Shown here: positions 1 to 57,405 of the stretch, piece after piece
Numbering within the stretch: the stretch's first letter is position 1
Layout of the letters: each line of letters opens with the position of its first letter
Virus record (IMG/VR): IMGVR_UViG_3300036834_000217
Location: 1 to 57,405 of that record
Strand: one strand, 5' to 3'
Length of the DNA stretch: 57,405 nucleotides
From: a virus
Notes under the pieces: generated by a model
Seen by the model: only the letters and a program-made list of their open reading frames with translations
What the model was told of the DNA's origin: nothing
Databases searched by the model: none
Program-made: the position numbers and the translations under genes

Positions 1-1
1 G

Positions 2-529
2 CTGGTGAATATGGTGGACGGGAGGAGCGGCAGCTCGACGCCCCACGGCACGGTCTACAAGATCCCGTACTTCCGATACCAGAGCGCCCTCGGCTCGGTC
101 ATCGCCGACCCGGTCAAGGGTGACATCGGGGAGATCGTCGTCCACGATCGGGACACCAGCGTGGTCCGGGCGAACGCGGACCAGGCGAACCCAGGGTCGA
201 GGAGGCGGCACGACCTAGCCGACGGCGTGTACCACGGCCAGCACCTGTCGACCGCGACCCCGGCCCAGGGCGTCGCCTTCACGGGTACCGGCCTGAAGAT
301 ATTCGACAAGAACGGGAACACGATCACCCTGGCCAACAACCTGATCACGATCCAGGTCGGGAACGCCACCTATACGCTCGACCAGAATGGCAAATTCTCG
401 GCATCCGGGGAGGTCGAGGCGTACGCCGGCGGAACGGGGGCTGGGTCGAATGTCCACCTCTCGACCCACGGGCACTCCAGCGTTCAGGTCGGGTCCGGGC
501 AGAGCGGCCCGCCCGTCCCGGGCTCGTAG
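2..529 (+). CDS. Baseplate spike/tip protein, Gp138/gpV-like (5' partial)
   Basis: The frame is open to the window edge, so the N-terminus is missing; the GTG at 5 is probably internal. The visible part has the block IPYFRYQSALGSVIADPVKGD then DRDTSVV and NPGSRRRHDLADG, which matches my memory of the Gp138/gpV baseplate spike family. A beta-rich repeat region (ITLANNLITIQVG, YTLDQNGKFSASG) follows. The C-terminus ends HLSTHGHSSVQVGSG then GPPVPG, the metal-binding HxH tip seen in contractile-tail spikes. It should form the trimeric membrane-piercing needle under the baseplate. It heads a run of baseplate genes (gp25-like, J) in the same direction. Confidence 0.85.
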   Translation: MVNMVDGRSGSSTPHGTVYKIPYFRYQSALGSVIADPVKGDIGEIVVHDRDTSVVRANADQANPGSRRRHDLADGVYHGQHLSTATPAQGVAFTGTGLKIFDKNGNTITLANNLITIQVGNATYTLDQNGKFSASGEVEAYAGGTGAGSNVHLSTHGHSSVQVGSGQSGPPVPGS

Positions 530-539
530 GATCGGCGGC

Positions 540-602
540 ATGGCCGATCTCTCGCTGCGGAGGATAGCTGAGCGGTCTCGCCCGCTACTAGGGATACCAT
601 GA
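540..602 (+). CDS. Possible 20-residue ORF linking spike and gp25-like genes
   Basis: An ATG at 540 opens a 20-codon frame (MADLSLRRIAERSRPLLGIP) whose TGA overlaps the ATG of the next gene in an ATGA arrangement, the coupling used throughout this genome. A weak GGATCGG sits upstream. The peptide is basic and has no recognisable domain. It fills the only gap between the spike and gp25-like genes. It could be a real coupling peptide or chance. Confidence 0.3.
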   Translation: MADLSLRRIAERSRPLLGIP

Positions 603-1036
603 AGACTCTCGCGCTGTCCACGCCAGACCAGACCGGAGGAGGCTGGGATCTGGTCGTTGACTCATCCGGCAACCTGGCCGTAAATTCCGGCGGCGTCGCG
701 CTTGCCCAGGATGTGGCCAGCGCGGTACGAACTTTTAGGGGAGAGCAGTGGTACGACTGGACCCTCGGCGTCCCGTACTTCCAGCAGATCCTCGGCCGGC
801 GAGTTTCCCTCCAGTTCGTGAAGCAGGCGCTCGTCGCGGCCGGGATGACCGTGCCGGACGTCGCCTCGATCACCTGCTTCCTGACCGGCCCCGGCGCGGG
901 CCGCGAGGTCGGAGGTCAATTGCAGATCAGGAGCACCAGCGGGCAGGTCGCGGTGGCCGAGACCGGGAACCTGCTCGGCACGCTGCCGTGGTGGGTATCG
1001 GCAGTCAGTGAGGAAGCCGCCGGAGCGACTACGTGA
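599..1036 (+). CDS. Baseplate wedge protein, GpW/gp25-like
   Basis: The 145-residue protein has the family layout: N-terminal strand (GGWDLVVDSSGNLAV), then AQDVASAVRTFRGEQWYD, TLGVPYFQQILGRR, and a C-terminal beta part. This motif set is typical of gp25/GpW baseplate wedge proteins, which connect the inner baseplate to the sheath. It lies between the spike and baseplate J genes, the usual tail order. The ATG at 599 follows a weak AGGGA; the stop overlaps the next start (GTGA). Confidence 0.8.
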   Translation: MKTLALSTPDQTGGGWDLVVDSSGNLAVNSGGVALAQDVASAVRTFRGEQWYDWTLGVPYFQQILGRRVSLQFVKQALVAAGMTVPDVASITCFLTGPGAGREVGGQLQIRSTSGQVAVAETGNLLGTLPWWVSAVSEEAAGATT

Positions 1037-2466
1037 GCAACGGCTTCGTAACTGCGGTTCCTCAGCCGACCTTCGGGCCGACTGGAGTCGTCCTCCCGAC
1101 CGAGGACGCGATCCTCACCGGCGTCCAGACCGATATAAACTCGGCGCTCGGCGGGGGCGTCAACCCGGGGCTGACGACCCCCCAGGGGCAGATCGCGACC
1201 TCCGCCACCGCGATCATCGGGGACAACTACGCATTCCAGGAGTGGGTCTTCAGTCAGTTCGACCCGGCGCTCAACGAGGGCCGCGGGCAGGATGCAGTCG
1301 GGCGCATCTACTTCATGGATCGGATCTCGGCCGAGCCGACCGTCCAACCGTGCGTCTGCTCGGGCCTCAACACGACGCCGATACCTGTGGGGGCCCAGGC
1401 CCAGGACCCGGCGACTGGATTAATCTGGCTTTGCCAGCAGGCCGGGGCGATCGGGGCCTCGGGCACAGTTACTCTGAACTTCGAGTGCGCGACCTCTGGC
1501 CCGATCGCGGCGCCATCCAGCCTGAGGATCTACCAGCAGATCTACGGGTGGGAGAGCGTCGCCCCGACTGGATCCTCGGTACTCGGCAACCTCGTCGAGA
1601 CCCCGAGCCAGTACGAGGCCAGGCGGAGGGCGTCGGTCGCGGCCAACGCCAACCAGATCCTCGACGCGATCCAGGGCAAGGTACTCGCCCTGCCCGGCGT
1701 CCTCGACTTCTATGGCTATGACAACGTCCTGGCCACCAACGCGACGGTGGGCGGCGTGACGCTCGGGCCCAACTCGATCTACGTCGCCGTCCTCGGCGGA
1801 TCCTCCGCGGCCATCGCGTCCGCGATCTACTCGAAGAAGGGGCCGGGGTGCGGCTACAACGGCAACACGTGGGTGACGGTCCAGGACCCCAACCCGGCCT
1901 ACGTGCCGCCCGTGCCGACCTACAGCGTTGGCTACACCGTGCCGACGCTGGTCCCGTTCGTCGTCCTCGTCACGATGTCCAACAACTCGGGCGTCCCGAG
2001 CAACGCGCTGGCCCTGATCCAGAACGTTATCATCAGCGCCTTCGCCGGACTCGACGGGGGCTCCCGCGCCAAGGTCGGGTCGAGGGTACTGGCCAGCCGC
2101 TACTACGCCGGCGTCCTCGCTCTCGGGTCGTGGGCGCAGGTAGTGGAGATAGAGCTGGGAGTCCGCGGCAGCGGCGCGACGTTCACTGGGTCCATCACGC
2201 TTACCACGCTCACGGTCTCCGCCGTGGCCAGCGGGACGCTGGTCCCCGGCCAGCTGCTGCAGGACGCCGGGTTGCTGGCCACCGGCACCATCCTCGGGGT
2301 ACAGCTTACCGGAACGACTGGTGGTACCGGTACTTACACAGTGAGCAAGTCTCAGTCCGTCGCGTCCGAGACGATGTCCTCGACTACCCTCCTGGACTCG
2401 GTTACGATGAACATAAACCAGGCGCCGTCCGTGTCGGCCCTTAATATCAACCTGGTATTGCAGTGA
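1033..2466 (+). CDS. Baseplate J-like protein with C-terminal beta insert
   Basis: The 477-residue protein carries baseplate J features: an N-terminal helical region with PTEDAILTGVQTDINSALGG and TTPQGQIATSATAIIGD, a beta region, then ETPSQYEARRRASV and ALPGVLDFYGYDN, as in gpJ/gp6 wedge proteins. Between about residues 378 and 455 lies a Thr/Ser/Gly-rich segment (GTLVPGQLLQDAG, GTTGGTGTYTVSKSQ) resembling the small beta modules pasted into phage structural proteins. The final strand MNINQAPSVSALNINLVLQ resumes the J fold. The GTG start at 1033 overlaps the upstream stop. Confidence 0.85.
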   Translation: MSNGFVTAVPQPTFGPTGVVLPTEDAILTGVQTDINSALGGGVNPGLTTPQGQIATSATAIIGDNYAFQEWVFSQFDPALNEGRGQDAVGRIYFMDRISAEPTVQPCVCSGLNTTPIPVGAQAQDPATGLIWLCQQAGAIGASGTVTLNFECATSGPIAAPSSLRIYQQIYGWESVAPTGSSVLGNLVETPSQYEARRRASVAANANQILDAIQGKVLALPGVLDFYGYDNVLATNATVGGVTLGPNSIYVAVLGGSSAAIASAIYSKKGPGCGYNGNTWVTVQDPNPAYVPPVPTYSVGYTVPTLVPFVVLVTMSNNSGVPSNALALIQNVIISAFAGLDGGSRAKVGSRVLASRYYAGVLALGSWAQVVEIELGVRGSGATFTGSITLTTLTVSAVASGTLVPGQLLQDAGLLATGTILGVQLTGTTGGTGTYTVSKSQSVASETMSSTTLLDSVTMNINQAPSVSALNINLVLQ

Positions 2467-2476
2467 GGGGATTTTG

Positions 2477-2797
2477 ATGATAGGCGCCCCGGACGTCGCA
2501 CCGCTGACTGAGGACGACAAGCTCTACGGCGCCGCGTTCAAGGTCGTGTACGAGCGCCTGAACCCGGACGCCTGCGGCCCGAGCGAGTGGCCCAAGCTGT
2601 GTGCCACGGCGGAGGTCATGCGCACCTGGGCGAGGGAGCAGGAGCCGGCCGTCCGCAGGGCGTACGAGCGCGCCATCGACGGCGAGGATCCCAGGTACCC
2701 GGGAATGATGCAGCGCGCCGCGGCTCGCGTCGAGAACGTGAGGCGCGGGGTCATCATGACAGACGCCTACAACTCCATCGCGAAGCCGCCGGTGTGA
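2477..2797 (+). CDS. Hypothetical protein in tail cluster
   Basis: A 106-residue, mostly helical acidic/basic protein with no family I recognise. I prefer the ATG at 2477 (SD GAGGGG at 2465-2470) over the in-frame TTG one codon earlier. It contains a WAREQEPAVRRAYERAIDGED helix and a second helix MMQRAAARVENVRRGV. It sits between baseplate J and the DUF2612 protein, so a baseplate or assembly role is possible but only positional. The stop is followed by a 7-bp hairpin and repeat array A. Confidence 0.65.
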   Translation: MIGAPDVAPLTEDDKLYGAAFKVVYERLNPDACGPSEWPKLCATAEVMRTWAREQEPAVRRAYERAIDGEDPRYPGMMQRAAARVENVRRGVIMTDAYNSIAKPPV

Positions 2798-2812
2798 GGA
2801 AAGGAACGGGTG

Positions 2813-2835
2813 AGAGGATTTGTGTCCGATCCTCT
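2813..2835 (+). other. Small hairpin before repeat array A
   Basis: AGAGGAT (2813-2819) pairs perfectly with ATCCTCT (2829-2835) across a 9-nt loop. No T-run follows, so it is not a standard terminator. It lies between the stop of the preceding gene and the first box of array A. Confidence 0.4.
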
Positions 2836-2844
2836 TACCCGACT

Positions 2845-2962
2845 CGACTCGCTCTGAGTGATCGGTACTCTCAATGGCCGCGGCTCACTCTGGTCTCACG
2901 GTACTCTCCGAGATGCCGGCTCGCTCGACACTTCCGGTACTCTCGACGGCATCGGCTCGTCT
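2845..2962 (+). repeat. Interspersed decamer array A (7 boxes, 18-bp pitch)
   Basis: Boxes start at 2845, 2863, 2881, 2899, 2917, 2935 and 2953, exactly 18 bp apart. They alternate G-type (CGGCTCGCTC and near variants) and T-type (CGGTACTCTC). Each box is followed by an 8-nt spacer that differs every time. The array fills the gap between two rightward tail genes and ends 17 nt before the ATG at 2980, leaving that gene no clear Shine-Dalgarno. The same family occurs at 6241, 6969 and 8243. Confidence 0.9.
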
Positions 2963-2979
2963 CTTAAATATACGGCTAG

Positions 2980-3666
2980 ATGATTAATTGGCAGCAAACC
3001 GTTCTGTCGCAGTATGCGTCCAGTCCGCGGCTCATGTCGCTGCTGACCGCGATCGACGCCTGGATCTCTCCCGACGGGGCGTACGAGAACTTCTACCAGT
3101 TCGTTTGGAACGTCCTGAGCGCCTCCAGCGGAAACGGAGGCGGATATAGCTATGGACTGGACGTATGGGGGAGAATCGTCAACATCCCCCGCGTCGTGAC
3201 TCTCACCGGCGTGCCGACTACCGGCTTCGCCGAGGCCGGCGACCGGGTAGGCTTCAACCAGGGGCCGTTCTACGAGGCTGGCATCGGCGTCACTACCAAC
3301 TTCCGGCTCGGCGATCCAGTCTACCGCCAGCTCATCCTGGCCAAGGCCGCCTACAACATCACCGACGGGTCGACCCAGGCGATCAACGCCATCCTGATGA
3401 ACCTGTTCGCCTACCGCGGAAACTGCTGGGTCACGGACGGGCGCAACGTCGGGCCCTCGTCGGTCGGCTTCGCCGAGGCCGGCGACCGGCTCGGCTTCAA
3501 CCAGGGCCCGTTCTACGACCTGATTCACCCGTCCCTCCCGGCGAATATGACACTCACCTATACGTTCTCGTTTCCTCTCCAGGACTTCGAGAAGGCAATA
3601 GTCCAGTCCGGCGTCCTGCCCAAGCCGACCGGAGTCCAGGCGTTCTGGGCGTTCCTCGGGGGTTGA
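2980..3666 (+). CDS. DUF2612-type tail/baseplate protein
   Basis: The 228-residue protein matches the DUF2612 phage tail family: an N-terminal QYASSPRLMSLLTAIDAWI, a LDVWGRIVNIPR motif, RLGDPVYRQLILAKAAYNITDGS, then NAILMNLF. Such proteins usually follow baseplate J and link the wedge to tail fibres. An internal duplication is visible: GFAEAGDRVGFNQGPFY near residue 82 recurs as GFAEAGDRLGFNQGPFY near residue 161. The ATG at 2980 directly follows array A and lacks a good SD, so the array may influence its translation or transcription (inference). Confidence 0.75.
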   Translation: MINWQQTVLSQYASSPRLMSLLTAIDAWISPDGAYENFYQFVWNVLSASSGNGGGYSYGLDVWGRIVNIPRVVTLTGVPTTGFAEAGDRVGFNQGPFYEAGIGVTTNFRLGDPVYRQLILAKAAYNITDGSTQAINAILMNLFAYRGNCWVTDGRNVGPSSVGFAEAGDRLGFNQGPFYDLIHPSLPANMTLTYTFSFPLQDFEKAIVQSGVLPKPTGVQAFWAFLGG

Positions 3667-3670
3667 TCTA

Positions 3671-4372
3671 GTGCTACTGAGTCAGATACCTGCCAAGGTG
3701 CCCACGCCGTGGGCGAGTGGCTCCGGCTCGCCGTACATCCGCGCGGTCCCGACGCCGTCGCAGCAGAGCGTCCAGAATGGGGCGGCGAGCTTCACGGACG
3801 GGTTCCCGCCGCTCTGCTTCGTGCCGATCGCCACCGGCGGCGCCGGATTCTTCGGCTCCGACATGAACGGCATCCTGAATCAGGTCACCGCGGACATCCA
3901 GTGGCAGCAGGCGGGGGCGCCGTTCACGTTCGACCCCGCGTGGGCCACGGCGATCGGCGGCTACCCGCACGGTGCCCTGATCCCGTCGGACTCGGCGCCG
4001 GGTCAGTTCTGGTACTCGACGGTCGACAACAACTCGGCGGACCCAGACACGGGCGGAGCCAACTGGCTGTCGTACGCGATGCTGCTTGGTGGCACTGGGA
4101 ACGCCCAGATCATCCAGGTCGGGAACTCGCCCACTATAAACTGCTCGGCTGGCTACGGGCAAACAGCCGTCACCTTCCCGGTCGCCTTCCCCCACGCCTG
4201 CCTCCAGGTCGTGGCCAGCGACGACGGCGTGTTCCAGGGGGTCGTGGGGGGATGCGTGGTCTACGCGTGCAGCAGTATCACGGTTAACGGGTTTACTCTG
4301 ACCGCCGCTACGCCGGCCCAGCCGACTAGCACCGCTGCCGTGAACGCACGATACATAGCGGTAGGGTGGTGA
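3671..4372 (+). CDS. Tail fibre protein
   Basis: The 233-residue protein has a phage tail-fibre layout: an N-terminal region naming a PTPSQQSVQNGAASFTDGFP segment and GSDMNGILNQVTADIQW, and a C-terminal knob with VTFPVAFPHACLQVVASDD and a terminal NARYIAVGW. That ending resembles the gp53-like/gp37-like fibre C-terminal domains. A GTG start at 3671 follows GGGGG of the preceding gene end. It is followed at once by a DUF4376-type assembly protein, the usual fibre-chaperone pair. Confidence 0.7.
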   Translation: MLLSQIPAKVPTPWASGSGSPYIRAVPTPSQQSVQNGAASFTDGFPPLCFVPIATGGAGFFGSDMNGILNQVTADIQWQQAGAPFTFDPAWATAIGGYPHGALIPSDSAPGQFWYSTVDNNSADPDTGGANWLSYAMLLGGTGNAQIIQVGNSPTINCSAGYGQTAVTFPVAFPHACLQVVASDDGVFQGVVGGCVVYACSSITVNGFTLTAATPAQPTSTAAVNARYIAVGW

Positions 4373-4373
4373 T

Positions 4374-4910
4374 ATGACGCAGTACGCGTACCACGACTCG
4401 TCCCAGCCAGACCCCAAGCCGGTGATCGGCTGGTACGACACCGAGCTGTATCGCTACCAGAGCCTCCCGGATCCCTCGAACCTGCTGGAGATGTCCCAGG
4501 AGCAGTGGGCGAAGCGCCAGGACGGCCTCTGGGCCGTGCAGAGTGGTACACTAGTTCCCTACTCTCCACCGGCGCCAGCGCCTTCCCTAGCACAGCGGGC
4601 GGCGACGCTACTGGTCGGTGGGCTGGACATCGTGAGCACGGGCGACCCGTCGCTGAGCGCCACCTACCCGTGCGACCTGATGGCCCAGCAGCAGATCTCC
4701 GCCGAGGTGGTCAGCATCCTGCTGAACGGTACGTTCACCGATGGCGGCCCCTCGATAGAGTGGCGCGACGCGGCCGGCGGTGATCACGCGCTCTCGGCGG
4801 ACCAATTTAAGGCATTAGCTACCGCCATCGCGGCGTTCGTGACAGCCTGCGCGAAGTGCGTCGCCGGGCAATCGACGACACTCCCATCTGCGAGATCCGA
4901 GATATCATGA
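4374..4910 (+). CDS. Tail fibre assembly-like protein (DUF4376-like)
   Basis: The 178-residue protein has an N-terminal tail-fibre-assembly-like segment (YQSLPDPSNLLEMSQEQWAKR, then Pro-rich linker) and a C-terminal DUF4376-like part with WRDAAGGDHALSADQFKAL and a closing helix. These proteins act as chaperones or trimer-assembly factors for the adjacent fibre. It starts one base after the fibre gene stop and its own stop overlaps the next ATG (ATGA at 4907). Confidence 0.65.
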   Translation: MTQYAYHDSSQPDPKPVIGWYDTELYRYQSLPDPSNLLEMSQEQWAKRQDGLWAVQSGTLVPYSPPAPAPSLAQRAATLLVGGLDIVSTGDPSLSATYPCDLMAQQQISAEVVSILLNGTFTDGGPSIEWRDAAGGDHALSADQFKALATAIAAFVTACAKCVAGQSTTLPSARSEIS

Positions 4911-5809
4911 TCATCGCGGTGAACTCGTCCCCAGACGCCAGCGTATCTATCAACACCGCGCTGGCGCAGGCAGCCTCCCAGGGGGGCGGGGAGGTCATCA
5001 TCCCCGCCGGTCGATACCACGTCCCGCCGGCGTCGAGCATCAGGTGGCCGGCCAGCGCCAACGGCGTCAGCCTGGTCGGCGAGGGTCCGCTGGCATCGGT
5101 GATCCAGGCCGACGCCCGCGGCTCCGACCTGCTCGACCTGACCGCGGGCAACCTGGCCCACGTCAGGATCGCGGGACTCGGTATCTCGGCCCTCGCTCCC
5201 TGCTCCGGCGGAGCCATGATCCACGCGGCGAACTGCTACGACCTCGTGGTCGAGCGCGTGAGACTAGATGGCCCGCTCCGCGATGGAATCGCGATCGATG
5301 GGGGGACGAACCAGTACCTCACGACGCTCTCGTTCGTCGTGATGCCCGGTGACCCGCGCTCCTTCCGCTGCGTGGTCATCGGAGAGGCCGGGTACCCGCA
5401 GGACACGTACATCAGCCTGTGCAAGTTCGCCGCGACGCAGTACGGCATCTGGGTCCAGAACGCCGGGGGGGTCTACCCGTCCAGCACGGAGGTGCTGGGT
5501 CACGCCCAGCACGGACTCGTCACCTACCCGATGCCCGGGCAGTCCGTCGACTGGTTCCAGGCGACTCAGTTCCTCGCCGACTCGTGCGGCGGGACCGGGT
5601 GGTACCTCGGATCGGGTGGTGGTACCGTTCGCGGCGTCTCGTTATCTAACTCGTGGGCGGCGTCGTGCAACAACGGACTGGAGATCTCCGGCCAGTGCGC
5701 CGACGTCTGCGTCGACGCCCCGACCAGGTTCCTGGCCAACCGCAACCGATCGGTGATTGACTACGGCGGAACGAACGTCAGGGTCTCGGCCTGGATGGAC
5801 AGACCCTAA
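4907..5809 (+). CDS. Right-handed beta-helix tail spike (pectate-lyase superfamily)
   Basis: I start at the ATG at 4907, which overlaps the previous stop, rather than at an in-frame ATG 51 nt upstream. The 300-residue protein begins with the pectate-lyase-like entry (SINTALAQAASQGGGEVIIP, GRYHVPP), then successive short strand repeats (VSLVGEGPLASVIQAD, VRIAGLGISAL, LVVERVRLDGPL), as in beta-helix tail spikes that bind or degrade surface polysaccharide. It is the last gene of the rightward tail block; a strong terminator lies 376 nt further on. Confidence 0.75.
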   Translation: MIIAVNSSPDASVSINTALAQAASQGGGEVIIPAGRYHVPPASSIRWPASANGVSLVGEGPLASVIQADARGSDLLDLTAGNLAHVRIAGLGISALAPCSGGAMIHAANCYDLVVERVRLDGPLRDGIAIDGGTNQYLTTLSFVVMPGDPRSFRCVVIGEAGYPQDTYISLCKFAATQYGIWVQNAGGVYPSSTEVLGHAQHGLVTYPMPGQSVDWFQATQFLADSCGGTGWYLGSGGGTVRGVSLSNSWAASCNNGLEISGQCADVCVDAPTRFLANRNRSVIDYGGTNVRVSAWMDRP

Positions 5810-5811
5810 GC

Positions 5812-6162
5812 TCACTTACTGGGCGGCTCCGGCTGCTGGGGAGGTATCGGCGTGTGCGGGTACCGCTGCGGCTGAGGCGGCTGGGACTGGCCGTTGGCCA
5901 GCTCGGTCTGCTGCTTGTTGATGCCCTCGACGTACTCCTTGAGCCACTTGTCCTTCGCCGCGACCTGCTCCTGTAGCACCGCCAGCTGGCCCTGGGTCTG
6001 CCCCAGCTTGAACAGTAGCTGGGCGGTGCCTATGTTCTGCTGCGCCTCCGCCGAGAGCGTGCTCTGCTGAAGCGTGACCTCCGGGGCGGTCTGGGCAAGT
6101 GCTGATCCGGCACCGAGCGCCAGTCCGGCCGCGAACGCGACTGCCTTGTGATTGATAATCAT
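5812..6162 (-). CDS. Exported coiled-coil protein with Pro-rich tail
   Basis: The 116-residue product starts with a clear Sec signal peptide (hydrophobic core AFAAGLALGAGSALA, cleavage near residue 24), then a helical segment rich in Gln/Leu likely to be a coiled coil (residues 30-90), and a Pro/Gln C-terminus. It has no cysteine and hence no lipobox. SD AAAGGAGAT sits before the ATG. Topology and size resemble spanin-like or periplasmic phage proteins, but no family match is evident. It is read leftward, convergent with the tail block, two bases from the tail-spike stop. Confidence 0.65.
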   Translation of the reverse strand: MIINHKAVAFAAGLALGAGSALAQTAPEVTLQQSTLSAEAQQNIGTAQLLFKLGQTQGQLAVLQEQVAAKDKWLKEYVEGINKQQTELANGQSQPPQPQRYPHTPIPPQQPEPPSK

Positions 6163-6185
6163 CTCATCTCCTTTTTTTGAGGGAA

Positions 6186-6214
6186 GGGAGGCCCGAGTGG
6201 GCCTCCCTTTTTTT
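6186..6214 (+). terminator. Rho-independent terminator of the rightward tail operon
   Basis: GGGAGGCCC (6186-6194) and GGGCCTCCC (6199-6207) form a perfect 9-bp GC-rich stem with a GAGT tetraloop, followed by seven T residues. The T-run is on the + strand only, so it should stop tail-operon transcription, after that transcript has run antisense through the 5812-6162 gene. On the - strand the same hairpin lies in the 5' leader of that gene. Confidence 0.85.
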
Positions 6215-6240
6215 GTCTAAAATTTACGCTCTTAAGCACA

Positions 6241-6376
6241 CGGTACTCTCTCCTCGCTCGGCTCGCTCAGCTTCACCGGTACTCTCCTCGCAGTCGGCTC
6301 GCTCGTAGAGCACGGCACTCTCTCCTCACTCGGCTCGCTCGTGGACAACGGTACTCTCTACCCACTCGGCTCGACG
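6241..6376 (+). repeat. Interspersed decamer array B (8 boxes, 18-bp pitch)
   Basis: Boxes start at 6241, 6259, 6277, 6295, 6313, 6331, 6349 and 6367, every one 18 bp apart, alternating CGGTACTCTC-type and CGGCTCGCTC-type. The box at 6313 is CGGCACTCTC; the last is degenerate (CGGCTCGACG). The array runs up to the stop codon (6388-6390) of the leftward gene. A segment of about 29 nt covering two boxes and their spacer (6259-6287) is identical to 8279-8307 in array D. Confidence 0.9.
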
Positions 6377-6387
6377 TCGGCTCGACG

Positions 6388-6951
6388 TCACGGACGGGGC
6401 GGATCGGGTGGGTGGCCGCCCTGGTGGTCTGGTGGGGGAGGGCCCCTCTTCTCCAGCTCGTCCAGAATAGATTGGCGAAGGAGGCGCGCACCCTCGTCCT
6501 CCCAGCAGTCCTTAACCTGTTGGGTATCGTCCATCGGCTGCGCCAGGGCCTCGTAGAACTTCGCACGCCCGAAGTGCCCGTTCCCGGATGACCTCTCGTG
6601 CTTGGCCTCCCTCAGTAGGTCGTGCTTGTACGCGACGTCGAGGGTGGTGTTGCCGATGGGCCACGACGCGAGCATCGTGAGGGTGCGACGGCGGATCGCC
6701 AGCTTGGCGTTGGGATAGTCGTATCGTGGCGCGCCCGCTGCGACGGGTCGGACGCCATCAGACAGCTCCTCCGCCATTATGCGGGAGCGCTGTGTCTTGC
6801 GCATGTGGTGCTGCGCCCGGACGAGTCCCCCGCGCAGTAGGTATTCTATGAGCTCTCGGTGCTTGCGCGGGCTCCGGAGCAGGGCGTCCACTACGGCATC
6901 GATGCTGCCGTGCTCGGCCAGCAGCTTCAGTATTTCATTCTCGTGAGGCAA
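6388..6951 (-). CDS. Hypothetical phage protein
   Basis: A 187-residue protein with a TTG start at 6951, chosen because AGAGGAG lies 7 nt upstream and no ATG fits. It is helical at the N-terminus (ENEILKLLAEHGSIDAVVDALL, RKHRELIEYLLRGG), has a basic centre (AKLAIRRRTLTMLASWPIGN) and ends in a Pro-rich tail. No family recognised. It is flanked by array B after its stop and array C before its SD, which makes it one of three leftward genes separated by the arrays. Confidence 0.65.
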   Translation of the reverse strand: MPHENEILKLLAEHGSIDAVVDALLRSPRKHRELIEYLLRGGLVRAQHHMRKTQRSRIMAEELSDGVRPVAAGAPRYDYPNAKLAIRRRTLTMLASWPIGNTTLDVAYKHDLLREAKHERSSGNGHFGRAKFYEALAQPMDDTQQVKDCWEDEGARLLRQSILDELEKRGPPPPDHQGGHPPDPPRP

Positions 6952-6968
6952 ATGCCATCTCCTCTGAT

Positions 6969-7195
6969 TAATTCGCTCCTAGGTCCCGGTACTCTCAGCT
7001 CGCGCGGCTCGCTCGCCATTCGCGGTACTCTCCCTTCTATCGGCTCGCTCGGTAATCACGGTACTCTTCGACCTTTCGGCTCGCTCGATATGTCACAGCA
7101 CTCTCCGACCTTTCGGCTCGCTCGATGGATGCGGTACTCTCCCGTTCGACGGCTCGCTCGGGGACCACGGTACTCTCGCCGGAGGCGGCTCAATT
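6969..7195 (+). repeat. Interspersed decamer array C (13 boxes)
   Basis: Boxes start at 6969 (degenerate), 6987, 7005, 7023, 7041, 7059, 7077, 7096, 7114, 7132, 7150, 7168 and 7186, with strict alternation of the two box types. The pitch is 18 bp except for one 19-bp step (7077 to 7096). The spacer CGACCTTT with its following box occurs twice (7069 and 7106), indicating a local duplication. The last box merges into the stop codon of the IS110-domain gene (7195-7197); the first is 17 nt from the start codon at 6951. Confidence 0.9.
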
Positions 7196-8223
7196 TACTC
7201 GGCGGCGAGCGCCTCGTATCCGTAATATGCCTCCGCGAACCCGGGAAACATGTTAATATCGGGGATGCGGATCTCGTGGGCATGTCCCAGGATCGCGGTC
7301 GCGAACGGTCTCGGCGGAGCCTGGTGGTTCTTGTTCCAGTGCATGATCGCCTGGACGTGCGACAGGAAGATCTTGGTGGCGTAGTTGCAAGCCTGTTGAT
7401 CCAGGTTGCCTGCCGGGAGCCTACCCTCATTCAGTACCTTGCGCACGTCCGCCGACCTGGTCGCGAAGACCTTGGCGCGCTCGGCGTAGTCGCCGTGCTC
7501 GTTGCGGGCCACGACCAGCGCCTTGTGCTCGCGATAGAGCCTCCCGTAGAGTGCCCGCGGCTCGCCCGATATCCGCTTGAAGCACTGCCCCGCGTGCCAG
7601 CAGATCTGCTTGAGGTCGGGACTGTAGGGGCGCCTGCTGAGTGCCTTGGCCAGTGACGCCCGCGTCAGCGGCACCGGGTTCCCGGCGTGGTCGGTCGTCG
7701 CGAACCTCAGTACCACGGAGAACTTCTTCCCGGTCTGCTCGCATAGGATCCGGACGTCCCGGTCCGTGGGCTGGGCGCCCCTGACGGCCTTGCACACCAT
7801 CTTGTCTGCGGCCTCCCGACTGATCCACTTGGCCGTCGGGTCGAGCCCCGCAAATGCCCAGATCGCCCCGGCCGTCGTTGCCCGCTCTATGTCGATGTAC
7901 GCCAGCAGCCCGGCCGCGATCACCTCCGCGACTCCGTCCTGGGTCATCATCCATAGGCCGACCGGACTTGCCTCGGCAAACTTCCGAAGTGCTTTCTTGA
8001 GGTCGTCCTCTATCGACGCCTGGGCGTCGCCGAAGTAGTCGAGCATGCTGACCGGGTCGTCCTTGTCGCCCCGATGGCGGAGCTGCATGTCTGCGCGTTT
8101 CCTTAGATCTTGTGCCTGGTAGTAGTTCGCCACGAGGCACCTCGCCTCGCCATTCGTGAGATTAGACGCGGAGAGGATCCTCTCTCTATCAGCCTTGATG
8201 TTCTTCGTGTCGGTACGCCTCAT
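7195..8223 (-). CDS. IS110-type transposase C-terminal-domain protein (phage family)
   Basis: The 342-residue protein contains the Transposase_20-like segment of IS110/IS116/IS902 enzymes: TQDGVAEVIAAGLLAYIDI, then GAIWAFAGLDPTAKW near residue 125. A later block, RPYSPDLKQICWHAGQCFK, aligns with the IS110 'R.N..LR..L..A' helix, and the C-terminus has KIFLSHVQAIMHW and ILGHAHEI. The N-terminal DEDD (RuvC-like) domain of true IS110 transposases is absent; about 110 charged helical residues replace it. I recall similar proteins in phage and metagenome data annotated as transposases. SD AAAAAGGAGAT precedes the ATG. Arrays C and D abut it on both sides. Transposase activity is not shown. Confidence 0.65.
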   Translation of the reverse strand: MRRTDTKNIKADRERILSASNLTNGEARCLVANYYQAQDLRKRADMQLRHRGDKDDPVSMLDYFGDAQASIEDDLKKALRKFAEASPVGLWMMTQDGVAEVIAAGLLAYIDIERATTAGAIWAFAGLDPTAKWISREAADKMVCKAVRGAQPTDRDVRILCEQTGKKFSVVLRFATTDHAGNPVPLTRASLAKALSRRPYSPDLKQICWHAGQCFKRISGEPRALYGRLYREHKALVVARNEHGDYAERAKVFATRSADVRKVLNEGRLPAGNLDQQACNYATKIFLSHVQAIMHWNKNHQAPPRPFATAILGHAHEIRIPDINMFPGFAEAYYGYEALAAE

Positions 8224-8242
8224 TTTGATCTCCTTTTTAAAT

Positions 8243-8454
8243 TAAGTCGCTCTCTTCCTTCGATACTCTCAGTTTACACGGCTCGCTCAGCTTCACCGGT
8301 ACTCTCCCTTCGATACGGCTCGCTCGGTTATGTCGGCACTCTCGATTCGATCGGCTCGCTCCCTATTTACGGTACGCTCCCTTTGATACGGCTCGCTCCG
8401 CGATCTCGGTACTTTCCAGCTTATCGGCTCGCTTGTCCGGTTTTCGGTACTCTG
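8243..8454 (+). repeat. Interspersed decamer array D (12 boxes)
   Basis: Boxes start at 8243 (degenerate), 8261, 8279, 8297, 8316, 8334, 8352, 8370, 8389, 8407, 8425 and 8445. Spacing is 18 bp with occasional 19- or 20-bp steps. G-type and T-type boxes alternate without exception. The array runs from 19 nt upstream of the IS110-domain gene start to within one base of the stop codon of the sigma-like gene (8456-8458). Boxes here are more degenerate than in arrays A and B. Confidence 0.9.
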
Positions 8455-8455
8455 A

Positions 8456-8980
8456 TTATACCGACAGCTCCGCCAGCATGTTCGTCACCGCCGAGAATGC
8501 CGCCTCGGCGCGGTCCCCGCGCCTCAGGCCGAGTACCCGGCGGACGTAGCTCCTGAGTCTGTCCCGCGCTCCCTTCGCGTTTGCCAGGACCTGGTCCACT
8601 AGGATGCCAGCGTCCCCCTTGTCGAGTACCAGCTCGACCACGGCCCGCGCGTCGACGGGCAGCTCCCGTATCAGCTCGGCTAGTAGCAGGCTCCGATCGG
8701 GGGGCGGCCCCGACTGGTCGGACAGGTCGATGCTCAGCTCGACCTGGTACTCGCTGGAGGGGGGAGTCCCCCTCCTGAGCCTCGGGACTGCGGAGCACAT
8801 CGCCCGGTAGACTCCGGTCGTGACGAACGTGTCGAGCGACGCCAGGTGAGGGTCGTAGCTCCCCGCGGCCTGTGCCTTCCACTGCGCTATCCGGGCCTCC
8901 TGGAGGAGGTCGTCTAGCTCGACGCCGCTCGTCCGGGCGAACTCGTGGGCGTACTTGAGTACGGCGGGGTGATCCTTCAT
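8456..8980 (-). CDS. Sigma-factor-like protein
   Basis: I start at the ATG at 8980 (SD GGGAGAG, and ATGA overlap with the upstream stop), giving 174 residues; the longer upstream frame is not coding. Residues 20-70 resemble sigma-70 region 2 (ELDDLLQEARIAQWKAQ, then YDP and a TFVTTGVYRAM helix). The C-terminal half has LIRELPVDARAVVELVLDKG followed by a basic helix, like a weak region 4. Regions 2.3-2.4 are not clear, so promoter-melting ability is uncertain. It may be a divergent phage sigma or a sigma-fold DNA-binding protein. Confidence 0.6.
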   Translation of the reverse strand: MKDHPAVLKYAHEFARTSGVELDDLLQEARIAQWKAQAAGSYDPHLASLDTFVTTGVYRAMCSAVPRLRRGTPPSSEYQVELSIDLSDQSGPPPDRSLLLAELIRELPVDARAVVELVLDKGDAGILVDQVLANAKGARDRLRSYVRRVLGLRRGDRAEAAFSAVTNMLAELSV

Positions 8981-9168
8981 GATTGTTCTCTCCCATTGAT
9001 TGTAGTGGTCCTGGTCTCCGCCTCCGGCGGCACGCCCTCGAAGCGGGCGGACCGCCGCGCGACCGCGAGCGCCAGCTCCTCGGTCGATGCCGCAACCTTG
9101 ACGACCGTGGTGCGGGTCAGGCCTGAGTCCGGCATGCCCCACGTCACGCGGACGTCGAAGTTCCTCAC
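8977..9168 (-). CDS. Small hypothetical protein
   Basis: A 63-residue protein whose GTG start overlaps the upstream gene stop (GTGA) and whose stop overlaps the sigma-like gene start (ATGA). It opens with a beta-strand pattern (NFDVRVTWGMPDSG, TTVVKVAA) followed by a helix (TEELALAVARRSARF), a small alpha/beta fold. No function can be assigned. Tight coupling suggests it is co-translated with the sigma-like protein. Confidence 0.65.
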   Translation of the reverse strand: MRNFDVRVTWGMPDSGLTRTTVVKVAASTEELALAVARRSARFEGVPPEAETRTTTINGREQS

Positions 9169-9506
9169 TTTCGTTCCTCGGCCGCCGGATCATCGGGCTG
9201 GTTAGAGTCGTCGAACGAGAACTTGGTCGGCTCCCGGTCGTGGTACCTGGCGAATACGACCACGTCGGTGGGCGCTACCTCCTGCGTGGCCCTTCGATCC
9301 CACGTCCTGTGATAGAAGTCGGGCGGGCCCCAGACCGCGACCGCCGAGTGATACTCCTCGCCGCGGAACCCGACGAAGTGGGTGGCCGGCTCCGCGTCGG
9401 CGAACAGGAGGTCTACGGGTCGCGCCCGCAGGCGCGGGCACCTCTCGTCGCAGTGTGCCGGGTGCGGGCAGTCGCCGCCCGCGGGGCATATCGAGGCGTC
9501 ACTCAT
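9165..9506 (-). CDS. Hypothetical protein with Cys/His cluster
   Basis: I start at the ATG at 9506, which overlaps the upstream stop, giving 113 residues. The N-terminus has a Cys/His-rich stretch (CPAGGDCPHPAHCDERCPRLR) that could bind zinc, followed by an alpha/beta region (THFVGFRGEEYHSAVAVWGPPDFYHRTWD). The second part looks like a phage regulatory or accessory domain of unknown role. It belongs to the leftward operon from the promoter at 9856-9884. Confidence 0.6.
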   Translation of the reverse strand: MSDASICPAGGDCPHPAHCDERCPRLRARPVDLLFADAEPATHFVGFRGEEYHSAVAVWGPPDFYHRTWDRRATQEVAPTDVVVFARYHDREPTKFSFDDSNQPDDPAAEERK

Positions 9507-9814
9507 CTTACTGATTTCCCTTCCCACCTGATAATCCACTCGTCCCACTTCTCGGGGTCCAGGAGGGCGAACCTCCCGGACGCGCAGACTGCGTAGAGGC
9601 ACCCGCCGTCGTCCGGCGCGAGCCCCCGCGCGAACCGGACGGCCCACGGGAACACCGTGAACCGCGTCTCCCGGCGCCCGTTCCTCAGCTCGATCACCGA
9701 GAAGTGGGCCGCGCGGTCGAACGCGACTGCGTCCCAGTCCGACCGGGACCTCCCGAAGTCGTGCTCGGAGCCACCCCGCGGGGTGACGAGTGGCTGCTGC
9801 TTGCTGATAGGCAT
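9503..9814 (-). CDS. First gene of the leftward operon, hypothetical
   Basis: I start at the ATG at 9814 with GGGAGGAAG 11 nt upstream; the longer frame runs through the operator region. The 103-residue product (VAFDRAAHFSVIELRNGRRE, then LLDPEKWDEWIIRWE) is rich in beta and aromatic residues; no family recognised. It is the gene nearest the leftward promoter at 9856-9884 and begins a chain of four stop-start-overlapped genes ending with the sigma-like protein. Confidence 0.65.
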   Translation of the reverse strand: MPISKQQPLVTPRGGSEHDFGRSRSDWDAVAFDRAAHFSVIELRNGRRETRFTVFPWAVRFARGLAPDDGGCLYAVCASGRFALLDPEKWDEWIIRWEGKSVR

Positions 9815-9855
9815 GACGTTAAATACTTCCTCCCGAGGTCGCCCGTATTGCCCAT

Positions 9856-9884
9856 ACCATATGCGATCTTTCGAAAAATCGCAA
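9856..9884 (-). promoter_or_regulatory. Leftward promoter TTGCGA-N17-TATGGT
   Basis: On the - strand, TTGCGA (9884-9879), a 17-bp spacer and TATGGT (9861-9856) form a sigma-70-like promoter. The spacer and -35 are covered by a 22-bp near-perfect palindrome (arms TGCGAT/ATCGCA at 9862-9883, centre TTCGAA), so repressor binding there would block it (inference). Confidence 0.55.
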
Positions 9885-9933
9885 AGGAAAAAATGCGATC
9901 TTTCGAAAAAAATTCTCTTGCGGTTTTTCGCAA
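9862..9933. promoter_or_regulatory. Operator cluster in the divergent region
   Basis: Three sites lie here: a 22-bp palindrome at 9862-9883 with one mismatched pair; a half-conserved copy beginning TGCGATCTTTCGAAAA at 9894; and TTGCG-N6-CGCAA at 9918-9933. The same TTGCG-N6-CGCAA symmetry occurs at 48070-48087 and 48939-48954, and with one mismatch at 40132-40149. Placement over promoter elements indicates operator function. Confidence 0.6.
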
Positions 9934-9946
9934 AGAGGCGCATATT
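9918..9946 (+). promoter_or_regulatory. Rightward promoter TTGCGG-N17-CATATT
   Basis: TTGCGG (9918-9923), 17 bp, CATATT (9941-9946). The spacer starts TTTTTCGCAAAG and closely matches the leftward promoter at 48954-48926 in both sequence and spacing. The TTGCG-N6-CGCAA palindrome covers the -35 and part of the spacer. It would drive the genes from about 9987 rightward. Confidence 0.6.
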
Positions 9947-9986
9947 CCCCTCGTCGACTACGAGAGGAGATCGAGGAAATGACCAA

Positions 9987-10172
9987 CTGGCCTACGCGCG
10001 GAGGGCGAGGATCGTCGACGGTGATGACGGGAGGGTCTACGTCCTGGAGCTGTCCTACCCGGGCCACCTCTGCGTGATGAGGGGAACGATGGACTACCAG
10101 CATGAGCTCATCTTCGAGCGCGAGCAGCCGAAGCGCCATGCCGATCTTATGATGCTGTTCGTAGAGGAGTGA
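9987..10172 (+). CDS. Small hypothetical protein, start codon uncertain
   Basis: The frame reads LAYARRARIVDGDDGRVYVLE then YPGHLCVMRG, DYQHELIFEREQ and a terminal helix, which looks like a real beta-rich protein of about 61 residues. No ATG, GTG or TTG in this frame fits: the well-placed ATG at 9979 (SD GGAGA) is in another frame and stops after 32 codons. I use the CTG at 9987 (preceded by GAGGAA) provisionally; a one-base indel joining the ATG at 9979 to this frame is the alternative. Confidence 0.45.
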   Translation: MAYARRARIVDGDDGRVYVLELSYPGHLCVMRGTMDYQHELIFEREQPKRHADLMMLFVEE

Positions 10173-10176
10173 GCGG

Positions 10177-11187
10177 ATGTCTAACAACGTATTGAGACTA
10201 ATATCGAAGCTACTGGCCGTCCGGGAGTCGCGAGGCGCCACCGAGGCGGAGGCGTCCCTGGCCGCCGAGCGTATCCAAGACCTTCTCCAGAAGCACAACC
10301 TGACCCTCGCCCAGGTAGAGGCCGCGGGCGGGGAGTCCGACGGAGACGTCAGGCGCGAGAAGCGTGATACCGGCCGGCGAGCCATGTACAACTACCAGCG
10401 CGCACTCCTCGCGGCCCTGGCCGATAATAACTTTTGCATCCACCGGGTGGCGAGTTCCTTCGTGCCCGACGACAGCCACGGCCGCAAGACGACTAAGCTG
10501 ATCAACGGCGAGCACGTTACCGGCTACTACGAGAAGCGCCACGTGCTGGTGGGCCGCGCCATGAACGTCCGGGTCACCCAGGATACGTACGACTACCTGC
10601 TCCAGGCCATGCGCCGCGCGGCGGACGAGGCCGGGCACGCCGGCGGGATGCGCCGGACCAAGAGTGACTTCTACGACGGCTGCGTCAGTAGACTGACCGA
10701 GCGCCTGGCGGAGAAGGTGATCCAGGCCAAGAAGGAGAGCGAGCGGGCCGCGCGGGGCAACGGCACTCACAAGGAGCTGGCCCTGTCCGACGTGTACGGT
10801 ACCGAGGCGGACCTGAACAACGACTTCCTGAACAGCTTCCCGAGGGGCACCACCGCCGCGAGGCGTCGCCAGGATGAGGAGCGGAAGGCGCGCATCGATG
10901 CCGAGAGGAATCGACTAGTCGCCGAGGGGTTGGGCCAGGTCGAGGCGTGGTACCGCGCCCACGGCTACGGCGAGGAGCGCGCGACCGAGCTGGCCAACAA
11001 CTGGGAGCGTCAGCAACGGCGTGCCAGGACTGGACGCGGCCGCAGCCAGCGCTGGACGACTGGTGACCACGACCGGCTCCGCAAGGTGAACTCCGCCGAG
11101 TACAAGGCCGGTCGGAGTGCGGGCGGGAAGATCGGACTCGACTCCCAGGTGGGCGCGGGGTCCGCGAAGAAGATCGGGAGGTCGTGA
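10177..11187 (+). CDS. DUF2786-domain phage protein
   Basis: The 336-residue protein begins with a DUF2786-like helical pair (LRLISKLLAVRESRGATEAE, AAERIQDLLQKHNLTLAQVE). A middle region with VLVGRAMNVRVTQDTYDYLLQAM and DFYDGCVSRLTERL matches the region that follows DUF2786 in many phage and mobile-element proteins. The C-terminus is highly charged and ends in a Gly/Arg-rich region that may bind nucleic acid. Function in the family is unknown. ATG at 10177 with GAGTGAGCGG upstream. Confidence 0.7.
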   Translation: MSNNVLRLISKLLAVRESRGATEAEASLAAERIQDLLQKHNLTLAQVEAAGGESDGDVRREKRDTGRRAMYNYQRALLAALADNNFCIHRVASSFVPDDSHGRKTTKLINGEHVTGYYEKRHVLVGRAMNVRVTQDTYDYLLQAMRRAADEAGHAGGMRRTKSDFYDGCVSRLTERLAEKVIQAKKESERAARGNGTHKELALSDVYGTEADLNNDFLNSFPRGTTAARRRQDEERKARIDAERNRLVAEGLGQVEAWYRAHGYGEERATELANNWERQQRRARTGRGRSQRWTTGDHDRLRKVNSAEYKAGRSAGGKIGLDSQVGAGSAKKIGRS

Positions 11188-11363
11188 TGAGAGCAATCAC
11201 CAACGACGACCTGTGGTCCGCGATCCGCGGCCTGGGCCTGTTCTCTAAGATGAGACACGAGCTGAACGAGATCCGCGATCGCCACGCCTCTAATCCGCTG
11301 TTCGCCAGCCAGGTGATCGCGGAGGCCGCGAGGCAGGTGATCGCAGTTAAGTGGAGGCGATGA
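11187..11363 (+). CDS. Small helical hypothetical protein (58 aa)
   Basis: ATG at 11187 overlaps the DUF2786 stop (TGATG), with GGGAGG 5 nt upstream. The product is helical (DLWSAIRGLGLFSKMRHELNE, then ASQVIAEAARQVIAVKWRR) and slightly basic. The stop TGA overlaps the next start. Length, SD and double coupling support a real gene. No family recognised. Confidence 0.6.
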   Translation: MRAITNDDLWSAIRGLGLFSKMRHELNEIRDRHASNPLFASQVIAEAARQVIAVKWRR

Positions 11364-11806
11364 TGAACCTCCACCCAATCCTGCCCGGGGGCTGGTGCGT
11401 CCCCTCGGCCATCCAGTGCCTGACCGGCGCCGACTACGAGAGCGTGATTCACCCGGCGATTAACCGGCACGCGACGCGTCTGCGGCGCGAGACGCCAGAC
11501 CTGCTCGACCTGGTGGTGGGAACGGACGTGGAATACGTGGCTCGCGCCGTCCTGGAGGAGATGGGCTGCGACGTCCGGCAATACAGGGGGATCGTGATTC
11601 CCCTCCACTCCCAGATTAGGACGTGGGCGAAGTATAGCCTGGAGAAGTATCATAGCCGGGCGCTGCTGGTTACGGTCAGGGGCCACGCCCTGGTGATCAA
11701 GGACGGGCGCGTCTACGACACCCACGCGCCCCACGGCGCACCGGGGGACGAGCATCCCCACGCGCGCTGCCGGGTCACCTGGTGCGCGCTCGTCGAGCGG
11801 CACTAG
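11363..11806 (+). CDS. Papain/C39-like cysteine-peptidase-fold protein
   Basis: The 147-residue protein has GGWCVPSAIQCLTG at residues 9-22 and GHALVIKDGRVYDTHAP near residue 108, the Cys ... His ... Asp order of papain-like and C39-like folds. The start is the second ATG (11363) because GGAGG is then 5 nt away. It may be an active peptidase, an amidase-type lytic enzyme or a catalytically inert relative; no signal peptide or transmembrane segment is seen, which argues for a cytoplasmic substrate. Confidence 0.55.
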   Translation: MNLHPILPGGWCVPSAIQCLTGADYESVIHPAINRHATRLRRETPDLLDLVVGTDVEYVARAVLEEMGCDVRQYRGIVIPLHSQIRTWAKYSLEKYHSRALLVTVRGHALVIKDGRVYDTHAPHGAPGDEHPHARCRVTWCALVERH

Positions 11807-12577
11807 GTGTCCCAGGCAGAGGCCAAGGGCAGGCTACGCCGGTTCCGGGCGCACGTCGTGGGCTCGGCGGACCGGACCCGCGCCCAGCTCAAGCGCGAGT
11901 CCCTGGTGTCCGACGTCCTCTCGCTCTCCCTGAGGGGCACGGAGAAGGGGCGTCAGCGAGCGGCCAGGCGGGTGCGCTCCGCCCTCCCCGGCGTGTTCGA
12001 CTGGAGGAATCTGCCGGCGGGGCTGCTTGGTGCCCTCCTCCTGGACGCCAGCGACCCCATCATCAAGGAGCCGAGGGATGCCGGGCAGACTCAGCCATCG
12101 GTGATCGTGACGTACGTGGTCCTAGGAACGAGGAGGACGATGACGTCGACCGGGCTGTGGACCCTGGAGGTGCCGATTCACGCCCTCCTGCGAGCGATCG
12201 AGCGCGACCCGGGCGGCGACGTCGGGGTCAAGGTCCGGGATGCCCATCGCGCTCTCCTCGGTGCGGGGTCCGCCCCGCCGCCGCCGATCGGTCCGGAGTT
12301 CCTGATCCCCACGTCGGGCCCCGGCGCGTTCCTAGTCGAGTGGGTACCGGCCGTGTGCCGGCCTGGCGGGGCACTGATATACGCTCGCGCTCGCACGTGG
12401 CTCCACGACGACCAGCTGTACGAGGAGCAGTCCCAGCGCGCGCTCCGACCGGCGGCGCCGGGCGAGGCCACGATGCTCGCGTCGGGACTGCTCCTGCCGC
12501 TGGTACTCCGCGAGGACGCTGCGCCCGCGCAGGGGCCAGCTGCGCCCGCTGACCGGGTCGGGGACGATGCTCGGTAG
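11807..12577 (+). CDS. Hypothetical protein upstream of primase
   Basis: A GTG at 11807 directly follows the previous stop. The 256-residue protein has a basic helical N-terminus (EAKGRLRRFRAHVVGSADRTR), a segment FDWRNLPAGLLGALLLDASDP, and alternating strands and helices (SVIVTYVVLGTRRTM, PIHALLRAIERDPG). The C-terminus is Ala/Pro-rich. No family recognised. It overlaps the primase start by 11 nt, so it is probably co-expressed with replication genes. Confidence 0.6.
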   Translation: MSQAEAKGRLRRFRAHVVGSADRTRAQLKRESLVSDVLSLSLRGTEKGRQRAARRVRSALPGVFDWRNLPAGLLGALLLDASDPIIKEPRDAGQTQPSVIVTYVVLGTRRTMTSTGLWTLEVPIHALLRAIERDPGGDVGVKVRDAHRALLGAGSAPPPPIGPEFLIPTSGPGAFLVEWVPAVCRPGGALIYARARTWLHDDQLYEEQSQRALRPAAPGEATMLASGLLLPLVLREDAAPAQGPAAPADRVGDDAR

Positions 12578-13508
12578 GGCAGCTCCCTCACGCGCACCTG
12601 CGGCCTCCCTGGAGGACATCTACCGCCGGTACGGGGTACCGCACCGGGTCGACCACAGGGGACGGTGGGTAGAGACCCATTGCCCGTACTGCGCCGGCAG
12701 CTCCGACTACCACCTGGGCTGGAACGTCGAGCAGGCATACTACAACTGCTTCCGGTGCGGCTGGCACCCCGCCGCGGAGACGCTGGAGAGGCTGCTCGGC
12801 GTCCGTCGGGGCGAGGCGATCGGCCTGGCGACGTCGCTGAGGGTCGGGGGTCCGCCGAGGTCGCGGGCGAGAGCCCCGGAGCCTCGGGTGAGGATCTCCC
12901 GGTACAGGCGCCCGAGCGACGTGGGGCCAATGCGACCCCACCACCTGCGCTACCTGGAGCGCCGCGGGTTCGACTCGGACCTGATCGAGCGCGAGTGGGG
13001 GGTGCTCGGTACCGGACCGTGCGCGTACCTCGACGGGATCGACTACCGGTTCCGGCTGCTCATACCGGTGGTGTGGGACGGGAGGGAGGTGTCCTTCCAG
13101 GCGCGGGACGTGACCGGCAGATCTGACCTGCGCTACGCGTCCTGCCCGGTCGACCGAGAGGTCAGGCACCACAAGCACATCCTCTACGGGCGGCAGGAGC
13201 GGTGGGGTCGGACCGGGATCGTCGTCGAGGGTGTCACCGACGCGTGGAGGTTCGGCCCGGTCGCCTGCGCCACGTTCGGGATCGCGTATACCACCGAGCA
13301 GGTGCGCCTAATCGCGCGGGCGTTCGAGCGGGTGGCGATCGTGTTCGACGCGGAGCGCCAGGCCCAGGAGCGGGCCAGGCGGCTGGCCGCGCAGCTGCAT
13401 CAGCTGGGCAACGAGAGGCCGGTCGTGGTGAGCCTGGGAGAGGGCGTCGACCCGGGCTCGATGGGGCAGGACGACGCGGACCACCTGGTGAGGGAGCTGA
13501 CGAGATGA
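12567..13508 (+). CDS. DnaG-type DNA primase
   Basis: The 313-residue protein has a CHC2-like zinc ribbon (HCPYC at 38-42, CFRCG at 61-65), then a TOPRIM domain with the conserved Glu in IVVEGVTDAWRFG (E221) and the acidic motif IVFDAE (D261, E263). It should synthesise RNA primers for the phage replisome together with the DnaB-like helicase at 18763. It is shorter than bacterial DnaG and lacks a helicase-binding C-terminal domain, as is common in phages. ATG at 12567 overlaps the preceding gene. Confidence 0.85.
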   Translation: MLGRAAPSRAPAASLEDIYRRYGVPHRVDHRGRWVETHCPYCAGSSDYHLGWNVEQAYYNCFRCGWHPAAETLERLLGVRRGEAIGLATSLRVGGPPRSRARAPEPRVRISRYRRPSDVGPMRPHHLRYLERRGFDSDLIEREWGVLGTGPCAYLDGIDYRFRLLIPVVWDGREVSFQARDVTGRSDLRYASCPVDREVRHHKHILYGRQERWGRTGIVVEGVTDAWRFGPVACATFGIAYTTEQVRLIARAFERVAIVFDAERQAQERARRLAAQLHQLGNERPVVVSLGEGVDPGSMGQDDADHLVRELTR

Positions 13509-13849
13509 ATAGTGGTAGTGTCATCGGACTCGGTACTGTCAGCCTAGTCGTCGGCGGCCTCTGTGCCGTCGTGCTATGGCCGGTGCTAGGCCGTCCCTCC
13601 GATCCAGTAGTGAGCCAAATCATGTCCGAGTGGGATGCCACTCATCACCCCGACGTCGCCGAGCGGCAGCCGAGGCCGGACCCGCCTCAGCCGACGAGAG
13701 TATCTCAGTCGGACCCGTCGACGCTGAGGATGTTGTCTCGGCCGCGGATGGAGTATCACCATCGCTACCACAAGCAGAGATACTTCCTGCGCTCCGCCTC
13801 CGGACCAGAGTCCGAGACCCGGCGACTGAATCTAGAGCAGGTGAGATGA
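13505..13849 (+). CDS. Single-pass membrane protein
   Basis: ATG at 13505 overlaps the primase stop (ATGA). The 114-residue product has one N-terminal membrane segment (residues about 5-25, GLGTVSLVVGGLCAVVLWPVL) and a polar Pro/Arg/Tyr-rich tail. The positive charge is all C-terminal, so the tail is probably cytoplasmic. No family recognised. It is the last gene before a long non-coding stretch. Confidence 0.55.
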   Translation: MNSGSVIGLGTVSLVVGGLCAVVLWPVLGRPSDPVVSQIMSEWDATHHPDVAERQPRPDPPQPTRVSQSDPSTLRMLSRPRMEYHHRYHKQRYFLRSASGPESETRRLNLEQVR

Positions 13850-14232
13850 GCGGAATCGGAGGGAACTTGCAAACCCCTCCCGTTTGTGCCTAGCGTATAA
13901 GTGCGAACGGCCCCGAGGGTGTGAGCCCTGGGACCGCTCTCGGATCGATTGTCGGTGCCGACGAGCAAAGGATCCTAGGGCTGAACATATCCCCTCCCGG
14001 GGATGATTGCAAGCCCCGATCTCCCGAAAGTCAGCGCCTCGACAGCCAGTCCGCACATAGTGGGCAACATATGCTTACGCAGCCGCGCACCGGGAACCAA
14101 GACCGGGCAGCTGCACAGTCCACCGTTCAGCCCCGAGGTCGAAGCGGCGTGGGGATACTAGATTGTTGGTTCCCTTAGTGCCTCTCAAGGTTGAAGCGTA
14201 CTCTCAAAAACCGCATCGATGCCTCGCGGAAC

Positions 14233-14333
14233 TGCTGGATTGGAGCCGCGCGGCCAGAGACCGTATGATAGGCGTGCGTAATTCGGAGTGGCCGACCCGT
14301 TCCCCGAGAGTAGGGGGTCGCACAAATCCAGCA
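14233..14333 (+). ncRNA. Candidate structured RNA closed by a 9-bp stem
   Basis: TGCTGGATT (14233-14241) pairs with AATCCAGCA (14325-14333). Inside are a GCCGCGCGGC palindrome and a CCCC/GGGG hairpin extended by GAC/GTC. The cloverleaf-like outline is suggestive, but there is no T-arm consensus, no encoded CCA and no credible anticodon arm, so it is not a normal tRNA. Confidence 0.3.
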
Positions 14334-14370
14334 TGTGAAGGCGAGGCGACGCGCCCATCCTTTACTAGTC

Positions 14371-14439
14371 CCGCAAACCCTAGCTCAGATTGTAAATGAC
14401 AAGGTTAGTGTCATAAGCAAAAAAAGCTAGGGTTTGCGG
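14371..14439. repeat. 15-bp perfect inverted repeat with nested hairpin
   Basis: CCGCAAACCCTAGCT (14371-14385) is the exact reverse complement of AGCTAGGGTTTGCGG (14425-14439). The 39-nt loop is AT-rich and itself contains ATGACA-AGGTTAG-TGTCAT (14396-14414), plus an A-run. This could extrude as a cruciform or fold as a two-tier RNA hairpin. It is the strongest inverted repeat I noticed in the window. Confidence 0.7.
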
Positions 14440-14512
14440 TAGTGCATGCTCGGCTTCAGCTAATCGCCCATCTTTGGGCACACATGGGATTAAGAATTGG
14501 AGTATTGGAGGA

Positions 14513-14549
14513 TTGATTAATCAAATGGGGTTATACATCCCGGTATAAT
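14513..14549 (+). promoter_or_regulatory. Candidate promoter with consensus -10 and palindromic operator
   Basis: TATAAT lies at 14544-14549. The hexamer 17 bp upstream is TCAAAT, a weak -35, overlapped by the perfect palindrome TTGATTAATCAA (14513-14524). The placement upstream of the micro membrane genes from 14606 fits a regulated promoter. Confidence 0.5.
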
Positions 14550-14605
14550 GACTAAAGTACCGGGTTGGTCCCGGGATACTGATGGGAGTAGTGATGGAGG
14601 AGAGA

Positions 14606-14758
14606 ATGCCCAGGGCAGCGGGGTGGGTGATAGCTCTGCTGGTGTCCCTCGTCCTGTGGCTCGTGATCTGGGGACTGGTCGCGACCTGGGTCCCCTCGGC
14701 GCGTCCGGACGTCCCGCGCGTATATTCTCCTGCTGCGGGATCTAGGGAGACCGCTTGA
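14606..14758 (+). CDS. Micro membrane protein (50 aa)
   Basis: ATG at 14606 follows GGAGGAG. The product has a strongly hydrophobic segment at residues 7-29 (VIALLVSLVLWLVIWGLVA) and a polar Pro/Arg C-terminus. The TGA overlaps the next ATG. It is too small for family assignment. A holin, lysis regulator or superinfection-exclusion role would fit the topology, but nothing proves it. Confidence 0.55.
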   Translation: MPRAAGWVIALLVSLVLWLVIWGLVATWVPSARPDVPRVYSPAAGSRETA

Positions 14759-14871
14759 TGATTAGGAATTCCTTCAGAGTGTTTGTAGCCATTACTGTCC
14801 TCGTGGGGTTATGCATAGTCGGCGCCTTCATAGTGCTGATCGTACTCATTATGGTATTGGCGCACGCGTAA
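14758..14871 (+). CDS. Micro membrane protein (37 aa)
   Basis: ATG at 14758 overlaps the previous stop. The product MIRNSFRVFVAITVLVG continues as one long hydrophobic helix to the end. Its leader and first codons (about 14735-14780) are closely related to those of the gene at 14918, which begins MIRDSFNAT, showing a local duplication after which the two genes diverged into a membrane and a soluble form. Confidence 0.5.
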   Translation: MIRNSFRVFVAITVLVGLCIVGAFIVLIVLIMVLAHA

Positions 14872-14917
14872 TGCCGACCCCGGGGTTCGGGACGGCGGGA
14901 TCTAGGGAGGCCACCCG

Positions 14918-15127
14918 GTGATCAGGGATTCCTTCAACGCAACCATCTGCAGGACGATCGAGTCGTACTGGGCCGCGCGCGGCTACCCCGTCGCCGCCAG
15001 GTACGAGCCGGGATTCGGGCGCTGCCCGGACGGGCTGCCGATCGGCAGGATCGTCACCAACCTGAGACCCGGGGCCCTGCCGCCCCACCCAACCCAGGCC
15101 GACGCGACCCAGCGGAGGGCCGTCTGA
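14918..15127 (+). CDS. Small hypothetical protein (69 aa)
   Basis: GTG at 14918, preceded by TAGGGAGG. The N-terminus MIRDSFNATICRTIESYWAA parallels MIRNSF of the gene at 14758. The rest (GYPVAARYEPGFGRCPDG, PIGRIVTNLRPGALP) looks like a small soluble beta-hairpin domain. Unknown function. The duplicated leader suggests both arose from one ancestral segment. Confidence 0.55.
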   Translation: MIRDSFNATICRTIESYWAARGYPVAARYEPGFGRCPDGLPIGRIVTNLRPGALPPHPTQADATQRRAV

Positions 15128-15173
15128 TGGGCGTCGCCCTCGCGACGCGGAGGGAGGGACGGGGCGCCGGGTC

Positions 15174-15869
15174 GTGCTCGTCATAGAGTCGTTTCCGCGC
15201 CGCCGGACCACCAGGCGCCCGGGGCACCGGACCGAGCACTTCGCGTCGCGCAGGCGCGTCCGAGAGGCGTTCGATGCCTTCTGGGAGGCGTACCCGTCAC
15301 GCCATCCCCACTCGAACCCGAAGCACCCGGCGCAGGTGAAGTTCGAGACCAAGGTCATCAGGCGAGGAGTCGACCCGGCCGACATCATCCGGGGCGCCAG
15401 GAACTACGCATCCTACGTCTCGGCCCACGTTCGCGACCCGCGCCTCGTGGCCATGGCGCAGACCTGGCTGTACCAGGAGCGATGGACGGATCACCAGGAG
15501 GAGTTCGCCCCACCGCCCACGACGGACGAGGTCGTCTCCAGCGTATTCAACGGCAGCGCGGTGCTCGCCGCCTCGTTCCGCTCGGACGTCCTCGTCCGAG
15601 CGCGCAAGCTGGACATGGGACGCGTGTCCGAGCCGGACCTGGCCGCTCGCCTAGGAGAGCTGTACCAGGCGCTCCGCGCAGAGCGAGCCCCCGGCTCGGA
15701 CACGCCCGGTTCCCTCGACCTCCTGGGCCGGTATGTTGATTGGCTGTCGGAGAAGGATTGGCGGATGACCCCTCGGGTGCTCGGGATGGACAGCCCGGCG
15801 TTCGCGCAGTTCCGCCGCGAGGAGGCGTCTCGGCACCCGCACGGCGTCGACCCGCTGACCGGGAGGTAG
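15174..15869 (+). CDS. Replication initiator/helicase-loader-like protein
   Basis: The 231-residue protein has the helical block FDAFWEAYPSRHPHSNPK, GVDPADIIRGARNYASYV, and VAMAQTWLYQERWTDHQ, typical of phage and plasmid replication proteins of the O/DnaT-like group that help load the helicase. A second helical domain follows (LARKLDM-like region, LLGRYVDWLSEKDW). The best start is the GTG at 15174. Its position between primase and helicase genes supports a primosome role. Confidence 0.6.
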   Translation: MLVIESFPRRRTTRRPGHRTEHFASRRRVREAFDAFWEAYPSRHPHSNPKHPAQVKFETKVIRRGVDPADIIRGARNYASYVSAHVRDPRLVAMAQTWLYQERWTDHQEEFAPPPTTDEVVSSVFNGSAVLAASFRSDVLVRARKLDMGRVSEPDLAARLGELYQALRAERAPGSDTPGSLDLLGRYVDWLSEKDWRMTPRVLGMDSPAFAQFRREEASRHPHGVDPLTGR

Positions 15870-15888
15870 CAATGGAAGGAACTAGACG

Positions 15889-16065
15889 TTGCCAGAGAAT
15901 GAATTGAACTCCTACGCCGAGGCCGCGAGCGTCCCGCGCCAGTTCGTGGTCTCGGGGCACGACCTCTACTGGATGAGGCAGTACCTCAGGCTGGCGAGGG
16001 ACTGCGCCGAGCGCGGCCTCCACCTGCTCGACCTCGTCGAGGGCAGGCGCGGAGACGAGCGATGA
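15889..16065 (+). CDS. Small hypothetical protein (58 aa)
   Basis: TTG at 15889 with GGAAGGA 8 nt upstream. The product (MPENELNSYAEAASVPRQFV, then DLYWMRQYLRLARDCAERGLH) is a helical soluble miniprotein. The stop overlaps the next ATG (ATGA), the coupling pattern of this region. No family recognised. Confidence 0.5.
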   Translation: MPENELNSYAEAASVPRQFVVSGHDLYWMRQYLRLARDCAERGLHLLDLVEGRRGDER

Positions 16066-16136
16066 TCTGGCTCGCGAACGGGATCATATATGGCCTGATA
16101 TTGTGGGCGTGCGTCGAGCTGTTGATCAACAGGTGA
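16062..16136 (+). CDS. Micro membrane peptide (24 aa)
   Basis: ATG at 16062 overlaps the preceding stop. The product (MIWLANGIIYGLILWAC, ending ELLINR) is one transmembrane helix with an Arg at the end. The next ORF also ends in LWINR, with shared nucleotides ATCAACAGGTGA, so the two are likely tandem paralogues. Confidence 0.45.
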   Translation: MIWLANGIIYGLILWACVELLINR

Positions 16137-16141
16137 GTCCC

Positions 16142-16231
16142 ATGATCGAGATCGGTCCAAATCTTTATCATATTTTGATGGCGATAGGTAGTATCGTCAT
16201 GATTCTAGGTATTCTCTGGATCAACAGGTGA
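16142..16231 (+). CDS. Micro membrane peptide (29 aa)
   Basis: ATG at 16142, six bases after the previous stop. The product (MIEIGPNLYHILMAIGSIVM, ending ILGILWINR) is a single hydrophobic helix. The paired INR ending with the 16062 ORF argues that both are real and related. Function unknown. Confidence 0.45.
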   Translation: MIEIGPNLYHILMAIGSIVMILGILWINR

Positions 16232-16237
16232 CGGGAA

Positions 16238-16630
16238 ATGAGCAGGTCTGGGTACACCGAGGAGTGCTACAGCGAGTGGGATCTGATCCGCTGGCGCGGC
16301 GCGGTCAGGAGCGCGATCCGAGGCAGGAGAGGTCAGGCATTCCTCCTGGAGATGTTGTGGTCCCTAGACGAGATGCCCGCGAGGCGCCTGATCGAGGGCG
16401 CGCTGATGGAGGGAGGCGAGATCTGCGCCCTTGGTGCGGTCGCCGCCCACCGCGGCACGGACGTGTCCGGGGTCGACCCCGAGGACCGGGAGACCGTCGC
16501 GGCGACGTTTGGGATAGCGCTCGCCATGGCCGCGGAGATCATGTACGAGAACGACAAGTTATCTGGCGAGACGCCCGAGCAACGCTGGTACCGCATGAGG
16601 CGCTGGGTAGAGGCGAAGATCGTCGAGTGA
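16238..16630 (+). CDS. Hypothetical phage protein (130 aa)
   Basis: ATG at 16238 with CGGGAA upstream. The sequence YTEECYSEWDLIRWRGAVRSAIRG, LLEMLWSLDEMPARRLIEGAL, and a conserved-looking acidic patch resemble a small protein I recall as common in large phages, of unknown function. It is all-helical. It sits directly before the methyltransferase. Confidence 0.65.
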   Translation: MSRSGYTEECYSEWDLIRWRGAVRSAIRGRRGQAFLLEMLWSLDEMPARRLIEGALMEGGEICALGAVAAHRGTDVSGVDPEDRETVAATFGIALAMAAEIMYENDKLSGETPEQRWYRMRRWVEAKIVE

Positions 16631-16639
16631 TCTAGCGAG

Positions 16640-18766
16640 GTGGCCCCGTCCCACGCCGTGCTGGTCGGTCACGTGCTCTCGCGCCTCGGGGAGCTGCCCG
16701 ACGAGAGCGTGCACTGCGTGGTGACCTCGCCGCCGTACTACGGCCTCAGATCATACGGGACGGAGCCGCAGGTGTGGGGCGGTGATCCGAAACACGATCA
16801 TGTCTTTGGCGAAGAGCAAATCCGCGGCGGATCGGCGCAGAAACAAGGTGCCTCATCGCAGCGGGCCGGCCGCGCAAATGTCGAGGAGCAATCCGGCCAA
16901 TCAAATTCGCAAGGAGCATTCTGCCACTGTGGCGCATGGCGCGGCGACCTGGGGCTCGAGCCGACGCCGGAGCTGTTCATTGCGCACATGGTTGATGTGT
17001 TCCGCGAGGTGCGGCGGGTGCTCCGCAAGGACGGCACGCTGTGGCTCAATATCGGGGATAGCTATGCTGGTGCCAAAGGATTCCGACCGGAACACGCGAA
17101 TACATCGACACTCAGCGGCGGCAAAAATCACATAGGCCTGGGCCGTGGCGCTCCGATACCCGCCGACTGCAAAGCAAAGGATCTCCTAATGATCCCCGCC
17201 CAACTAGCGCTCGCGCTGCGGGCCGGATTTTCTCGTTGCTCAGATTGCAATCGAGAGCTTCGATCGGACTTGTGGCCGGTTTGGAACGGGCACCGCTTTT
17301 GCCCAGATTGCCCGCGCAGCAAGATTATTCCGACAGAGCCTGGCTGGTGGCTGCGGTCTGAGATTGTGTGGGCGAAAAAGGCGCCGATGCCGGAGTCGTG
17401 CACCGACCGGCCGACCTGCGCGCACGAGAAGGTGTTCCTGCTGACGAAATCAGCCCGGTATTTCTACGATGCCGAGGCGGTGAAGGAAGAGGGTGAAGGC
17501 TACGGTCGATCAAACTGGCCGGCAATGCAATTCAAGGGCGGCGACATTACTCGCGGTCACGGCACAAAAGGTATTTCAAAGGGCACGAGCACTCATACTT
17601 ACGAGGGCGGGCGCAACATGCGCAACGTCTGGCATCTCGGCCCCGAGCCCTTCAGCGGCGCTCATCTAATGCGTGACGTAGGCGGTGGCAGTGGTCGCAT
17701 AAGGTCACCAGATTGTCCACTGCATGGGGATCGACCGACTCTGGCGTCCAAGGCTGATCGTGGTGCACGACAAGGCGTTTCTCGGTCTGCCCGCAATCAC
17801 AACAGCGATGCCCGTCCCGCTCTAGGGCTATTCGCCGAGCCCGCTCCCATTGAGCTGACCCGCGGCGAGCGCTCTGAGGACGATAATTTGGGTTCGCCAT
17901 ACCCTGCATATAGCGGCTCTGCCAAGCCGCATAGCACTCAAATCCGCAGAACGGACCCCGATGCCGAGATTTCGCCGCATGTGATAGCCGACGCATTATC
18001 GGCTTCCCACACTGGCGACAGTGCACTTCCACTCGATTCAGTCGCCACATCCGTCCGCATTCCCGAGAACAGTAGCGCGGCTGATATCCGGGACGAGTCT
18101 TCGGTTCAAACGAACGGCCACAGTGCTGACAAGTGTTCATGCAAGCAATCTAGCACACTTACAGACCACTTCGCGACGTTCGTGAGCGAGATCCCGCGCC
18201 GCGCCATCCTCGCCGGCACCAGCGCTGAGGGCGTCTGCCCGAAGTGCGGGGCGCCTTGGGTGAGGGTGGTTGAGAAGTCTGTGGTGTGGCCGGAAAAGCG
18301 TGGCGGTGTCGGTAACAATGCAGACCGCGGTGATGGCGGGCTCGCGTGCAATGCTGATCGGTCATCCCAGACCATCGGCTGGCGCCCATCCTGCTCCTGT
18401 GATACACTCGAAATTGGCTGCAGCGGCGTGGAATGCTACGGAGACACGCTATCAGGCGATGCGAGGGGTAGCGACCTCGGGAAGATAGCTTGTCGTGGGC
18501 CTGGGTCGGCAAAAGCCGACCTAAGCGAACGACTGTGCGATGGGGCGGCCAAACAGTCCCGCGTCGGGGTAACGTCCGACCTGCAGCCAATACCAGCCAC
18601 CGTCCTAGACCCATTCCTCGGCGCGGGAACGACCATGATGGTGGCCGACCGCCTGGGTCGGAACTGCGTCGGCGTCGAGCTTATCACGGAGTACGCCGCC
18701 ATGGGTGGTAGGCGCCTGGAGCGCGACGTCGGGCCCCTGGTCCGCGGGAGCGTGGAGGTGAGGTGA
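16640..18766 (+). CDS. Site-specific DNA methyltransferase (beta-class, TSPPY)
   Basis: Motif IV TSPPYYGLR is at residues 29-37 and motif I VLDPFLGAGTT near residue 656, the beta-class order. TSPPY fits N4-cytosine or some N6-adenine enzymes. Between them are a Cys-rich segment (CSDCNRELR, FCPDC), GWWLRSEIVWAKKAPMPES and CPKCGAPW. The 708-residue length is large because about 168 residues (343-510), between FSGAH and FATFVSEIPRR, are encoded by DNA whose other strand is an HNH endonuclease gene. It probably protects phage DNA or feeds base modification. GTG start at 16640; stop overlaps the helicase GTG. Confidence 0.85.
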   Translation: MAPSHAVLVGHVLSRLGELPDESVHCVVTSPPYYGLRSYGTEPQVWGGDPKHDHVFGEEQIRGGSAQKQGASSQRAGRANVEEQSGQSNSQGAFCHCGAWRGDLGLEPTPELFIAHMVDVFREVRRVLRKDGTLWLNIGDSYAGAKGFRPEHANTSTLSGGKNHIGLGRGAPIPADCKAKDLLMIPAQLALALRAGFSRCSDCNRELRSDLWPVWNGHRFCPDCPRSKIIPTEPGWWLRSEIVWAKKAPMPESCTDRPTCAHEKVFLLTKSARYFYDAEAVKEEGEGYGRSNWPAMQFKGGDITRGHGTKGISKGTSTHTYEGGRNMRNVWHLGPEPFSGAHLMRDVGGGSGRIRSPDCPLHGDRPTLASKADRGARQGVSRSARNHNSDARPALGLFAEPAPIELTRGERSEDDNLGSPYPAYSGSAKPHSTQIRRTDPDAEISPHVIADALSASHTGDSALPLDSVATSVRIPENSSAADIRDESSVQTNGHSADKCSCKQSSTLTDHFATFVSEIPRRAILAGTSAEGVCPKCGAPWVRVVEKSVVWPEKRGGVGNNADRGDGGLACNADRSSQTIGWRPSCSCDTLEIGCSGVECYGDTLSGDARGSDLGKIACRGPGSAKADLSERLCDGAAKQSRVGVTSDLQPIPATVLDPFLGAGTTMMVADRLGRNCVGVELITEYAAMGGRRLERDVGPLVRGSVEVR
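17652..18140 (-). CDS. HNH homing endonuclease, antisense inside the methyltransferase
   Basis: The 162-residue protein on the opposite strand has two N-terminal zinc-knuckle pairs (CQHC at 4-7 with C24/C28; CRQC at 41-44 with C65/C69) and a C-terminal HNH core (CCDCG, LVVHHDQPW, NLVTLCDHCHRLRH). The family nicks or cuts DNA and spreads itself by homing. The gene lies wholly within the methyltransferase coding region and leaves that frame open. No good SD precedes its ATG, so expression may be weak. I see no intron core or intein motifs around it. Confidence 0.85.
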   Translation of the reverse strand: MNTCQHCGRSFEPKTRPGYQPRYCSRECGRMWRLNRVEVHCRQCGKPIMRRLSHAAKSRHRGPFCGFECYAAWQSRYMQGMANPNYRPQSARRGSAQWERARRIALERDGHRCCDCGQTEKRLVVHHDQPWTPESVDPHAVDNLVTLCDHCHRLRHALDERR

Positions 18767-20340
18767 ACGTCGAGAGGAGGATCATCACCGGGCTAATTGT
18801 CTCCGCCGACTACCTCCGGCGCGTCGCCCCGTTCTGGGATGACGACCTGCTGGAGGGCCCGGAGTTCCGCCGCATAGCGGGGTGGTGCCTGGAGCACTTC
18901 GCCGAGTACCACCGCGCCCCCGACCGGGACATCGAGCAGGTCTACCTCGACGCGATCAGGGCGGAGTCCGTCCCGAGGGCTGAGGCAGAGCTGATCGAGG
19001 ACGTGCTCACCGCCGTCTCGGACGAGTACGATCGCGGCGACGAGTTCAACTCCGCGTACCTGTTCGACCAGACGGTCAGGCACTTCCGCGACCGCGAGCT
19101 GGTGCTCCACACCGAGGCGGTCGCCGACCTGCGCGAGCGCGGGCAGCTGGCCGAGGCCGAGGCCCTCGCCGCGTCGTTCCGCCCGCGGAGCTGGGCCACG
19201 AGCCGAGGTCTCGACGTCGGGACCGAGCCCGGCTACGCCCGGGTCCGCGCCGCGTTCGCCCAGGCGGCGAGACCGCTGGTGCGCTATCCCGGCGCGCTCG
19301 GGGAGATGCTGAGCCCCCACCTGGTGCGGGACGGCTTCGTAGCGCTCATGGGGCCCGAGAAGCGGGGCAAGACGTTCTGGCTTACCGACATCGCGTTCCG
19401 CGCGCTGAGGCAGAAGTGCAACGTGGCCTTCTTCCAGGCCGGAGACATGACCGAGAACCAATACCTGCGCAGGATGTCGATCCACCTGGCCAGGAGGTCG
19501 GACGACCCGCGCTACTGCGCTCCCCACTGGCGCCCAGTCGGGGACTGCGCGCTCAATCAGTTTAACCGCTGCGGCCGCCCGGACCGTAACTGTGACCACG
19601 GGGTCTTCGGCGAGTTTGAGGCGTTCAGGGACGACCCGAACAGCTTCCAGGACCTCGCGAGGCTGTCCGCCGCGGCGGAGGCTGACCCGTCCTATCGGCC
19701 GTGCGACAGCTCCGCGTGTGATCAGCGCTGGCCGGTCTCCTGGCTGGAATACGTCTCGGGGAGGGCGCCCCTCGACGCCGCCGCGGCGGAGCGCGTTGTC
19801 AGGGCGTTCTTCGAGAGGCACAGGAGACGATTCCGCCTGGTGACGTACCCGTCCGGTACGCTGACGTGCGTCGAGATGACGTCGTGCATGGATGAGTGGG
19901 AGCGGCAGGACGACTTCGTCGCCGACGTCATCATCGTCGACTACGCCGACATCATGGCCGCGAGCGAGCGCGAGTTCCGGCACAGGCAGAACGAGGTGTG
20001 GATGGGCCTGCGCGGCATCAGCCAGGAGCGCCACGCCCTCGTGGTGACTGGCACCCAGGCGGACGCCGACAGCTACCGGTCGGAGCTGCTGGGGATGGGA
20101 AACTTCGCCGAGGACAAGAGGAAGTTTTCCCACGTCACTGCCATGTTCGGGCTCAACCAGGACCCGAGGGGGCGCGAGAAGGAGCTGGGCATCATGCGTC
20201 TCAACACCATCGTCGCCCGCGAGGGCAGCTACTCCCCGAGGGACGTGACCCACGTGCTTCAGCACCTCGCCGCCGGCCGCCCGTTCACGGAGAGTTACCG
20301 CGTCGGCTACCGCCCGGCCGCTCGCGAGGGACCGACGTGA
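18763..20340 (+). CDS. DnaB-like replicative helicase
   Basis: The 525-residue protein has a helical N-terminal domain (1-150) and a RecA-fold ATPase: Walker A GPEKRGKT (197-204), Walker B FVADVIIVDYADIM (about 386-399), and a downstream GTQADADS sensor segment. A Cys-rich insertion (about 245-330, CGRPDRNCDHG, CDSSACDQRW) interrupts the ATPase and may bind zinc. It should unwind DNA at the fork with the primase at 12567. GTG start at 18763, SD GGAGGTGA, overlaps the methyltransferase stop. Confidence 0.8.
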   Translation: MNVERRIITGLIVSADYLRRVAPFWDDDLLEGPEFRRIAGWCLEHFAEYHRAPDRDIEQVYLDAIRAESVPRAEAELIEDVLTAVSDEYDRGDEFNSAYLFDQTVRHFRDRELVLHTEAVADLRERGQLAEAEALAASFRPRSWATSRGLDVGTEPGYARVRAAFAQAARPLVRYPGALGEMLSPHLVRDGFVALMGPEKRGKTFWLTDIAFRALRQKCNVAFFQAGDMTENQYLRRMSIHLARRSDDPRYCAPHWRPVGDCALNQFNRCGRPDRNCDHGVFGEFEAFRDDPNSFQDLARLSAAAEADPSYRPCDSSACDQRWPVSWLEYVSGRAPLDAAAAERVVRAFFERHRRRFRLVTYPSGTLTCVEMTSCMDEWERQDDFVADVIIVDYADIMAASEREFRHRQNEVWMGLRGISQERHALVVTGTQADADSYRSELLGMGNFAEDKRKFSHVTAMFGLNQDPRGREKELGIMRLNTIVAREGSYSPRDVTHVLQHLAAGRPFTESYRVGYRPAAREGPT

Positions 20341-20399
20341 CTCAGAAACCTGGGGATAGAATCTCCAGGAATTCATTTTCTCACTTGCGATCCTCGGCG

Positions 20400-20408
20400 T
20401 GGTATAAT
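20400..20408 (+). promoter_or_regulatory. Extended -10 promoter
   Basis: TGG-TATAAT at 20400-20408 gives a consensus extended -10 element. No good -35 lies 17 bp upstream, as expected for this class. It lies in the 112-nt gap after the helicase and would drive the gene at 20453 and onward. Confidence 0.55.
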
Positions 20409-20452
20409 ATGTGTGGAGTGATACGGTGAGTTGAATATATTTGGAGGACGAC

Positions 20453-21325
20453 ATGGGAACCGTCACTGCGGCCGTCACGCGGGCATCGCTCGTCGACGCG
20501 GCGGCCGACCTGAATAGGGTGCTCGACCTAGATCCGCCGATCGACGTCAAGCAGGGGGTTAGTAAGCTCCGTGAGAAGGTGGTCGAGGCGAGGGAGTTGG
20601 TTCGCGAGACCGACCCCATCGCGCAGGTTACCCGCGAGGTACTGTCCGCGCTGAACGGTGCGGACGAGGGCCCCGCCGCGAAGAACATCGCCGCGCCCGA
20701 GAAGAAGGACAAGACCCCTAATAAGACGCCGGCGGCGAAGTCGACGAAGCCGGTGGCCCTGGGCAAGTTCGAGCCGGTGCGGCGCGGCGAGTCCGCGTTC
20801 GCGAAGGTCCTGGAGCCGTACCTGGCGGGCGGTGCCGCGACCATAGCCGGGGCGGCCTCGTACGTCGGTGGCGACAAGAGCAAGGCGATCTCTGCCCTGC
20901 GCCGGGCGCGGATCGTCCACGGCATCGACCACTCGATCGCCGAGGACGGCTCGCTGACGATCGTCCTCCCCAAGGGCGTGGACGCAGAGAGCGTCTGGGC
21001 GAAGCCGCGGGAGAAGACCACCAAGGTCGCGAAGGTCCCGACTGCTCCGAAGGCGCAGCCCAAGCCCGGCGACTTCAAGCCGGTGCGACACGGCTCCCGA
21101 ATGCACAAGTTCCTCGTCCAGGCGTCGGATGGTAAGACCCTGGGCGAGATAGCGAAGGCGTCGGATCGCGTCGACTTCACCGAGAAGGACGTCAAGTGGT
21201 GGCTCGTCCAGTACCTCCGCCGTCACCACGGCATCGCGGCGGTCGTGAACGAGGACAAGACGGTCACGCTCACGCCCCCGGCGGGCAAGAATCTGGCCGA
21301 TTGCGTCTCGGCGCCGGCGGGATAG
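20453..21325 (+). CDS. Protein with two repeated winged-helix-like modules
   Basis: I start at the ATG at 20453 (GGAGG 5 nt upstream). The 290-residue protein has a helical N-terminus (1-70), a Lys/Pro linker, then two similar modules: residues about 102-182 (GKFEPVRRGESAFAKVLEPY ... DGSLTIVLPKGVDAESVWA) and about 205-286 (GDFKPVRHGSRMHKFLVQ ... DKTVTLTPPAGKNLADCVS). Each has helices plus a beta hairpin, consistent with a winged helix. A DNA-binding, transcriptional or replication-accessory role is an inference. It is the first gene after the extended -10 promoter. Confidence 0.6.
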   Translation: MGTVTAAVTRASLVDAAADLNRVLDLDPPIDVKQGVSKLREKVVEARELVRETDPIAQVTREVLSALNGADEGPAAKNIAAPEKKDKTPNKTPAAKSTKPVALGKFEPVRRGESAFAKVLEPYLAGGAATIAGAASYVGGDKSKAISALRRARIVHGIDHSIAEDGSLTIVLPKGVDAESVWAKPREKTTKVAKVPTAPKAQPKPGDFKPVRHGSRMHKFLVQASDGKTLGEIAKASDRVDFTEKDVKWWLVQYLRRHHGIAAVVNEDKTVTLTPPAGKNLADCVSAPAG

Positions 21326-21405
21326 ACCTAGCGTGGGAGCGGGCGATCCGCTAGAATAGGTCGCTCGCTCCCCGGTAGGGTGCGAAGGGATTTTGAGAGG
21401 GACGC

Positions 21406-22485
21406 ATGGACGGTCTGCTACTGCCCTCGACGAGAACGATCGGGACGGTGAAGGCTACGACCGAGTGGCCTCGGATCCCCAGGACCAAGAGGATCAAGCC
21501 GCTGGGCAGTACGTCGCCCCACGTCTGGGTAGTCGAGCCGTCCTTCGGGTGCAACCTGGCCTGCGGCCACTGCTGCGCCAAGCTGATCGATGACGCCGAC
21601 AAGGTGCTGATGGGGGAGGCCGTGTGGAGGTCAACGTTCGCGACGCTGAACGAGGTGTCCCCCACCGTGCGCGTGGACGTCTGCGGGGTCGTCGGGGAGC
21701 CCACCCTCAACCCCCACCTGACCGACTGGCTCAGCGTCGCCAGGGAGTTGGCACCACTCGCCCAGATCCAGATTACAACGAACGGGACGCGCCTCCTGGC
21801 CAAGCAGGTCACGTACCGGGGCCTGCTCGACGCCGGGGCCAACATCGTGTACACGGACCAGTACGGCCCACCGGGACGGTTCGAGCGGCTGGCCGAGGCG
21901 AGCGGGTACCCGTTCTACCACTACTACACCCCGCCACCCGGCGCCCCCACGCCGTGGATGTACTACGGCCCGGCCGCCAAGTTCATCGTCCTGATGAACC
22001 AGCCCGAGGACTGGCCCAAGTCGCGCCGCCGCGCCGGCCTGCTCGGGAACTGGTACGGAAACCTGGACTGGGAGGCTGGGAGGGAGTTCGGCATGAGGCC
22101 CCTCGCCGAGCCCCTGACCAGGCGCTGCAACCAGCCGTTTCTGTACGTGAACGTCTCGGCGTCGGGGGAATACCTCCTGTGTTGCCAGGACGGGATGCAC
22201 AAGTCGGCGGGGAAGTTCGGCACGATCCTCGATGGGGTCGACGGATTCAGGCGGTTCTGGTACGGACGCGAGATGCAGCTGGTCAGGCGCCGCCTGAGAC
22301 TGAAGAACCGCGCCGACACGGACTACGCCTGCGCCAAGTGCAACATCACGTTCTCGCGGTGCGACTTCAAGCACTGGACCGACGACGAGGTGGGGCGCTG
22401 GTGGGACGGCGTCGCCGAGCAGCCGCTGGGTGACGAGCCTGGAGTGGACAGGTTCTCCCGGAGGGACCCCTCGCCCCTGTTCTAG
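21406..22485 (+). CDS. Radical SAM protein with SPASM-like C-terminus
   Basis: The 359-residue protein has the radical-SAM Cys motif CNLACGHC (C49, C53, C56), a following VDVCGVVGEPTLNPHL segment equivalent to the GGE region, and ITTNGTRL. The C-terminus carries extra cysteines (RRCNQPF, LLCCQDG, YACAKC, SRCDF) as in SPASM/Twitch auxiliary-cluster domains. It should use S-adenosylmethionine and a 4Fe-4S cluster for radical chemistry. Its immediate neighbour is a TET-associated-type glycosyltransferase, so DNA-base hypermodification is the best hypothesis; peptide or sugar modification is the alternative. SD GAGAGGGA. Confidence 0.8.
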   Translation: MDGLLLPSTRTIGTVKATTEWPRIPRTKRIKPLGSTSPHVWVVEPSFGCNLACGHCCAKLIDDADKVLMGEAVWRSTFATLNEVSPTVRVDVCGVVGEPTLNPHLTDWLSVARELAPLAQIQITTNGTRLLAKQVTYRGLLDAGANIVYTDQYGPPGRFERLAEASGYPFYHYYTPPPGAPTPWMYYGPAAKFIVLMNQPEDWPKSRRRAGLLGNWYGNLDWEAGREFGMRPLAEPLTRRCNQPFLYVNVSASGEYLLCCQDGMHKSAGKFGTILDGVDGFRRFWYGREMQLVRRRLRLKNRADTDYACAKCNITFSRCDFKHWTDDEVGRWWDGVAEQPLGDEPGVDRFSRRDPSPLF

Positions 22486-22506
22486 GTCGCCCGCGTATCT
22501 TATCGC

Positions 22507-23865
22507 ATGGCGCACGACGACCACACGCTGCCACTAAGGAGGGAGAACGCCGAGGATCGCCTCTTCGACGTCTCCGTCGTCGCCCGCCGCTGGCAGGACG
22601 TCTGGACCAGCATGCCCGCGTTCGAGATGGGTGCCGCCGACTCCCTCCTCCATACTATTATTCACTTCCGCTCCTACGCGGACGTGGAGCGGTTCAAGTC
22701 AATCTTGGGCGACGCCGTCTGGTGGATACCCGGGGGCCAGGGCTCCGGCTGGTTCGGGGGCAGGGACGCGGACTGGGTCGCCCCGATGGACATGTTGTGG
22801 AGAACTGAGGACCGATCCAGGCTCCCGCGGTACCCAGTGTACGTACCCTCCGTGGGGCGCTGGGAGACGCCGCTGACCGCCAGCGCCCTGGAGGCCCTGG
22901 GCGTCCCCCATCGCGTTGTGGTGGAGCCCGCGCAGCGCGACGCCTATGCCCGCGCGCTCGGGGAGGATCGGCTGCTCGTCCTGCCCGAGGACTTCAGCGC
23001 GCGCAACACCGGGTCGATCCCGGCGCGCAACTGGATATGGGAGCACTCCCTGGCCGAGGGCCACGCCCGCCACTGGGTCATCGACGACAACGTCCGCGGG
23101 TTCCTCCGTGTCCACCGCAACAGGCGGGTGCCGGTCGACGGCCCGTCGATCTTCGTCGCGGCGGAGGACTTCACCGACCGGTTCGAGAACGTCGCGTTCA
23201 GTGGCTTCAACTACATGTACCTGGTGAAGGAGCGCGACGCTACGTTCCCGCCGTTCTACCTGAACACGAGGGTATACTCGATGATCCTCGTGAACAACTC
23301 TCTGCCCTACCGCTGGAGGGGGAGATACAACGAGGATACTGATATCTGCATTCGCGCCCTGAAGGACGGGTGGTGCACCATCCTGATCAACGCCTTCCTG
23401 GGCGACAAGGCTCCCACGCTGACCATGGCCGGCGGCAACACCGACACGGTGTACGCGACCGGGGACAAGCGCCGCGCCTTCGCCGACAGCCTGGTCGAGC
23501 AGCACCCGGACGTCGCGCGGCGCGTGCGGCGCTACGGGCGATGGCACCACGAGGTGGACTACTCCGTCTACAGCCACAACAAGTTGCGTCCGAGGGCCGA
23601 CGCGCCCCTGCCGGACGACCCCGAGTACGGGATGAGGCTAGTCCGCGACCGGCGGACATCCCGCTATCCCAGTCCCCACAGGGAGCGACAGAATGGAAGT
23701 GCAGAGGGAAGAGCTGCTCCGGACGATCAGGCGAGTGATCCCGGCGATGGCCAAGAAGGAGATATTCGACCAGGCCAATCGGATCGCGTTCGTCGGGGGG
23801 AAGGTGGTGGCGTTCGACGACGCCGTGGCAATCTTTCATCCCCAGCCTGGCGGCCTAGAATTTGA
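22507..23865 (+). CDS. TET-associated-type glycosyltransferase (TAGT-like)
   Basis: Residues about 115-370 carry family hallmarks: PVYVPSVGRWETPLTASALEA, GVPHRVVVEPAQ, IPARNWIWEHSLAEG, RHWVIDDNVRGFLR, and YNEDTDICIRALKDG. This family glycosylates hydroxymethylated pyrimidines in phage DNA. The first 115 residues (HFRSYADVERFKSILGD) resemble the ParB-associated N-terminal segment found in phage modification proteins. The last 57 codons overlap the sliding-clamp gene in another frame and look non-native (Gly/Arg-rich), suggesting that the original stop was lost. Confidence 0.8.
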   Translation: MAHDDHTLPLRRENAEDRLFDVSVVARRWQDVWTSMPAFEMGAADSLLHTIIHFRSYADVERFKSILGDAVWWIPGGQGSGWFGGRDADWVAPMDMLWRTEDRSRLPRYPVYVPSVGRWETPLTASALEALGVPHRVVVEPAQRDAYARALGEDRLLVLPEDFSARNTGSIPARNWIWEHSLAEGHARHWVIDDNVRGFLRVHRNRRVPVDGPSIFVAAEDFTDRFENVAFSGFNYMYLVKERDATFPPFYLNTRVYSMILVNNSLPYRWRGRYNEDTDICIRALKDGWCTILINAFLGDKAPTLTMAGGNTDTVYATGDKRRAFADSLVEQHPDVARRVRRYGRWHHEVDYSVYSHNKLRPRADAPLPDDPEYGMRLVRDRRTSRYPSPHRERQNGSAEGRAAPDDQASDPGDGQEGDIRPGQSDRVRRGEGGGVRRRRGNLSSPAWRPRI

Positions 23866-24727
23866 GGGGTCCGTCGACGGCGCCCGTCTCGTCGAGCTGC
23901 TGAGTAGGATCAAGACGGAGACCATCAAGGTCACCGTGGAGGACACCAGGCTGCGGATCAAGGCGGGGCGCAGCGACGTCAAGTTCGACGTCCTGCCGGT
24001 CCAGCTCCCGATCGACTCGGTCGACATGACCGGGGACGCCGTGGACCTGGTGGTTACCGACAAGGGGGGCGTCCCGTTCGTCGACCAGCTCCGGTGGGTC
24101 AGCCCGAGCTGCGCCAGGGACACGAGTCGCCCAGCCCTGACCTGCGTGATGATCGAGGGCGGCATCATGCAGGCCACGGATAGCTTCCGTGCCAGCCGCG
24201 TCCAGTGCGCGGACGAAGCGCTGCCGAGGCTGATGCTGCCGCTGTCCCAGGTCCAGGTCCTGGTCAAGGACGACTACAAGATCCGCCGTGTGGCTCTGTC
24301 CGAGGGCGGGGAATGGGCCCGGTTCGAGTGTGAGGATGATGTTACGCTGTGCTGCAGGTCGATGTCCGGTAAGTTCCCATCGATAGACGAGGTATTCGTC
24401 GTCCAGGGCAAGGAGATTAAGCTCACGGGAACCATCGACGACGCCATGGACAGGGCCCACGTGTTTTCTAAGCGCGAGAATGCGGCCGATGAGGAGGTCA
24501 AGCTGACCATGCGAAGGAACCAGGTCGTGGTGTCGGCGCACTGCGACGGTGGATCGTTCGAGGAGATCGTCCAATGCGAGGGGGCCGTCGAGGGTATCGA
24601 GTTCACAATTCATCCGAAGCTCCTGGCGGCTGCCCTGAGGTCTAATACCAGCTGCGTGGTCGGTACTAACAGGGTGTTATTCAGCGGGAAGGACTGGCAG
24701 CACATCGTGGCGCTGAAGGGGGGCTGA
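23693..24727 (+). CDS. Sliding clamp, DNA polymerase III beta-like
   Basis: The 344-residue protein has the three-domain clamp layout: N-terminal MEVQREELLRTIRRVIPAM with IAFVGGKVVAFDDAVA and a GARLVELLSRI helix; a middle part DSFRASRVQCADEALP; and a C-terminal IEFTIHPKLLAAAL region. Length is slightly below the bacterial 366. It should form a dimeric ring that tethers the family A polymerase and be loaded by the product of 27807. ATG at 23693 with GGGAG upstream; the gene overlaps the glycosyltransferase by 173 nt. Confidence 0.75.
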   Translation: MEVQREELLRTIRRVIPAMAKKEIFDQANRIAFVGGKVVAFDDAVAIFHPQPGGLEFEGSVDGARLVELLSRIKTETIKVTVEDTRLRIKAGRSDVKFDVLPVQLPIDSVDMTGDAVDLVVTDKGGVPFVDQLRWVSPSCARDTSRPALTCVMIEGGIMQATDSFRASRVQCADEALPRLMLPLSQVQVLVKDDYKIRRVALSEGGEWARFECEDDVTLCCRSMSGKFPSIDEVFVVQGKEIKLTGTIDDAMDRAHVFSKRENAADEEVKLTMRRNQVVVSAHCDGGSFEEIVQCEGAVEGIEFTIHPKLLAAALRSNTSCVVGTNRVLFSGKDWQHIVALKGG

Positions 24728-24734
24728 GTGGCTA

Positions 24735-25970
24735 ATGGGCGTCCGCCCACTATTTGATCTCCGGGCCGAGACGGACCCGGTGGAGCGGGGGCGCACGCTG
24801 TCGTGCGTCTCCTGCGGGCTCTACAGGGGAGCCCTGTCCCCCAGGATGCAGCCCCACGGTGAGCACCGGCGGCGCATCATGCTGGTGGGCGAGGGACCCG
24901 GGGAGGTGGAGGACGAGAGGGGGAGGCCGTGGCAGGGCAAGACGGGCAAGTTGCTCCAGGGCGCGCTGCGCGAGCTGGGAGTGGACATGGACGAGGACTG
25001 CGTGAGCCTCAACGCCGTGAACTGCCGCCCTCCAGAGAACCGCGACCCCACCGGGCACGAGGTGGCCTGCTGCCGGGCGAGGATGGTCAACCCGGCCGTC
25101 GAGAGGTACGCTCCCAGAGTGATTCTCCTGATGGGGAAGTCCGCCGTCACCAGTGTGCTGGGGCCACTGTGCGCCGGAGCGCTGGGGGCCTCGGTCGGCA
25201 AGTGGAGGGGTCTCACCATACCGGTGCCAGAGTGGGGAGCCTGGGCGTGCCCCACGTACCACCCGAGCTACGTGGCGCGCGAGGAGAGGCGCCCCGAGAT
25301 CGACACGGTCTGGCGCCGCGACGTGCGCCGCGCGCTCGGCCTGCTGGTCGCGGACGTCCCGGCCCCCGAGGACCTGAGGAGCCGGGTCACGATCCTCCGC
25401 GAGGAGGTCGACGTCCTCCAGGAGATCTATCGGGCCCACGAGTTCTCCCTGCTGTCGTACGACTACGAGACGACCGGTCTGCGCGCATCCCTTCACGAGC
25501 TGGTCTGCGCGTCGTTCTGCGTCTCGCCCGACCGGGCCTACGCGTTCATGATGCCCGAGTCCGGTCCGGTGCGCGGCGCCTGGAAGGCTCTGATGGAGCG
25601 CGCCGACGTGGGAAAGATCTCCCACCACATGAAGTTCGAGGACGGGTGGACGCGGGAGCACTTCGGGGTCGAGGACATCAACTGGGCCTGGGACAGCATG
25701 CTCGGCGCCCACGTCGTCGATAACCGGGCGGGGATCTGCGGCTTGAAGCTCCAGGCGTTCCTGAACTTTGGGATCCAGGCGTGGGACGACGCGATAGAGT
25801 CGTATCTCAAGTCGAGGGACGATAACCCAGCGACACATAATCGGATCCGCGAGTTCATCGATACGTACGGGGAGGACGAGTGCCTGGTGTACTGCGGGCT
25901 GGATTCTCTCGTATCGTTCCGCCTAGCAATGAGGCAGAGGGAGATCATCGGTGTCGAAGCTGAGGCTTGA
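24735..25970 (+). CDS. Uracil-DNA glycosylase (family 4-like) fused to 3'-5' exonuclease
   Basis: Residues 1-205 match family 4/5 uracil-DNA glycosylases: Cys pair SCVSCG (C24, C27), motif GEGPGEVED (52-60), later cysteines at 97 and 112/113 that could complete a 4Fe-4S site, and TYHPS (174-178). Residues 225-411 are a DnaQ-like exonuclease of the PolA type: SYDYETTGL (D243, E245), ISHHMKFED, and a C-terminal YCGLDSLVSFRLA. The polymerase domain is a separate protein at 26240, so proofreading is joined to uracil excision instead of to polymerase. Confidence 0.8.
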   Translation: MGVRPLFDLRAETDPVERGRTLSCVSCGLYRGALSPRMQPHGEHRRRIMLVGEGPGEVEDERGRPWQGKTGKLLQGALRELGVDMDEDCVSLNAVNCRPPENRDPTGHEVACCRARMVNPAVERYAPRVILLMGKSAVTSVLGPLCAGALGASVGKWRGLTIPVPEWGAWACPTYHPSYVAREERRPEIDTVWRRDVRRALGLLVADVPAPEDLRSRVTILREEVDVLQEIYRAHEFSLLSYDYETTGLRASLHELVCASFCVSPDRAYAFMMPESGPVRGAWKALMERADVGKISHHMKFEDGWTREHFGVEDINWAWDSMLGAHVVDNRAGICGLKLQAFLNFGIQAWDDAIESYLKSRDDNPATHNRIREFIDTYGEDECLVYCGLDSLVSFRLAMRQREIIGVEAEA

Positions 25971-26007
25971 GGTCGAGTTCGAGTACGATGCCGAGGAGAT
26001 GTCGTGA
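25951..26007 (+). CDS. Possible 18-residue ORF
   Basis: GTG at 25951 with GAGGGAG upstream opens MSKLRLEVEFEYDAEEMS, ending in a TGA that overlaps the next ATG at 26007. Alternating acidic and hydrophobic residues look like one beta strand plus tail. It may be a translation-coupling peptide or a remnant. Confidence 0.3.
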   Translation: MSKLRLEVEFEYDAEEMS

Positions 26008-26225
26008 TGTTAGGACTTACCGTGAGGGGACTGATCAACCTCCTGAATCTGGGCTGGCACGTCGAGGTGGAGAGGCCGACCGAGGAGGACAAGATGGAGC
26101 GCCGATCACCCTCGATGAGTGTGTGGTATCTCGGTTCTCCTGATCGGATCTCCTTCCAGAGGAAGGGCGACGGGGATGTTGAATTTGGAGTCGTGATGGA
26201 TAGCAAGCGCGATACCCCCGACTAG
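26007..26225 (+). CDS. Small hypothetical protein between exonuclease and polymerase genes
   Basis: ATG at 26007 with GAGGAG upstream. The 72-residue protein (MLGLTVRGLINLLNLGWHVEV, then WYLGSPDRISFQRKGDGDVEFG) is alpha/beta and has no family I recognise. It splits the exonuclease-containing gene from the polymerase-domain gene. Confidence 0.6.
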   Translation: MLGLTVRGLINLLNLGWHVEVERPTEEDKMERRSPSMSVWYLGSPDRISFQRKGDGDVEFGVVMDSKRDTPD

Positions 26226-26239
26226 TAGTTGGGCCCGCA

Positions 26240-27628
26240 GTGACCTCTAGCCTCCTCGACGGATATCGGCTGCTCCACGACGGAGCCCTGGCCCTCGCCG
26301 AGGTAGAGCGGGCCGGCATCCGGATAGACGTCGAGTACTGCCGCGAGAAGGTGGCGTGGCTGGATGATCAGGCCCGGAGGTCGGACCGTCGCCTGCGGTC
26401 CAGCGCCCTCGGCCGCGCCTGGCTCGCGCGGTTCGAGGGATCCGCGTCGTGGGCCAGCGGCCCCCAGCTTCAGGCCGTCCTCTACGTCGACCTGGGGGTC
26501 AAGCCGTACAAGACGACCGAGGCCGGCATGGACTCCGTGGACGAGGAGGCACTCAGGCAGGCGGGGGTAGACGGCATCGACCACCTGCTCAGGCTGCGAT
26601 CCCTCAAGAAGATGGGGGACGTGCTGAAGCAGTTCCTCCGGTACCAGGTGGGTGGGTACCTATATCCTAACTATCACCTCCACACGGTCACCACGTATCG
26701 CAGCTCGTCGAGCGACCCGAACCTCCAGAACGTCCCAGTGCGCGACAAGGAGCAGATGGACGTCTGCCGAAGGGCCATCGTCCCCTCGCCGGGCAACGTG
26801 ATCCTGGAGGTGGATAAGAGCGGTATCGAGGTCTGCGTGGCGGCGTGCTACCACAGGGATCCGGCGATGCTGAGCTACCTCCGCGACCCGGGGGCTGACA
26901 TGCACGCCGACGCGGCGAAGCGGCTGTTCTTCCTCGACGCCAGCGTCCGCGACCTGAAGAGGCTGGCCGGGTTCTCGACCGTCCTGCGCCAGGCCGGCAA
27001 GAACGGGTTCATATTCCCTCAGTTCTACGGCGACTATTACGAGCCGTGCGCCCAGAACGTCGCGTGCGGCTGGTGCAAGCTGCCGAGGGTCGGTGATTGG
27101 ACGGACGACGACGGCCTGCCGCTCGACGGGGTCCCGATCGCCCGCCACCTGAGGCAGCACGACGTCCGCGGTCTGGTCGACTTCACGGAGCACGTGAGGC
27201 GGGTCGAGGACTGGCTGTGGCAGGAGCGCTTCCCGGTATATTACAAGTGGCGGCAGGACTGGTACGCGAGGTACCAGCGCCGCGGCAGCTTCCAGATGAA
27301 GACAGGGTTCGTGTGCGGTGGCGTAATGAGCAGGAACCAGGCGACGAACTACCCGGTCCAGGGCCCAGCCTTCCACCTGCTTCTGAGGACCCTGACCCTG
27401 GTGGTCGACCGGATTCGGGACTTCAAGAGCAGGGTAGTCGGTCAGATCCACGACTCCCTGCTGTTCGACGCCGATCCGGACGAGGTCCCGGCCCTGGTTG
27501 ATATGGTCCAGCGCATCGCCGCCGAGGAGCTGCCCCGGCTCTGGGACTGGATCATAGTCCCGCTGCGGGTCGAGGCGAAGGTGAGTGAGGTCGACGGGAG
27601 CTGGGCAGAGATGGTGGTGGTGGAGTGA
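26240..27628 (+). CDS. Family A DNA polymerase, polymerase domain only
   Basis: The 462-residue protein has the PolA core: SSDPNLQNVPVRD, motif A VILEVDKSGIEVCVAA (Asp near 192), motif B RQAGKNGFIFPQFYGDYY with its Lys and Tyr, and motif C GQIHDSLLFDADPD (about 400-412). Motif A has DKSGIEV in place of the usual DYSQIEL, and the catalytic HDE is HDS, both seen in phage PolA variants. An insertion with CGWCKLP follows motif B. There is no exonuclease domain; it is supplied by the gene at 24735. GTG start at 26240. Confidence 0.85.
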   Translation: MTSSLLDGYRLLHDGALALAEVERAGIRIDVEYCREKVAWLDDQARRSDRRLRSSALGRAWLARFEGSASWASGPQLQAVLYVDLGVKPYKTTEAGMDSVDEEALRQAGVDGIDHLLRLRSLKKMGDVLKQFLRYQVGGYLYPNYHLHTVTTYRSSSSDPNLQNVPVRDKEQMDVCRRAIVPSPGNVILEVDKSGIEVCVAACYHRDPAMLSYLRDPGADMHADAAKRLFFLDASVRDLKRLAGFSTVLRQAGKNGFIFPQFYGDYYEPCAQNVACGWCKLPRVGDWTDDDGLPLDGVPIARHLRQHDVRGLVDFTEHVRRVEDWLWQERFPVYYKWRQDWYARYQRRGSFQMKTGFVCGGVMSRNQATNYPVQGPAFHLLLRTLTLVVDRIRDFKSRVVGQIHDSLLFDADPDEVPALVDMVQRIAAEELPRLWDWIIVPLRVEAKVSEVDGSWAEMVVVE

Positions 27629-27810
27629 TGCCCAGACCGTTCGACGTTCTCGATATCGTCAAGCACCGATTCCTCGACTGGGAGGGAATGGTCGTTGACA
27701 TCTATCCGGCGGAAGACTCGCCAACTGAGAGGGGATGTGCAGATGTCTTCGTTGAGGTAGGGCAGCGCATGGAGACGAGGGTGCCGATCGATTTCCTGGA
27801 AAAGAAATGA
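27628..27810 (+). CDS. Small hypothetical protein (60 aa)
   Basis: ATG at 27628, overlapping the polymerase stop, with GGAG nearby. The product (FDVLDIVKHRFLDWEGMVVDI, then ADVFVEVGQRMETRVPIDFLE) looks like a small SH3-type beta barrel. The stop overlaps the clamp-loader ATG. No function can be stated. Confidence 0.55.
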   Translation: MPRPFDVLDIVKHRFLDWEGMVVDIYPAEDSPTERGCADVFVEVGQRMETRVPIDFLEKK

Positions 27811-28739
27811 GCCTATATCAGAAGGTCCGCCCCACCTGCTTCGACGAAGTCGCGGGTAATGACGACGTCGTCAAGATCCTGACGGTCCTGACCGCGAAAC
27901 CAGAACCGCCCCACGCTTACTTGCTGACCGGCCCCGCGGGATGCGGCAAGACTACGCTGGGTCGCCTGATTGCGCTTGCCCTCGGCATCCGGTCGAACGA
28001 CGTCCTGACTCAGACCGGAGACTACCGCGAGTTGAATAACGCGAAGTTTCGAGGCATCGACACCATCCGGGAGATGGAGGACGGAGCCGGCTACGTGGGG
28101 CTGAACGGCCCCAGGAGGGTCTGGCTCCTCGACGAGGTGCACGGGCTCGGCAAGCTGCCACAGGACGCCCTGCTCAAGCTCCTGGAGGAGCCCCCATCCC
28201 ACGCCTACTTCATCCTGTGCACGACGATGCCCGAGGCACTGTCGGAGACGATGAGGAGCCGATGCTCGATTCATCGAGTATCGCCGCTCTCCGAGCAGCA
28301 CATGATTGCTCTCCTGCACAAGGTGGCCAAGGGAGAGGGTGAGCGCCTGCCGCGGCCACTGCTCGCGATGATACATGAGAAGACCGAGGGCAAGCCCCGC
28401 GCGGCAATCCAACTCCTTGAGAAGGTCCTCGCGGCGGGCCCGGACGGCAGGGACGCCGTCGTCAAGTCCGCCGAGGCGGTAAAGGAGAAGGTCGATGGTC
28501 TAGCCCGCGAGCTGATGCGACGCACCGGGTGGAAGGCCGTAGCCGCGATCCTGTCCCAGGTCGAGGAGGACGACGTCGAGTCGGTCCGCCGCGGCGTGAT
28601 CGGGTACTGCTCCGCCGTCCTCCTCAAGGGCGAGGATGACCGCGCGATGGCCATCTTGGATCAGATGATAGAACCATTCTTCCAGAGCGGGCGTGCTGGG
28701 CTGATCCACGCGGCCTACACGATCCTGAGTCAGGAGTAA
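27807..28739 (+). CDS. Clamp loader ATPase subunit (gamma/tau or RFC-small-like)
   Basis: The 310-residue AAA+ protein has Walker A GPAGCGKTT (about 42-50), Walker B VWLLDEVHGLG, a sensor 1 region FILCTT, and the SRC motif of clamp loaders (TMRSRCSIHRVSPL). The C-terminal collar is helical. It should load the clamp encoded at 23693 with ATP. No second subunit gene is seen, so it may act as a homo-oligomer. ATG at 27807 overlaps the previous stop. Confidence 0.85.
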   Translation: MSLYQKVRPTCFDEVAGNDDVVKILTVLTAKPEPPHAYLLTGPAGCGKTTLGRLIALALGIRSNDVLTQTGDYRELNNAKFRGIDTIREMEDGAGYVGLNGPRRVWLLDEVHGLGKLPQDALLKLLEEPPSHAYFILCTTMPEALSETMRSRCSIHRVSPLSEQHMIALLHKVAKGEGERLPRPLLAMIHEKTEGKPRAAIQLLEKVLAAGPDGRDAVVKSAEAVKEKVDGLARELMRRTGWKAVAAILSQVEEDDVESVRRGVIGYCSAVLLKGEDDRAMAILDQMIEPFFQSGRAGLIHAAYTILSQE

Positions 28740-28753
28740 CGAAGGGACCTCCG

Positions 28754-29116
28754 ATGGGCACGAAGAATAACCCGGGAAAGTACGACTGCTACGCCAACGC
28801 CGCTTCGGACGAGGAGCTATTTACGCTGAGGGCCAAGGACAGGTACGCGCCTACGTTGATCTGGCTCTGGGCCGCGCTGCGCGAGCTGGACGGTGAGGAT
28901 GTCGACTGCGTGGCCGAGGCTCGCGCCTGCGCGGTCAAGATGCTCCAGTGGCAGGCGGAGCACGGGTTTAAGACCGTCGGCTTCGGGCAGGCTACCCTGG
29001 CTGGTGTCCTGGAGCTCATCCGCACCGTTAACGGTTTGATGAGAGATCCGATCAACGAGGGTACCGACCTGGAGGTCGTGCGCCGCTTCCTCGCCGAGAC
29101 TAAGTTAGAGATATGA
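28754..29116 (+). CDS. Conserved phage protein with NPGKYDCY motif
   Basis: The 120-residue protein starts GTKNNPGKYDCYANAASDEE, a motif I recall from many large phages near replication genes. It continues as helices (LIWLWAALRELDG, CAVKMLQWQAEHG). Function unknown. The ATG at 28754 follows GAAGGGA; the stop overlaps the next ATG. Confidence 0.65.
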   Translation: MGTKNNPGKYDCYANAASDEELFTLRAKDRYAPTLIWLWAALRELDGEDVDCVAEARACAVKMLQWQAEHGFKTVGFGQATLAGVLELIRTVNGLMRDPINEGTDLEVVRRFLAETKLEI

Positions 29117-29688
29117 GCTACGAGGACGACATCGACATCGACGAGACCGCCATCGACGTCGAGTGGCTGGACCAGGCGAAGTTGATGAGGGAATACTGTA
29201 GGATCGAGGCCGAGGCCGGCAGGACGATGGATCTGGCGAAGGAGAACGTCGACTTCGTCTGGGCTACCATCGAGAGGGTTATCCGGGCAACGCCGGCGCA
29301 GTACGGTGTTACCCCCGGCTCGCGCGGCATTACGGAGGACTCGATTAAGGCCGCCATTCAGATCCACCCACAGTATCAGGCGGCCGTCCGTGCCCACATC
29401 GACGCGAAGTACGAGTACGGGGTCGCCAAGGGGACGGTGCGCGCGTTCGACCACCGCAAGTCCTCCCTGGAGCGTCTAGTCCAGCTCCACGGCCAGTCGT
29501 ACTTCTCCGGTCCGTCCGTGCCGCGCAATCTCCGCGAGGAGCGCGAGCGCCGCGACGCCGCCGTGCAGAGGAAGGTCCGGATAGGAGGAAGAGGCGCGAT
29601 CGGGCGGTCCGTCGACGTGTCGACTGGCCCCGAGCAGGTGGACCTGGACGAGCAGACTAGACGCCCGCCGTTGACCAGGAGGAGGTAG
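29113..29688 (+). CDS. Helical recombination/replication-accessory-like protein
   Basis: The 191-residue protein has DVEWLDQAKLMREYCRIEAEAG, a long helix, TEDSIKAAIQIHPQYQAAV, and RAFDHRKSSLERLVQLHGQSYF, a pattern I recall from phage proteins encoded next to SSB and RecA genes. The architecture is coiled-coil with a basic, disordered C-terminus. A mediator-type role (loading RecA on SSB-coated DNA) would fit its place but is an inference. Confidence 0.55.
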   Translation: MSYEDDIDIDETAIDVEWLDQAKLMREYCRIEAEAGRTMDLAKENVDFVWATIERVIRATPAQYGVTPGSRGITEDSIKAAIQIHPQYQAAVRAHIDAKYEYGVAKGTVRAFDHRKSSLERLVQLHGQSYFSGPSVPRNLREERERRDAAVQRKVRIGGRGAIGRSVDVSTGPEQVDLDEQTRRPPLTRRR

Positions 29689-29694
29689 AGTCGC

Positions 29695-29844
29695 GTGGTC
29701 TGGTGGATCGTCGCCCTGCTAGTCGCCCTGTTGATACTGGGTGCGGCGCCGCCGTACCTCTATGTGGTCTGCAAGTTCGCCGGCGCCGGCTGGCTCGCCG
29801 GAATGCGGGCGTATATTAACCATCGAGGAAAGAGGGAGAAGTGA
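29695..29844 (+). CDS. Small membrane protein (49 aa)
   Basis: GTG at 29695 with AGGAGGAGG upstream. The product starts MVWWIVALLVALLILGAAPP, a membrane helix, and has a basic cytoplasmic tail (INHRGKREK). It lies just before the SSB gene. Function unknown; it resembles the other micro membrane proteins of this genome in topology only. Confidence 0.55.
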   Translation: MVWWIVALLVALLILGAAPPYLYVVCKFAGAGWLAGMRAYINHRGKREK

Positions 29845-29845
29845 A

Positions 29846-30994
29846 TTGAGTAAGTCGTCTAGGAGGGGCAGCTTCCGCGGGAAGGTCTCCCGCAATGCCT
29901 CTCAGCAGAAGTCGAGGGCTGCCAACTACGGTCACCTGATCCTGCCGCGGGGCATCCCCATGTTCAAGGAGGATCCAGGCGGCCGGGTCGAGCTGGACAT
30001 CCTTCCCTACGAGGTGACCGACGAGCGTCACCCCGACCGCGACGACGAGGCAGAGGTGGCCGTCCCGGGCTCCCTGTGGTATCGGCGTCCATACAAGCTC
30101 CACCGGACGATCGGTACGGATAACAAGACGATCGTGTGCCCGGGCAGCGTGGGGAGGAAGTGCCCGATATGCGACCATCGCACCCATCTCCTGGAGGGCG
30201 GCGCCGACTGGCAGGAGAAGGTCGTCAAGGACCTGCGCCCGTCGAACCGCGACCTCTACGTCGTGCGGCCGCTGGGGAGTAAGAAGTTCGAGGAGAGGCC
30301 ACACATCTGGGACATCTCCCAGTTCTGCTTCCAGGATAAGCTCAACGATGAGCTGGAGGAGAACGACGAGTGGGAGGAGTTCCCGGACCTCGAACACGGC
30401 CTGACCCTGAAGATCCGGTTCAGCGAGGAGAAGATCGGGTCTAACTCGTTCGCCGAGACCAGCCGGATCGACTTCGAGCCGCGGAAGTACAAGTACGGGG
30501 ACGCGATACTGAGAGAGGTCCCCAACCTCGACGAGGTCCTCGACCTGAAGGACTACGACGAGGTCGAGCGCCTGTTCTTCGAGTCCGAGCCCGGCGACTC
30601 GGCGGACCCCCAGGCCGAGATCACCCGGCCCCGGGCCGAGCGCCCCGCGACCAGGTCCAGGTCCCGCGATGGAGATGAGTCCGGCGAGTCTCCCACCGTC
30701 GTGAGCATGCCCCCCAGGCGCAACGGTCGGGAGCGAGAGGAGCCAGCGGACCGCCGCCGCCCCGACCGGGGTCGCCCGGATCCGGATGCCCGGGACGGAG
30801 GGGACGTGGTGACGACTATTGCGTCGCGCCCGTCCCGGGAGAAGGCCAAGCCCACTCCTCCATCCGAGAGTGAAAGCGCGGCCGACGGGGAGTGCCCTCA
30901 CGGCCACCGCTTCGGCGTCGACACCGACGCCAAGCCGGAGTGCGGCGAGTGCAAGGTATGGGACGAATGCATGGACGCTCGCGACGAGAGGTGA
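29846..30994 (+). CDS. Single-stranded DNA-binding protein with zinc-type motif
   Basis: TTG at 29846, with AGGGAGAAG upstream; the longer upstream frame is not coding. The 382-residue protein shows the phage SSB pattern: RGIPMFKEDPGGRVELDILPY, WYRRPYKLHRTIG, then CPGSVGRKCPICDHR (Cys pairs likely bind zinc) and a second half with FSEEKIGSNSFAETSRIDFE. The C-terminal third is disordered and charged and ends with a second Cys cluster (CPHGH, CGECKVWDEC), replacing the usual acidic tail. It should coat single-stranded DNA at the fork. Confidence 0.7.
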   Translation: MSKSSRRGSFRGKVSRNASQQKSRAANYGHLILPRGIPMFKEDPGGRVELDILPYEVTDERHPDRDDEAEVAVPGSLWYRRPYKLHRTIGTDNKTIVCPGSVGRKCPICDHRTHLLEGGADWQEKVVKDLRPSNRDLYVVRPLGSKKFEERPHIWDISQFCFQDKLNDELEENDEWEEFPDLEHGLTLKIRFSEEKIGSNSFAETSRIDFEPRKYKYGDAILREVPNLDEVLDLKDYDEVERLFFESEPGDSADPQAEITRPRAERPATRSRSRDGDESGESPTVVSMPPRRNGREREEPADRRRPDRGRPDPDARDGGDVVTTIASRPSREKAKPTPPSESESAADGECPHGHRFGVDTDAKPECGECKVWDECMDARDER

Positions 30995-31031
30995 CTACTT
31001 CGTCCTCCCACCAGACGCCGTACCGACGGGG

Positions 31032-32123
31032 ATGCGCCAGGGTCGTGGCCGAGGACCGCCGATCGTGCTGAGGAGGCGCTCTCCTCCCCCCGGCGAGCCC
31101 CTGTCGAGTCAGGTGGCCAGCAGGCTCGCCCGCGTCCCGCAGAGGGCTCCTCCCCCGTTACCCAACGCCAAGGTGGTCTCGACCGGGTCCACGCTCCTCG
31201 ACCTGGCAATATCGGGGTGGGTCTATACCAACGGCGGCATCCCCCCGGGAATCATGGTGGAGATGTTCGGGCCGCCCGGCGCGGGCAAGACGGTGGTGAT
31301 GTGCGAGATGGCGGGTAACGTCCAGCGCGCCGGCGGGAAGGTCCTGTTCGACGACCCGGAGGGACGGCTGAACGCCCAGTTCGCGTCGCTGTTCGCCTTC
31401 GACGTCTCCCGAGCTGCGTACGGACGACCTGATACGGTCACCGAGATGTTCAAGTCCATTCGCGCGTGGAGGCCGATCTCTAAGGGGATCAACGCGGTGT
31501 TCGCCGACTCCCTGGCCGCCCTGTCGACCGACCTAGAGATGAAGAAGGGCGACAAGATGGGCCAGCGCCGAGCCAAGGAGTTCTCAGAGCAGCTCCGCGT
31601 GACCTGTCGAGAGCTGGTCAAGCGCAACCTCCTGCTGGTCTGCTCGAACCAGGTGCGGTCGAACCCGGACGCGGGGAAGTTCGGGGAGAAGTACGCGACG
31701 TCGGGCGGGCTGGCGATTCCCCACTATTCGTCCCTGCGCCTGAGGTTCAATAGACCCATGAAGACGCCGCGGGAGATCACGGTTAGGGGCAAGGAGTACG
31801 TGCGGGTCGTGGGTGTGCACACGAAGGTCGACGTCTACAAGAGCTCAGTGGGGCAGCCGCACTACTCGGCTCCCCTCCACATCGTCTACGACTACGGAAT
31901 CGACGACGTCCGGGCTAATCTAGAATACGTCAAGGAGAAGGTGGGAGGCGCCAGCTATCGGGTCGATGATGGCCATCGGCTCGACCAGGGCCTGGATCGC
32001 AGCATCAGGATGGTAGAGGAGGGGGAGTTGGAGCCTCGCCTGAGGGCATATACTGCCCAGGTGTGGAGAGAGTTCGAATCGAAGTTCAAGGTAGAGCGTC
32101 CCGCCAAGAGACGGGTGTGGTGA
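31032..32123 (+). CDS. RecA-like recombinase
   Basis: I start at the ATG at 31032, since the earlier frame overlaps SSB. The 363-residue protein has Walker A GPPGAGKT, VLFDDPEGRLNAQF, a Walker B-like INAVFADSLAAL, a loop with LLLVCSNQVRSN, and YATSGGLAIPHYSSLRL, the L2-type region. It should form filaments for recombination-dependent replication. It lies directly after SSB, a common functional pairing. Confidence 0.8.
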   Translation: MRQGRGRGPPIVLRRRSPPPGEPLSSQVASRLARVPQRAPPPLPNAKVVSTGSTLLDLAISGWVYTNGGIPPGIMVEMFGPPGAGKTVVMCEMAGNVQRAGGKVLFDDPEGRLNAQFASLFAFDVSRAAYGRPDTVTEMFKSIRAWRPISKGINAVFADSLAALSTDLEMKKGDKMGQRRAKEFSEQLRVTCRELVKRNLLLVCSNQVRSNPDAGKFGEKYATSGGLAIPHYSSLRLRFNRPMKTPREITVRGKEYVRVVGVHTKVDVYKSSVGQPHYSAPLHIVYDYGIDDVRANLEYVKEKVGGASYRVDDGHRLDQGLDRSIRMVEEGELEPRLRAYTAQVWREFESKFKVERPAKRRVW

Positions 32124-32155
32124 CGTGGAGCGTATAGAGATCAGGGAGGAGATGC

Positions 32156-32392
32156 GTGAGAAGGCGTAGCGTGCCTCCCGAGCCGCCCGCGGGGAAGCCG
32201 TCCCCCGAGTCAGGCATGACGACCGATCGCGCCTCTGCCCAGCCCGGCAAGCGGTACGTCGTCGAGCGCTGCTCGGGGGGCGGCGACCGCGCCATCTACG
32301 CCGTGAACGCCCTGACGACCCTGTCGACCGTTGCGCTGGCCACCGGGTCGGTCAGAGCCATACCCATGTCGCCGCGGCGCTGGAAAAAATAG
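32156..32392 (+). CDS. Small hypothetical protein
   Basis: GTG at 32156 with a strong GGGAGGAG. The 78-residue product has a Pro/Arg N-terminus and a moderately hydrophobic segment (VNALTTLSTVALATGSVRAI), possibly membrane-associated. Low sequence complexity leaves some doubt. Confidence 0.4.
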   Translation: MRRRSVPPEPPAGKPSPESGMTTDRASAQPGKRYVVERCSGGGDRAIYAVNALTTLSTVALATGSVRAIPMSPRRWKK

Positions 32393-32401
32393 GATAGATT
32401 G

Positions 32402-32926
32402 ATGGATTCGACGACGAGGCTGATGAGACTAGAGAGGCTGATGCCCTGGCCCTGGAAGCGAGTGCTCGCAGAGGTGCAGGTCGTGTGGCCAGAGGCCGTG
32501 ATCGCCGGCGGAGCCCTTCGCGACTACGACCACGGGAGGGGAGTTAAAGATGTGGACATCTTCGTCCCGCCCCGAGTGCCGGGCGAGGTCGAGCGGCTGT
32601 TTCCCGACGCGAATAAGTGCGAACTGAATGGAGATGCGGCCTTCTACTTCGGCTCCGACGTTCTGTACCACTATACTTTCACCCGCTTCGGGTGGTTGTT
32701 CGAGATCACCTTCAAGGGTGACCTAGATGGCCTGCTCGACTCGATGGACGTCGGGTTGTGTCTCGTGAAGTACGACGGCGGGGAGATCGTCGCCGAGCCG
32801 GAGTACCACGAGGACAGCGAGGGTAAGACGCTGTCCCTCCTGCGCCGGACCGGGGGCGAGATGGACCACGTGGCCAGGCTCGCCCTGAAGTACCCCGATT
32901 TTGAGGTGGTAGACAGGACCAAATGA
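32402..32926 (+). CDS. Nucleotidyltransferase-fold protein (Pol beta superfamily)
   Basis: The 174-residue protein has the signature VIAGGALRDYDHGRGVKDVDIFV: a GG-type motif followed by DxD, as in the head domain of poly(A)/CCA and related nucleotidyltransferases. The rest is short, with no RNA-binding neck or body domain. Phage members of this group are usually annotated as nucleotidyltransferases without known substrate. ATG at 32402 with AGGA upstream. The stop overlaps the following nuclease-like gene. Confidence 0.65.
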   Translation: MDSTTRLMRLERLMPWPWKRVLAEVQVVWPEAVIAGGALRDYDHGRGVKDVDIFVPPRVPGEVERLFPDANKCELNGDAAFYFGSDVLYHYTFTRFGWLFEITFKGDLDGLLDSMDVGLCLVKYDGGEIVAEPEYHEDSEGKTLSLLRRTGGEMDHVARLALKYPDFEVVDRTK

Positions 32927-33432
32927 GGCCGGGTGGGGGAGGTCCGAAGGGCGGCGCGTTCGAGCGCCGGGTGTGCAAGCAGCTCTCCCTGTGGGTCTCG
33001 AACGGCGTCAGCGACTCCCTGTTCTGGAGGAGCGCCATGTCCGGGGGACGCGCCACAATCCAGCTCAGGAGGGGAAAGGTGAATGTCCGGCAGTCCGGCG
33101 ACATCTGCGCGATCGATCCGATGGGCTACCCCTTCGTGGAGGAGAACTTCACGGAGCTGAAGCACTACAATAACCTGGGCATCGACCGCGCATTCGTGTG
33201 CCGGACTGGTACCCTCGCCAACTTCTGGAGGCACGCGCGCCGCGAGGCCACCAAGTACGGCAAGCGCCCGCTGCTCGTCGCTCTCCAGAACTTCTACCCG
33301 ACCCTGGCGATCACCGATGCCGACGCCGGTATATTCGACGACGACCCGATGATCGAGCTGCGCAATTGGGGCGCGCGGGTTTATCTATTCGACGAGGTCA
33401 CCAGGGTCAAGTTAGTCAGGAGGGCGAGTTGA
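32923..33432 (+). CDS. PD-(D/E)XK-like nuclease (resolvase-type)
   Basis: The 169-residue protein has GGAFERRVCKQLSLWVSNG (helix with the first Glu), FWRSAMSGGRAT, then SGDICAID and FTELKHYNNL, matching the E ... D ... ExK order of PD-(D/E)XK nucleases of the Holliday-resolvase/RecB type. It would process branched or broken DNA along with RecA and SbcCD. ATG overlaps the preceding stop. Confidence 0.6.
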   Translation: MRPGGGGPKGGAFERRVCKQLSLWVSNGVSDSLFWRSAMSGGRATIQLRRGKVNVRQSGDICAIDPMGYPFVEENFTELKHYNNLGIDRAFVCRTGTLANFWRHARREATKYGKRPLLVALQNFYPTLAITDADAGIFDDDPMIELRNWGARVYLFDEVTRVKLVRRAS

Positions 33433-33833
33433 TGTCGGATAATCGGCTTGAAGAATTTCTGAGTTCTGGGTCGCGGCGCAGGCCCCGACCGCACGTTGCC
33501 CCCAACGTCGAGGCTGCGCGACTTTGCGATGCCTGCGCCATATTTCATCGTCGATACACGTTCCAAGTCGGCGACTTCATAGTTATCAAGCGAGGTATTC
33601 GGATCGAGAGTACGCGCGGCGAGGGCAGCGAGCCCGTGTACGTCGTGTTGGACTTCTTCCCCGACGCCGAGATGATCTTGAACCCGGAGAATCCGATGAG
33701 CTACGGCCTCTGCTACGACCTCCTCATCGGACACTACGACGAGGACGGGGACTTCATATTCAGTCCGATGGACTCGCGCCGTGTAGAGCCGTGGCCGCGC
33801 CGCTCGGACGCCAAGAAGGAAAGCTTTTCGTGA
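33432..33833 (+). CDS. Hypothetical protein (133 aa)
   Basis: ATG at 33432 overlaps the previous stop by one base. The product has a basic N-terminus (SSGSRRRPRPHVAPN), a CDAC pair, and an acidic beta-rich second half (YVVLDFFPDAEM, LLIGHYDEDGDFIFSP). No family recognised. Confidence 0.6.
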   Translation: MSDNRLEEFLSSGSRRRPRPHVAPNVEAARLCDACAIFHRRYTFQVGDFIVIKRGIRIESTRGEGSEPVYVVLDFFPDAEMILNPENPMSYGLCYDLLIGHYDEDGDFIFSPMDSRRVEPWPRRSDAKKESFS

Positions 33834-33913
33834 CTGAGTGGGCACATAATCGCCCCTCAAACGACCAGCCGATGGGGGATCCCGCGGAGCGAGAGGATAG
33901 GAAGGTCTCATGA
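33830..33913 (+). CDS. Possible 27-residue ORF
   Basis: GTG at 33830 overlaps the previous stop (GTGA) and the TGA ends at 33913, overlapping an ATG at 33910 that opens only an 11-codon frame (MKHYACSNCQP). The coupling pattern supports translation, but the peptide is polar and featureless. The 11-codon frame looks like a truncated zinc-ribbon start. Confidence 0.3.
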   Translation: MTEWAHNRPSNDQPMGDPAEREDRKVS

Positions 33914-33976
33914 AACATTACGCGTGCAGTAACTGCCAACCTTGAGGTAATATAACCGAGCGAGAGGAAAGGAAGG
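33887..33976 (+). repeat. Two copies of a translation-initiation repeat
   Basis: GAGCGAGAGGATAGGAAGG (33887-33905) and GAGCGAGAGGAAAGGAAGG (33958-33976) are near identical and precede the start codons at 33910 and 33984. They carry the Shine-Dalgarno (AGGA/AAGGAAGG). A third copy is at 34637-34655. Confidence 0.6.
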
Positions 33977-33983
33977 GGGTCGC

Positions 33984-34157
33984 GTGAGTGAGGAGGAACG
34001 GCGAGCGGCAGAGGAAGACCGGGCCGAGCTTCAGATGTATCGAGAGGCAGCCCTATATGATGCCTGCATGGGCGGCGCCGTATTCAAGGGGTGGAATCGC
34101 TCAGCGCTTGATCGAGCACGCAAAGTGAGTGAGCGGCGGAAGGAGAGCGCGGCATGA
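33984..34157 (+). CDS. Small acidic/basic helical protein (57 aa)
   Basis: GTG at 33984, preceded by the repeated GAGCGAGAGGAAAGGAAGG element. The product (MSEEERRAAEEDRAELQMYR, then LDRARKVSERRKESAA) is one charged helix around a short hydrophobic middle. The stop overlaps the ATG at 34154. It is the first gene of a cassette that appears AT-richer than its surroundings. Confidence 0.55.
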   Translation: MSEEERRAAEEDRAELQMYREAALYDACMGGAVFKGWNRSALDRARKVSERRKESAA

Positions 34158-34411
34158 GCCAAAACCTGATCGAGACGGTAGGGCTGGCTCTTTACGAGCA
34201 ATGGCGTAATGAAATTCAACCGCCAGCGGATGAGCCGTGGGAAGATGCGCTGCCGGAATGTCAGCAGACATGGAAATTGAGAGGTAAAGCCGCGTTCCTC
34301 GCCGTCCTGGATACGATATGCGAGCCCATGCCTACCTGGAACAAACAAACAGGGGATCTGTGGCGCGGCTGTATCGCTGACCTGCGCGCCGAGATCGAGA
34401 GAGCGGCATGA
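34154..34411 (+). CDS. Hypothetical cassette protein (85 aa)
   Basis: ATG overlaps the preceding stop. The product (MSQNLIETVGLALYEQWRNE, EDALPECQQTWKLRGKAAFLA) is helical and acidic and ends in AEIERAA. Codon choice looks less GC-biased than the replication genes, which suggests later acquisition. Unknown function. Confidence 0.6.
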   Translation: MSQNLIETVGLALYEQWRNEIQPPADEPWEDALPECQQTWKLRGKAAFLAVLDTICEPMPTWNKQTGDLWRGCIADLRAEIERAA

Positions 34412-34629
34412 GTGAATATCGAGAATGGGCGCGTCGCGCCGCCGTTCGCCGAAGCTTAACGCCAGAAGCATGCTGGATGGTGTACCGAGAGTGCATCCTG
34501 AGCATTGATGATGCCGAAAACCTTTATGACCTAGCTCGGTGCGGTGGGTCCGGTCTAGGATGGGGTCCGATTGTCCGCGAATGGTGCAACATGACCGGCA
34601 AGCTCGAAATCTGGCTCGCTGCGGCATGA
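34408..34629 (+). CDS. Hypothetical cassette protein (73 aa)
   Basis: ATG overlaps the preceding stop. The product (EYREWARRAAVRRSLTPEAC, SIDDAENLYDLARCGGSGLGW) is helical. No family recognised. It belongs to the same coupled set as 33984 and 34154. Confidence 0.55.
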   Translation: MSEYREWARRAAVRRSLTPEACWMVYRECILSIDDAENLYDLARCGGSGLGWGPIVREWCNMTGKLEIWLAAA

Positions 34630-34636
34630 CTGAGCC

Positions 34637-34655
34637 GAGCGAGAGGAAAGGAAGG
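34637..34655 (+). repeat. Third copy of the translation-initiation repeat
   Basis: GAGCGAGAGGAAAGGAAGG at 34637-34655, identical to the copy at 33958-33976, ends 4 nt before the ATG at 34660. Confidence 0.6.
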
Positions 34656-34659
34656 TCCG

Positions 34660-35076
34660 ATGAAAGCTATTCTTCTTATCGTCTTCGCGATAACGACCGC
34701 AGCGCACGCGGATGAATATGTGCGCTGCTTCTATGAACTTCCGGAGTTAGGGACGATGTCATTTGTCGAGAGAGCCGACGATGTCCAGAGATGGTTAGAT
34801 GCCAAGCGAGCCGATCACTCAATCCCAGATTGGGACTCGAAGCCGCGCTGCGAGCCGTTGGACCTAACCCCTGTCTATCACCTGCTAACTCGGGCCGCGA
34901 ATGGAACTGTCTCTCTTCAGAGCGGACTTACCGAGGATGCATGCCAGACCATAAGTCATCGGCTGACCGATCCTCCGTGCTCTGATAGCTGCTCTTGGAT
35001 AGAGCAACCGGGGGGACATCCGCACTGCGCAATGCTTCAAATGATCGAGGCGGGGTGGATGATTCGGGTACCCTGA
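34660..35076 (+). CDS. Exported small protein with signal peptide
   Basis: The 138-residue protein begins with a short signal peptide (MKAILLIVFAITTAAHA, cleavage about residue 17) and contains nine or so cysteines (RCFYE, PRCEP, ACQTI, PPCSDSCSW, HCAML), suggesting disulfide bonds in the periplasm. No family recognised. It ends the lower-GC cassette. A phage protein sent to the periplasm may alter the host envelope or be a moron (inference). Confidence 0.6.
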   Translation: MKAILLIVFAITTAAHADEYVRCFYELPELGTMSFVERADDVQRWLDAKRADHSIPDWDSKPRCEPLDLTPVYHLLTRAANGTVSLQSGLTEDACQTISHRLTDPPCSDSCSWIEQPGGHPHCAMLQMIEAGWMIRVP

Positions 35077-35077
35077 T

Positions 35078-36049
35078 ATGCTCCTCCTCTGCACCGACCT
35101 GCACCTCGACGACAACCCGGCCAACGAGTACCGGTGGCGCGTGTTCGACGAGCTGGCTAGCGTCTGCGACGCTCGCCCCGTCTCCTGCGTGCATTGCCTG
35201 GGGGACATGACCGACAGGCGGGACCGGTTCCCGGCGAACCTGGTCAACCGCCTCGTGCGCAGCTGGGCCGACCTGCCGGTGCCGAAGGTGATCCTCGACG
35301 GTAACCACACGCGGCTGCTCGACGACTCCCTCCGGGCGTTCTGGGCGTTCCTATCCTACGTGCCGGACCTGGAGTACGTGACGCGCCCGACCGCCCGCGG
35401 CGACCTGATCCTGCTCCCGTTCTCGGCGAATCCGAGGGCGGAGTGGAGAGACCTGCGAATAGGTGACTACAGGGCCGCGTTCCTCCACGCGACGAGGAGC
35501 GGTGCGATAGCCGAGAACGGGCACGTCTTGCCGGGCCAGGACCTGCCGCCGATCCCGCGCAGCGTCAAGGTCTACAGCGGGGACATCCACACTCAGCAGA
35601 CGATCGACAACTGGACGTACGTCGGGGCGAGCCACCCGGTGAAGTACGGCGACGACTACCCCTGTAGGTTCCTCCTGCTCGACGAGGACTCCTACGACGT
35701 GGTCGAGGAGATCGGCATCGCGACGATGCGCAAGCGCGTCGTCGAGATGGCGTCCCTTGATGACTTGACGAGAGCCGAGGTCAGCCGCGGGGACCAGGTC
35801 CAGGTCCGGGTGTCGATCGCTCCCGGTGCCCTGGACTGGGGCGCGTTCGAGGCAGGGGTAGACCGGTGGGCGAGGGAGCGCGGCGTGGAGGTTACGTTCA
35901 GCGGCGGGTACGAAGTCCAGGCCCAGACCGGGGAGCCGGGTGTGGAGTTGGATCCGGGGGAGCTGCTCGCGGCGTTCGCCGCCGAGGAGGGCGTCGAGGG
36001 CGACTTGCTGGACGCGGGTCAGGTGCTGCTGAGGGAGGTTCGGGGATGA
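35078..36049 (+). CDS. SbcD/gp47-like recombination nuclease
   Basis: The 323-residue metallophosphoesterase has TDLHLDDN (Asp, His), CLGDMTDRRDR, DGNHTRLLD (the GNH motif with Thr for Asp), FLHATRSG and YSGDIHTQQ, the usual order of metal ligands. It pairs with the ATPase encoded at 36480 to form a Mre11-Rad50-type nuclease for DNA end processing. Two small genes separate the pair. ATG at 35078 follows the previous stop by one base. Confidence 0.8.
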   Translation: MLLLCTDLHLDDNPANEYRWRVFDELASVCDARPVSCVHCLGDMTDRRDRFPANLVNRLVRSWADLPVPKVILDGNHTRLLDDSLRAFWAFLSYVPDLEYVTRPTARGDLILLPFSANPRAEWRDLRIGDYRAAFLHATRSGAIAENGHVLPGQDLPPIPRSVKVYSGDIHTQQTIDNWTYVGASHPVKYGDDYPCRFLLLDEDSYDVVEEIGIATMRKRVVEMASLDDLTRAEVSRGDQVQVRVSIAPGALDWGAFEAGVDRWARERGVEVTFSGGYEVQAQTGEPGVELDPGELLAAFAAEEGVEGDLLDAGQVLLREVRG

Positions 36050-36249
36050 GAGACTACGTGTGCCGTTGGGAGGACTCCATTAAGAATGAGATGCCCGTGT
36101 CCGAGGTGCCGACTCCGATCATCGTCTTAATGATAGATCACGTGATGAGAGGCAGACCCGTGTACTTCAGAGATGGGGAGAACCTCGACGGGGTGCTGGA
36201 GCGGCTCAGGATTGAGCTATGCATACGCGCTTGGGGGATGAGTGAATGA
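36046..36249 (+). CDS. Small hypothetical protein (67 aa)
   Basis: ATG overlaps the SbcD stop. The product (MRDYVCRWEDSIKNEMPVSE, PIIVLMIDHVMRGRPVYF) is alpha/beta and its stop overlaps the next ATG. Lying between SbcD and SbcC genes, it may be a cofactor, but no domain is visible. Confidence 0.55.
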   Translation: MRDYVCRWEDSIKNEMPVSEVPTPIIVLMIDHVMRGRPVYFRDGENLDGVLERLRIELCIRAWGMSE

Positions 36250-36461
36250 TTAGGCGGTTGCTCGGGGAAATCCGTATACTTTTCGATATCTATGAGCGGT
36301 GTAGGCAGGCCGACGAGAGGGCGCTGTGGCCGGTGTGCAAGGAGCAGGCGGTCGACCTGGTGGATGCCCAGCTCGCATTCGCCTCCCACATTATTCGAGA
36401 CCCCGCGTGGCTGCGATTGGGTGACGTCGAGATCGCTAGGCGGATCGGTCTATTGTCGTGA
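36246..36461 (+). CDS. Small hypothetical protein (71 aa)
   Basis: ATG overlaps the previous stop. The product (IRRLLGEIRILFDIYERCRQ, AVDLVDAQLAFASHIIRD) is all-helical. No family recognised. The gene ends 18 nt before the SbcC-like start. Confidence 0.55.
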   Translation: MIRRLLGEIRILFDIYERCRQADERALWPVCKEQAVDLVDAQLAFASHIIRDPAWLRLGDVEIARRIGLLS

Positions 36462-36479
36462 TGAAGAGATAGTTATTCG

Positions 36480-38324
36480 ATGAGGAGCATATCCCTCCAG
36501 TACGTCGACCTGACGAACTTCAAGTCGTTTCTCTCCGGCCGCGTGGACCTGGACCGCGGGCCCGGACTGCGCATGATCTTTGGCACCAACCGGCGCGGGC
36601 CCCGCCTCGGGGCCAACGGAGCCGGCAAGTCGACGTTCATCTCCGACGCCCCGTGCTTCTGCCTGTCGGGTCGGTCGGCGGGGCGCCGAGCGCACCCGGG
36701 TGGCAAGCGGGCGTCCGAGTTGATTACCGACCTCCAGAAGAAGATGGAGGTCTCGACGGCGTGGTTGATTGACGGCGAGCCCCACATGGTGACGAGGTCG
36801 TTCCCGCCCGAGCGGATCTGGGTCGACGGCGCGCCGGCCGACCAGGCGACCGTCGACGAGCTGATGGGCCTGTCCCGAGACCGCCTGCTGGCGTCCGTGA
36901 TCTTCGGTCAGGACCGGCCACTGTTCATCGACCTGGAGGTTCCTAAGCGCGGCGACCTCCTCGACGAGGTGCTGGTATCCAGCTTCTGGATGCGCGCCGC
37001 CAACCTGGCGTCGTCCCGCGGGACCGCGGCTGGCGTCGAGTTGCAAAGGATCCAGCGTGAGGTGTCTAGGCTCGACGGTGCCCTGGCCGAGCTGCCCGAG
37101 GAGGATGCCCTCGTCCTGGCCATCGCGGACTTCGAGGCGGAGCGTGGTACCAAGCTCCTCGCCCTGCGTCGAGAGCGCAGCTCGCTCGACGCGGCCTACA
37201 GGGAGCTGCGTAGGGAGCTGAGTAATGCTCAGGTGGACGTAGATCGGGAGAGAGAACTCAACGCCCTCCGCGGCGATCTGCGCGCCCTGCACGCGACGCT
37301 GCTGAGCGAGGAGGCAGTGCTCAGGTCAGAGGTAGATCGCCTGGATGCGGATATCGAGTTCTTCGAGAACACGGGACAGTGCCCGACGTGCGAGCAGGAC
37401 ATACCCGAGCACTTCGCGGAGGAGCACCTGAGGGACTTCGGGAGGGAGCGGGATACCAAGGTCCACCTGTGGAGCGAGACGCAGGGGAAGCGGAGGGACC
37501 TAGATCAGCAGCTCGCCGCAGCCGCCGCGGAGCTGCGAGCCCTATCTGACAAGACCGGCGGCCGGCACCGGATCGCCTTGGCCGCGACGTCCAAGAGGGG
37601 CGAGGTTCGTAGCGTCGACAACCGGATCCAGATGGTCGAGGCCCAGGAGAACCCCCACGAGGTGATGCTCCGCACCGCAGCCGCCCGCCGCGCGGAGCTG
37701 AATCAGCAGCTGGCGGCGAAGCACGAGGAGGAGTCAGCGCTCTCCAGGTCGATCGACCAGATGGACTTCTGGAGGGCCGGGTTCCGCCGCGTCCGAGTGT
37801 TCTGCCTCAAGCGCATCCTCGGCGAATTGGAGGCGTCGACCATGCTGGAGGTTCGGAGCCTGGGCCTGGTGGGGTGGTCCGTTAAGTACGTCGGGGAGAC
37901 GGAGACCAAGTCGGAGACCGTGAGGCTCGGCGTCCAGGCTGTGGTCCAGTCCCCCGAGGCCCGGAGAGACTTCGACGCCTGGAGCCCAGGCGAGGGACAG
38001 CGCGTGCGCGTGGCGTCGGCGCTCGGCCTGTCGTCCCTCGTCCAGCGGTACTCCGGCGTGCTCTACGACTTCGAGGTGTGGGACGAGCCCAGCGCGTGGC
38101 TCTCCGCCGAGGGTATTGACGACCTATTCGAGTCCCTCCGCGAGCGCGCCCACTCCCGCGGCAAGGCGATCTGGGTGGTCGACCCGCGCGCCGGCCTCGG
38201 CCACGGCGGGTTCGACGACGTGTGGAACGTCGTCAAGGACGATGGTGGATCCCGGGTCGAGGTCGCGGGGGAGCCTCGCGTAGCCTCCTCCAATGCAGAT
38301 ATGCCTATCAGGAGGAGGGCGTGA
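36480..38324 (+). CDS. SbcC/gp46-like SMC-family ATPase
   Basis: The 614-residue protein has an N-terminal ATPase half with Walker A GANGAGKST (44-52), then two coiled-coil arms around a zinc hook CPTC (C301, C304), and a C-terminal half with a signature-type LSSL region and Walker B DFEVWDEPSAWLS (about 530-545). It is short for Rad50/SbcC, in the range of phage gp46. It should form a heterotetramer with the product of 35078. ATG at 36480. Confidence 0.85.
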   Translation: MRSISLQYVDLTNFKSFLSGRVDLDRGPGLRMIFGTNRRGPRLGANGAGKSTFISDAPCFCLSGRSAGRRAHPGGKRASELITDLQKKMEVSTAWLIDGEPHMVTRSFPPERIWVDGAPADQATVDELMGLSRDRLLASVIFGQDRPLFIDLEVPKRGDLLDEVLVSSFWMRAANLASSRGTAAGVELQRIQREVSRLDGALAELPEEDALVLAIADFEAERGTKLLALRRERSSLDAAYRELRRELSNAQVDVDRERELNALRGDLRALHATLLSEEAVLRSEVDRLDADIEFFENTGQCPTCEQDIPEHFAEEHLRDFGRERDTKVHLWSETQGKRRDLDQQLAAAAAELRALSDKTGGRHRIALAATSKRGEVRSVDNRIQMVEAQENPHEVMLRTAAARRAELNQQLAAKHEEESALSRSIDQMDFWRAGFRRVRVFCLKRILGELEASTMLEVRSLGLVGWSVKYVGETETKSETVRLGVQAVVQSPEARRDFDAWSPGEGQRVRVASALGLSSLVQRYSGVLYDFEVWDEPSAWLSAEGIDDLFESLRERAHSRGKAIWVVDPRAGLGHGGFDDVWNVVKDDGGSRVEVAGEPRVASSNADMPIRRRA

Positions 38325-38848
38325 TGTTGAGTGAGTGTCCAGACGACCACTCCGAGGTAGAGAGGTGCAACGGTCGGCGGCGCAGCCGCGGGCCGCGGGT
38401 GCCGGACCAAATGCTGGAGCTGCTTCGCTCCCGCGCCGGGATGCCAGTGGACTTTCGGCGGTGCGCCGCCGAGGTGGGCATACTCGATCCGCAGTCGGAG
38501 GTGATCAAGGTCCACGTGTGCCACGCGCGCGCCCTCCTGAGACCCAACGAGAGGATCGTATCTTCCTATGGAAGACGCCGCGGGCACAGCGGCACCTACA
38601 CCTTGCTGGAGGGACTTGACGTGACCTACACCTACGTCGTGAGTGGTACCGCCGCCGCCGGGCAGACCTGGGAGACCACCGGCACGGTGGAGTCGAACCC
38701 CGGGAACTTCCGGGTGCTCTCCGACGTCGTCATGTCGGGTGCCTTCGCCCAGCTGACCGAAGGCAGGGCCGTGTTCGGGTTTCCCGGAATCGGCTGCCGC
38801 GGGCCGTACTCCATCACCAAGCTGGTGATCGAGAGGGCCGAGTCGTGA
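38324..38848 (+). CDS. Hypothetical two-part protein
   Basis: I start at the ATG at 38324 overlapping the SbcC stop (TGATG). The 174-residue product has an N-terminal helical part resembling a winged helix (VPDQMLELLRSRAGMPVDFRR, EVIKVHVCHARALL, ending in an RRGHSGTYTL wing) and a C-terminal beta domain (VTYTYVVSGTAAAG, FGFPGIGCRGPYSITKLVIE). A DNA-binding fusion is plausible; no exact family is known to me. Confidence 0.5.
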   Translation: MLSECPDDHSEVERCNGRRRSRGPRVPDQMLELLRSRAGMPVDFRRCAAEVGILDPQSEVIKVHVCHARALLRPNERIVSSYGRRRGHSGTYTLLEGLDVTYTYVVSGTAAAGQTWETTGTVESNPGNFRVLSDVVMSGAFAQLTEGRAVFGFPGIGCRGPYSITKLVIERAES

Positions 38849-39876
38849 GTTACCGCACGTCCGCCGAGGTCGTCCTGGATAGTGTCACATCCTACGCGGA
38901 GCACCAGCACTTCGTTGGTGCGAATGACGCCGCGCCGACCCGTCTCACGTCGATGTACGTCGTCTTTCCCAAGATGATCCTCGGCGAGCGCAATCGCCAC
39001 CGCGGCTTCAGCTTGTCCGACCGCTCGTCCCGCGCCGTGCCACCAGAGAAGTTGATCGCCGAGGTCCGCGAGGACCCGGCAATGCCGGTGAAGTTCCGCC
39101 GTCGCGCCAAGGGGATGGGTGGCGGCGAGGAGATGGTCGGAGACGAGCTGGCCGAGGCGCAGGAACGCTGGAAGGCGCAGGCGTACAGGGCGGCCCATGC
39201 CGCCTCGTGGGCCGCCGCGGCGGGCGAGGCCAAGGAGACGGTGAACCGGCGTCTGGACCCATACATTCGCATGCACTCGCTGATGACGGCGACGCGCTAC
39301 GTGTGGCTGAACTTCTTCGGCCTGCGCCTCGACGAGGGAGCAGACCCGACGATCCAGGTCCTGGCCCAGCGCTGCTTCGAGGCATATAAGGATTCGGTGC
39401 CGAAGCTGCTGGAGCCGGGCGAGTGGCACTTGCCCTTCGTTGATTATGCGGACCGTCAGCACGTGACGGAACGCGCCTTGAATGAGTCCTTACCCATTCC
39501 TGGAGACGTGACTTCTGTGCATAGAGCAGAGGGAGTGCTGGAGGTCGCGCTGAAGGTTATGAAGCGACTGTCCGCCGCCCGCTGCGCCCACCTGTCCTAC
39601 AACGATCTGGAGACCGGCAGGCGGATGACGGTCGATCGCGCGCTGGCGATCTACGACAGGCTGGTCAACTCGCGCCCGCTCCACGCCAGCCCGTGCGAGC
39701 ACCAGGCCACGCCGGACGTTTGGTCTGATACTTATATACTTGATAGTGGTGGCGATATCGACCTGGGGCACTGGGAGTATCCCGAGCAGCATGGTAACCT
39801 CTACGGCTGGCGCCAGGCCCGCAAGATGCTGCCGGGCGAGGCCGTCGCCCCGCTGCCGGAGGGATACGAACTGTGA
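38845..39876 (+). CDS. thyX: Flavin-dependent thymidylate synthase ThyX-like
   Basis: The 343-residue protein has the ThyX motif RHR-X7-S as NRHRGFSLSDRSSR (R51, H52, R53, S61) with the phage-type tail RAVP. ThyX makes dTMP from dUMP using FAD, NADPH and methylene-tetrahydrofolate. A second region (HLPFVDYADRQHVT, SAARCAHLSYNDLETGR) matches the phage subfamily. A pyrimidine-hydroxymethylase variant is possible because the phage has DNA-modification genes, but the motif fits synthase. GTG start at 38845 overlaps the previous stop. Confidence 0.75.
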   Translation: MSYRTSAEVVLDSVTSYAEHQHFVGANDAAPTRLTSMYVVFPKMILGERNRHRGFSLSDRSSRAVPPEKLIAEVREDPAMPVKFRRRAKGMGGGEEMVGDELAEAQERWKAQAYRAAHAASWAAAAGEAKETVNRRLDPYIRMHSLMTATRYVWLNFFGLRLDEGADPTIQVLAQRCFEAYKDSVPKLLEPGEWHLPFVDYADRQHVTERALNESLPIPGDVTSVHRAEGVLEVALKVMKRLSAARCAHLSYNDLETGRRMTVDRALAIYDRLVNSRPLHASPCEHQATPDVWSDTYILDSGGDIDLGHWEYPEQHGNLYGWRQARKMLPGEAVAPLPEGYEL

Positions 39877-40130
39877 GGGACGAGGACGTCGGCTACACCA
39901 AGCACGCCCCGTACTACGCCGCGGGCGACGTCGACCCGATCGAGTATGGCCGGCAGCATGGTTTGAACTACATGGAGGTGGCGATCATCAAGTACGTCAC
40001 CAGGTGGCGCAAGCCGGGCGGGGGATGGTCGAGGAGCCTGGAGAAAATCGGATACTTCGCGGACCGCCTGCGGCGCGAGGCGGAGAGCGGCGCCCACGGC
40101 CCGGAGCCGGTCGCGGATGGTGAGGGCTGA
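39873..40130 (+). CDS. DUF3310-type protein
   Basis: The 85-residue protein has the DUF3310 pattern: HAPYYAAGDVDPIEYGRQHGL, MEVAIIKYVTRWRKPGGGW, SLEKIGYFADRLR. Members are common in phage genomes; function in the family is poorly known. GTG overlaps the ThyX stop. It ends just before the operator at 40132. Confidence 0.7.
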   Translation: MRDEDVGYTKHAPYYAAGDVDPIEYGRQHGLNYMEVAIIKYVTRWRKPGGGWSRSLEKIGYFADRLRREAESGAHGPEPVADGEG

Positions 40131-40131
40131 T

Positions 40132-40149
40132 CTTGCAATATCCCGCAAG
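40132..40149. promoter_or_regulatory. Operator-like palindrome and possible promoter upstream of the HTH gene
   Basis: CTTGCA-ATATCC-CGCAAG has the TTGCG-N6-CGCAA symmetry with one mismatch. On the + strand TTGCAA (40133-40138) stands 17 bp before TACGTC, a weak promoter. It lies 52 nt upstream of the HTH gene start, as expected for autoregulation (inference). Confidence 0.45.
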
Positions 40150-40200
40150 TTTGCTTACGTCTTGGGGGAAAGCGTTATCCCTCACGATGGTGTGATTAGC

Positions 40201-40446
40201 ATGAAGATTCACTCTAGCTCGATCGGGTCGGTCCTTAGGAGGGCACGCCTCGGCCTGCGCATGGGGCAGGGTGACCTGGCCGACCTGCTTGGTGTCACCG
40301 CCCCGTGCTTGAACCGCGTCGAGCACGGGTCGCGGTCGTTCGACACGGAGTGGGTGGCGCTCCTCCCCTCGCCGATCGCCGAGGCCGTCAAGGACGCCCT
40401 GGCCAGGGAGGTCGAGGCACTCGGGGACGGCGTCGATGCGGCCTGA
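40201..40446 (+). CDS. Small HTH (XRE-like) regulator
   Basis: I start at the ATG at 40201. The 81-residue protein has a helix-turn-helix of the XRE/Cro type: GSVLRRARLGLRMGQGDLADLLGV then TAPCLNRVEHGSR, and a short C-terminal dimerisation helix. It is a candidate for the repressor that reads the TTGCG-N6-CGCAA sites seen at 9862, 40132, 48070 and 48939. The stop overlaps the next start by 11 nt. Confidence 0.6.
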   Translation: MKIHSSSIGSVLRRARLGLRMGQGDLADLLGVTAPCLNRVEHGSRSFDTEWVALLPSPIAEAVKDALAREVEALGDGVDAA

Positions 40447-40900
40447 CCGGCCGATGATCGTTGGGATGAATAACCCGCTGTCTATGGACCCGCGGTACGC
40501 CCTATACCCACTGCCCGTGGGATGCGCAGGCCATCGCCTGTTCGAGATGCTGTGCGAGGTGCTGCCGGGGGTCAGGATGCACGACTACGTCCACCGCTTC
40601 GAGCGAATCAACTTGGTCTCCGGTCCGTGGGACGCGGGCGCTGCCCGGACCCGCGCCGAGGAGCTCAGGCCATCCCTGGCCGGACGCCGCGTCGTGCTCC
40701 TCGGTCGCGAGGTCGCGCGGGCGTTTGGAATCCAGTCCTCCGTATTCTCTGAGGAATGTGATGTAGATGCTCTCGATGGTCCCACGTTCTACCTGCTGCC
40801 TCATCCCAGCGGTCGCAACCTGCTCTACAACGACCCGGGCCGTCGCCTCGCCGCCGGTGAATTGCTGGCTCGGTTGTATGCGGAGGAGCCGGTTGGCTAG
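40436..40900 (+). CDS. Uracil-DNA-glycosylase-fold phage protein
   Basis: The 154-residue protein has MIVGMNNPLSMDPRYALYPLP, GHRLFEML, RRVVLLGREVARAFG and LLPHPSGRN, the order of UDG-superfamily motifs (GMNNP near the N-terminus and HPSGRN near the C-terminus) as in a phage family I recall. No iron-sulfur cysteines are seen. Activity on uracil or modified bases is not shown; a role in base modification or nucleotide handling is possible. Confidence 0.5.
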   Translation: MRPDRPMIVGMNNPLSMDPRYALYPLPVGCAGHRLFEMLCEVLPGVRMHDYVHRFERINLVSGPWDAGAARTRAEELRPSLAGRRVVLLGREVARAFGIQSSVFSEECDVDALDGPTFYLLPHPSGRNLLYNDPGRRLAAGELLARLYAEEPVG

Positions 40901-40994
40901 GAGGATCACATCGGTTTACGTTCACTGAGCCTCGCGAGCAATTTTGCTGGTTTAAGGACGAGCCTGGTGCCGAGAAATTGAGGGAGAAGATGCC

Positions 40995-43900
40995 ATGAAG
41001 TTCACTCGCGTGCTGACCTATGACAAGCCGAACGACGTGCGCGTCGAGGACTGGATCCGGTGGAGGATCGTCGACGCGGTGATTACCGCTCCCGATGGGA
41101 GGGTGATCTTCGAGCAGCGCGGCGTCGAGGTGCCGGAGCAGTGGTCTCAAAACGCCGCAAACATCCTGGCTCAGAAGTACTTCCGCAAGGCCGGAGTACC
41201 GAGTGCGGTCTCTTACCATTTAGGTGTCCCCGACATGCCTGAGTGGCTGCGTCCGCGAGTTCCCGTGAATAGCGCGACGTTCGGCGGCGAAACCTCTGCA
41301 AAGCATGTCTTTCACCGCATGGCCGGGTGCTGGACCTACTGGGGATGGCGCGAGGGTCTGCTCACGTCCGAGGATGATGCCCGCGTCTTCTACGACGAGG
41401 TGTTTGCCTCCCTGGCGCTCCAGTACGCCGCCCCTAACTCGCCCCAGTGGTTCAACACGGGGATCCACTGGGCCTATGGCATCGAGGGACCGGACTCCGG
41501 CCAGTGGTACGCCGGTGACGTGAGTCCATATTTCGAGGGAACTCGGTTAAAGATGCCTCGGATCGAAGTCAAGCGCATCCACAATAGCTACGAGCGTCCC
41601 CAGCCCCACGCCTGCTTCATACAGACCGTCGAGGACGACCTGGTTAACCCGGGCGGCATGATGGATTTGTGGACGCGCGAGGCCCGCCTGTTCAAGCACG
41701 GGTCAGGCTCCGGTTCGAACATGAGTAAGATCCGGGGCCGGGGCGAGAAGCTGTCCGGGGGCGGAGTCAGCAGTGGATTGATGTCGTTCCTCCGCGTCGG
41801 CGACCGCTCGGCCGGGTCGATCAAGAGTGGTGGGACGACGCGTCGCGCGGCCCTCATGCGCGTCCTGGACATGGACCATCCCGAGATCGAGGACTTCATC
41901 GACTGGAAGGCTACCGAGGAGTACAAGGCCGCGTGCATCGCGGTCGGGAGCCGCGTGATCCACGATCGACTGACGAGCGTGGCGCGGCACAGGGGCGACG
42001 ACCGGCGCGTCCCACGATTCGACCGCGAGGCCGACGCGCTCGGCTCCTGGGTACCGCAGTCCCTGGTGGACCGCGCGAAGGCGGGGGAATCTGACTGGCC
42101 CGTGCACGAGGCCGACTCGTTCGAGGGCGATGCCATCGAGACGGTCTCGGGACAGAACTCAAATAACTCGGTGCGCGTCTCCAACGATTTCTTGCACCAG
42201 GTCGATAATCCTGACCGCTTGCACTCGCTCACGGCTCGTACGACTGGTGAGGTCGTTCGCTACGTTCCCGTGCGAGGACTATGGACCCGGCTGTGCCGCG
42301 CGGCGTGGGCCAGCGGGGACCCAGGCGTCCAGTTCTCCGATACGATCAACGACTGGCACACGTGCCGCGCCGACGGCCCGATCAACGCCAGTAATCCATG
42401 CTGCTTCGTCGGCGAGACCTTCGTCGACACGAGCGAGGGCTTTATTTCTATCGAGGAACTGGCCCGCATGTCTGCTGTCGGGGAGGATCTGCCTTGGGCA
42501 TTCTGCTTCGATCAAGAGGACGCCCTTCCGGACCTGCGTCCTATCGCGCGTGCCTGGTGCTCGGGATATGCGCACAAGTTGACCGAAGTGACGACGCGGA
42601 ATGGCCAGGTCTTGTACTGTACGCCGGAGCACGGGTGGCTTACGCGTCGTGCCGAAGGCTACGTCGCGGCGAGGGATCTCCGCGTCGGTACGAGCCTTCA
42701 GAAGATTAATCGTGAGATCAATACGAAGCGGTCTGATCGCGTGGTGCTTACGCATCGAAGTGTGGGAGAGTCCAGTTACGGGAGATCTTCCCAGCATAAG
42801 TTCGTCTGGGAGAAGATGCGTGGTGCGGTGCCTAGCGACTACGATGTTCATCACCTAAACGAAGATCCGACCGACGATCGGTTTTCGAACCTGGGGATTA
42901 AGGAGTTCAGCCTCCATCAGTCGGAGCATAGTCGTGGTGATAGGAATCCGCGGTTTCTGGATGTAGATGATGAGACTCTAGTGGAGGTCTACGACGCTGC
43001 GGGGAGGGATCCTCTCTCGACTCGTCGTAGGGGGAAAGGAATCGTTACCGTAGGTGTGTGGAATAAGTACGTTAGGAAGATGGGGTTGTTCGGCGTTGTT
43101 CCCTTGGGGAATCTCCGCGACGGAGGTCGCATCCGGGGAATGTCGTGGGATAGCTTCGTCGAGCGTATGGAGGCCGCTCGCGCTCGGGTGAACGACTCGG
43201 TACTGTCGGTTAAGTCCATCGAGTTGGATGATCCAGTTCCGGTCTACGACATCGAGGTCGAGGGATGCCACAATTTTGGCGTTCGCTCCGATGCGACCCG
43301 AAACGGCGATTCTATAATCGTTCATAACTCTGAGTACCTCTTCCTCGACGATACCGCGTGCAATCTTGCATCGATCCGCCTGACGAAGTTTCTGCCGCTC
43401 GACGACGCCGCCATGAGTAAGTTCGATCACGTCGTCCGCCTGTGGACCGTCGTATTGGAGATCTCGGTCTACATGGCGTCGTTCCCGAGCGAGGCCATCG
43501 CCCGCAACTCCTACCTGTATAGGACGCTCGGCCTGGGCTATACCGACCTCGGCGGCCTGCTGATGCGGCAGGCCATTCCCTACGCCTCGGACGAGGGACG
43601 CGCGATCGCCGCCGGCCTGACCGCGCTGATGACTGGCGTCGCCTACCGGACCAGTGCGGAGATGGCCGCCGAAGTGGGGTCGTTCCTGCGGTGGGAAGCG
43701 AACGCCGAGAATATGCGTAGGGTACTGCGCAACCACAGGACCGCGCTATTTACCGAAAAGCTGTTCTACGCTCCTATGAGGATCGATCCATATCGAAAGC
43801 CGGCGCTCCAGATGGAGAGTGGCTTGAGGGATCGGTGTCTGGCGGTCTGGGATCTCGTGGTAGCAGCGCCAGCCTTTCGCAACGCCCAAGTAACATTGCT

Positions 43901-45038
43901 CGCCCCGACCGGTACCATCTCGTTCGTCATGGACTGCGATACGACTGGGATAGAGCCCGACTTCGCCCTGGTCAAGCACAAGAGCCTGGCCGGCGGCGGA
44001 TCCATGCGGATCGTCAACCAGGCAGTTGAGGAAGGTCTCCGACGTAAAGGTCGAAGCGAGAGCTGGATCAGCGAGGCACTGGCCGAGATAGAGTGGACGG
44101 ATAAGCTGAAATTTACTGACTCTGTCGAATTCGCTTGTGCCAATGATATCGCGTGGGAAGATCACGTCAAGATGGTCGCCGTCGTCCAGCCGTTCCTGTC
44201 TGGAGGCGTGAGTAAGACGATCAACATGCCACGCGACGCTACGGTAGACGACGTCGATCGTGCATACCGCCTGGCCCACCAGCTCGGGGTCAAGACCATC
44301 TCGATATACCGAGACGGTAGTAAATTGTCGCAACCTCTCTCATCGAGACGAGACGAGAGTACCGAGCAAGCTGAGCGAGTCGCCCCACGGGAGAGTATCG
44401 AGTATCTAGAGCGCTTACCTCGCGGCGCCCGCGAGTATCTTCCTTGGCGTCGCGAGGCAGGCTGGACCCAGAAAATTAAGATCGGCCAGGACCGTCAGAG
44501 CGTCTTCCTCCGCGTGTCCGAGTACCCCGACGGACGCCCCGGCGAGGTGTTCCTGGAGATCGCGGGCGAGGGCAGTACCCTCCGCGCCCTGGCCAACTGC
44601 CTCGCCATCTCGATCTCGGTGGGGCTCCAGCGCGGCGTTCCGGTCGCCGAGTACGTGGACCAGCTCGTCGGGCTCAAGTTCGAGCCGGCCGGCTACGTCG
44701 AGGGCCACTCCCGCATCAGGTTCGCCAGTTCGATCGCCGACTACATAGGACGGGAGCTGGGGATCTCATACGCCGGCCGCGACGACCTGGCGAACGCGCC
44801 CGCCCCGATCGCGGAGGCCGTCGAGCGTATCGCGGAGCACTCCGAGCGACTGGACGAGGAGTGGAGACTGTCCGTCAAGGACAATGAGCAGCTCGTGGCG
44901 CACGGTAATCAGACGACGACGATGTCGAAGTATTTTGAACAGACCGGCGACATGTGCCCCGGCTGCGGCGCCCTCCTCCGCCGGGCCGGCACCTGCCGCT
45001 CGTGCCCGAACTGCTCCTGGAGCGAGGGGTGCGGGTGA
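40995..45038 (+). CDS. nrdJ: Class II (B12-dependent) ribonucleotide reductase with intein
   Basis: Removing the intein (470-778) leaves a protein of 1038 residues with class II RNR features: NSPQWFNTG, HACFIQTVEDDL, FKHGSGSGSNMSKIRGRGE, KSGGTTRRAA, the active-site NPC followed by SEYLFLDDTACNLAS, LLAPTGTISFVMDCDTTGIEP, and a C-terminal Cys cluster (CPGCGALLRRAGTC, CPNCSWSEGCG). It makes dNTP precursors without oxygen dependence. The ATG overlaps a short upstream frame; SD GAGGGAGAAG. Confidence 0.85.
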   Translation: MKFTRVLTYDKPNDVRVEDWIRWRIVDAVITAPDGRVIFEQRGVEVPEQWSQNAANILAQKYFRKAGVPSAVSYHLGVPDMPEWLRPRVPVNSATFGGETSAKHVFHRMAGCWTYWGWREGLLTSEDDARVFYDEVFASLALQYAAPNSPQWFNTGIHWAYGIEGPDSGQWYAGDVSPYFEGTRLKMPRIEVKRIHNSYERPQPHACFIQTVEDDLVNPGGMMDLWTREARLFKHGSGSGSNMSKIRGRGEKLSGGGVSSGLMSFLRVGDRSAGSIKSGGTTRRAALMRVLDMDHPEIEDFIDWKATEEYKAACIAVGSRVIHDRLTSVARHRGDDRRVPRFDREADALGSWVPQSLVDRAKAGESDWPVHEADSFEGDAIETVSGQNSNNSVRVSNDFLHQVDNPDRLHSLTARTTGEVVRYVPVRGLWTRLCRAAWASGDPGVQFSDTINDWHTCRADGPINASNPCCFVGETFVDTSEGFISIEELARMSAVGEDLPWAFCFDQEDALPDLRPIARAWCSGYAHKLTEVTTRNGQVLYCTPEHGWLTRRAEGYVAARDLRVGTSLQKINREINTKRSDRVVLTHRSVGESSYGRSSQHKFVWEKMRGAVPSDYDVHHLNEDPTDDRFSNLGIKEFSLHQSEHSRGDRNPRFLDVDDETLVEVYDAAGRDPLSTRRRGKGIVTVGVWNKYVRKMGLFGVVPLGNLRDGGRIRGMSWDSFVERMEAARARVNDSVLSVKSIELDDPVPVYDIEVEGCHNFGVRSDATRNGDSIIVHNSEYLFLDDTACNLASIRLTKFLPLDDAAMSKFDHVVRLWTVVLEISVYMASFPSEAIARNSYLYRTLGLGYTDLGGLLMRQAIPYASDEGRAIAAGLTALMTGVAYRTSAEMAAEVGSFLRWEANAENMRRVLRNHRTALFTEKLFYAPMRIDPYRKPALQMESGLRDRCLAVWDLVVAAPAFRNAQVTLLAPTGTISFVMDCDTTGIEPDFALVKHKSLAGGGSMRIVNQAVEEGLRRKGRSESWISEALAEIEWTDKLKFTDSVEFACANDIAWEDHVKMVAVVQPFLSGGVSKTINMPRDATVDDVDRAYRLAHQLGVKTISIYRDGSKLSQPLSSRRDESTEQAERVAPRESIEYLERLPRGAREYLPWRREAGWTQKIKIGQDRQSVFLRVSEYPDGRPGEVFLEIAGEGSTLRALANCLAISISVGLQRGVPVAEYVDQLVGLKFEPAGYVEGHSRIRFASSIADYIGRELGISYAGRDDLANAPAPIAEAVERIAEHSERLDEEWRLSVKDNEQLVAHGNQTTTMSKYFEQTGDMCPGCGALLRRAGTCRSCPNCSWSEGCG
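42402..43328 (+). other. HNH-containing intein in the RNR active site
   Basis: The insert starts at Cys470 (CFVGETFVDTSEG, block A) and ends in HN (GDSIIVHN, block G), followed by Ser779. Block B is seen as CTPEHGWL and block F as VPVYDIEVEGCHNFGV. An HNH nuclease (DVHHLNEDPTDDRFSNLG, residues about 617-634) sits in the centre. The insertion lies between the catalytic-site NPC and SEYLF, a highly conserved codon stretch. Predicted splice: Cys N-terminal, Asn C-terminal, Ser +1. The insert appears AT-richer than the exteins. Confidence 0.85.
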
Positions 45039-45044
45039 TCGCCG

Positions 45045-45299
45045 ATGATCCACATTCGCATCGACGACGAGGAGCTGAATAGTAAGCGGCGGTTCGCCTG
45101 CGGCCTAGGACCGGAATTGCCCGAGGGCGACCAATATTATTTCGCCGGCGAGAGAGCTGCTCACCGCGCCGATTGTCCCGGCTGCAATCCAGCCGGGGCG
45201 CGTCGGATCGGGACGCCTATCTCTCAGCTTTCGGGCAGGATCGGCGATCCGGGCTACGCGAAGTTCGCCCGCATCGCGCGATCGTGGGGATATGAATAA
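45045..45299 (+). CDS. Small protein with Cys pair
   Basis: ATG at 45045. The 84-residue protein (MIHIRIDDEELNSKRRFACG, then HRADCPGCNPAG) could bind a metal with C19/C44/C47 and ends in a helix. No family recognised. It follows the RNR by six bases. Confidence 0.5.
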   Translation: MIHIRIDDEELNSKRRFACGLGPELPEGDQYYFAGERAAHRADCPGCNPAGARRIGTPISQLSGRIGDPGYAKFARIARSWGYE

Positions 45300-45378
45300 G
45301 GGCATGCGCTACGGGACTAGCTCCGGCGGCCCTCACCGCTACCAGCGGCCCCCGCAGCAGGGCTGCGCTCGTGTCTAG
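45292..45378 (+). CDS. Possible 28-residue ORF
   Basis: ATG at 45292 overlaps the previous gene end. The product (MNKGMRYGTSSGGPHRYQRP, then PQQGCARV) is Gly/Arg-rich and low complexity. It spans the gap to the next gene. Weak evidence: position and overlap only. Confidence 0.25.
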   Translation: MNKGMRYGTSSGGPHRYQRPPQQGCARV

Positions 45379-45391
45379 GCGGGTAGGTCGC

Positions 45392-45724
45392 ATGTCGCGC
45401 GGGAAGAACCGGGGACCGACCCGCCTGGTCCCTCCGCCGCCGCTGGATCCCCAGACCGCCCGCCTGCGCGCAGCTCGATTGGAGCGAGACGCCGCGCTCC
45501 CGAAGCACGTGCGCCTCGACTCCCATCACCGCGTATTCGGCCTGGAGGACGAGATCCCGTTCGGGAAGCACAAGGGGATGACGATCGAGATGATCCTCGA
45601 CGTCGAGCCCAGCTACGTCACCTGGCTCCTGGAGTACACGGACTTCGAGTTGGGCCCCGACGCCGAGGCTGAGTACCACGCCCGGCAGGATATGAGGGAT
45701 CCCCGCGGGGCGTGGGTGGATTAG
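45392..45724 (+). CDS. DUF3820-like protein
   Basis: I use the ATG at 45392 (GGTAGG upstream). The 110-residue product has IPFGKHKGMTIEMILDVEPSY followed by VTWLLEYTDF, the FGKxKG...YxxWL pattern of DUF3820/exonuclease-X C-terminal domains, thought to bind nucleic acid. It ends convergently with the leftward gene at 45721 (4-bp overlap of the two stops). Confidence 0.6.
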   Translation: MSRGKNRGPTRLVPPPPLDPQTARLRAARLERDAALPKHVRLDSHHRVFGLEDEIPFGKHKGMTIEMILDVEPSYVTWLLEYTDFELGPDAEAEYHARQDMRDPRGAWVD

Positions 45725-45990
45725 AGCTGGAGTAGGCAGACGACGAGCGCGGCTAGTGTAATACTCGTGACGACGCCCACGATGACGATGATAATGCCCA
45801 AGCGGAAGCTAGAGGTCTCGTCGTAGGTCTCGGCGTCGGTGTAACCCCAGTCCCAGAAGAATCCGAACTCGCTGTCCGATGGGTCAGGGTTGTCGGTTAT
45901 CGCCCTCCCGCGCGCGAATGCGATGCTGCCCTCCAGGTACTTCTGGCAAGCCCAGCGCGGCCACTTCTCGATTGGGTCAGAGATGGACAT
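45721..45990 (-). CDS. Tail-anchored membrane protein (89 aa)
   Basis: The product has a soluble acidic N-terminal part (WPRWACQKYLEGSIAFARGR, WDWGYTDAETYDE) and one C-terminal membrane helix (LGIIIVIVGVVTSITLAALVV). The charge balance suggests that the N-terminus is cytoplasmic. No family recognised. It is the last gene of the leftward group from 48062. Confidence 0.6.
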   Translation of the reverse strand: MSISDPIEKWPRWACQKYLEGSIAFARGRAITDNPDPSDSEFGFFWDWGYTDAETYDETSSFRLGIIIVIVGVVTSITLAALVVCLLQL

Positions 45991-46002
45991 CCCCTATTCT
46001 CC

Positions 46003-47790
46003 TCAGAATGGAATTTCGGACTCTACGACGTCGTCGGCTGCTTGACCTCGACCCCATTGGGTCGGTGCCGCGTCCAGGTACGGGCTCACCTTCCACTCCA
46101 CTGGCAGCGGCTTCGGCATCTCGACGGGAGCCACCGGCCTGTCTACCGCGGCGGAGATCGTCTCCTGCTTGTCGATGGTCATGTTGGCCATGTAGCTGTC
46201 GATGCTGTCCACGAATACCAAGAATTGGACTAGGACGCTGCCGAGCTGCCCGATGCGGTGGAGACGGTCCTCGGCCTGGGCCATGTTCCCCGGTACCCAG
46301 TCCATCTCTGCGAAGATCGCCAGCTGAGCGGCGGTCAGGGTAAGTCCCACACCCGCCGCCTGTATCGACCCGATGAATACCCGGCAGTCCGGGTCGAGCT
46401 GGAATCGGTCGACCTCGGCCTGCCGCGCGTCCGGCCTGGTCTCGCCGGTGACCACCGCGGCGTTGTTGAACTCCCGGGCCAGGGCGTGTGCTACGTCGTG
46501 GTGGTGAATGAAGACGACGACCTTGTCGACGTTCTCCAGGCATCCCCGGACGTGCTCGACCACGTGGGGAATCTTGGCGACCGCGGTCGCGCGGCGCAGC
46601 TTCGACATCTCCTCGAACGATGCGCTCCTGCCGCCGAGCTGGCGCATGGCCGCCGCGAACGCTGCTAGGTCGTCCTCGCCCCGCCGCTTCGCCTCGCGAG
46701 CGGCCTCCTCCGCCCGGCGGAAGGCCACGCGCTCGCGTCTGACCATCTCGGTCGCCCCGTTGGCGGGGATCGCGATGATCTGTCGGCGCTTGGGGGGTAG
46801 CTCGCTCAGGACGTCGTCCTTCAGGCGACGGATCATGAACTTGGACCGCAGCTTGGTCTGCAGCTCCTCCAGGTTGCTGGCGCCGGAGAAGTCCCAGCCG
46901 TAGCCGTTGTGTTGAGCGTTCGTGTAGCGCATCATGAACTTGAAGTACGACCTCCCGAGGTCGTCCGGGTCGATCTCGTGGACCAGTGACCACAGCTCCT
47001 TGGGGCGGTTCACGATCGGCGTGCCGGTCGTGTATACCCGGCGCCTGGCCTTGATCGGGGTCTCCATTGGGGGTTGGATGTCCCGCAACTTCTCCAGCTT
47101 GGTCTGCCGACGTCGCCCGCCGTAGAGTGCCCGGACGCGGATCACGTCGGCGTGTGTCCCCTTGGCGCGGTGACACTCGTCCGCGACCAGCAGGTCCCAC
47201 TGGATTCGGTCGATCGCCTCCCGATGGCGCGGCAAGATGTCGTAGTTGATGATGACGACGTCCGCGTTCTCCGGGAAGTAGTCCCCGCTCGCTATGTCGA
47301 TCGACCGCTGTAGGACGAGCCACTTCGACAGCTCTCGCGCCCAGTTGATCTTGAGTGTTGCGGGGCAGACGACGAGGACGCGGCCGATCGAGGAGTCGGC
47401 GTTGATCAGGCCGGCGACCTGGATGGTCTTGCCCAGTCCCATCTCGTCGCCGAGCAGGGCGTCGCGGTGGTCTAGTAGGTAGGCGACGCCGGCCCGCTGG
47501 TATGGTAGGTAGGCGAGCCCATCGGGTGACGGCACGTCGATCGTCGCGTCGGTCGCGCGGCTCGCGGCCATGGCGGCGTTGAGCTGCTCGACGTGCTGCT
47601 GGGCCTGGGGCACCATGCTCGGGTCGAGCCGGGCCGCGACTACCGGGTCCCTGGTGTACCACAGCTTCTCCTTCGGGGAGAACCACCACCCGGCCTTCTT
47701 CACGACCTCCTTGGTCTCGTGGGAGAACTTGAAGCGGGCGAGCCAGCGCGCGCCCTCCTTGGTTATGAATATAGGATTGATCTGGGTCAT
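46003..47790 (-). CDS. SNF2-family DNA translocase/helicase
   Basis: The 595-residue protein has LPYQRAGVAYLLDHRDALLGD followed by EMGLGKT (motif I), LLVADECHRAK (motif II, DECH), TTGTPIVN (motif III), and a C-terminal lobe with GSIQAAGVGLTLTAAQ and AEDRLHRIGQ (motifs V, VI). It resembles SMARCAL1-type annealing helicases. The N-terminal 80 residues may bind DNA. It would remodel forks or displace bound proteins. SD is not strong; ATG at 47790. Confidence 0.8.
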   Translation of the reverse strand: MTQINPIFITKEGARWLARFKFSHETKEVVKKAGWWFSPKEKLWYTRDPVVAARLDPSMVPQAQQHVEQLNAAMAASRATDATIDVPSPDGLAYLPYQRAGVAYLLDHRDALLGDEMGLGKTIQVAGLINADSSIGRVLVVCPATLKINWARELSKWLVLQRSIDIASGDYFPENADVVIINYDILPRHREAIDRIQWDLLVADECHRAKGTHADVIRVRALYGGRRRQTKLEKLRDIQPPMETPIKARRRVYTTGTPIVNRPKELWSLVHEIDPDDLGRSYFKFMMRYTNAQHNGYGWDFSGASNLEELQTKLRSKFMIRRLKDDVLSELPPKRRQIIAIPANGATEMVRRERVAFRRAEEAAREAKRRGEDDLAAFAAAMRQLGGRSASFEEMSKLRRATAVAKIPHVVEHVRGCLENVDKVVVFIHHHDVAHALAREFNNAAVVTGETRPDARQAEVDRFQLDPDCRVFIGSIQAAGVGLTLTAAQLAIFAEMDWVPGNMAQAEDRLHRIGQLGSVLVQFLVFVDSIDSYMANMTIDKQETISAAVDRPVAPVEMPKPLPVEWKVSPYLDAAPTQWGRGQAADDVVESEIPF

Positions 47791-47791
47791 T

Positions 47792-48001
47792 TTATAGGAC
47801 TCCCCACCGCCGCGCGAAGTTCACGGCCGCTGCCCGCGATTTGAACTCGCGCGTCGCATCGATGCGCCTCTGTCCGTCGTGCGTTGCCCAGATGATGGTC
47901 CGGAAGAAGCGACGCGGCTCCTCCCCGAGCGCTCGGTGCCCGGGGTCGTTTACGCGCTCTATGGTGAGGCGCGCGTTCTCGTGGATCTTCGTGGTGCTCA
48001 T
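47792..48001 (-). CDS. Small hypothetical protein (69 aa)
   Basis: I start at the ATG at 48001 (GAGAGA upstream), not at an upstream in-frame codon that lies in the promoter. The product (MSTTKIHENARLTIERVNDP, FKSRAAAVNFARRWGVL) is alpha/beta and is followed one base later by the SNF2 gene. Unknown function. It is the first gene after the promoter at 48034-48062. Confidence 0.6.
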   Translation of the reverse strand: MSTTKIHENARLTIERVNDPGHRALGEEPRRFFRTIIWATHDGQRRIDATREFKSRAAAVNFARRWGVL

Positions 48002-48033
48002 CGGGATCTCTCGATCGGGATTATTGTGACGTG

Positions 48034-48062
48034 AATATGCGCGCTCTATCACTCACTCGCAA
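48034..48062 (-). promoter_or_regulatory. Leftward promoter TTGCGA-N17-CATATT
   Basis: On the - strand, TTGCGA (48062-48057), 17 bp, CATATT (48039-48034). The -10 is identical and the spacing equal to the promoters at 9918 (+) and 48954 (-). It would drive 47792, the SNF2 gene and 45721. Confidence 0.6.
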
Positions 48063-48069
48063 GCCCAAA

Positions 48070-48087
48070 TTTGCGAAAAATCGCAAA
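48070..48087. promoter_or_regulatory. Perfect 18-bp palindromic operator
   Basis: TTTGCGAAAAATCGCAAA: 7-bp arms TTTGCGA/TCGCAAA around AAAA, the best example of the TTGCG-N6-CGCAA family. It lies just upstream of the -35 at 48057-48062. Confidence 0.65.
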
Positions 48088-48096
48088 AAAGTGGGA

Positions 48097-48288
48097 TTAC
48101 TCCGTCCGGGGTGGCGAGGCGTCCTCTCCCCGCCGACGCTCGATCAGCTCCGCCGCCTTCCTCGGGCAGGTCGTCCTGCGGATCACACTTTCGAGCTCAC
48201 CGTTGGTGGCTGCTCGTAGCCCCTTCGCCAGTAGTTCAGTATCGACTTTGTCCCAGAACTCGTCGCGTTGCGATTGGATTATAATCAT
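48097..48288 (-). CDS. Small hypothetical protein (63 aa)
   Basis: ATG at 48288 overlaps the alpha-CTD gene stop. The product ([37 protein letters not shown]) is helical. It ends ten bases before the palindrome at 48070-48087. No family recognised. Confidence 0.6.
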
Positions 48289-48698
48289 TCCTCGTCCCTC
48301 AGGTGAAGTCCCAGATCGTCGAGTGCCTCGACGACCTCATTAAGTGACCTTCTCCCAAATTGCGGGATGCGAAGTAGGTCCCTCCTCGACCGCCCCACGA
48401 GGTCGCCGACTGTGTTGATGCCGTCGTTGTGTAGGCGGTTCGCTACCCTTACGGGTAGCTCTAGCTCGTCCACCGGACGTCCGCGGGCGATGGCGAAGTG
48501 CACATCCACTATTTCGGATTGCTGTATTCTGACTTCTTTTTTGAGCTTTCTCCAGCGCCTCTCGGCGGCTTGGTACTTGCGCCATAGGTCTACCTCGACC
48601 CACCCGGGCTCGAATAGTAAGCTGCCGATCCCCTCATGGGGTTCCATCTCGCCGTCCATGTAGTTCCAGTGTATTGCTACTGCTACCTTATCGGACAT
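48285..48698 (-). CDS. RNA polymerase alpha C-terminal-domain-like protein
   Basis: Residues about 75-134 match the bacterial RNA polymerase alpha C-terminal domain: [56 protein letters not shown]. Aligned with E. coli alpha, DNA-contact positions are kept: R265 (R84), N268 (N87), G296 (G115), S299 (S118); K298 is Arg. The 70-residue N-terminal part is unique and contains a basic coiled helix ([17 protein letters not shown]). It could bind UP elements or activators and redirect host RNA polymerase, or simply bind DNA by its HhH fold. Confidence 0.75.
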
Positions 48699-48704
48699 TT
48701 TCTC

Positions 48705-48866
48705 TTAGCCTCCTATGATTTTGACGCACAGCGCGTCAGTTAGGTCTATGCACGGCACTTCTCCGTCCTGTAGCGGTCTGCGATCGGTGAGTCCGGCTCG
48801 CAGTAGGACCAGCGCGTCGATTCGATCTACTAGTCGATCGATTGCCCTGCTTAGATTCTTACTCAT
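48705..48866 (-). CDS. Small hypothetical protein (53 aa)
   Basis: I start at the ATG at 48866 with GGGAGGAA upstream. The product (MSKNLSRAIDRLVDRIDALVL, then PCIDLTDALCVKIIGG) is a helix followed by a short strand region. It is the first gene after the leftward promoter at 48926-48954 and precedes the alpha-CTD-like gene by six bases. Confidence 0.55.
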   Translation of the reverse strand: MSKNLSRAIDRLVDRIDALVLLRAGLTDRRPLQDGEVPCIDLTDALCVKIIGG

Positions 48867-48925
48867 CTCGGTTCCTCCCACTCCCAGAGATTGGAGAACT
48901 CGCGCTTGATCTTCTCGGCGTTCAC

Positions 48926-48954
48926 AATATGCGCCGCTTTGCGAAAAAGCGCAA
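48926..48954 (-). promoter_or_regulatory. Leftward promoter TTGCGC-N17-CATATT
   Basis: On the - strand, TTGCGC (48954-48949), 17 bp starting TTTTTCGCAAAG, CATATT (48931-48926). The palindrome TTGCG-N6-CGCAA (48939-48954) covers -35 and spacer. The sequence is nearly identical over 29 bp to the rightward promoter at 9918-9946. Confidence 0.65.
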
Positions 48955-48990
48955 GATCTTTTTACGATATTTCGCAAAAATTCTGCGATC

Positions 48991-49019
48991 TTGCAAGACG
49001 CGACTAAGTCCCTTATCCT
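48991..49019 (+). promoter_or_regulatory. Rightward promoter TTGCAA-N17-TATCCT
   Basis: TTGCAA (48991-48996), 17 bp, TATCCT (49014-49019), located 54 nt before the NusG-like start. A degenerate TTACG-N6-CGCAA site lies just upstream at 48962-48977. Confidence 0.45.
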
Positions 49020-49072
49020 GGCGGGAGATTTCGCGTCGACTTCCTTTGCTCTCCTGCCCAGGGAACCCGAGA

Positions 49073-49618
49073 TTGGGACCACAGGGGGATGCGGTAGCTT
49101 CCGCTGCTGAGACTATCGCTCATGATGGGTCTAGGTGGTCAGTAGTCCTCACCTACGGGGGCTGCGAGCGCAAGGCTGTCGAGAACCTGCGCCGCCAGCA
49201 CTATGACGCGTTCTGTCCCCTCGTCGCCCGCCCTAGCAAGTCCGACCTGGCACACCTGGTCGAGTCTCCTCTCTTCCCGTGCTACGCATTCGTGGGCATC
49301 TCCCCGGACCAGGGGTGGCGCAGCATCAACAGCACGTACGGCGTCGTCCGCCTCCTGACCGACCGAAGCCGGGTTGACCCGCGTCCCCTGTACGTGGACG
49401 ACGGCAAGATCGAGGAGATCATGGCACTGTCCAGGTCCGCCGAGAACCCGCTCCCCGTCGGCACGGTGGTCAGGGTGCGCCGGCGGGGCAATCCCTTCTG
49501 CGACATGATCGGTACGATCGTGGGGATGGATAGAGTGGCCCGCGTCTCGGTCCTGATGAGCATGTTTAATCGCGACGTGGTCGTCGAATTCGTCGTCTCC
49601 GAGCTGGAGAAGCTGTAG
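49073..49618 (+). CDS. NusG/RfaH-like transcription elongation factor
   Basis: I start at the TTG at 49073 (AGGGAA 8 nt upstream); no ATG fits. The 181-residue protein has the NGN-type entry RWSVVLTYGGCERKAVENLRR then AFCPLV, LFPCYAFVGISPDQGWRSI, TYGVVRLL, and a KOW-type C-terminus (VGTVVRVRRRGNPFCDMIG followed by TIVGM). It should bind RNA polymerase and act as an antiterminator or elongation factor. It lies divergent to the alpha-CTD-like gene and shares its operator region. Confidence 0.8.
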   Translation: MGPQGDAVASAAETIAHDGSRWSVVLTYGGCERKAVENLRRQHYDAFCPLVARPSKSDLAHLVESPLFPCYAFVGISPDQGWRSINSTYGVVRLLTDRSRVDPRPLYVDDGKIEEIMALSRSAENPLPVGTVVRVRRRGNPFCDMIGTIVGMDRVARVSVLMSMFNRDVVVEFVVSELEKL

Positions 49619-49630
49619 GACATCCATCTA

Positions 49631-52600
49631 ATGAATAGGTTGCTGGGGGCAATCCTCGCCCTCGCGCTCGTCCTCGTCCTCGCCCCGGAGGCTCGCGCGC
49701 AGCTCGTCAGCATCGCCGGGTGGAGGCAGCAGACCCTCCCCTGCGCGACGGACGTCTTCATCCCGGTCGTCCCGAGTGGCAGCGCGGTGCTCTCCGAGTA
49801 CCTGCCGTGCGCCGTATTCCTGACGTCTAACTCGCTCGGCGCTACCGCGCCTGGCTCACCTACGCGGTACCTGGGACTCGACGCGAGCAACAGCCTGGTG
49901 ACCGGGACCCCGTCCGGCGGCGGAGGCGGAGGCGGAGGCGTGTCGGGACCGGTCTCCTCTATTAATCTGTTCGTTCCCCAGTGGAGCGGGACGACCGGGA
50001 CGCTCCTCGGTCCCGGGCTTCAGGTGAGCCAGTCTGGGGGTGTCGGTAACGCGATCGTCGAGTCCATGGTAAGTGGCTTCATCTCTAACTCGTGGATCTC
50101 GGGTCTGCCCAACGCAAACCTGGCTAACTCGACGATTGCGGTGTCGGTCCCGTCTTGGCTGGTCGCGAGCGGCACCCCGGCGCCGCTCGGTGGCTCCGTA
50201 GTGATCTCCGGTGCCTCGCTCCTATCCAACCAATTCCTTGCTACTCCCAACGGCTCCGCCGGAGTGCTGTCGCCCCGAGTCATCGTCCCAGCCGACCTGC
50301 CGCTGGGATCGAGTTCCCAGTTCGGCGCCCTGGAGTGCGGGGTGGGAACGTTATGTAACGCCGGCGTGATGTCAGTAGCCCTGCCGACCGGGTCCAATTC
50401 CCAGCTAGGTATCCTGGAGTGTGGCGCCAGTGTGTCATGCTCCGCCGGCGTGATTAGCCTGCCGGCGGTTAGCAACGCCCAGTTTCTTGGCTGGGGTACC
50501 GGCTCAGGGTCCGGCACCGCGGGCGCCGTCTCCATCGCCGCCGGTGCCGGCATAACCTTCACATGCTCCGGCGCGACGTGCACCGTCGCGACCTCCGGGA
50601 TCATGGGCCCCGGCTCCTCCACCAACCTGTTCGTGCCCCAGTGGAATGGTGCTACGGGGACGATCTTGAGCGCCGGTCTCCCGGTCAGCACGACCGGGGC
50701 GTCCTCCGCGATCGTCGAGTCTACGTCCGGTGGGACCATCTCCAATTCGCTGATCTCCGGGCTTCCCAATGCTAACCTGGCCAACTCGACGATAACCCTG
50801 GCGGTACCCAGCTGGCTCCAAGTCAGCGGGAGTCCGGTCTCGCTGGGTGGTACGATGCTGATATCCGGGACCAGCCAGACGGCGAATCAGTTCGTGGCTA
50901 CGCCCAACGGCTCCGCCGGAGCCGTCGCGCTCCGCACCATAGTGCCCGCCGACCTGCCGCTGGGATCGAGTTCCCAGTTCGGCGCCCTGGAGTGCGGCTC
51001 CGGGACGACGTGTACCGCCGGCGTGATAACCGTCTCCGGTAGTGGACTGCCGACGGTCAATAACCAGCAGTTCCTGGGCTATGGCGGGGGGTCGGGCTCG
51101 GGTACGGCCCAGGCCGTCACGCTCGCCGCCGGCACTGGGGTAACGATCACCTGCTCGGCCCAGACTTGTACCGTCGGCGCGTCGGGCAGCGGCGGCGTGT
51201 CGGGGCCGGGCTCCTCTGTCAATAACGACGTCGTGGCGTGGAGCGGCACGGCCGGAGCGGCACTCAAGGACACCAATATTCTCTACACGAACCTGGCTAC
51301 GCTCACCGGCCCGAACGTATTTACCGGAGTGAATACTCTCTCGTCCGGCAACGAGCGCATCCTCGGTACCTCGACTGGCTATACGGCGCTCGCCTCGGCG
51401 AATACGTCGGCGTCCAACTTCACGATCACGTTCCCGGCGGCGACCGATACCGTGGACCTGATCGCCGCGGCGCAGGCTCTCAGTAACAAGACGTACAACG
51501 GTCTGACTATCACGGCTAACGGTACCAATACGCTGAACATAGCTGCCGGCAAGACCCTGACCGACACCTCTGCCGCCGGACCCGTCCTGCTCCTCGGGGC
51601 GACCGGCGGCGGATTCACCGGCTACGCAGGAACGTCGTGCACGAGCCAGGTTCTCACCGCTGTCAGCTCGGCTGGTCTCGGATCGTGCGCGAGCGTGGGA
51701 ACTGGTATGCTCACGACCGGGGCCGTTACCTACGCCAAGATCCAGAACGAGAACGCGAATACGGCACTCGGTAACTCGTCCGGTACCGCCGCCGCCCCGT
51801 CGGAGATCGCGCTCGGGACCACCGGTAACTCGACGATCGTCCTAACCGACAGCAGTGGCAACATGAAGGCCCCGGTCAATACGACGACGGGGACGTTCAG
51901 CGGGGCGATTACGGCGGTCGGTGGTAGCCTGACGGCCCTGACGGCGCTCTCGCTGCGCGACACGAGCGCGGCATTCAACTTGACGCTGGCCGCGACCTCC
52001 TCGACGGCCCTGACGGTAGCTCGTACCCTGGCGCTCGACGTGGTTAACGGATCTCGCACGCTTAAGCTCGGCGCTAACCTGACGCTTGCGACCGACCCCG
52101 GTGCTGTCACCGGCGCGCTGAAATCCGACGGTGCTGGTACCTTCTCCCAGGCATCTTGCGCGGACCTGATCAACTGCCCCTCGCTGACCGCGACCGACGG
52201 CACGCACAGCGTCGCCAATGCGACGTCGCTCGCCTTCGGCAACGGCTTCATCGTGGGCGGGACGAGTCCCTCGGCGACGGTCAACTCGACGGTCCCAGAC
52301 AATACCAAGACGACGAGCTATACGGTCGCGGCCCCCGACATGCAGGGCGCGCTGAACCTGGCCGGCACTACTGGCACACCAGTCCTGACTCTCCCAGCTG
52401 CCAGCGCGACGATCTTCGCGCCGGGAATGCCCCTGTCGATCGTCGTTACCGGCACGGTGCCGTGGACGATCACGAACTCCACCGGTCTGACGATGACCGG
52501 CCTCAACTCTACGTCCCTGCCTCCGGGATCGAGCGGAGACATCGTCGCCAACGCGAACGGGACCGGACTCGACTTCTTTCCCGGTACCCAGCCTCCTACG

Positions 52601-52732
52601 TCGACGGCGATCGGCGCCGTCCGCGGCGACGGGAAGTCGCTCGTGGTCAGCGCGGCTGGGGTAATAGGCACATCGCCCGCCACGCAGGCAGCCGTCGCTG
52701 TCTCTGCCTACGGCGTCGCAGGAGGGATCTGA
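49631..52732 (+). CDS. Large signal-peptide-bearing, tail-fibre-like repeat protein
   Basis: The 1033-residue protein starts with a Sec signal peptide (LLGAILALALVLVLAPEARA, cleavage about residue 23), a short unique domain with Cys pairs, then a Gly8 linker and Ser/Thr/Gly-rich repeats. A block starting SINLFVPQWSGTTGTLLG near residue 108 recurs as STNLFVPQWNGATGTILS near 329 and partly as SVNNDVVAWSGTAG near 528. Composition resembles phage fibres, but a signal peptide is unusual for a virion protein. Perhaps it is exported to the periplasm or surface. ATG at 49631. Confidence 0.6.
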   Translation: MNRLLGAILALALVLVLAPEARAQLVSIAGWRQQTLPCATDVFIPVVPSGSAVLSEYLPCAVFLTSNSLGATAPGSPTRYLGLDASNSLVTGTPSGGGGGGGGVSGPVSSINLFVPQWSGTTGTLLGPGLQVSQSGGVGNAIVESMVSGFISNSWISGLPNANLANSTIAVSVPSWLVASGTPAPLGGSVVISGASLLSNQFLATPNGSAGVLSPRVIVPADLPLGSSSQFGALECGVGTLCNAGVMSVALPTGSNSQLGILECGASVSCSAGVISLPAVSNAQFLGWGTGSGSGTAGAVSIAAGAGITFTCSGATCTVATSGIMGPGSSTNLFVPQWNGATGTILSAGLPVSTTGASSAIVESTSGGTISNSLISGLPNANLANSTITLAVPSWLQVSGSPVSLGGTMLISGTSQTANQFVATPNGSAGAVALRTIVPADLPLGSSSQFGALECGSGTTCTAGVITVSGSGLPTVNNQQFLGYGGGSGSGTAQAVTLAAGTGVTITCSAQTCTVGASGSGGVSGPGSSVNNDVVAWSGTAGAALKDTNILYTNLATLTGPNVFTGVNTLSSGNERILGTSTGYTALASANTSASNFTITFPAATDTVDLIAAAQALSNKTYNGLTITANGTNTLNIAAGKTLTDTSAAGPVLLLGATGGGFTGYAGTSCTSQVLTAVSSAGLGSCASVGTGMLTTGAVTYAKIQNENANTALGNSSGTAAAPSEIALGTTGNSTIVLTDSSGNMKAPVNTTTGTFSGAITAVGGSLTALTALSLRDTSAAFNLTLAATSSTALTVARTLALDVVNGSRTLKLGANLTLATDPGAVTGALKSDGAGTFSQASCADLINCPSLTATDGTHSVANATSLAFGNGFIVGGTSPSATVNSTVPDNTKTTSYTVAAPDMQGALNLAGTTGTPVLTLPAASATIFAPGMPLSIVVTGTVPWTITNSTGLTMTGLNSTSLPPGSSGDIVANANGTGLDFFPGTQPPTSTAIGAVRGDGKSLVVSAAGVIGTSPATQAAVAVSAYGVAGGI

Positions 52733-52736
52733 AACG

Positions 52737-53267
52737 ATGCAACGCTCGACTAGAATCGTCGCCGCCCTGGGTCTTGTCATATTTCTTGTCACTGCCGACG
52801 CCGACTCCGCCGTGACACCCAACTCGCCGGTGTACCCCCAGCAGATTCGCTCGCCGGCCGCGCAGATCCTCCCGGGCTCCGGGACTACGGCGCAGCAGAT
52901 CGTCACGCCCGGGACGAACGTCGGCCAGAACGGGACGAAGGTGATCGGCATTACCTGCTCGAACACCGATACGGTGGCAGGTTACGCGATCCAACTCATA
53001 AAGACTCGCTCCTCCACCTCCTACATCATCAATACGGTGTGGGTCCCACCTAGCGCCGGCTTCTCGGCCTCCGCCTCGGCCTATGTCCCACCGGTGAGTC
53101 TGATGCCGCCGTCGACCTTCGGCGACACAGCTGGTAACTCCTACGTCGTCGTCGAGGGGTCCTCTGAGGCGGCCCCCGCAAACAGCGATACCCTCAACAT
53201 CGCGTCGACGACGACGGTGAGTACCGGAAAGATCATCTCCTGCGTAGCAACGGCTTCGGACCTCTGA
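52737..53267 (+). CDS. Exported beta-rich protein
   Basis: The 176-residue protein has a signal peptide (RIVAALGLVIFLVTADADSA) and a beta-rich body (SPVYPQQIRSPAAQILPGSG, KVIGITCSNTDTVAGYAIQL, SYVVVEGSSEAAPANSD). Two cysteines could form a disulfide. No family is certain. SD GGAGGG is 11 nt before the ATG, within the end of the preceding gene. Confidence 0.55.
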   Translation: MQRSTRIVAALGLVIFLVTADADSAVTPNSPVYPQQIRSPAAQILPGSGTTAQQIVTPGTNVGQNGTKVIGITCSNTDTVAGYAIQLIKTRSSTSYIINTVWVPPSAGFSASASAYVPPVSLMPPSTFGDTAGNSYVVVEGSSEAAPANSDTLNIASTTTVSTGKIISCVATASDL

Positions 53268-53269
53268 TC

Positions 53270-54415
53270 ATGATGACCTGGGCTCGCTCTGCATTTCTGC
53301 TGCTGCTCCTCGCGCTGGCTCCGTGCCAGTCACTCGCGGAGTGGTCATCCCCGGGCGGCGACTCGGGAGTGCCGCCTCACCTACTGGGGAGGACCAACCA
53401 GTACTCCGGCCCAAATGCGGTGCCGGCACCGGCTGCCCCGCTCCCCGTGTCCAATGGCACGGTCTCCGTCCCGCCAGTTGGCGGGGTCTACTCGGTTCTC
53501 CTGACCGGTAACGTCACCCTCGGGTGCCCTCCTCTGCCCCGAGGCGCGATACTGGGGCAGAGCTATACGATCAAGCTCTACCAGGACGCCGTTGGATCGC
53601 GCACGGTGGCGCCGAGCGCGAGTTGCTACGTGCTCCCGACCGCCTCGTTCACAGGTAACCTCCTCAACACTGCTACTGCGCCCCGCTCGGAGGACGTGCT
53701 CGCGTGCCAGACGGCACCCAAGATGGGCGGAGGATGGGAGTTCGACTGCGGCTTCATCCAGAATTTGGTTCCGCCGGCGGCGTGGGCATTAGTCGCGCAC
53801 ACTTCGTCCGGCTCGACCAACAGCACCAGCATCACTACGTCGGCCATCAACGACGTCGGGGCCAATTTACTCGTCGTGCACGTCGCCTCGGGGGTATTAA
53901 GCCCCACCTATACGCTGAGTGATAGCTCCAGCAATAGTTGGGGCTCGACCCCCGCGCTGCACATCAACTCCGCTAATGGTGCCATAGACACGTGGTTCTT
54001 AGTCGCCCCGACGGTCACCTCGTCTCAGACCTTTACCGTGACCGGATCTGGTAACACGTATCCCTCGATCGTAGTGGAGTCATTCTCCGGCCCGTCGTCC
54101 CCCGTGATTACCCTCGATCGATCCTCCAGCGGCGCCACGTCGGGCGGCTTGCAGTCCAGCGTGCAGACCGGTTCTATCACTCCTACGGCTAACAATGAGC
54201 TAATCGTTACCTCTGTATCGCTGTCCAACAGCCAAGGCTCGACTCCAACCGTGGACAGCGGGATCACCCAATTAGATTATATGAATAATAACAGCACAAA
54301 TGAGGGCGTAGCGGCCGGCTACCTCATCCAGCCCGCCGCCGCCGCCATAAACCCGACTTGGACGTGGCCCACGCTCGATGATAGCGCAGCCAACATCCTA
54401 AGCTTCAAGCCTTGA
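53270..54415 (+). CDS. Exported protein with C-terminal beta domain
   Basis: The 381-residue protein has a signal peptide (ARSAFLLLLLALAPCQSLA), an N-terminal beta region with Cys residues (TLGCPPLPRGAILGQSYTIK), and a C-terminal 210-residue beta-sandwich module (STSITTSAINDVGANLLVVH, YPSIVVESFSGPSSPV, TPTANNELIVTSVSLS). The same type of module is present in the last gene (55985). These may be host-surface-binding domains. Start at the first of two ATGs (53270). Confidence 0.55.
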   Translation: MMTWARSAFLLLLLALAPCQSLAEWSSPGGDSGVPPHLLGRTNQYSGPNAVPAPAAPLPVSNGTVSVPPVGGVYSVLLTGNVTLGCPPLPRGAILGQSYTIKLYQDAVGSRTVAPSASCYVLPTASFTGNLLNTATAPRSEDVLACQTAPKMGGGWEFDCGFIQNLVPPAAWALVAHTSSGSTNSTSITTSAINDVGANLLVVHVASGVLSPTYTLSDSSSNSWGSTPALHINSANGAIDTWFLVAPTVTSSQTFTVTGSGNTYPSIVVESFSGPSSPVITLDRSSSGATSGGLQSSVQTGSITPTANNELIVTSVSLSNSQGSTPTVDSGITQLDYMNNNSTNEGVAAGYLIQPAAAAINPTWTWPTLDDSAANILSFKP

Positions 54416-55917
54416 GGAGGTGGTCTCTCGTCTCGATCCTGATCGCACTGGTCCCGGCGGCCTGCGCGGCCCTCGCCGGTCCGTGGGGAGGTGGACTGCT
54501 CTTGTCGACGGGCAAGACGTCCTCGCCTCCGCCGGCGCAGACCATCGCCAGCATACGCCCGACCAGCTGCACATTTACGCAGGGTACCGCGGGCTCCTGC
54601 AATCTGACCATCGCGATGAGCCCGTCGTCCCCATCCTTTGCGACGGATGGTGGCACGCTGGCGCTCGTCTCCGCGAACGCGGCCTGCTCCGGTTCCAACG
54701 ACACGACCGACTTCGGGGTCGGCAACAGTCCCTACAGAATAACCTATAACGGTGCGGCCGCGGCTGGGTCCCACAATACCTGCGTCAGGGCGTCCGCGAG
54801 TGGCATCACGAGTGCCTTTCAGCAGATATCAGTCACGATAAACCCGACCGGCGGCGGCGTCGCCTGCGACATCGGACCGAACTATGTGGGCGCGATTCCC
54901 GGCCCCGCCGCCGCGATGGGATTCACGACGTGCCTCAACTTCGACTTTGCCTACACGGGGACGTTCACCAATCGCGTCGCCTTCCTAAACCACAACATCG
55001 TGACTGTGCCCGCCAATCAAACATACCAGTGGTCAAATCAAGCGTCTTGGCTCTACGAGGCCGGCGCAGGCAACGCCGCGCTGTGGGCCGGAGGCACATT
55101 CAACTCTGGTGCGTATCAGTTAGTGCAGGACGGCGGAACTCAGGTTCTCCTATCCCAGTGGACCCCCAACGACAATACTAGTCAGATCAACTCCCCGTTC
55201 TTTCCTCTAACCAACATGTTCCTGGAGGAGGAAGTACGGATCGATCCGAACGCTTATGTGAACGTAACGTCCACAGTAAACACCGAGATCATCGACGACT
55301 TCGGTTTCTTCGGCAACAAGCCGGGGGGAACTGCCGGGCTGGAGGTGGACGCCGGAACCAGTTGTCCGGCAGTGCCACCATCGACCGCAACAGCCTGGGC
55401 AAGCGGGGGCAACAATACTGCCTGTACCGGAAACGGCACATTTTATGTATCAGCAGACGGTACCACGTTTGTCGGACAGCCGTCTTATTTTCCGTGCTGC
55501 AACATAAATCCATCAGATGGTAGTTACCACGTCAATGCCATGCTGGTCGTCTCCAGTCGAACTAACAATACGATAGGAACTTGCGGCTACTACGATAGGC
55601 AGTGGGCTGACGGGAGGGGATTCGGCCCGTGCTGGGCGCCATGTCATACGTTCGGCGGTTGTGGTGATGCGTGCACGTTTGAGACCTCCGCGATCTGCTG
55701 GGAGAGCGGGACTACCGCCATAGGGACCTACGTGACCGGGGCGTCTTCGTCTAGCGGACCTGGCAGGCACTGGGTCAGGAGGATCACGATATGGACTTGC
55801 GCTGGCTGGAACACTCCGTCTTCGTCGGGAAACGGGTACACAGCCGACAATAGCTGCGACAGCGGCAGCAACGTCTTTAATGCTGTCGGCGGCAATCAAA
55901 GTGGGCCGTCGTATTAG
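54412..55917 (+). CDS. Exported protein with Ig-like domain and Cys-rich body
   Basis: TTG at 54412 overlaps the previous stop (TTGA). Signal peptide: RRWSLVSILIALVPAACAAL, cleavage about residue 22. Residues 45-150 form an Ig/viral-capsid-like module (CTFTQGTAGSCNLTIAMSPS, GSNDTTDFGVGNSPYRITYN) that is paralogous to the N-terminal module of the next gene. Residues 150-501 contain a large beta-rich, Cys-rich domain (LEEEVRIDPNAYVNVTSTVN, GPCWAPCHTFGGCGDACTFE). It may bind glycans. Confidence 0.55.
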   Translation: MRRWSLVSILIALVPAACAALAGPWGGGLLLSTGKTSSPPPAQTIASIRPTSCTFTQGTAGSCNLTIAMSPSSPSFATDGGTLALVSANAACSGSNDTTDFGVGNSPYRITYNGAAAAGSHNTCVRASASGITSAFQQISVTINPTGGGVACDIGPNYVGAIPGPAAAMGFTTCLNFDFAYTGTFTNRVAFLNHNIVTVPANQTYQWSNQASWLYEAGAGNAALWAGGTFNSGAYQLVQDGGTQVLLSQWTPNDNTSQINSPFFPLTNMFLEEEVRIDPNAYVNVTSTVNTEIIDDFGFFGNKPGGTAGLEVDAGTSCPAVPPSTATAWASGGNNTACTGNGTFYVSADGTTFVGQPSYFPCCNINPSDGSYHVNAMLVVSSRTNNTIGTCGYYDRQWADGRGFGPCWAPCHTFGGCGDACTFETSAICWESGTTAIGTYVTGASSSSGPGRHWVRRITIWTCAGWNTPSSSGNGYTADNSCDSGSNVFNAVGGNQSGPSY

Positions 55918-55984
55918 CTCACCTTATTGGCCGGTGCCGTTGATCCCAATGCCGACCGGCGATTAACTGGTAGTGGGTGCTCCA

Positions 55985-57405
55985 ATGCATCGATGGATTG
56001 TGACGATCATCATCGTGACGGCTGTTGCCCTAGCGTCCGCGGTCCTCGCGGTAGACACCGCGGCCCGCGCCGCGCCGTGGGGAAGTGGACTATTCATGTC
56101 GTCTGGTAAGATACCCCCGCCGACCATCGCCGGCATCAGCCCAGCTACTTGCTCATTCACGCAGGGCTCCGCGGGCTCCTGCAATCTGACCATCACGATG
56201 AGCCCGTTGACCCCTACCTTTGCAGCGCGCGGCGGCACGCTGTCGCTCGTCTCCGCGAACTCGGCGTGCCCCGGTTCTAACGACACGAGCAACTTCTCGA
56301 CTAGCAACAGTCCCTACGTACTGACCTACAATGGCACGGCGGCGGCGGGGTCCTACAAGGCATGCGTCCAGGCATCGGCGAGTGGCATCGCGAATGCCTA
56401 TCAGCAGATAGCCGTGACGGTGACCACGGGCGTGGTGGCGCTCGTGTTCAATAAGGGAGGTGATCGCCTTGATACTGGATCGTCGCCCTACACGGTCAGC
56501 TATGGCTTGGGGACCGGCTCCAAGCTGCTGATTGCGTTCCTGGAGTTCGCGAATTGTACGAGCCCGAGCATCACCTATGGCGGCGTTGCGATGATCAATC
56601 CGCCGAACGCGATCACCACGGTCGCGCAGGGCGGGAACAATCCAGTCGCGGGGTTCTATCTAATAAATCCCCCGACCTCCGGCAACTTCGTCGTCACCTG
56701 CCCGGGGGCGAACTTCCTGTATCTGATAGCCACGGATTACACCGACACGAATGGCGTGCCAGTCTTTGTCAGTGCTGGGAATTCCGTAGATCCAGTAGTC
56801 GAGGTCACGTACACGGATAGTTATACCAATCCTAGCGCGAACAATTTGATCATCATGGGGGCCGGCAACATTGGTAACTCGGCGGCTGGTCCAGTAGCCG
56901 GTGGGACTGGGGCCGTCCTGCGACAGGGCAATAAGTACAGTTCTGACGGATTATTCGACTCCGGAGGGGCCGTAGCCGCCGGGCCGTGGTCGATGACAGC
57001 CTCCGTCCAGGATAGCTCCAGCGGTGGTCCATTTTCAAACTCGAAGCAGAGCCGCGTCTACATGGCGTTCAACGCCGGCGGCCCACCGCCGCCGCCGACA
57101 ATTGGTACGGTCTCGCTGGCAACTCCGAACTTCGTCGTCCCGGCGGCGGCTGGGTCTCAGATCTCAGTGATCAACAATACCTGCCCGAACCAGGGGTGCT
57201 CCACGATAACGCACACCCTCGTCCAGACTGGCGGAGTGTGCAATGCGACAAACGGCGCGGACAACGCGCTGTTCGCGATCTCTGGGACTAACCTGAAAGT
57301 CGGCGGCACGGCAATTAGCACCGCGCGATCCTACGCGATTTGTGATCGCGCAGACCTCGCCGGAGCCACCGACACGCCGGTCTTCACGGCGCTGACGCCG
57401 ACCGG
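55985..57405 (+). CDS. Exported modular beta protein (3' partial)
   Basis: ATG at 55985; the frame is open to the window end (473 codons seen). It has a signal peptide (WIVTIIIVTAVALASAVLA), an Ig-like module (CSFTQGSAGSCNLTITMSP, GSNDTSNFSTSNSPYVLTYN) matching residues 45-150 of the preceding protein, then a beta-sandwich module (GSKLLIAFLEFANCTSPSIT, NFVVTCPGANFLYLIATDY) like that in 53270, and a Pro-rich linker to a further domain. Tandem paralogues indicate duplication and shuffling. Confidence 0.6.
   Translation, partial: MHRWIVTIIIVTAVALASAVLAVDTAARAAPWGSGLFMSSGKIPPPTIAGISPATCSFTQGSAGSCNLTITMSPLTPTFAARGGTLSLVSANSACPGSNDTSNFSTSNSPYVLTYNGTAAAGSYKACVQASASGIANAYQQIAVTVTTGVVALVFNKGGDRLDTGSSPYTVSYGLGTGSKLLIAFLEFANCTSPSITYGGVAMINPPNAITTVAQGGNNPVAGFYLINPPTSGNFVVTCPGANFLYLIATDYTDTNGVPVFVSAGNSVDPVVEVTYTDSYTNPSANNLIIMGAGNIGNSAAGPVAGGTGAVLRQGNKYSSDGLFDSGGAVAAGPWSMTASVQDSSSGGPFSNSKQSRVYMAFNAGGPPPPPTIGTVSLATPNFVVPAAAGSQISVINNTCPNQGCSTITHTLVQTGGVCNATNGADNALFAISGTNLKVGGTAISTARSYAICDRADLAGATDTPVFTALTPT

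What the first reader, a model, noticed from the sequence alone, without database searches (positions are those of the whole stretch)
2845..8454. Four intergenic arrays of two alternating decamers at an 18-bp pitch
Seen directly: 40 boxes in four arrays (7, 8, 13, 12). Two related decamers, T-type CGGTACTCTC and G-type CGGCTCGCTC (7 of 10 positions shared), alternate without a single break, each followed by an 8-nt variable spacer. The pitch is 18 bp with only a few 19- or 20-bp steps. Such fixed boxes with variable spacers are not ordinary tandem repeats, not CRISPRs (spacers too short, no cas genes) and not coding (1-2-nt indels break the frame). It looks like an array that binds a protein at each half-site, possibly two proteins or two subunits in alternation. 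I know of no described family with this grammar.
Basis: seen in the sequence. Interest (0 to 1): 0.92.

Follow-up and report, generated by a model that had tools for sequence, protein, structure and literature searches.

The report
TIGR guide-RNA arrays in a soil phage
The alternating ten-base boxes are the repeats of a TIGR-Tas system, a recently described RNA-guided DNA-recognition system carried by phages. Here it is a nuclease-less (TasA) member with four arrays plus a fifth small array hidden inside a metabolic gene, and its guide sequences change far faster than the protein that uses them.

Summary
In detail: 40 boxes in four intergenic arrays (7, 8, 13, 12), strictly alternating, 8-nt spacers, 36-nt unit. 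The claim that no described family has this grammar is wrong. These are TIGR arrays of a TIGR-Tas system (Faure et al. 2025, PMC12045711). The gene between arrays 3 and 4 (7195-8223, minus strand) is a Tas protein. Its family profile hits TasR 9MTY at 3e-25 and TasH at 2.5e-13, and its AlphaFold model's best PDB matches are all TasH-tigRNA complexes. It has no room for a nuclease, so it is a TasA. In relatives both edge pairs covary and the loop keeps only one, as in TIGR. The grammar occurs in about 90 viral stretches but only as six isolated matches in 257 Gb of prokaryote genomes. Phages with 95-98% identical Tas share almost no units, so spacers turn over fast, partly by re-pairing single spacers. 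No target lies in the phage's own record. A small excess of matches in other phages (z 2.4) is suggestive only. Known kind, new member.

The parts
7195..8223 (-). tasA gene: 342-aa Tas protein (Nop-type fold), no nuclease domain
   Evidence: phmmer TasH 7e-5 and TasR 9MTY 1e-4; profile of 49 relatives hits 9MTY 3e-25, TasH 2.5e-13, IS621 2e-5; Pfam Transposase_20 in 42 of 49 members; AF2 pLDDT 89.7, top 7 PDB folds all TasH-tigRNA complexes
2845..2962 (-). TIGR array 1 (3 tigRNA units), antisense within the tail-gene operon
   Evidence: boxes; RNA strand from co-orientation with tas
2796..2840 (-). hairpin and U-rich tail just beyond the 3' end of array 1, possible terminator
   Evidence: sequence and fold of window:2790-2850 minus strand, -22.1 kcal/mol, z -3.2
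6227..6376 (-). TIGR array 2 (4 units) with truncated edge repeats at both ends
6388..6951 (-). 187-aa protein of unknown function, found next to arrays or tas in a few of the closest relatives
   Evidence: tblastn hits in L083, L183, L167, L039; no Pfam family
6973..7191 (-). TIGR array 3 (6 units), begins 3-4 nt after the tas stop codon
8247..8454 (-). TIGR array 4 (about 5 complete units), in the leader of tas
8455..8460 (-). TATAAT hexamer directly before array 4, possible -10 element of an array4-tas-array3-ORF-array2 transcript
   Evidence: sequence; not general among relatives
44355..44413 (+). Mini-array inside the class II RNR gene (loop, edge, loop, truncated edge): one complete tigRNA unit in the linker before the TSCPD domain
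   Evidence: linker of the G033 RNR homologue lacks the boxes

Best explanation
This is a phage TIGR-TasA system. A TasA dimer binds one tigRNA, one protomer on the edge and one on the loop, and the complex binds a DNA site in which spacer A pairs with one strand and spacer B with the other. With no nuclease, it most likely blocks transcription or replication of, or bends, the target DNA. The likeliest targets are other mobile elements, because spacers turn over fast and none matches the phage's own record. Shown here: array grammar, strand, edge/loop identity by covariation, Tas homology and fold, lack of nuclease, spacer turnover, no self-target. Inferred from TasR/TasH: transcription, processing, DNA binding. 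Inferred weakly: competition between mobile elements (about 0.45). The confidence given is for the identity and the RNA-guided mode of action.
For: Grammar. Tas homology by sequence and fold. tas relatives in 62 array-bearing loci. Arrays co-oriented with tas in 99 of 99 arrays, and 1804 versus 54 units in independently fetched tas loci. Arrays found de novo in most of 170 tas loci. Edge pairs 3-8 and 4-7 covary (96% of cells paired, covariation score 1.15 against 0.37 shuffled); the loop keeps 3-8 while 4-7 is unpaired in 24 of 31 types. Virus-specific: about 90 viral stretches against 6 single matches in genome contigs. Turnover. No self-target at up to 2 mismatches. Published TIGR definition and mechanism (PMC12045711).
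Against: No expression data. Intrinsic terminators, typical in the paper, are not enriched at array ends here. The target test is weak: 239 units hit other records in the predicted geometry against 205.5 +/- 13.8 in shuffled pairs. Two IMG/VR scans for exact predicted targets gave no hit in a homologous gene, and mismatches are not enriched for synonymous changes.
Confidence: 0.95

Rival explanations
1. TIGR-TasA used for regulation: tigRNAs guide TasA to sites in the phage's own or the host's genome to control genes.
For: TasA lacks a nuclease; the paper lists regulation as one possible role (PMC12045711). Host targets could not be examined because the host is unknown.
Against: No site in the 57-kb own record at up to 2 mismatches in the predicted geometry; no excess of own-record matches among 85 records; near-complete unit turnover between phages with nearly identical Tas, unlike conserved regulatory guides.
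Confidence: 0.2
2. DNA-level binding array for two proteins or two subunits, with neutral spacers.
For: Fixed boxes at constant pitch.
Against: Base-pair covariation within the edge box, exact link to and co-orientation with a Tas gene, truncated edge boxes at array ends, pitch of 18 bp rather than whole helical turns, and wholesale spacer replacement between close relatives.
Confidence: 0.02
3. Relic or inert arrays left by a Tas system that no longer works in this phage.
For: Several window boxes carry 1-3 changes and some spacers are 9 or 10 nt; the tas product diverges from relatives (24-48% identity over matched segments).
Against: tas is intact with family-conserved residues and a confident fold; most boxes are exact; arrays end in the canonical truncated edges.
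Confidence: 0.07

Closest known systems
TIGR-Tas, dual-repeat type with TasA (Faure et al. 2025, PMC12045711)
   Same: Two alternating 10-nt repeats, 8-nt spacers (published 16 nt in total for SpTIGR), 36-nt unit, truncated edge repeats at array ends, adjacent Nop-domain protein without nuclease, edge-loop covariation, phage host.
   Different: Four arrays plus one inside a coding gene in one phage; no tasParB; terminators not evident at most array ends; own repeat sequences (GAGCGAGCCG / GAGAGUACCG).
TasH and TasR effectors (PDB 21kl, 9w02, 9w04, 9vzx; 9MTY)
   Same: Nop-type core, best sequence and fold matches.
   Different: Window protein lacks the N-terminal HNH or RuvC domain, so it should bind but not cut.
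IS110-family transposases with bridge RNA (IS621, 8wt6)
   Same: Related Nop-like RNA-binding domain (2e-5).
   Different: No DEDD domain match, no single bridge RNA, long arrays instead.
CRISPR arrays
   Same: Conserved repeats with variable spacers.
   Different: Two alternating 10-nt repeats and 8-nt spacers; Tas instead of Cas.

Membership tests
TIGR-Tas (dual-repeat) | Two distinct alternating 8-12-nt repeats | tested here: met
TIGR-Tas (dual-repeat) | Short spacers (mostly 9 nt; 16 nt in total for SpTIGR), unit of about 36 nt | tested here: met
   8-nt spacers, 36-nt unit
TIGR-Tas (dual-repeat) | Arrays begin and end with truncated edge repeats | tested here: met
   Seen in the sequence at both ends of arrays 2 and 3 and at one end of arrays 1 and 4, and in L051
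TIGR-Tas (dual-repeat) | Rho-independent terminator after the array | tested here: inconclusive
   Hairpin with U-rich tail after array 1; no enrichment of U-runs after arrays overall (5 of 115 against 3.8%)
TIGR-Tas (dual-repeat) | Adjacent Nop-domain Tas protein | tested here: met
TIGR-Tas (dual-repeat) | Box C/D pair in both repeats, extra covarying pair in the edge repeat only | tested here: met
TIGR-Tas (dual-repeat) | Processing to 36-nt tigRNA bound to Tas | not testable with these tools
   needs small-RNA sequencing
TIGR-Tas (dual-repeat) | Tandem-spacer DNA recognition (A on one strand, B on the other, adjacent) | tested here: inconclusive
   Weak excess of matches in this geometry in other phages; biochemistry not testable here
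TasA subtype | Nop domain only, no HNH or RuvC | tested here: met
   No nuclease family in Pfam; profile position 51 aligns with TasR residue 122, leaving too little N-terminal length
TasA-TasParB operon | ParB-like partner gene | tested here: not met
   PF02195 absent from the record
CRISPR-Cas | Single repeat of 25-36 nt with spacers of similar size | tested here: not met
   10-nt alternating repeats, 8-nt spacers
CRISPR-Cas | cas genes | not tested
   No cas family among the ORFs scanned, but not every ORF was scanned
IS110 transposase | N-terminal DEDD domain | tested here: not met
   Only Transposase_20 matches

The most novel reading that the evidence does not exclude
These nuclease-free TasA systems are an inter-phage interference arsenal. 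Arrays diversify by gaining, losing and re-pairing single 8-nt spacers at the 10-nt repeats, and silence conserved genes of competing phages, such as terminase and the rival's own tas. Extra guides can be hidden inside coding genes, as in the RNR linker here.
Probability: 0.3. Interest if true: 0.8.

Novelty: new member of a known kind. Interest (0 to 1): 0.4.

Why it matters
The natural targets of TIGR systems, the role of nuclease-free TasA and the way arrays change are stated open questions in the founding paper. This window led to about 90 viral stretches with the same repeats (259 arrays, 953 distinct units with 8-nt spacers in 85 records, about 2000 with related repeats). The set shows that (a) spacers are replaced while Tas and repeats stay nearly identical and (b) single spacers are re-paired with unrelated partners while keeping their slot. 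That makes the question of targets testable with defined phage families.

Tried and rejected
Self-targets: none. Targets in other phages: 83 distinct units in the predicted class against 44-66 in 19 other geometry/gap classes, same-group 13 against about 5, but only z 2.4 (about 1%) against within-record shuffled pairs on a larger set. Two predicted sites fall in terminase and one in tas of relatives, but exact-match scans of IMG/VR found only unrelated sequences, and mismatches were not enriched at synonymous positions; left unproven. A group-B terminase search brought no relatives beyond those already held. An apparent swap of spacers between slots was a parsing artefact and vanished in the strict set. 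General promoter or terminator signals at arrays: not enriched. Conserved accessory genes: none; the commonest neighbouring ORFs are translations of arrays. No Rfam match. No DNA match in GenBank phages for 6160-8480 and no protein match for Tas.

Full report
WHAT IS THERE. The four arrays are real, at the stated coordinates, with 7, 8, 13 and 12 boxes that alternate without exception. The pitch is 18 bp with three 19-bp steps and one 20-bp step. A scan with both boxes found a fifth, three-box array on the other strand at 44355-44400.

RELATED SEQUENCES. A pattern scan found about 90 IMG/VR stretches with the same grammar, many with far longer arrays. In 257 Gb of bacterial and archaeal genomes it found six isolated single matches and no array. 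In 259 arrays the boxes are almost invariant and the 8-nt spacers nearly random.

IDENTITY. This matches TIGR-Tas (Faure et al. 2025, PMC12045711): two alternating repeats (edge, loop), two short spacers, a 36-nt unit, truncated edge repeats at the ends, and an adjacent Nop-domain protein. The window ORF hits TasH and TasR by sequence. A 49-member profile hits TasR 9MTY (3e-25), TasH (2.5e-13) and IS621 (2e-5) (9MTY is TasR according to the paper). The AlphaFold model (pLDDT 89.7) has TasH-tigRNA complexes as its top seven PDB matches. No nuclease family matches and the N-terminus is too short for one, so it is a TasA. No ParB partner is present.

STRAND AND REPEAT ROLES. Arrays are co-oriented with tas in 99 of 99 cases. 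In independently fetched tas loci 1804 units lie on the tas strand and 54 on the other. The RNA repeats are therefore GAGCGAGCCG and GAGAGUACCG. De novo consensus repeats from relatives show that GAGCGAGCCG-type boxes have two covarying pairs, 3-8 (GC, AU, UA, GU) and 4-7 (UA, CG, AU), 96% paired. The other type keeps 3-8 but leaves 4-7 unpaired in 24 of 31 types. This is the published difference between edge and loop, and it agrees with the truncated G-type boxes at array ends. The edge list was chosen by its GA (once AA) at positions 5-6, not by pairing.

LAYOUT. On the minus strand the order is TATAAT (8460-8455), array 4, tas, array 3, a 187-aa ORF, array 2, compatible with one transcript. 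Array 1 lies antisense between tail genes and has a hairpin with U-rich tail just beyond its 3' end. Promoter and terminator signals are not general among relatives. The fifth array lies in the RNR gene between the barrel and TSCPD domains, in RNA sense on the coding strand, and holds one complete unit. The RNR of another array-bearing phage (G033) lacks these boxes in the same linker.

TARGETS. The published geometry predicts a site of spacer A followed by the reverse complement of spacer B (my reading of the 3'-overhang rule in the paper). No such site exists in the own record at up to 2 mismatches. In 85 records, one-mismatch sites in other records were found for 83 units in the predicted class and 44-66 in 19 control classes. 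Against shuffled pairings on a larger set the excess is z 2.4 (239 against 205.5 +/- 13.8). Some sites lie in terminase or tas of relatives. Exact-site scans and a codon-position test gave no support. Targets remain unproven.

ARRAY EVOLUTION. Phages whose Tas proteins are 95-98% identical share 0-2 units (for example G010 and G034: 98.3%, 0 of 6; G004 and G010: 96.5%, 0; the exception is G028 and L028 with 4 of about 60), while near-identical genomes share all. Within one record, single spacers recur with unrelated partners 12 times in slot A and 10 times in slot B against 0-1 in random sets, keeping their slot. The window shows this too: AGCTTCAC occurs in arrays 2 and 4 with different partners, and CGACCTTT twice in array 3. 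I infer recombination at the short repeats; acquisition from targets is not shown.

VERDICT. A confirmed observation and a known kind of system: a new TasA member. The value lies in the comparative set and the two evolutionary findings, not in a new category.

Noticed in passing
window 44355-44413: TIGR mini-array in frame within the linker of a class II RNR gene; it encodes EST..ERV..ESI..ER in the protein.
   Followed up: partly
window 40995-45038: The same RNR gene carries an intein with an HNH endonuclease.
   Followed up: no
window 22507-23865: TET-associated glycosyltransferase (TAGT, 1.4e-39), suggesting hypermodified phage DNA; a DNA methylase lies at 16640-18766.
   Followed up: no
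window 8456-9193: ORF upstream of array 4 with a sigma-70 region 2 match just above the Pfam cut-off (2.6e-5).
   Followed up: no
window 33885, 33956, 34635: Three copies of CCGAGCGAGAGGAAAGGAAGG before small genes, probably a repeated ribosome-binding leader; its start resembles half an edge repeat.
   Followed up: no
window 54536-54835 and 56118-56417: A 300-nt direct repeat, 80% identical.
   Followed up: no
L226-L395: At least 567 viral stretches encode Tas relatives, most of those fetched with dual-repeat arrays whose last repeat base (A or G) nearly always agrees between edge and loop.
   Followed up: partly
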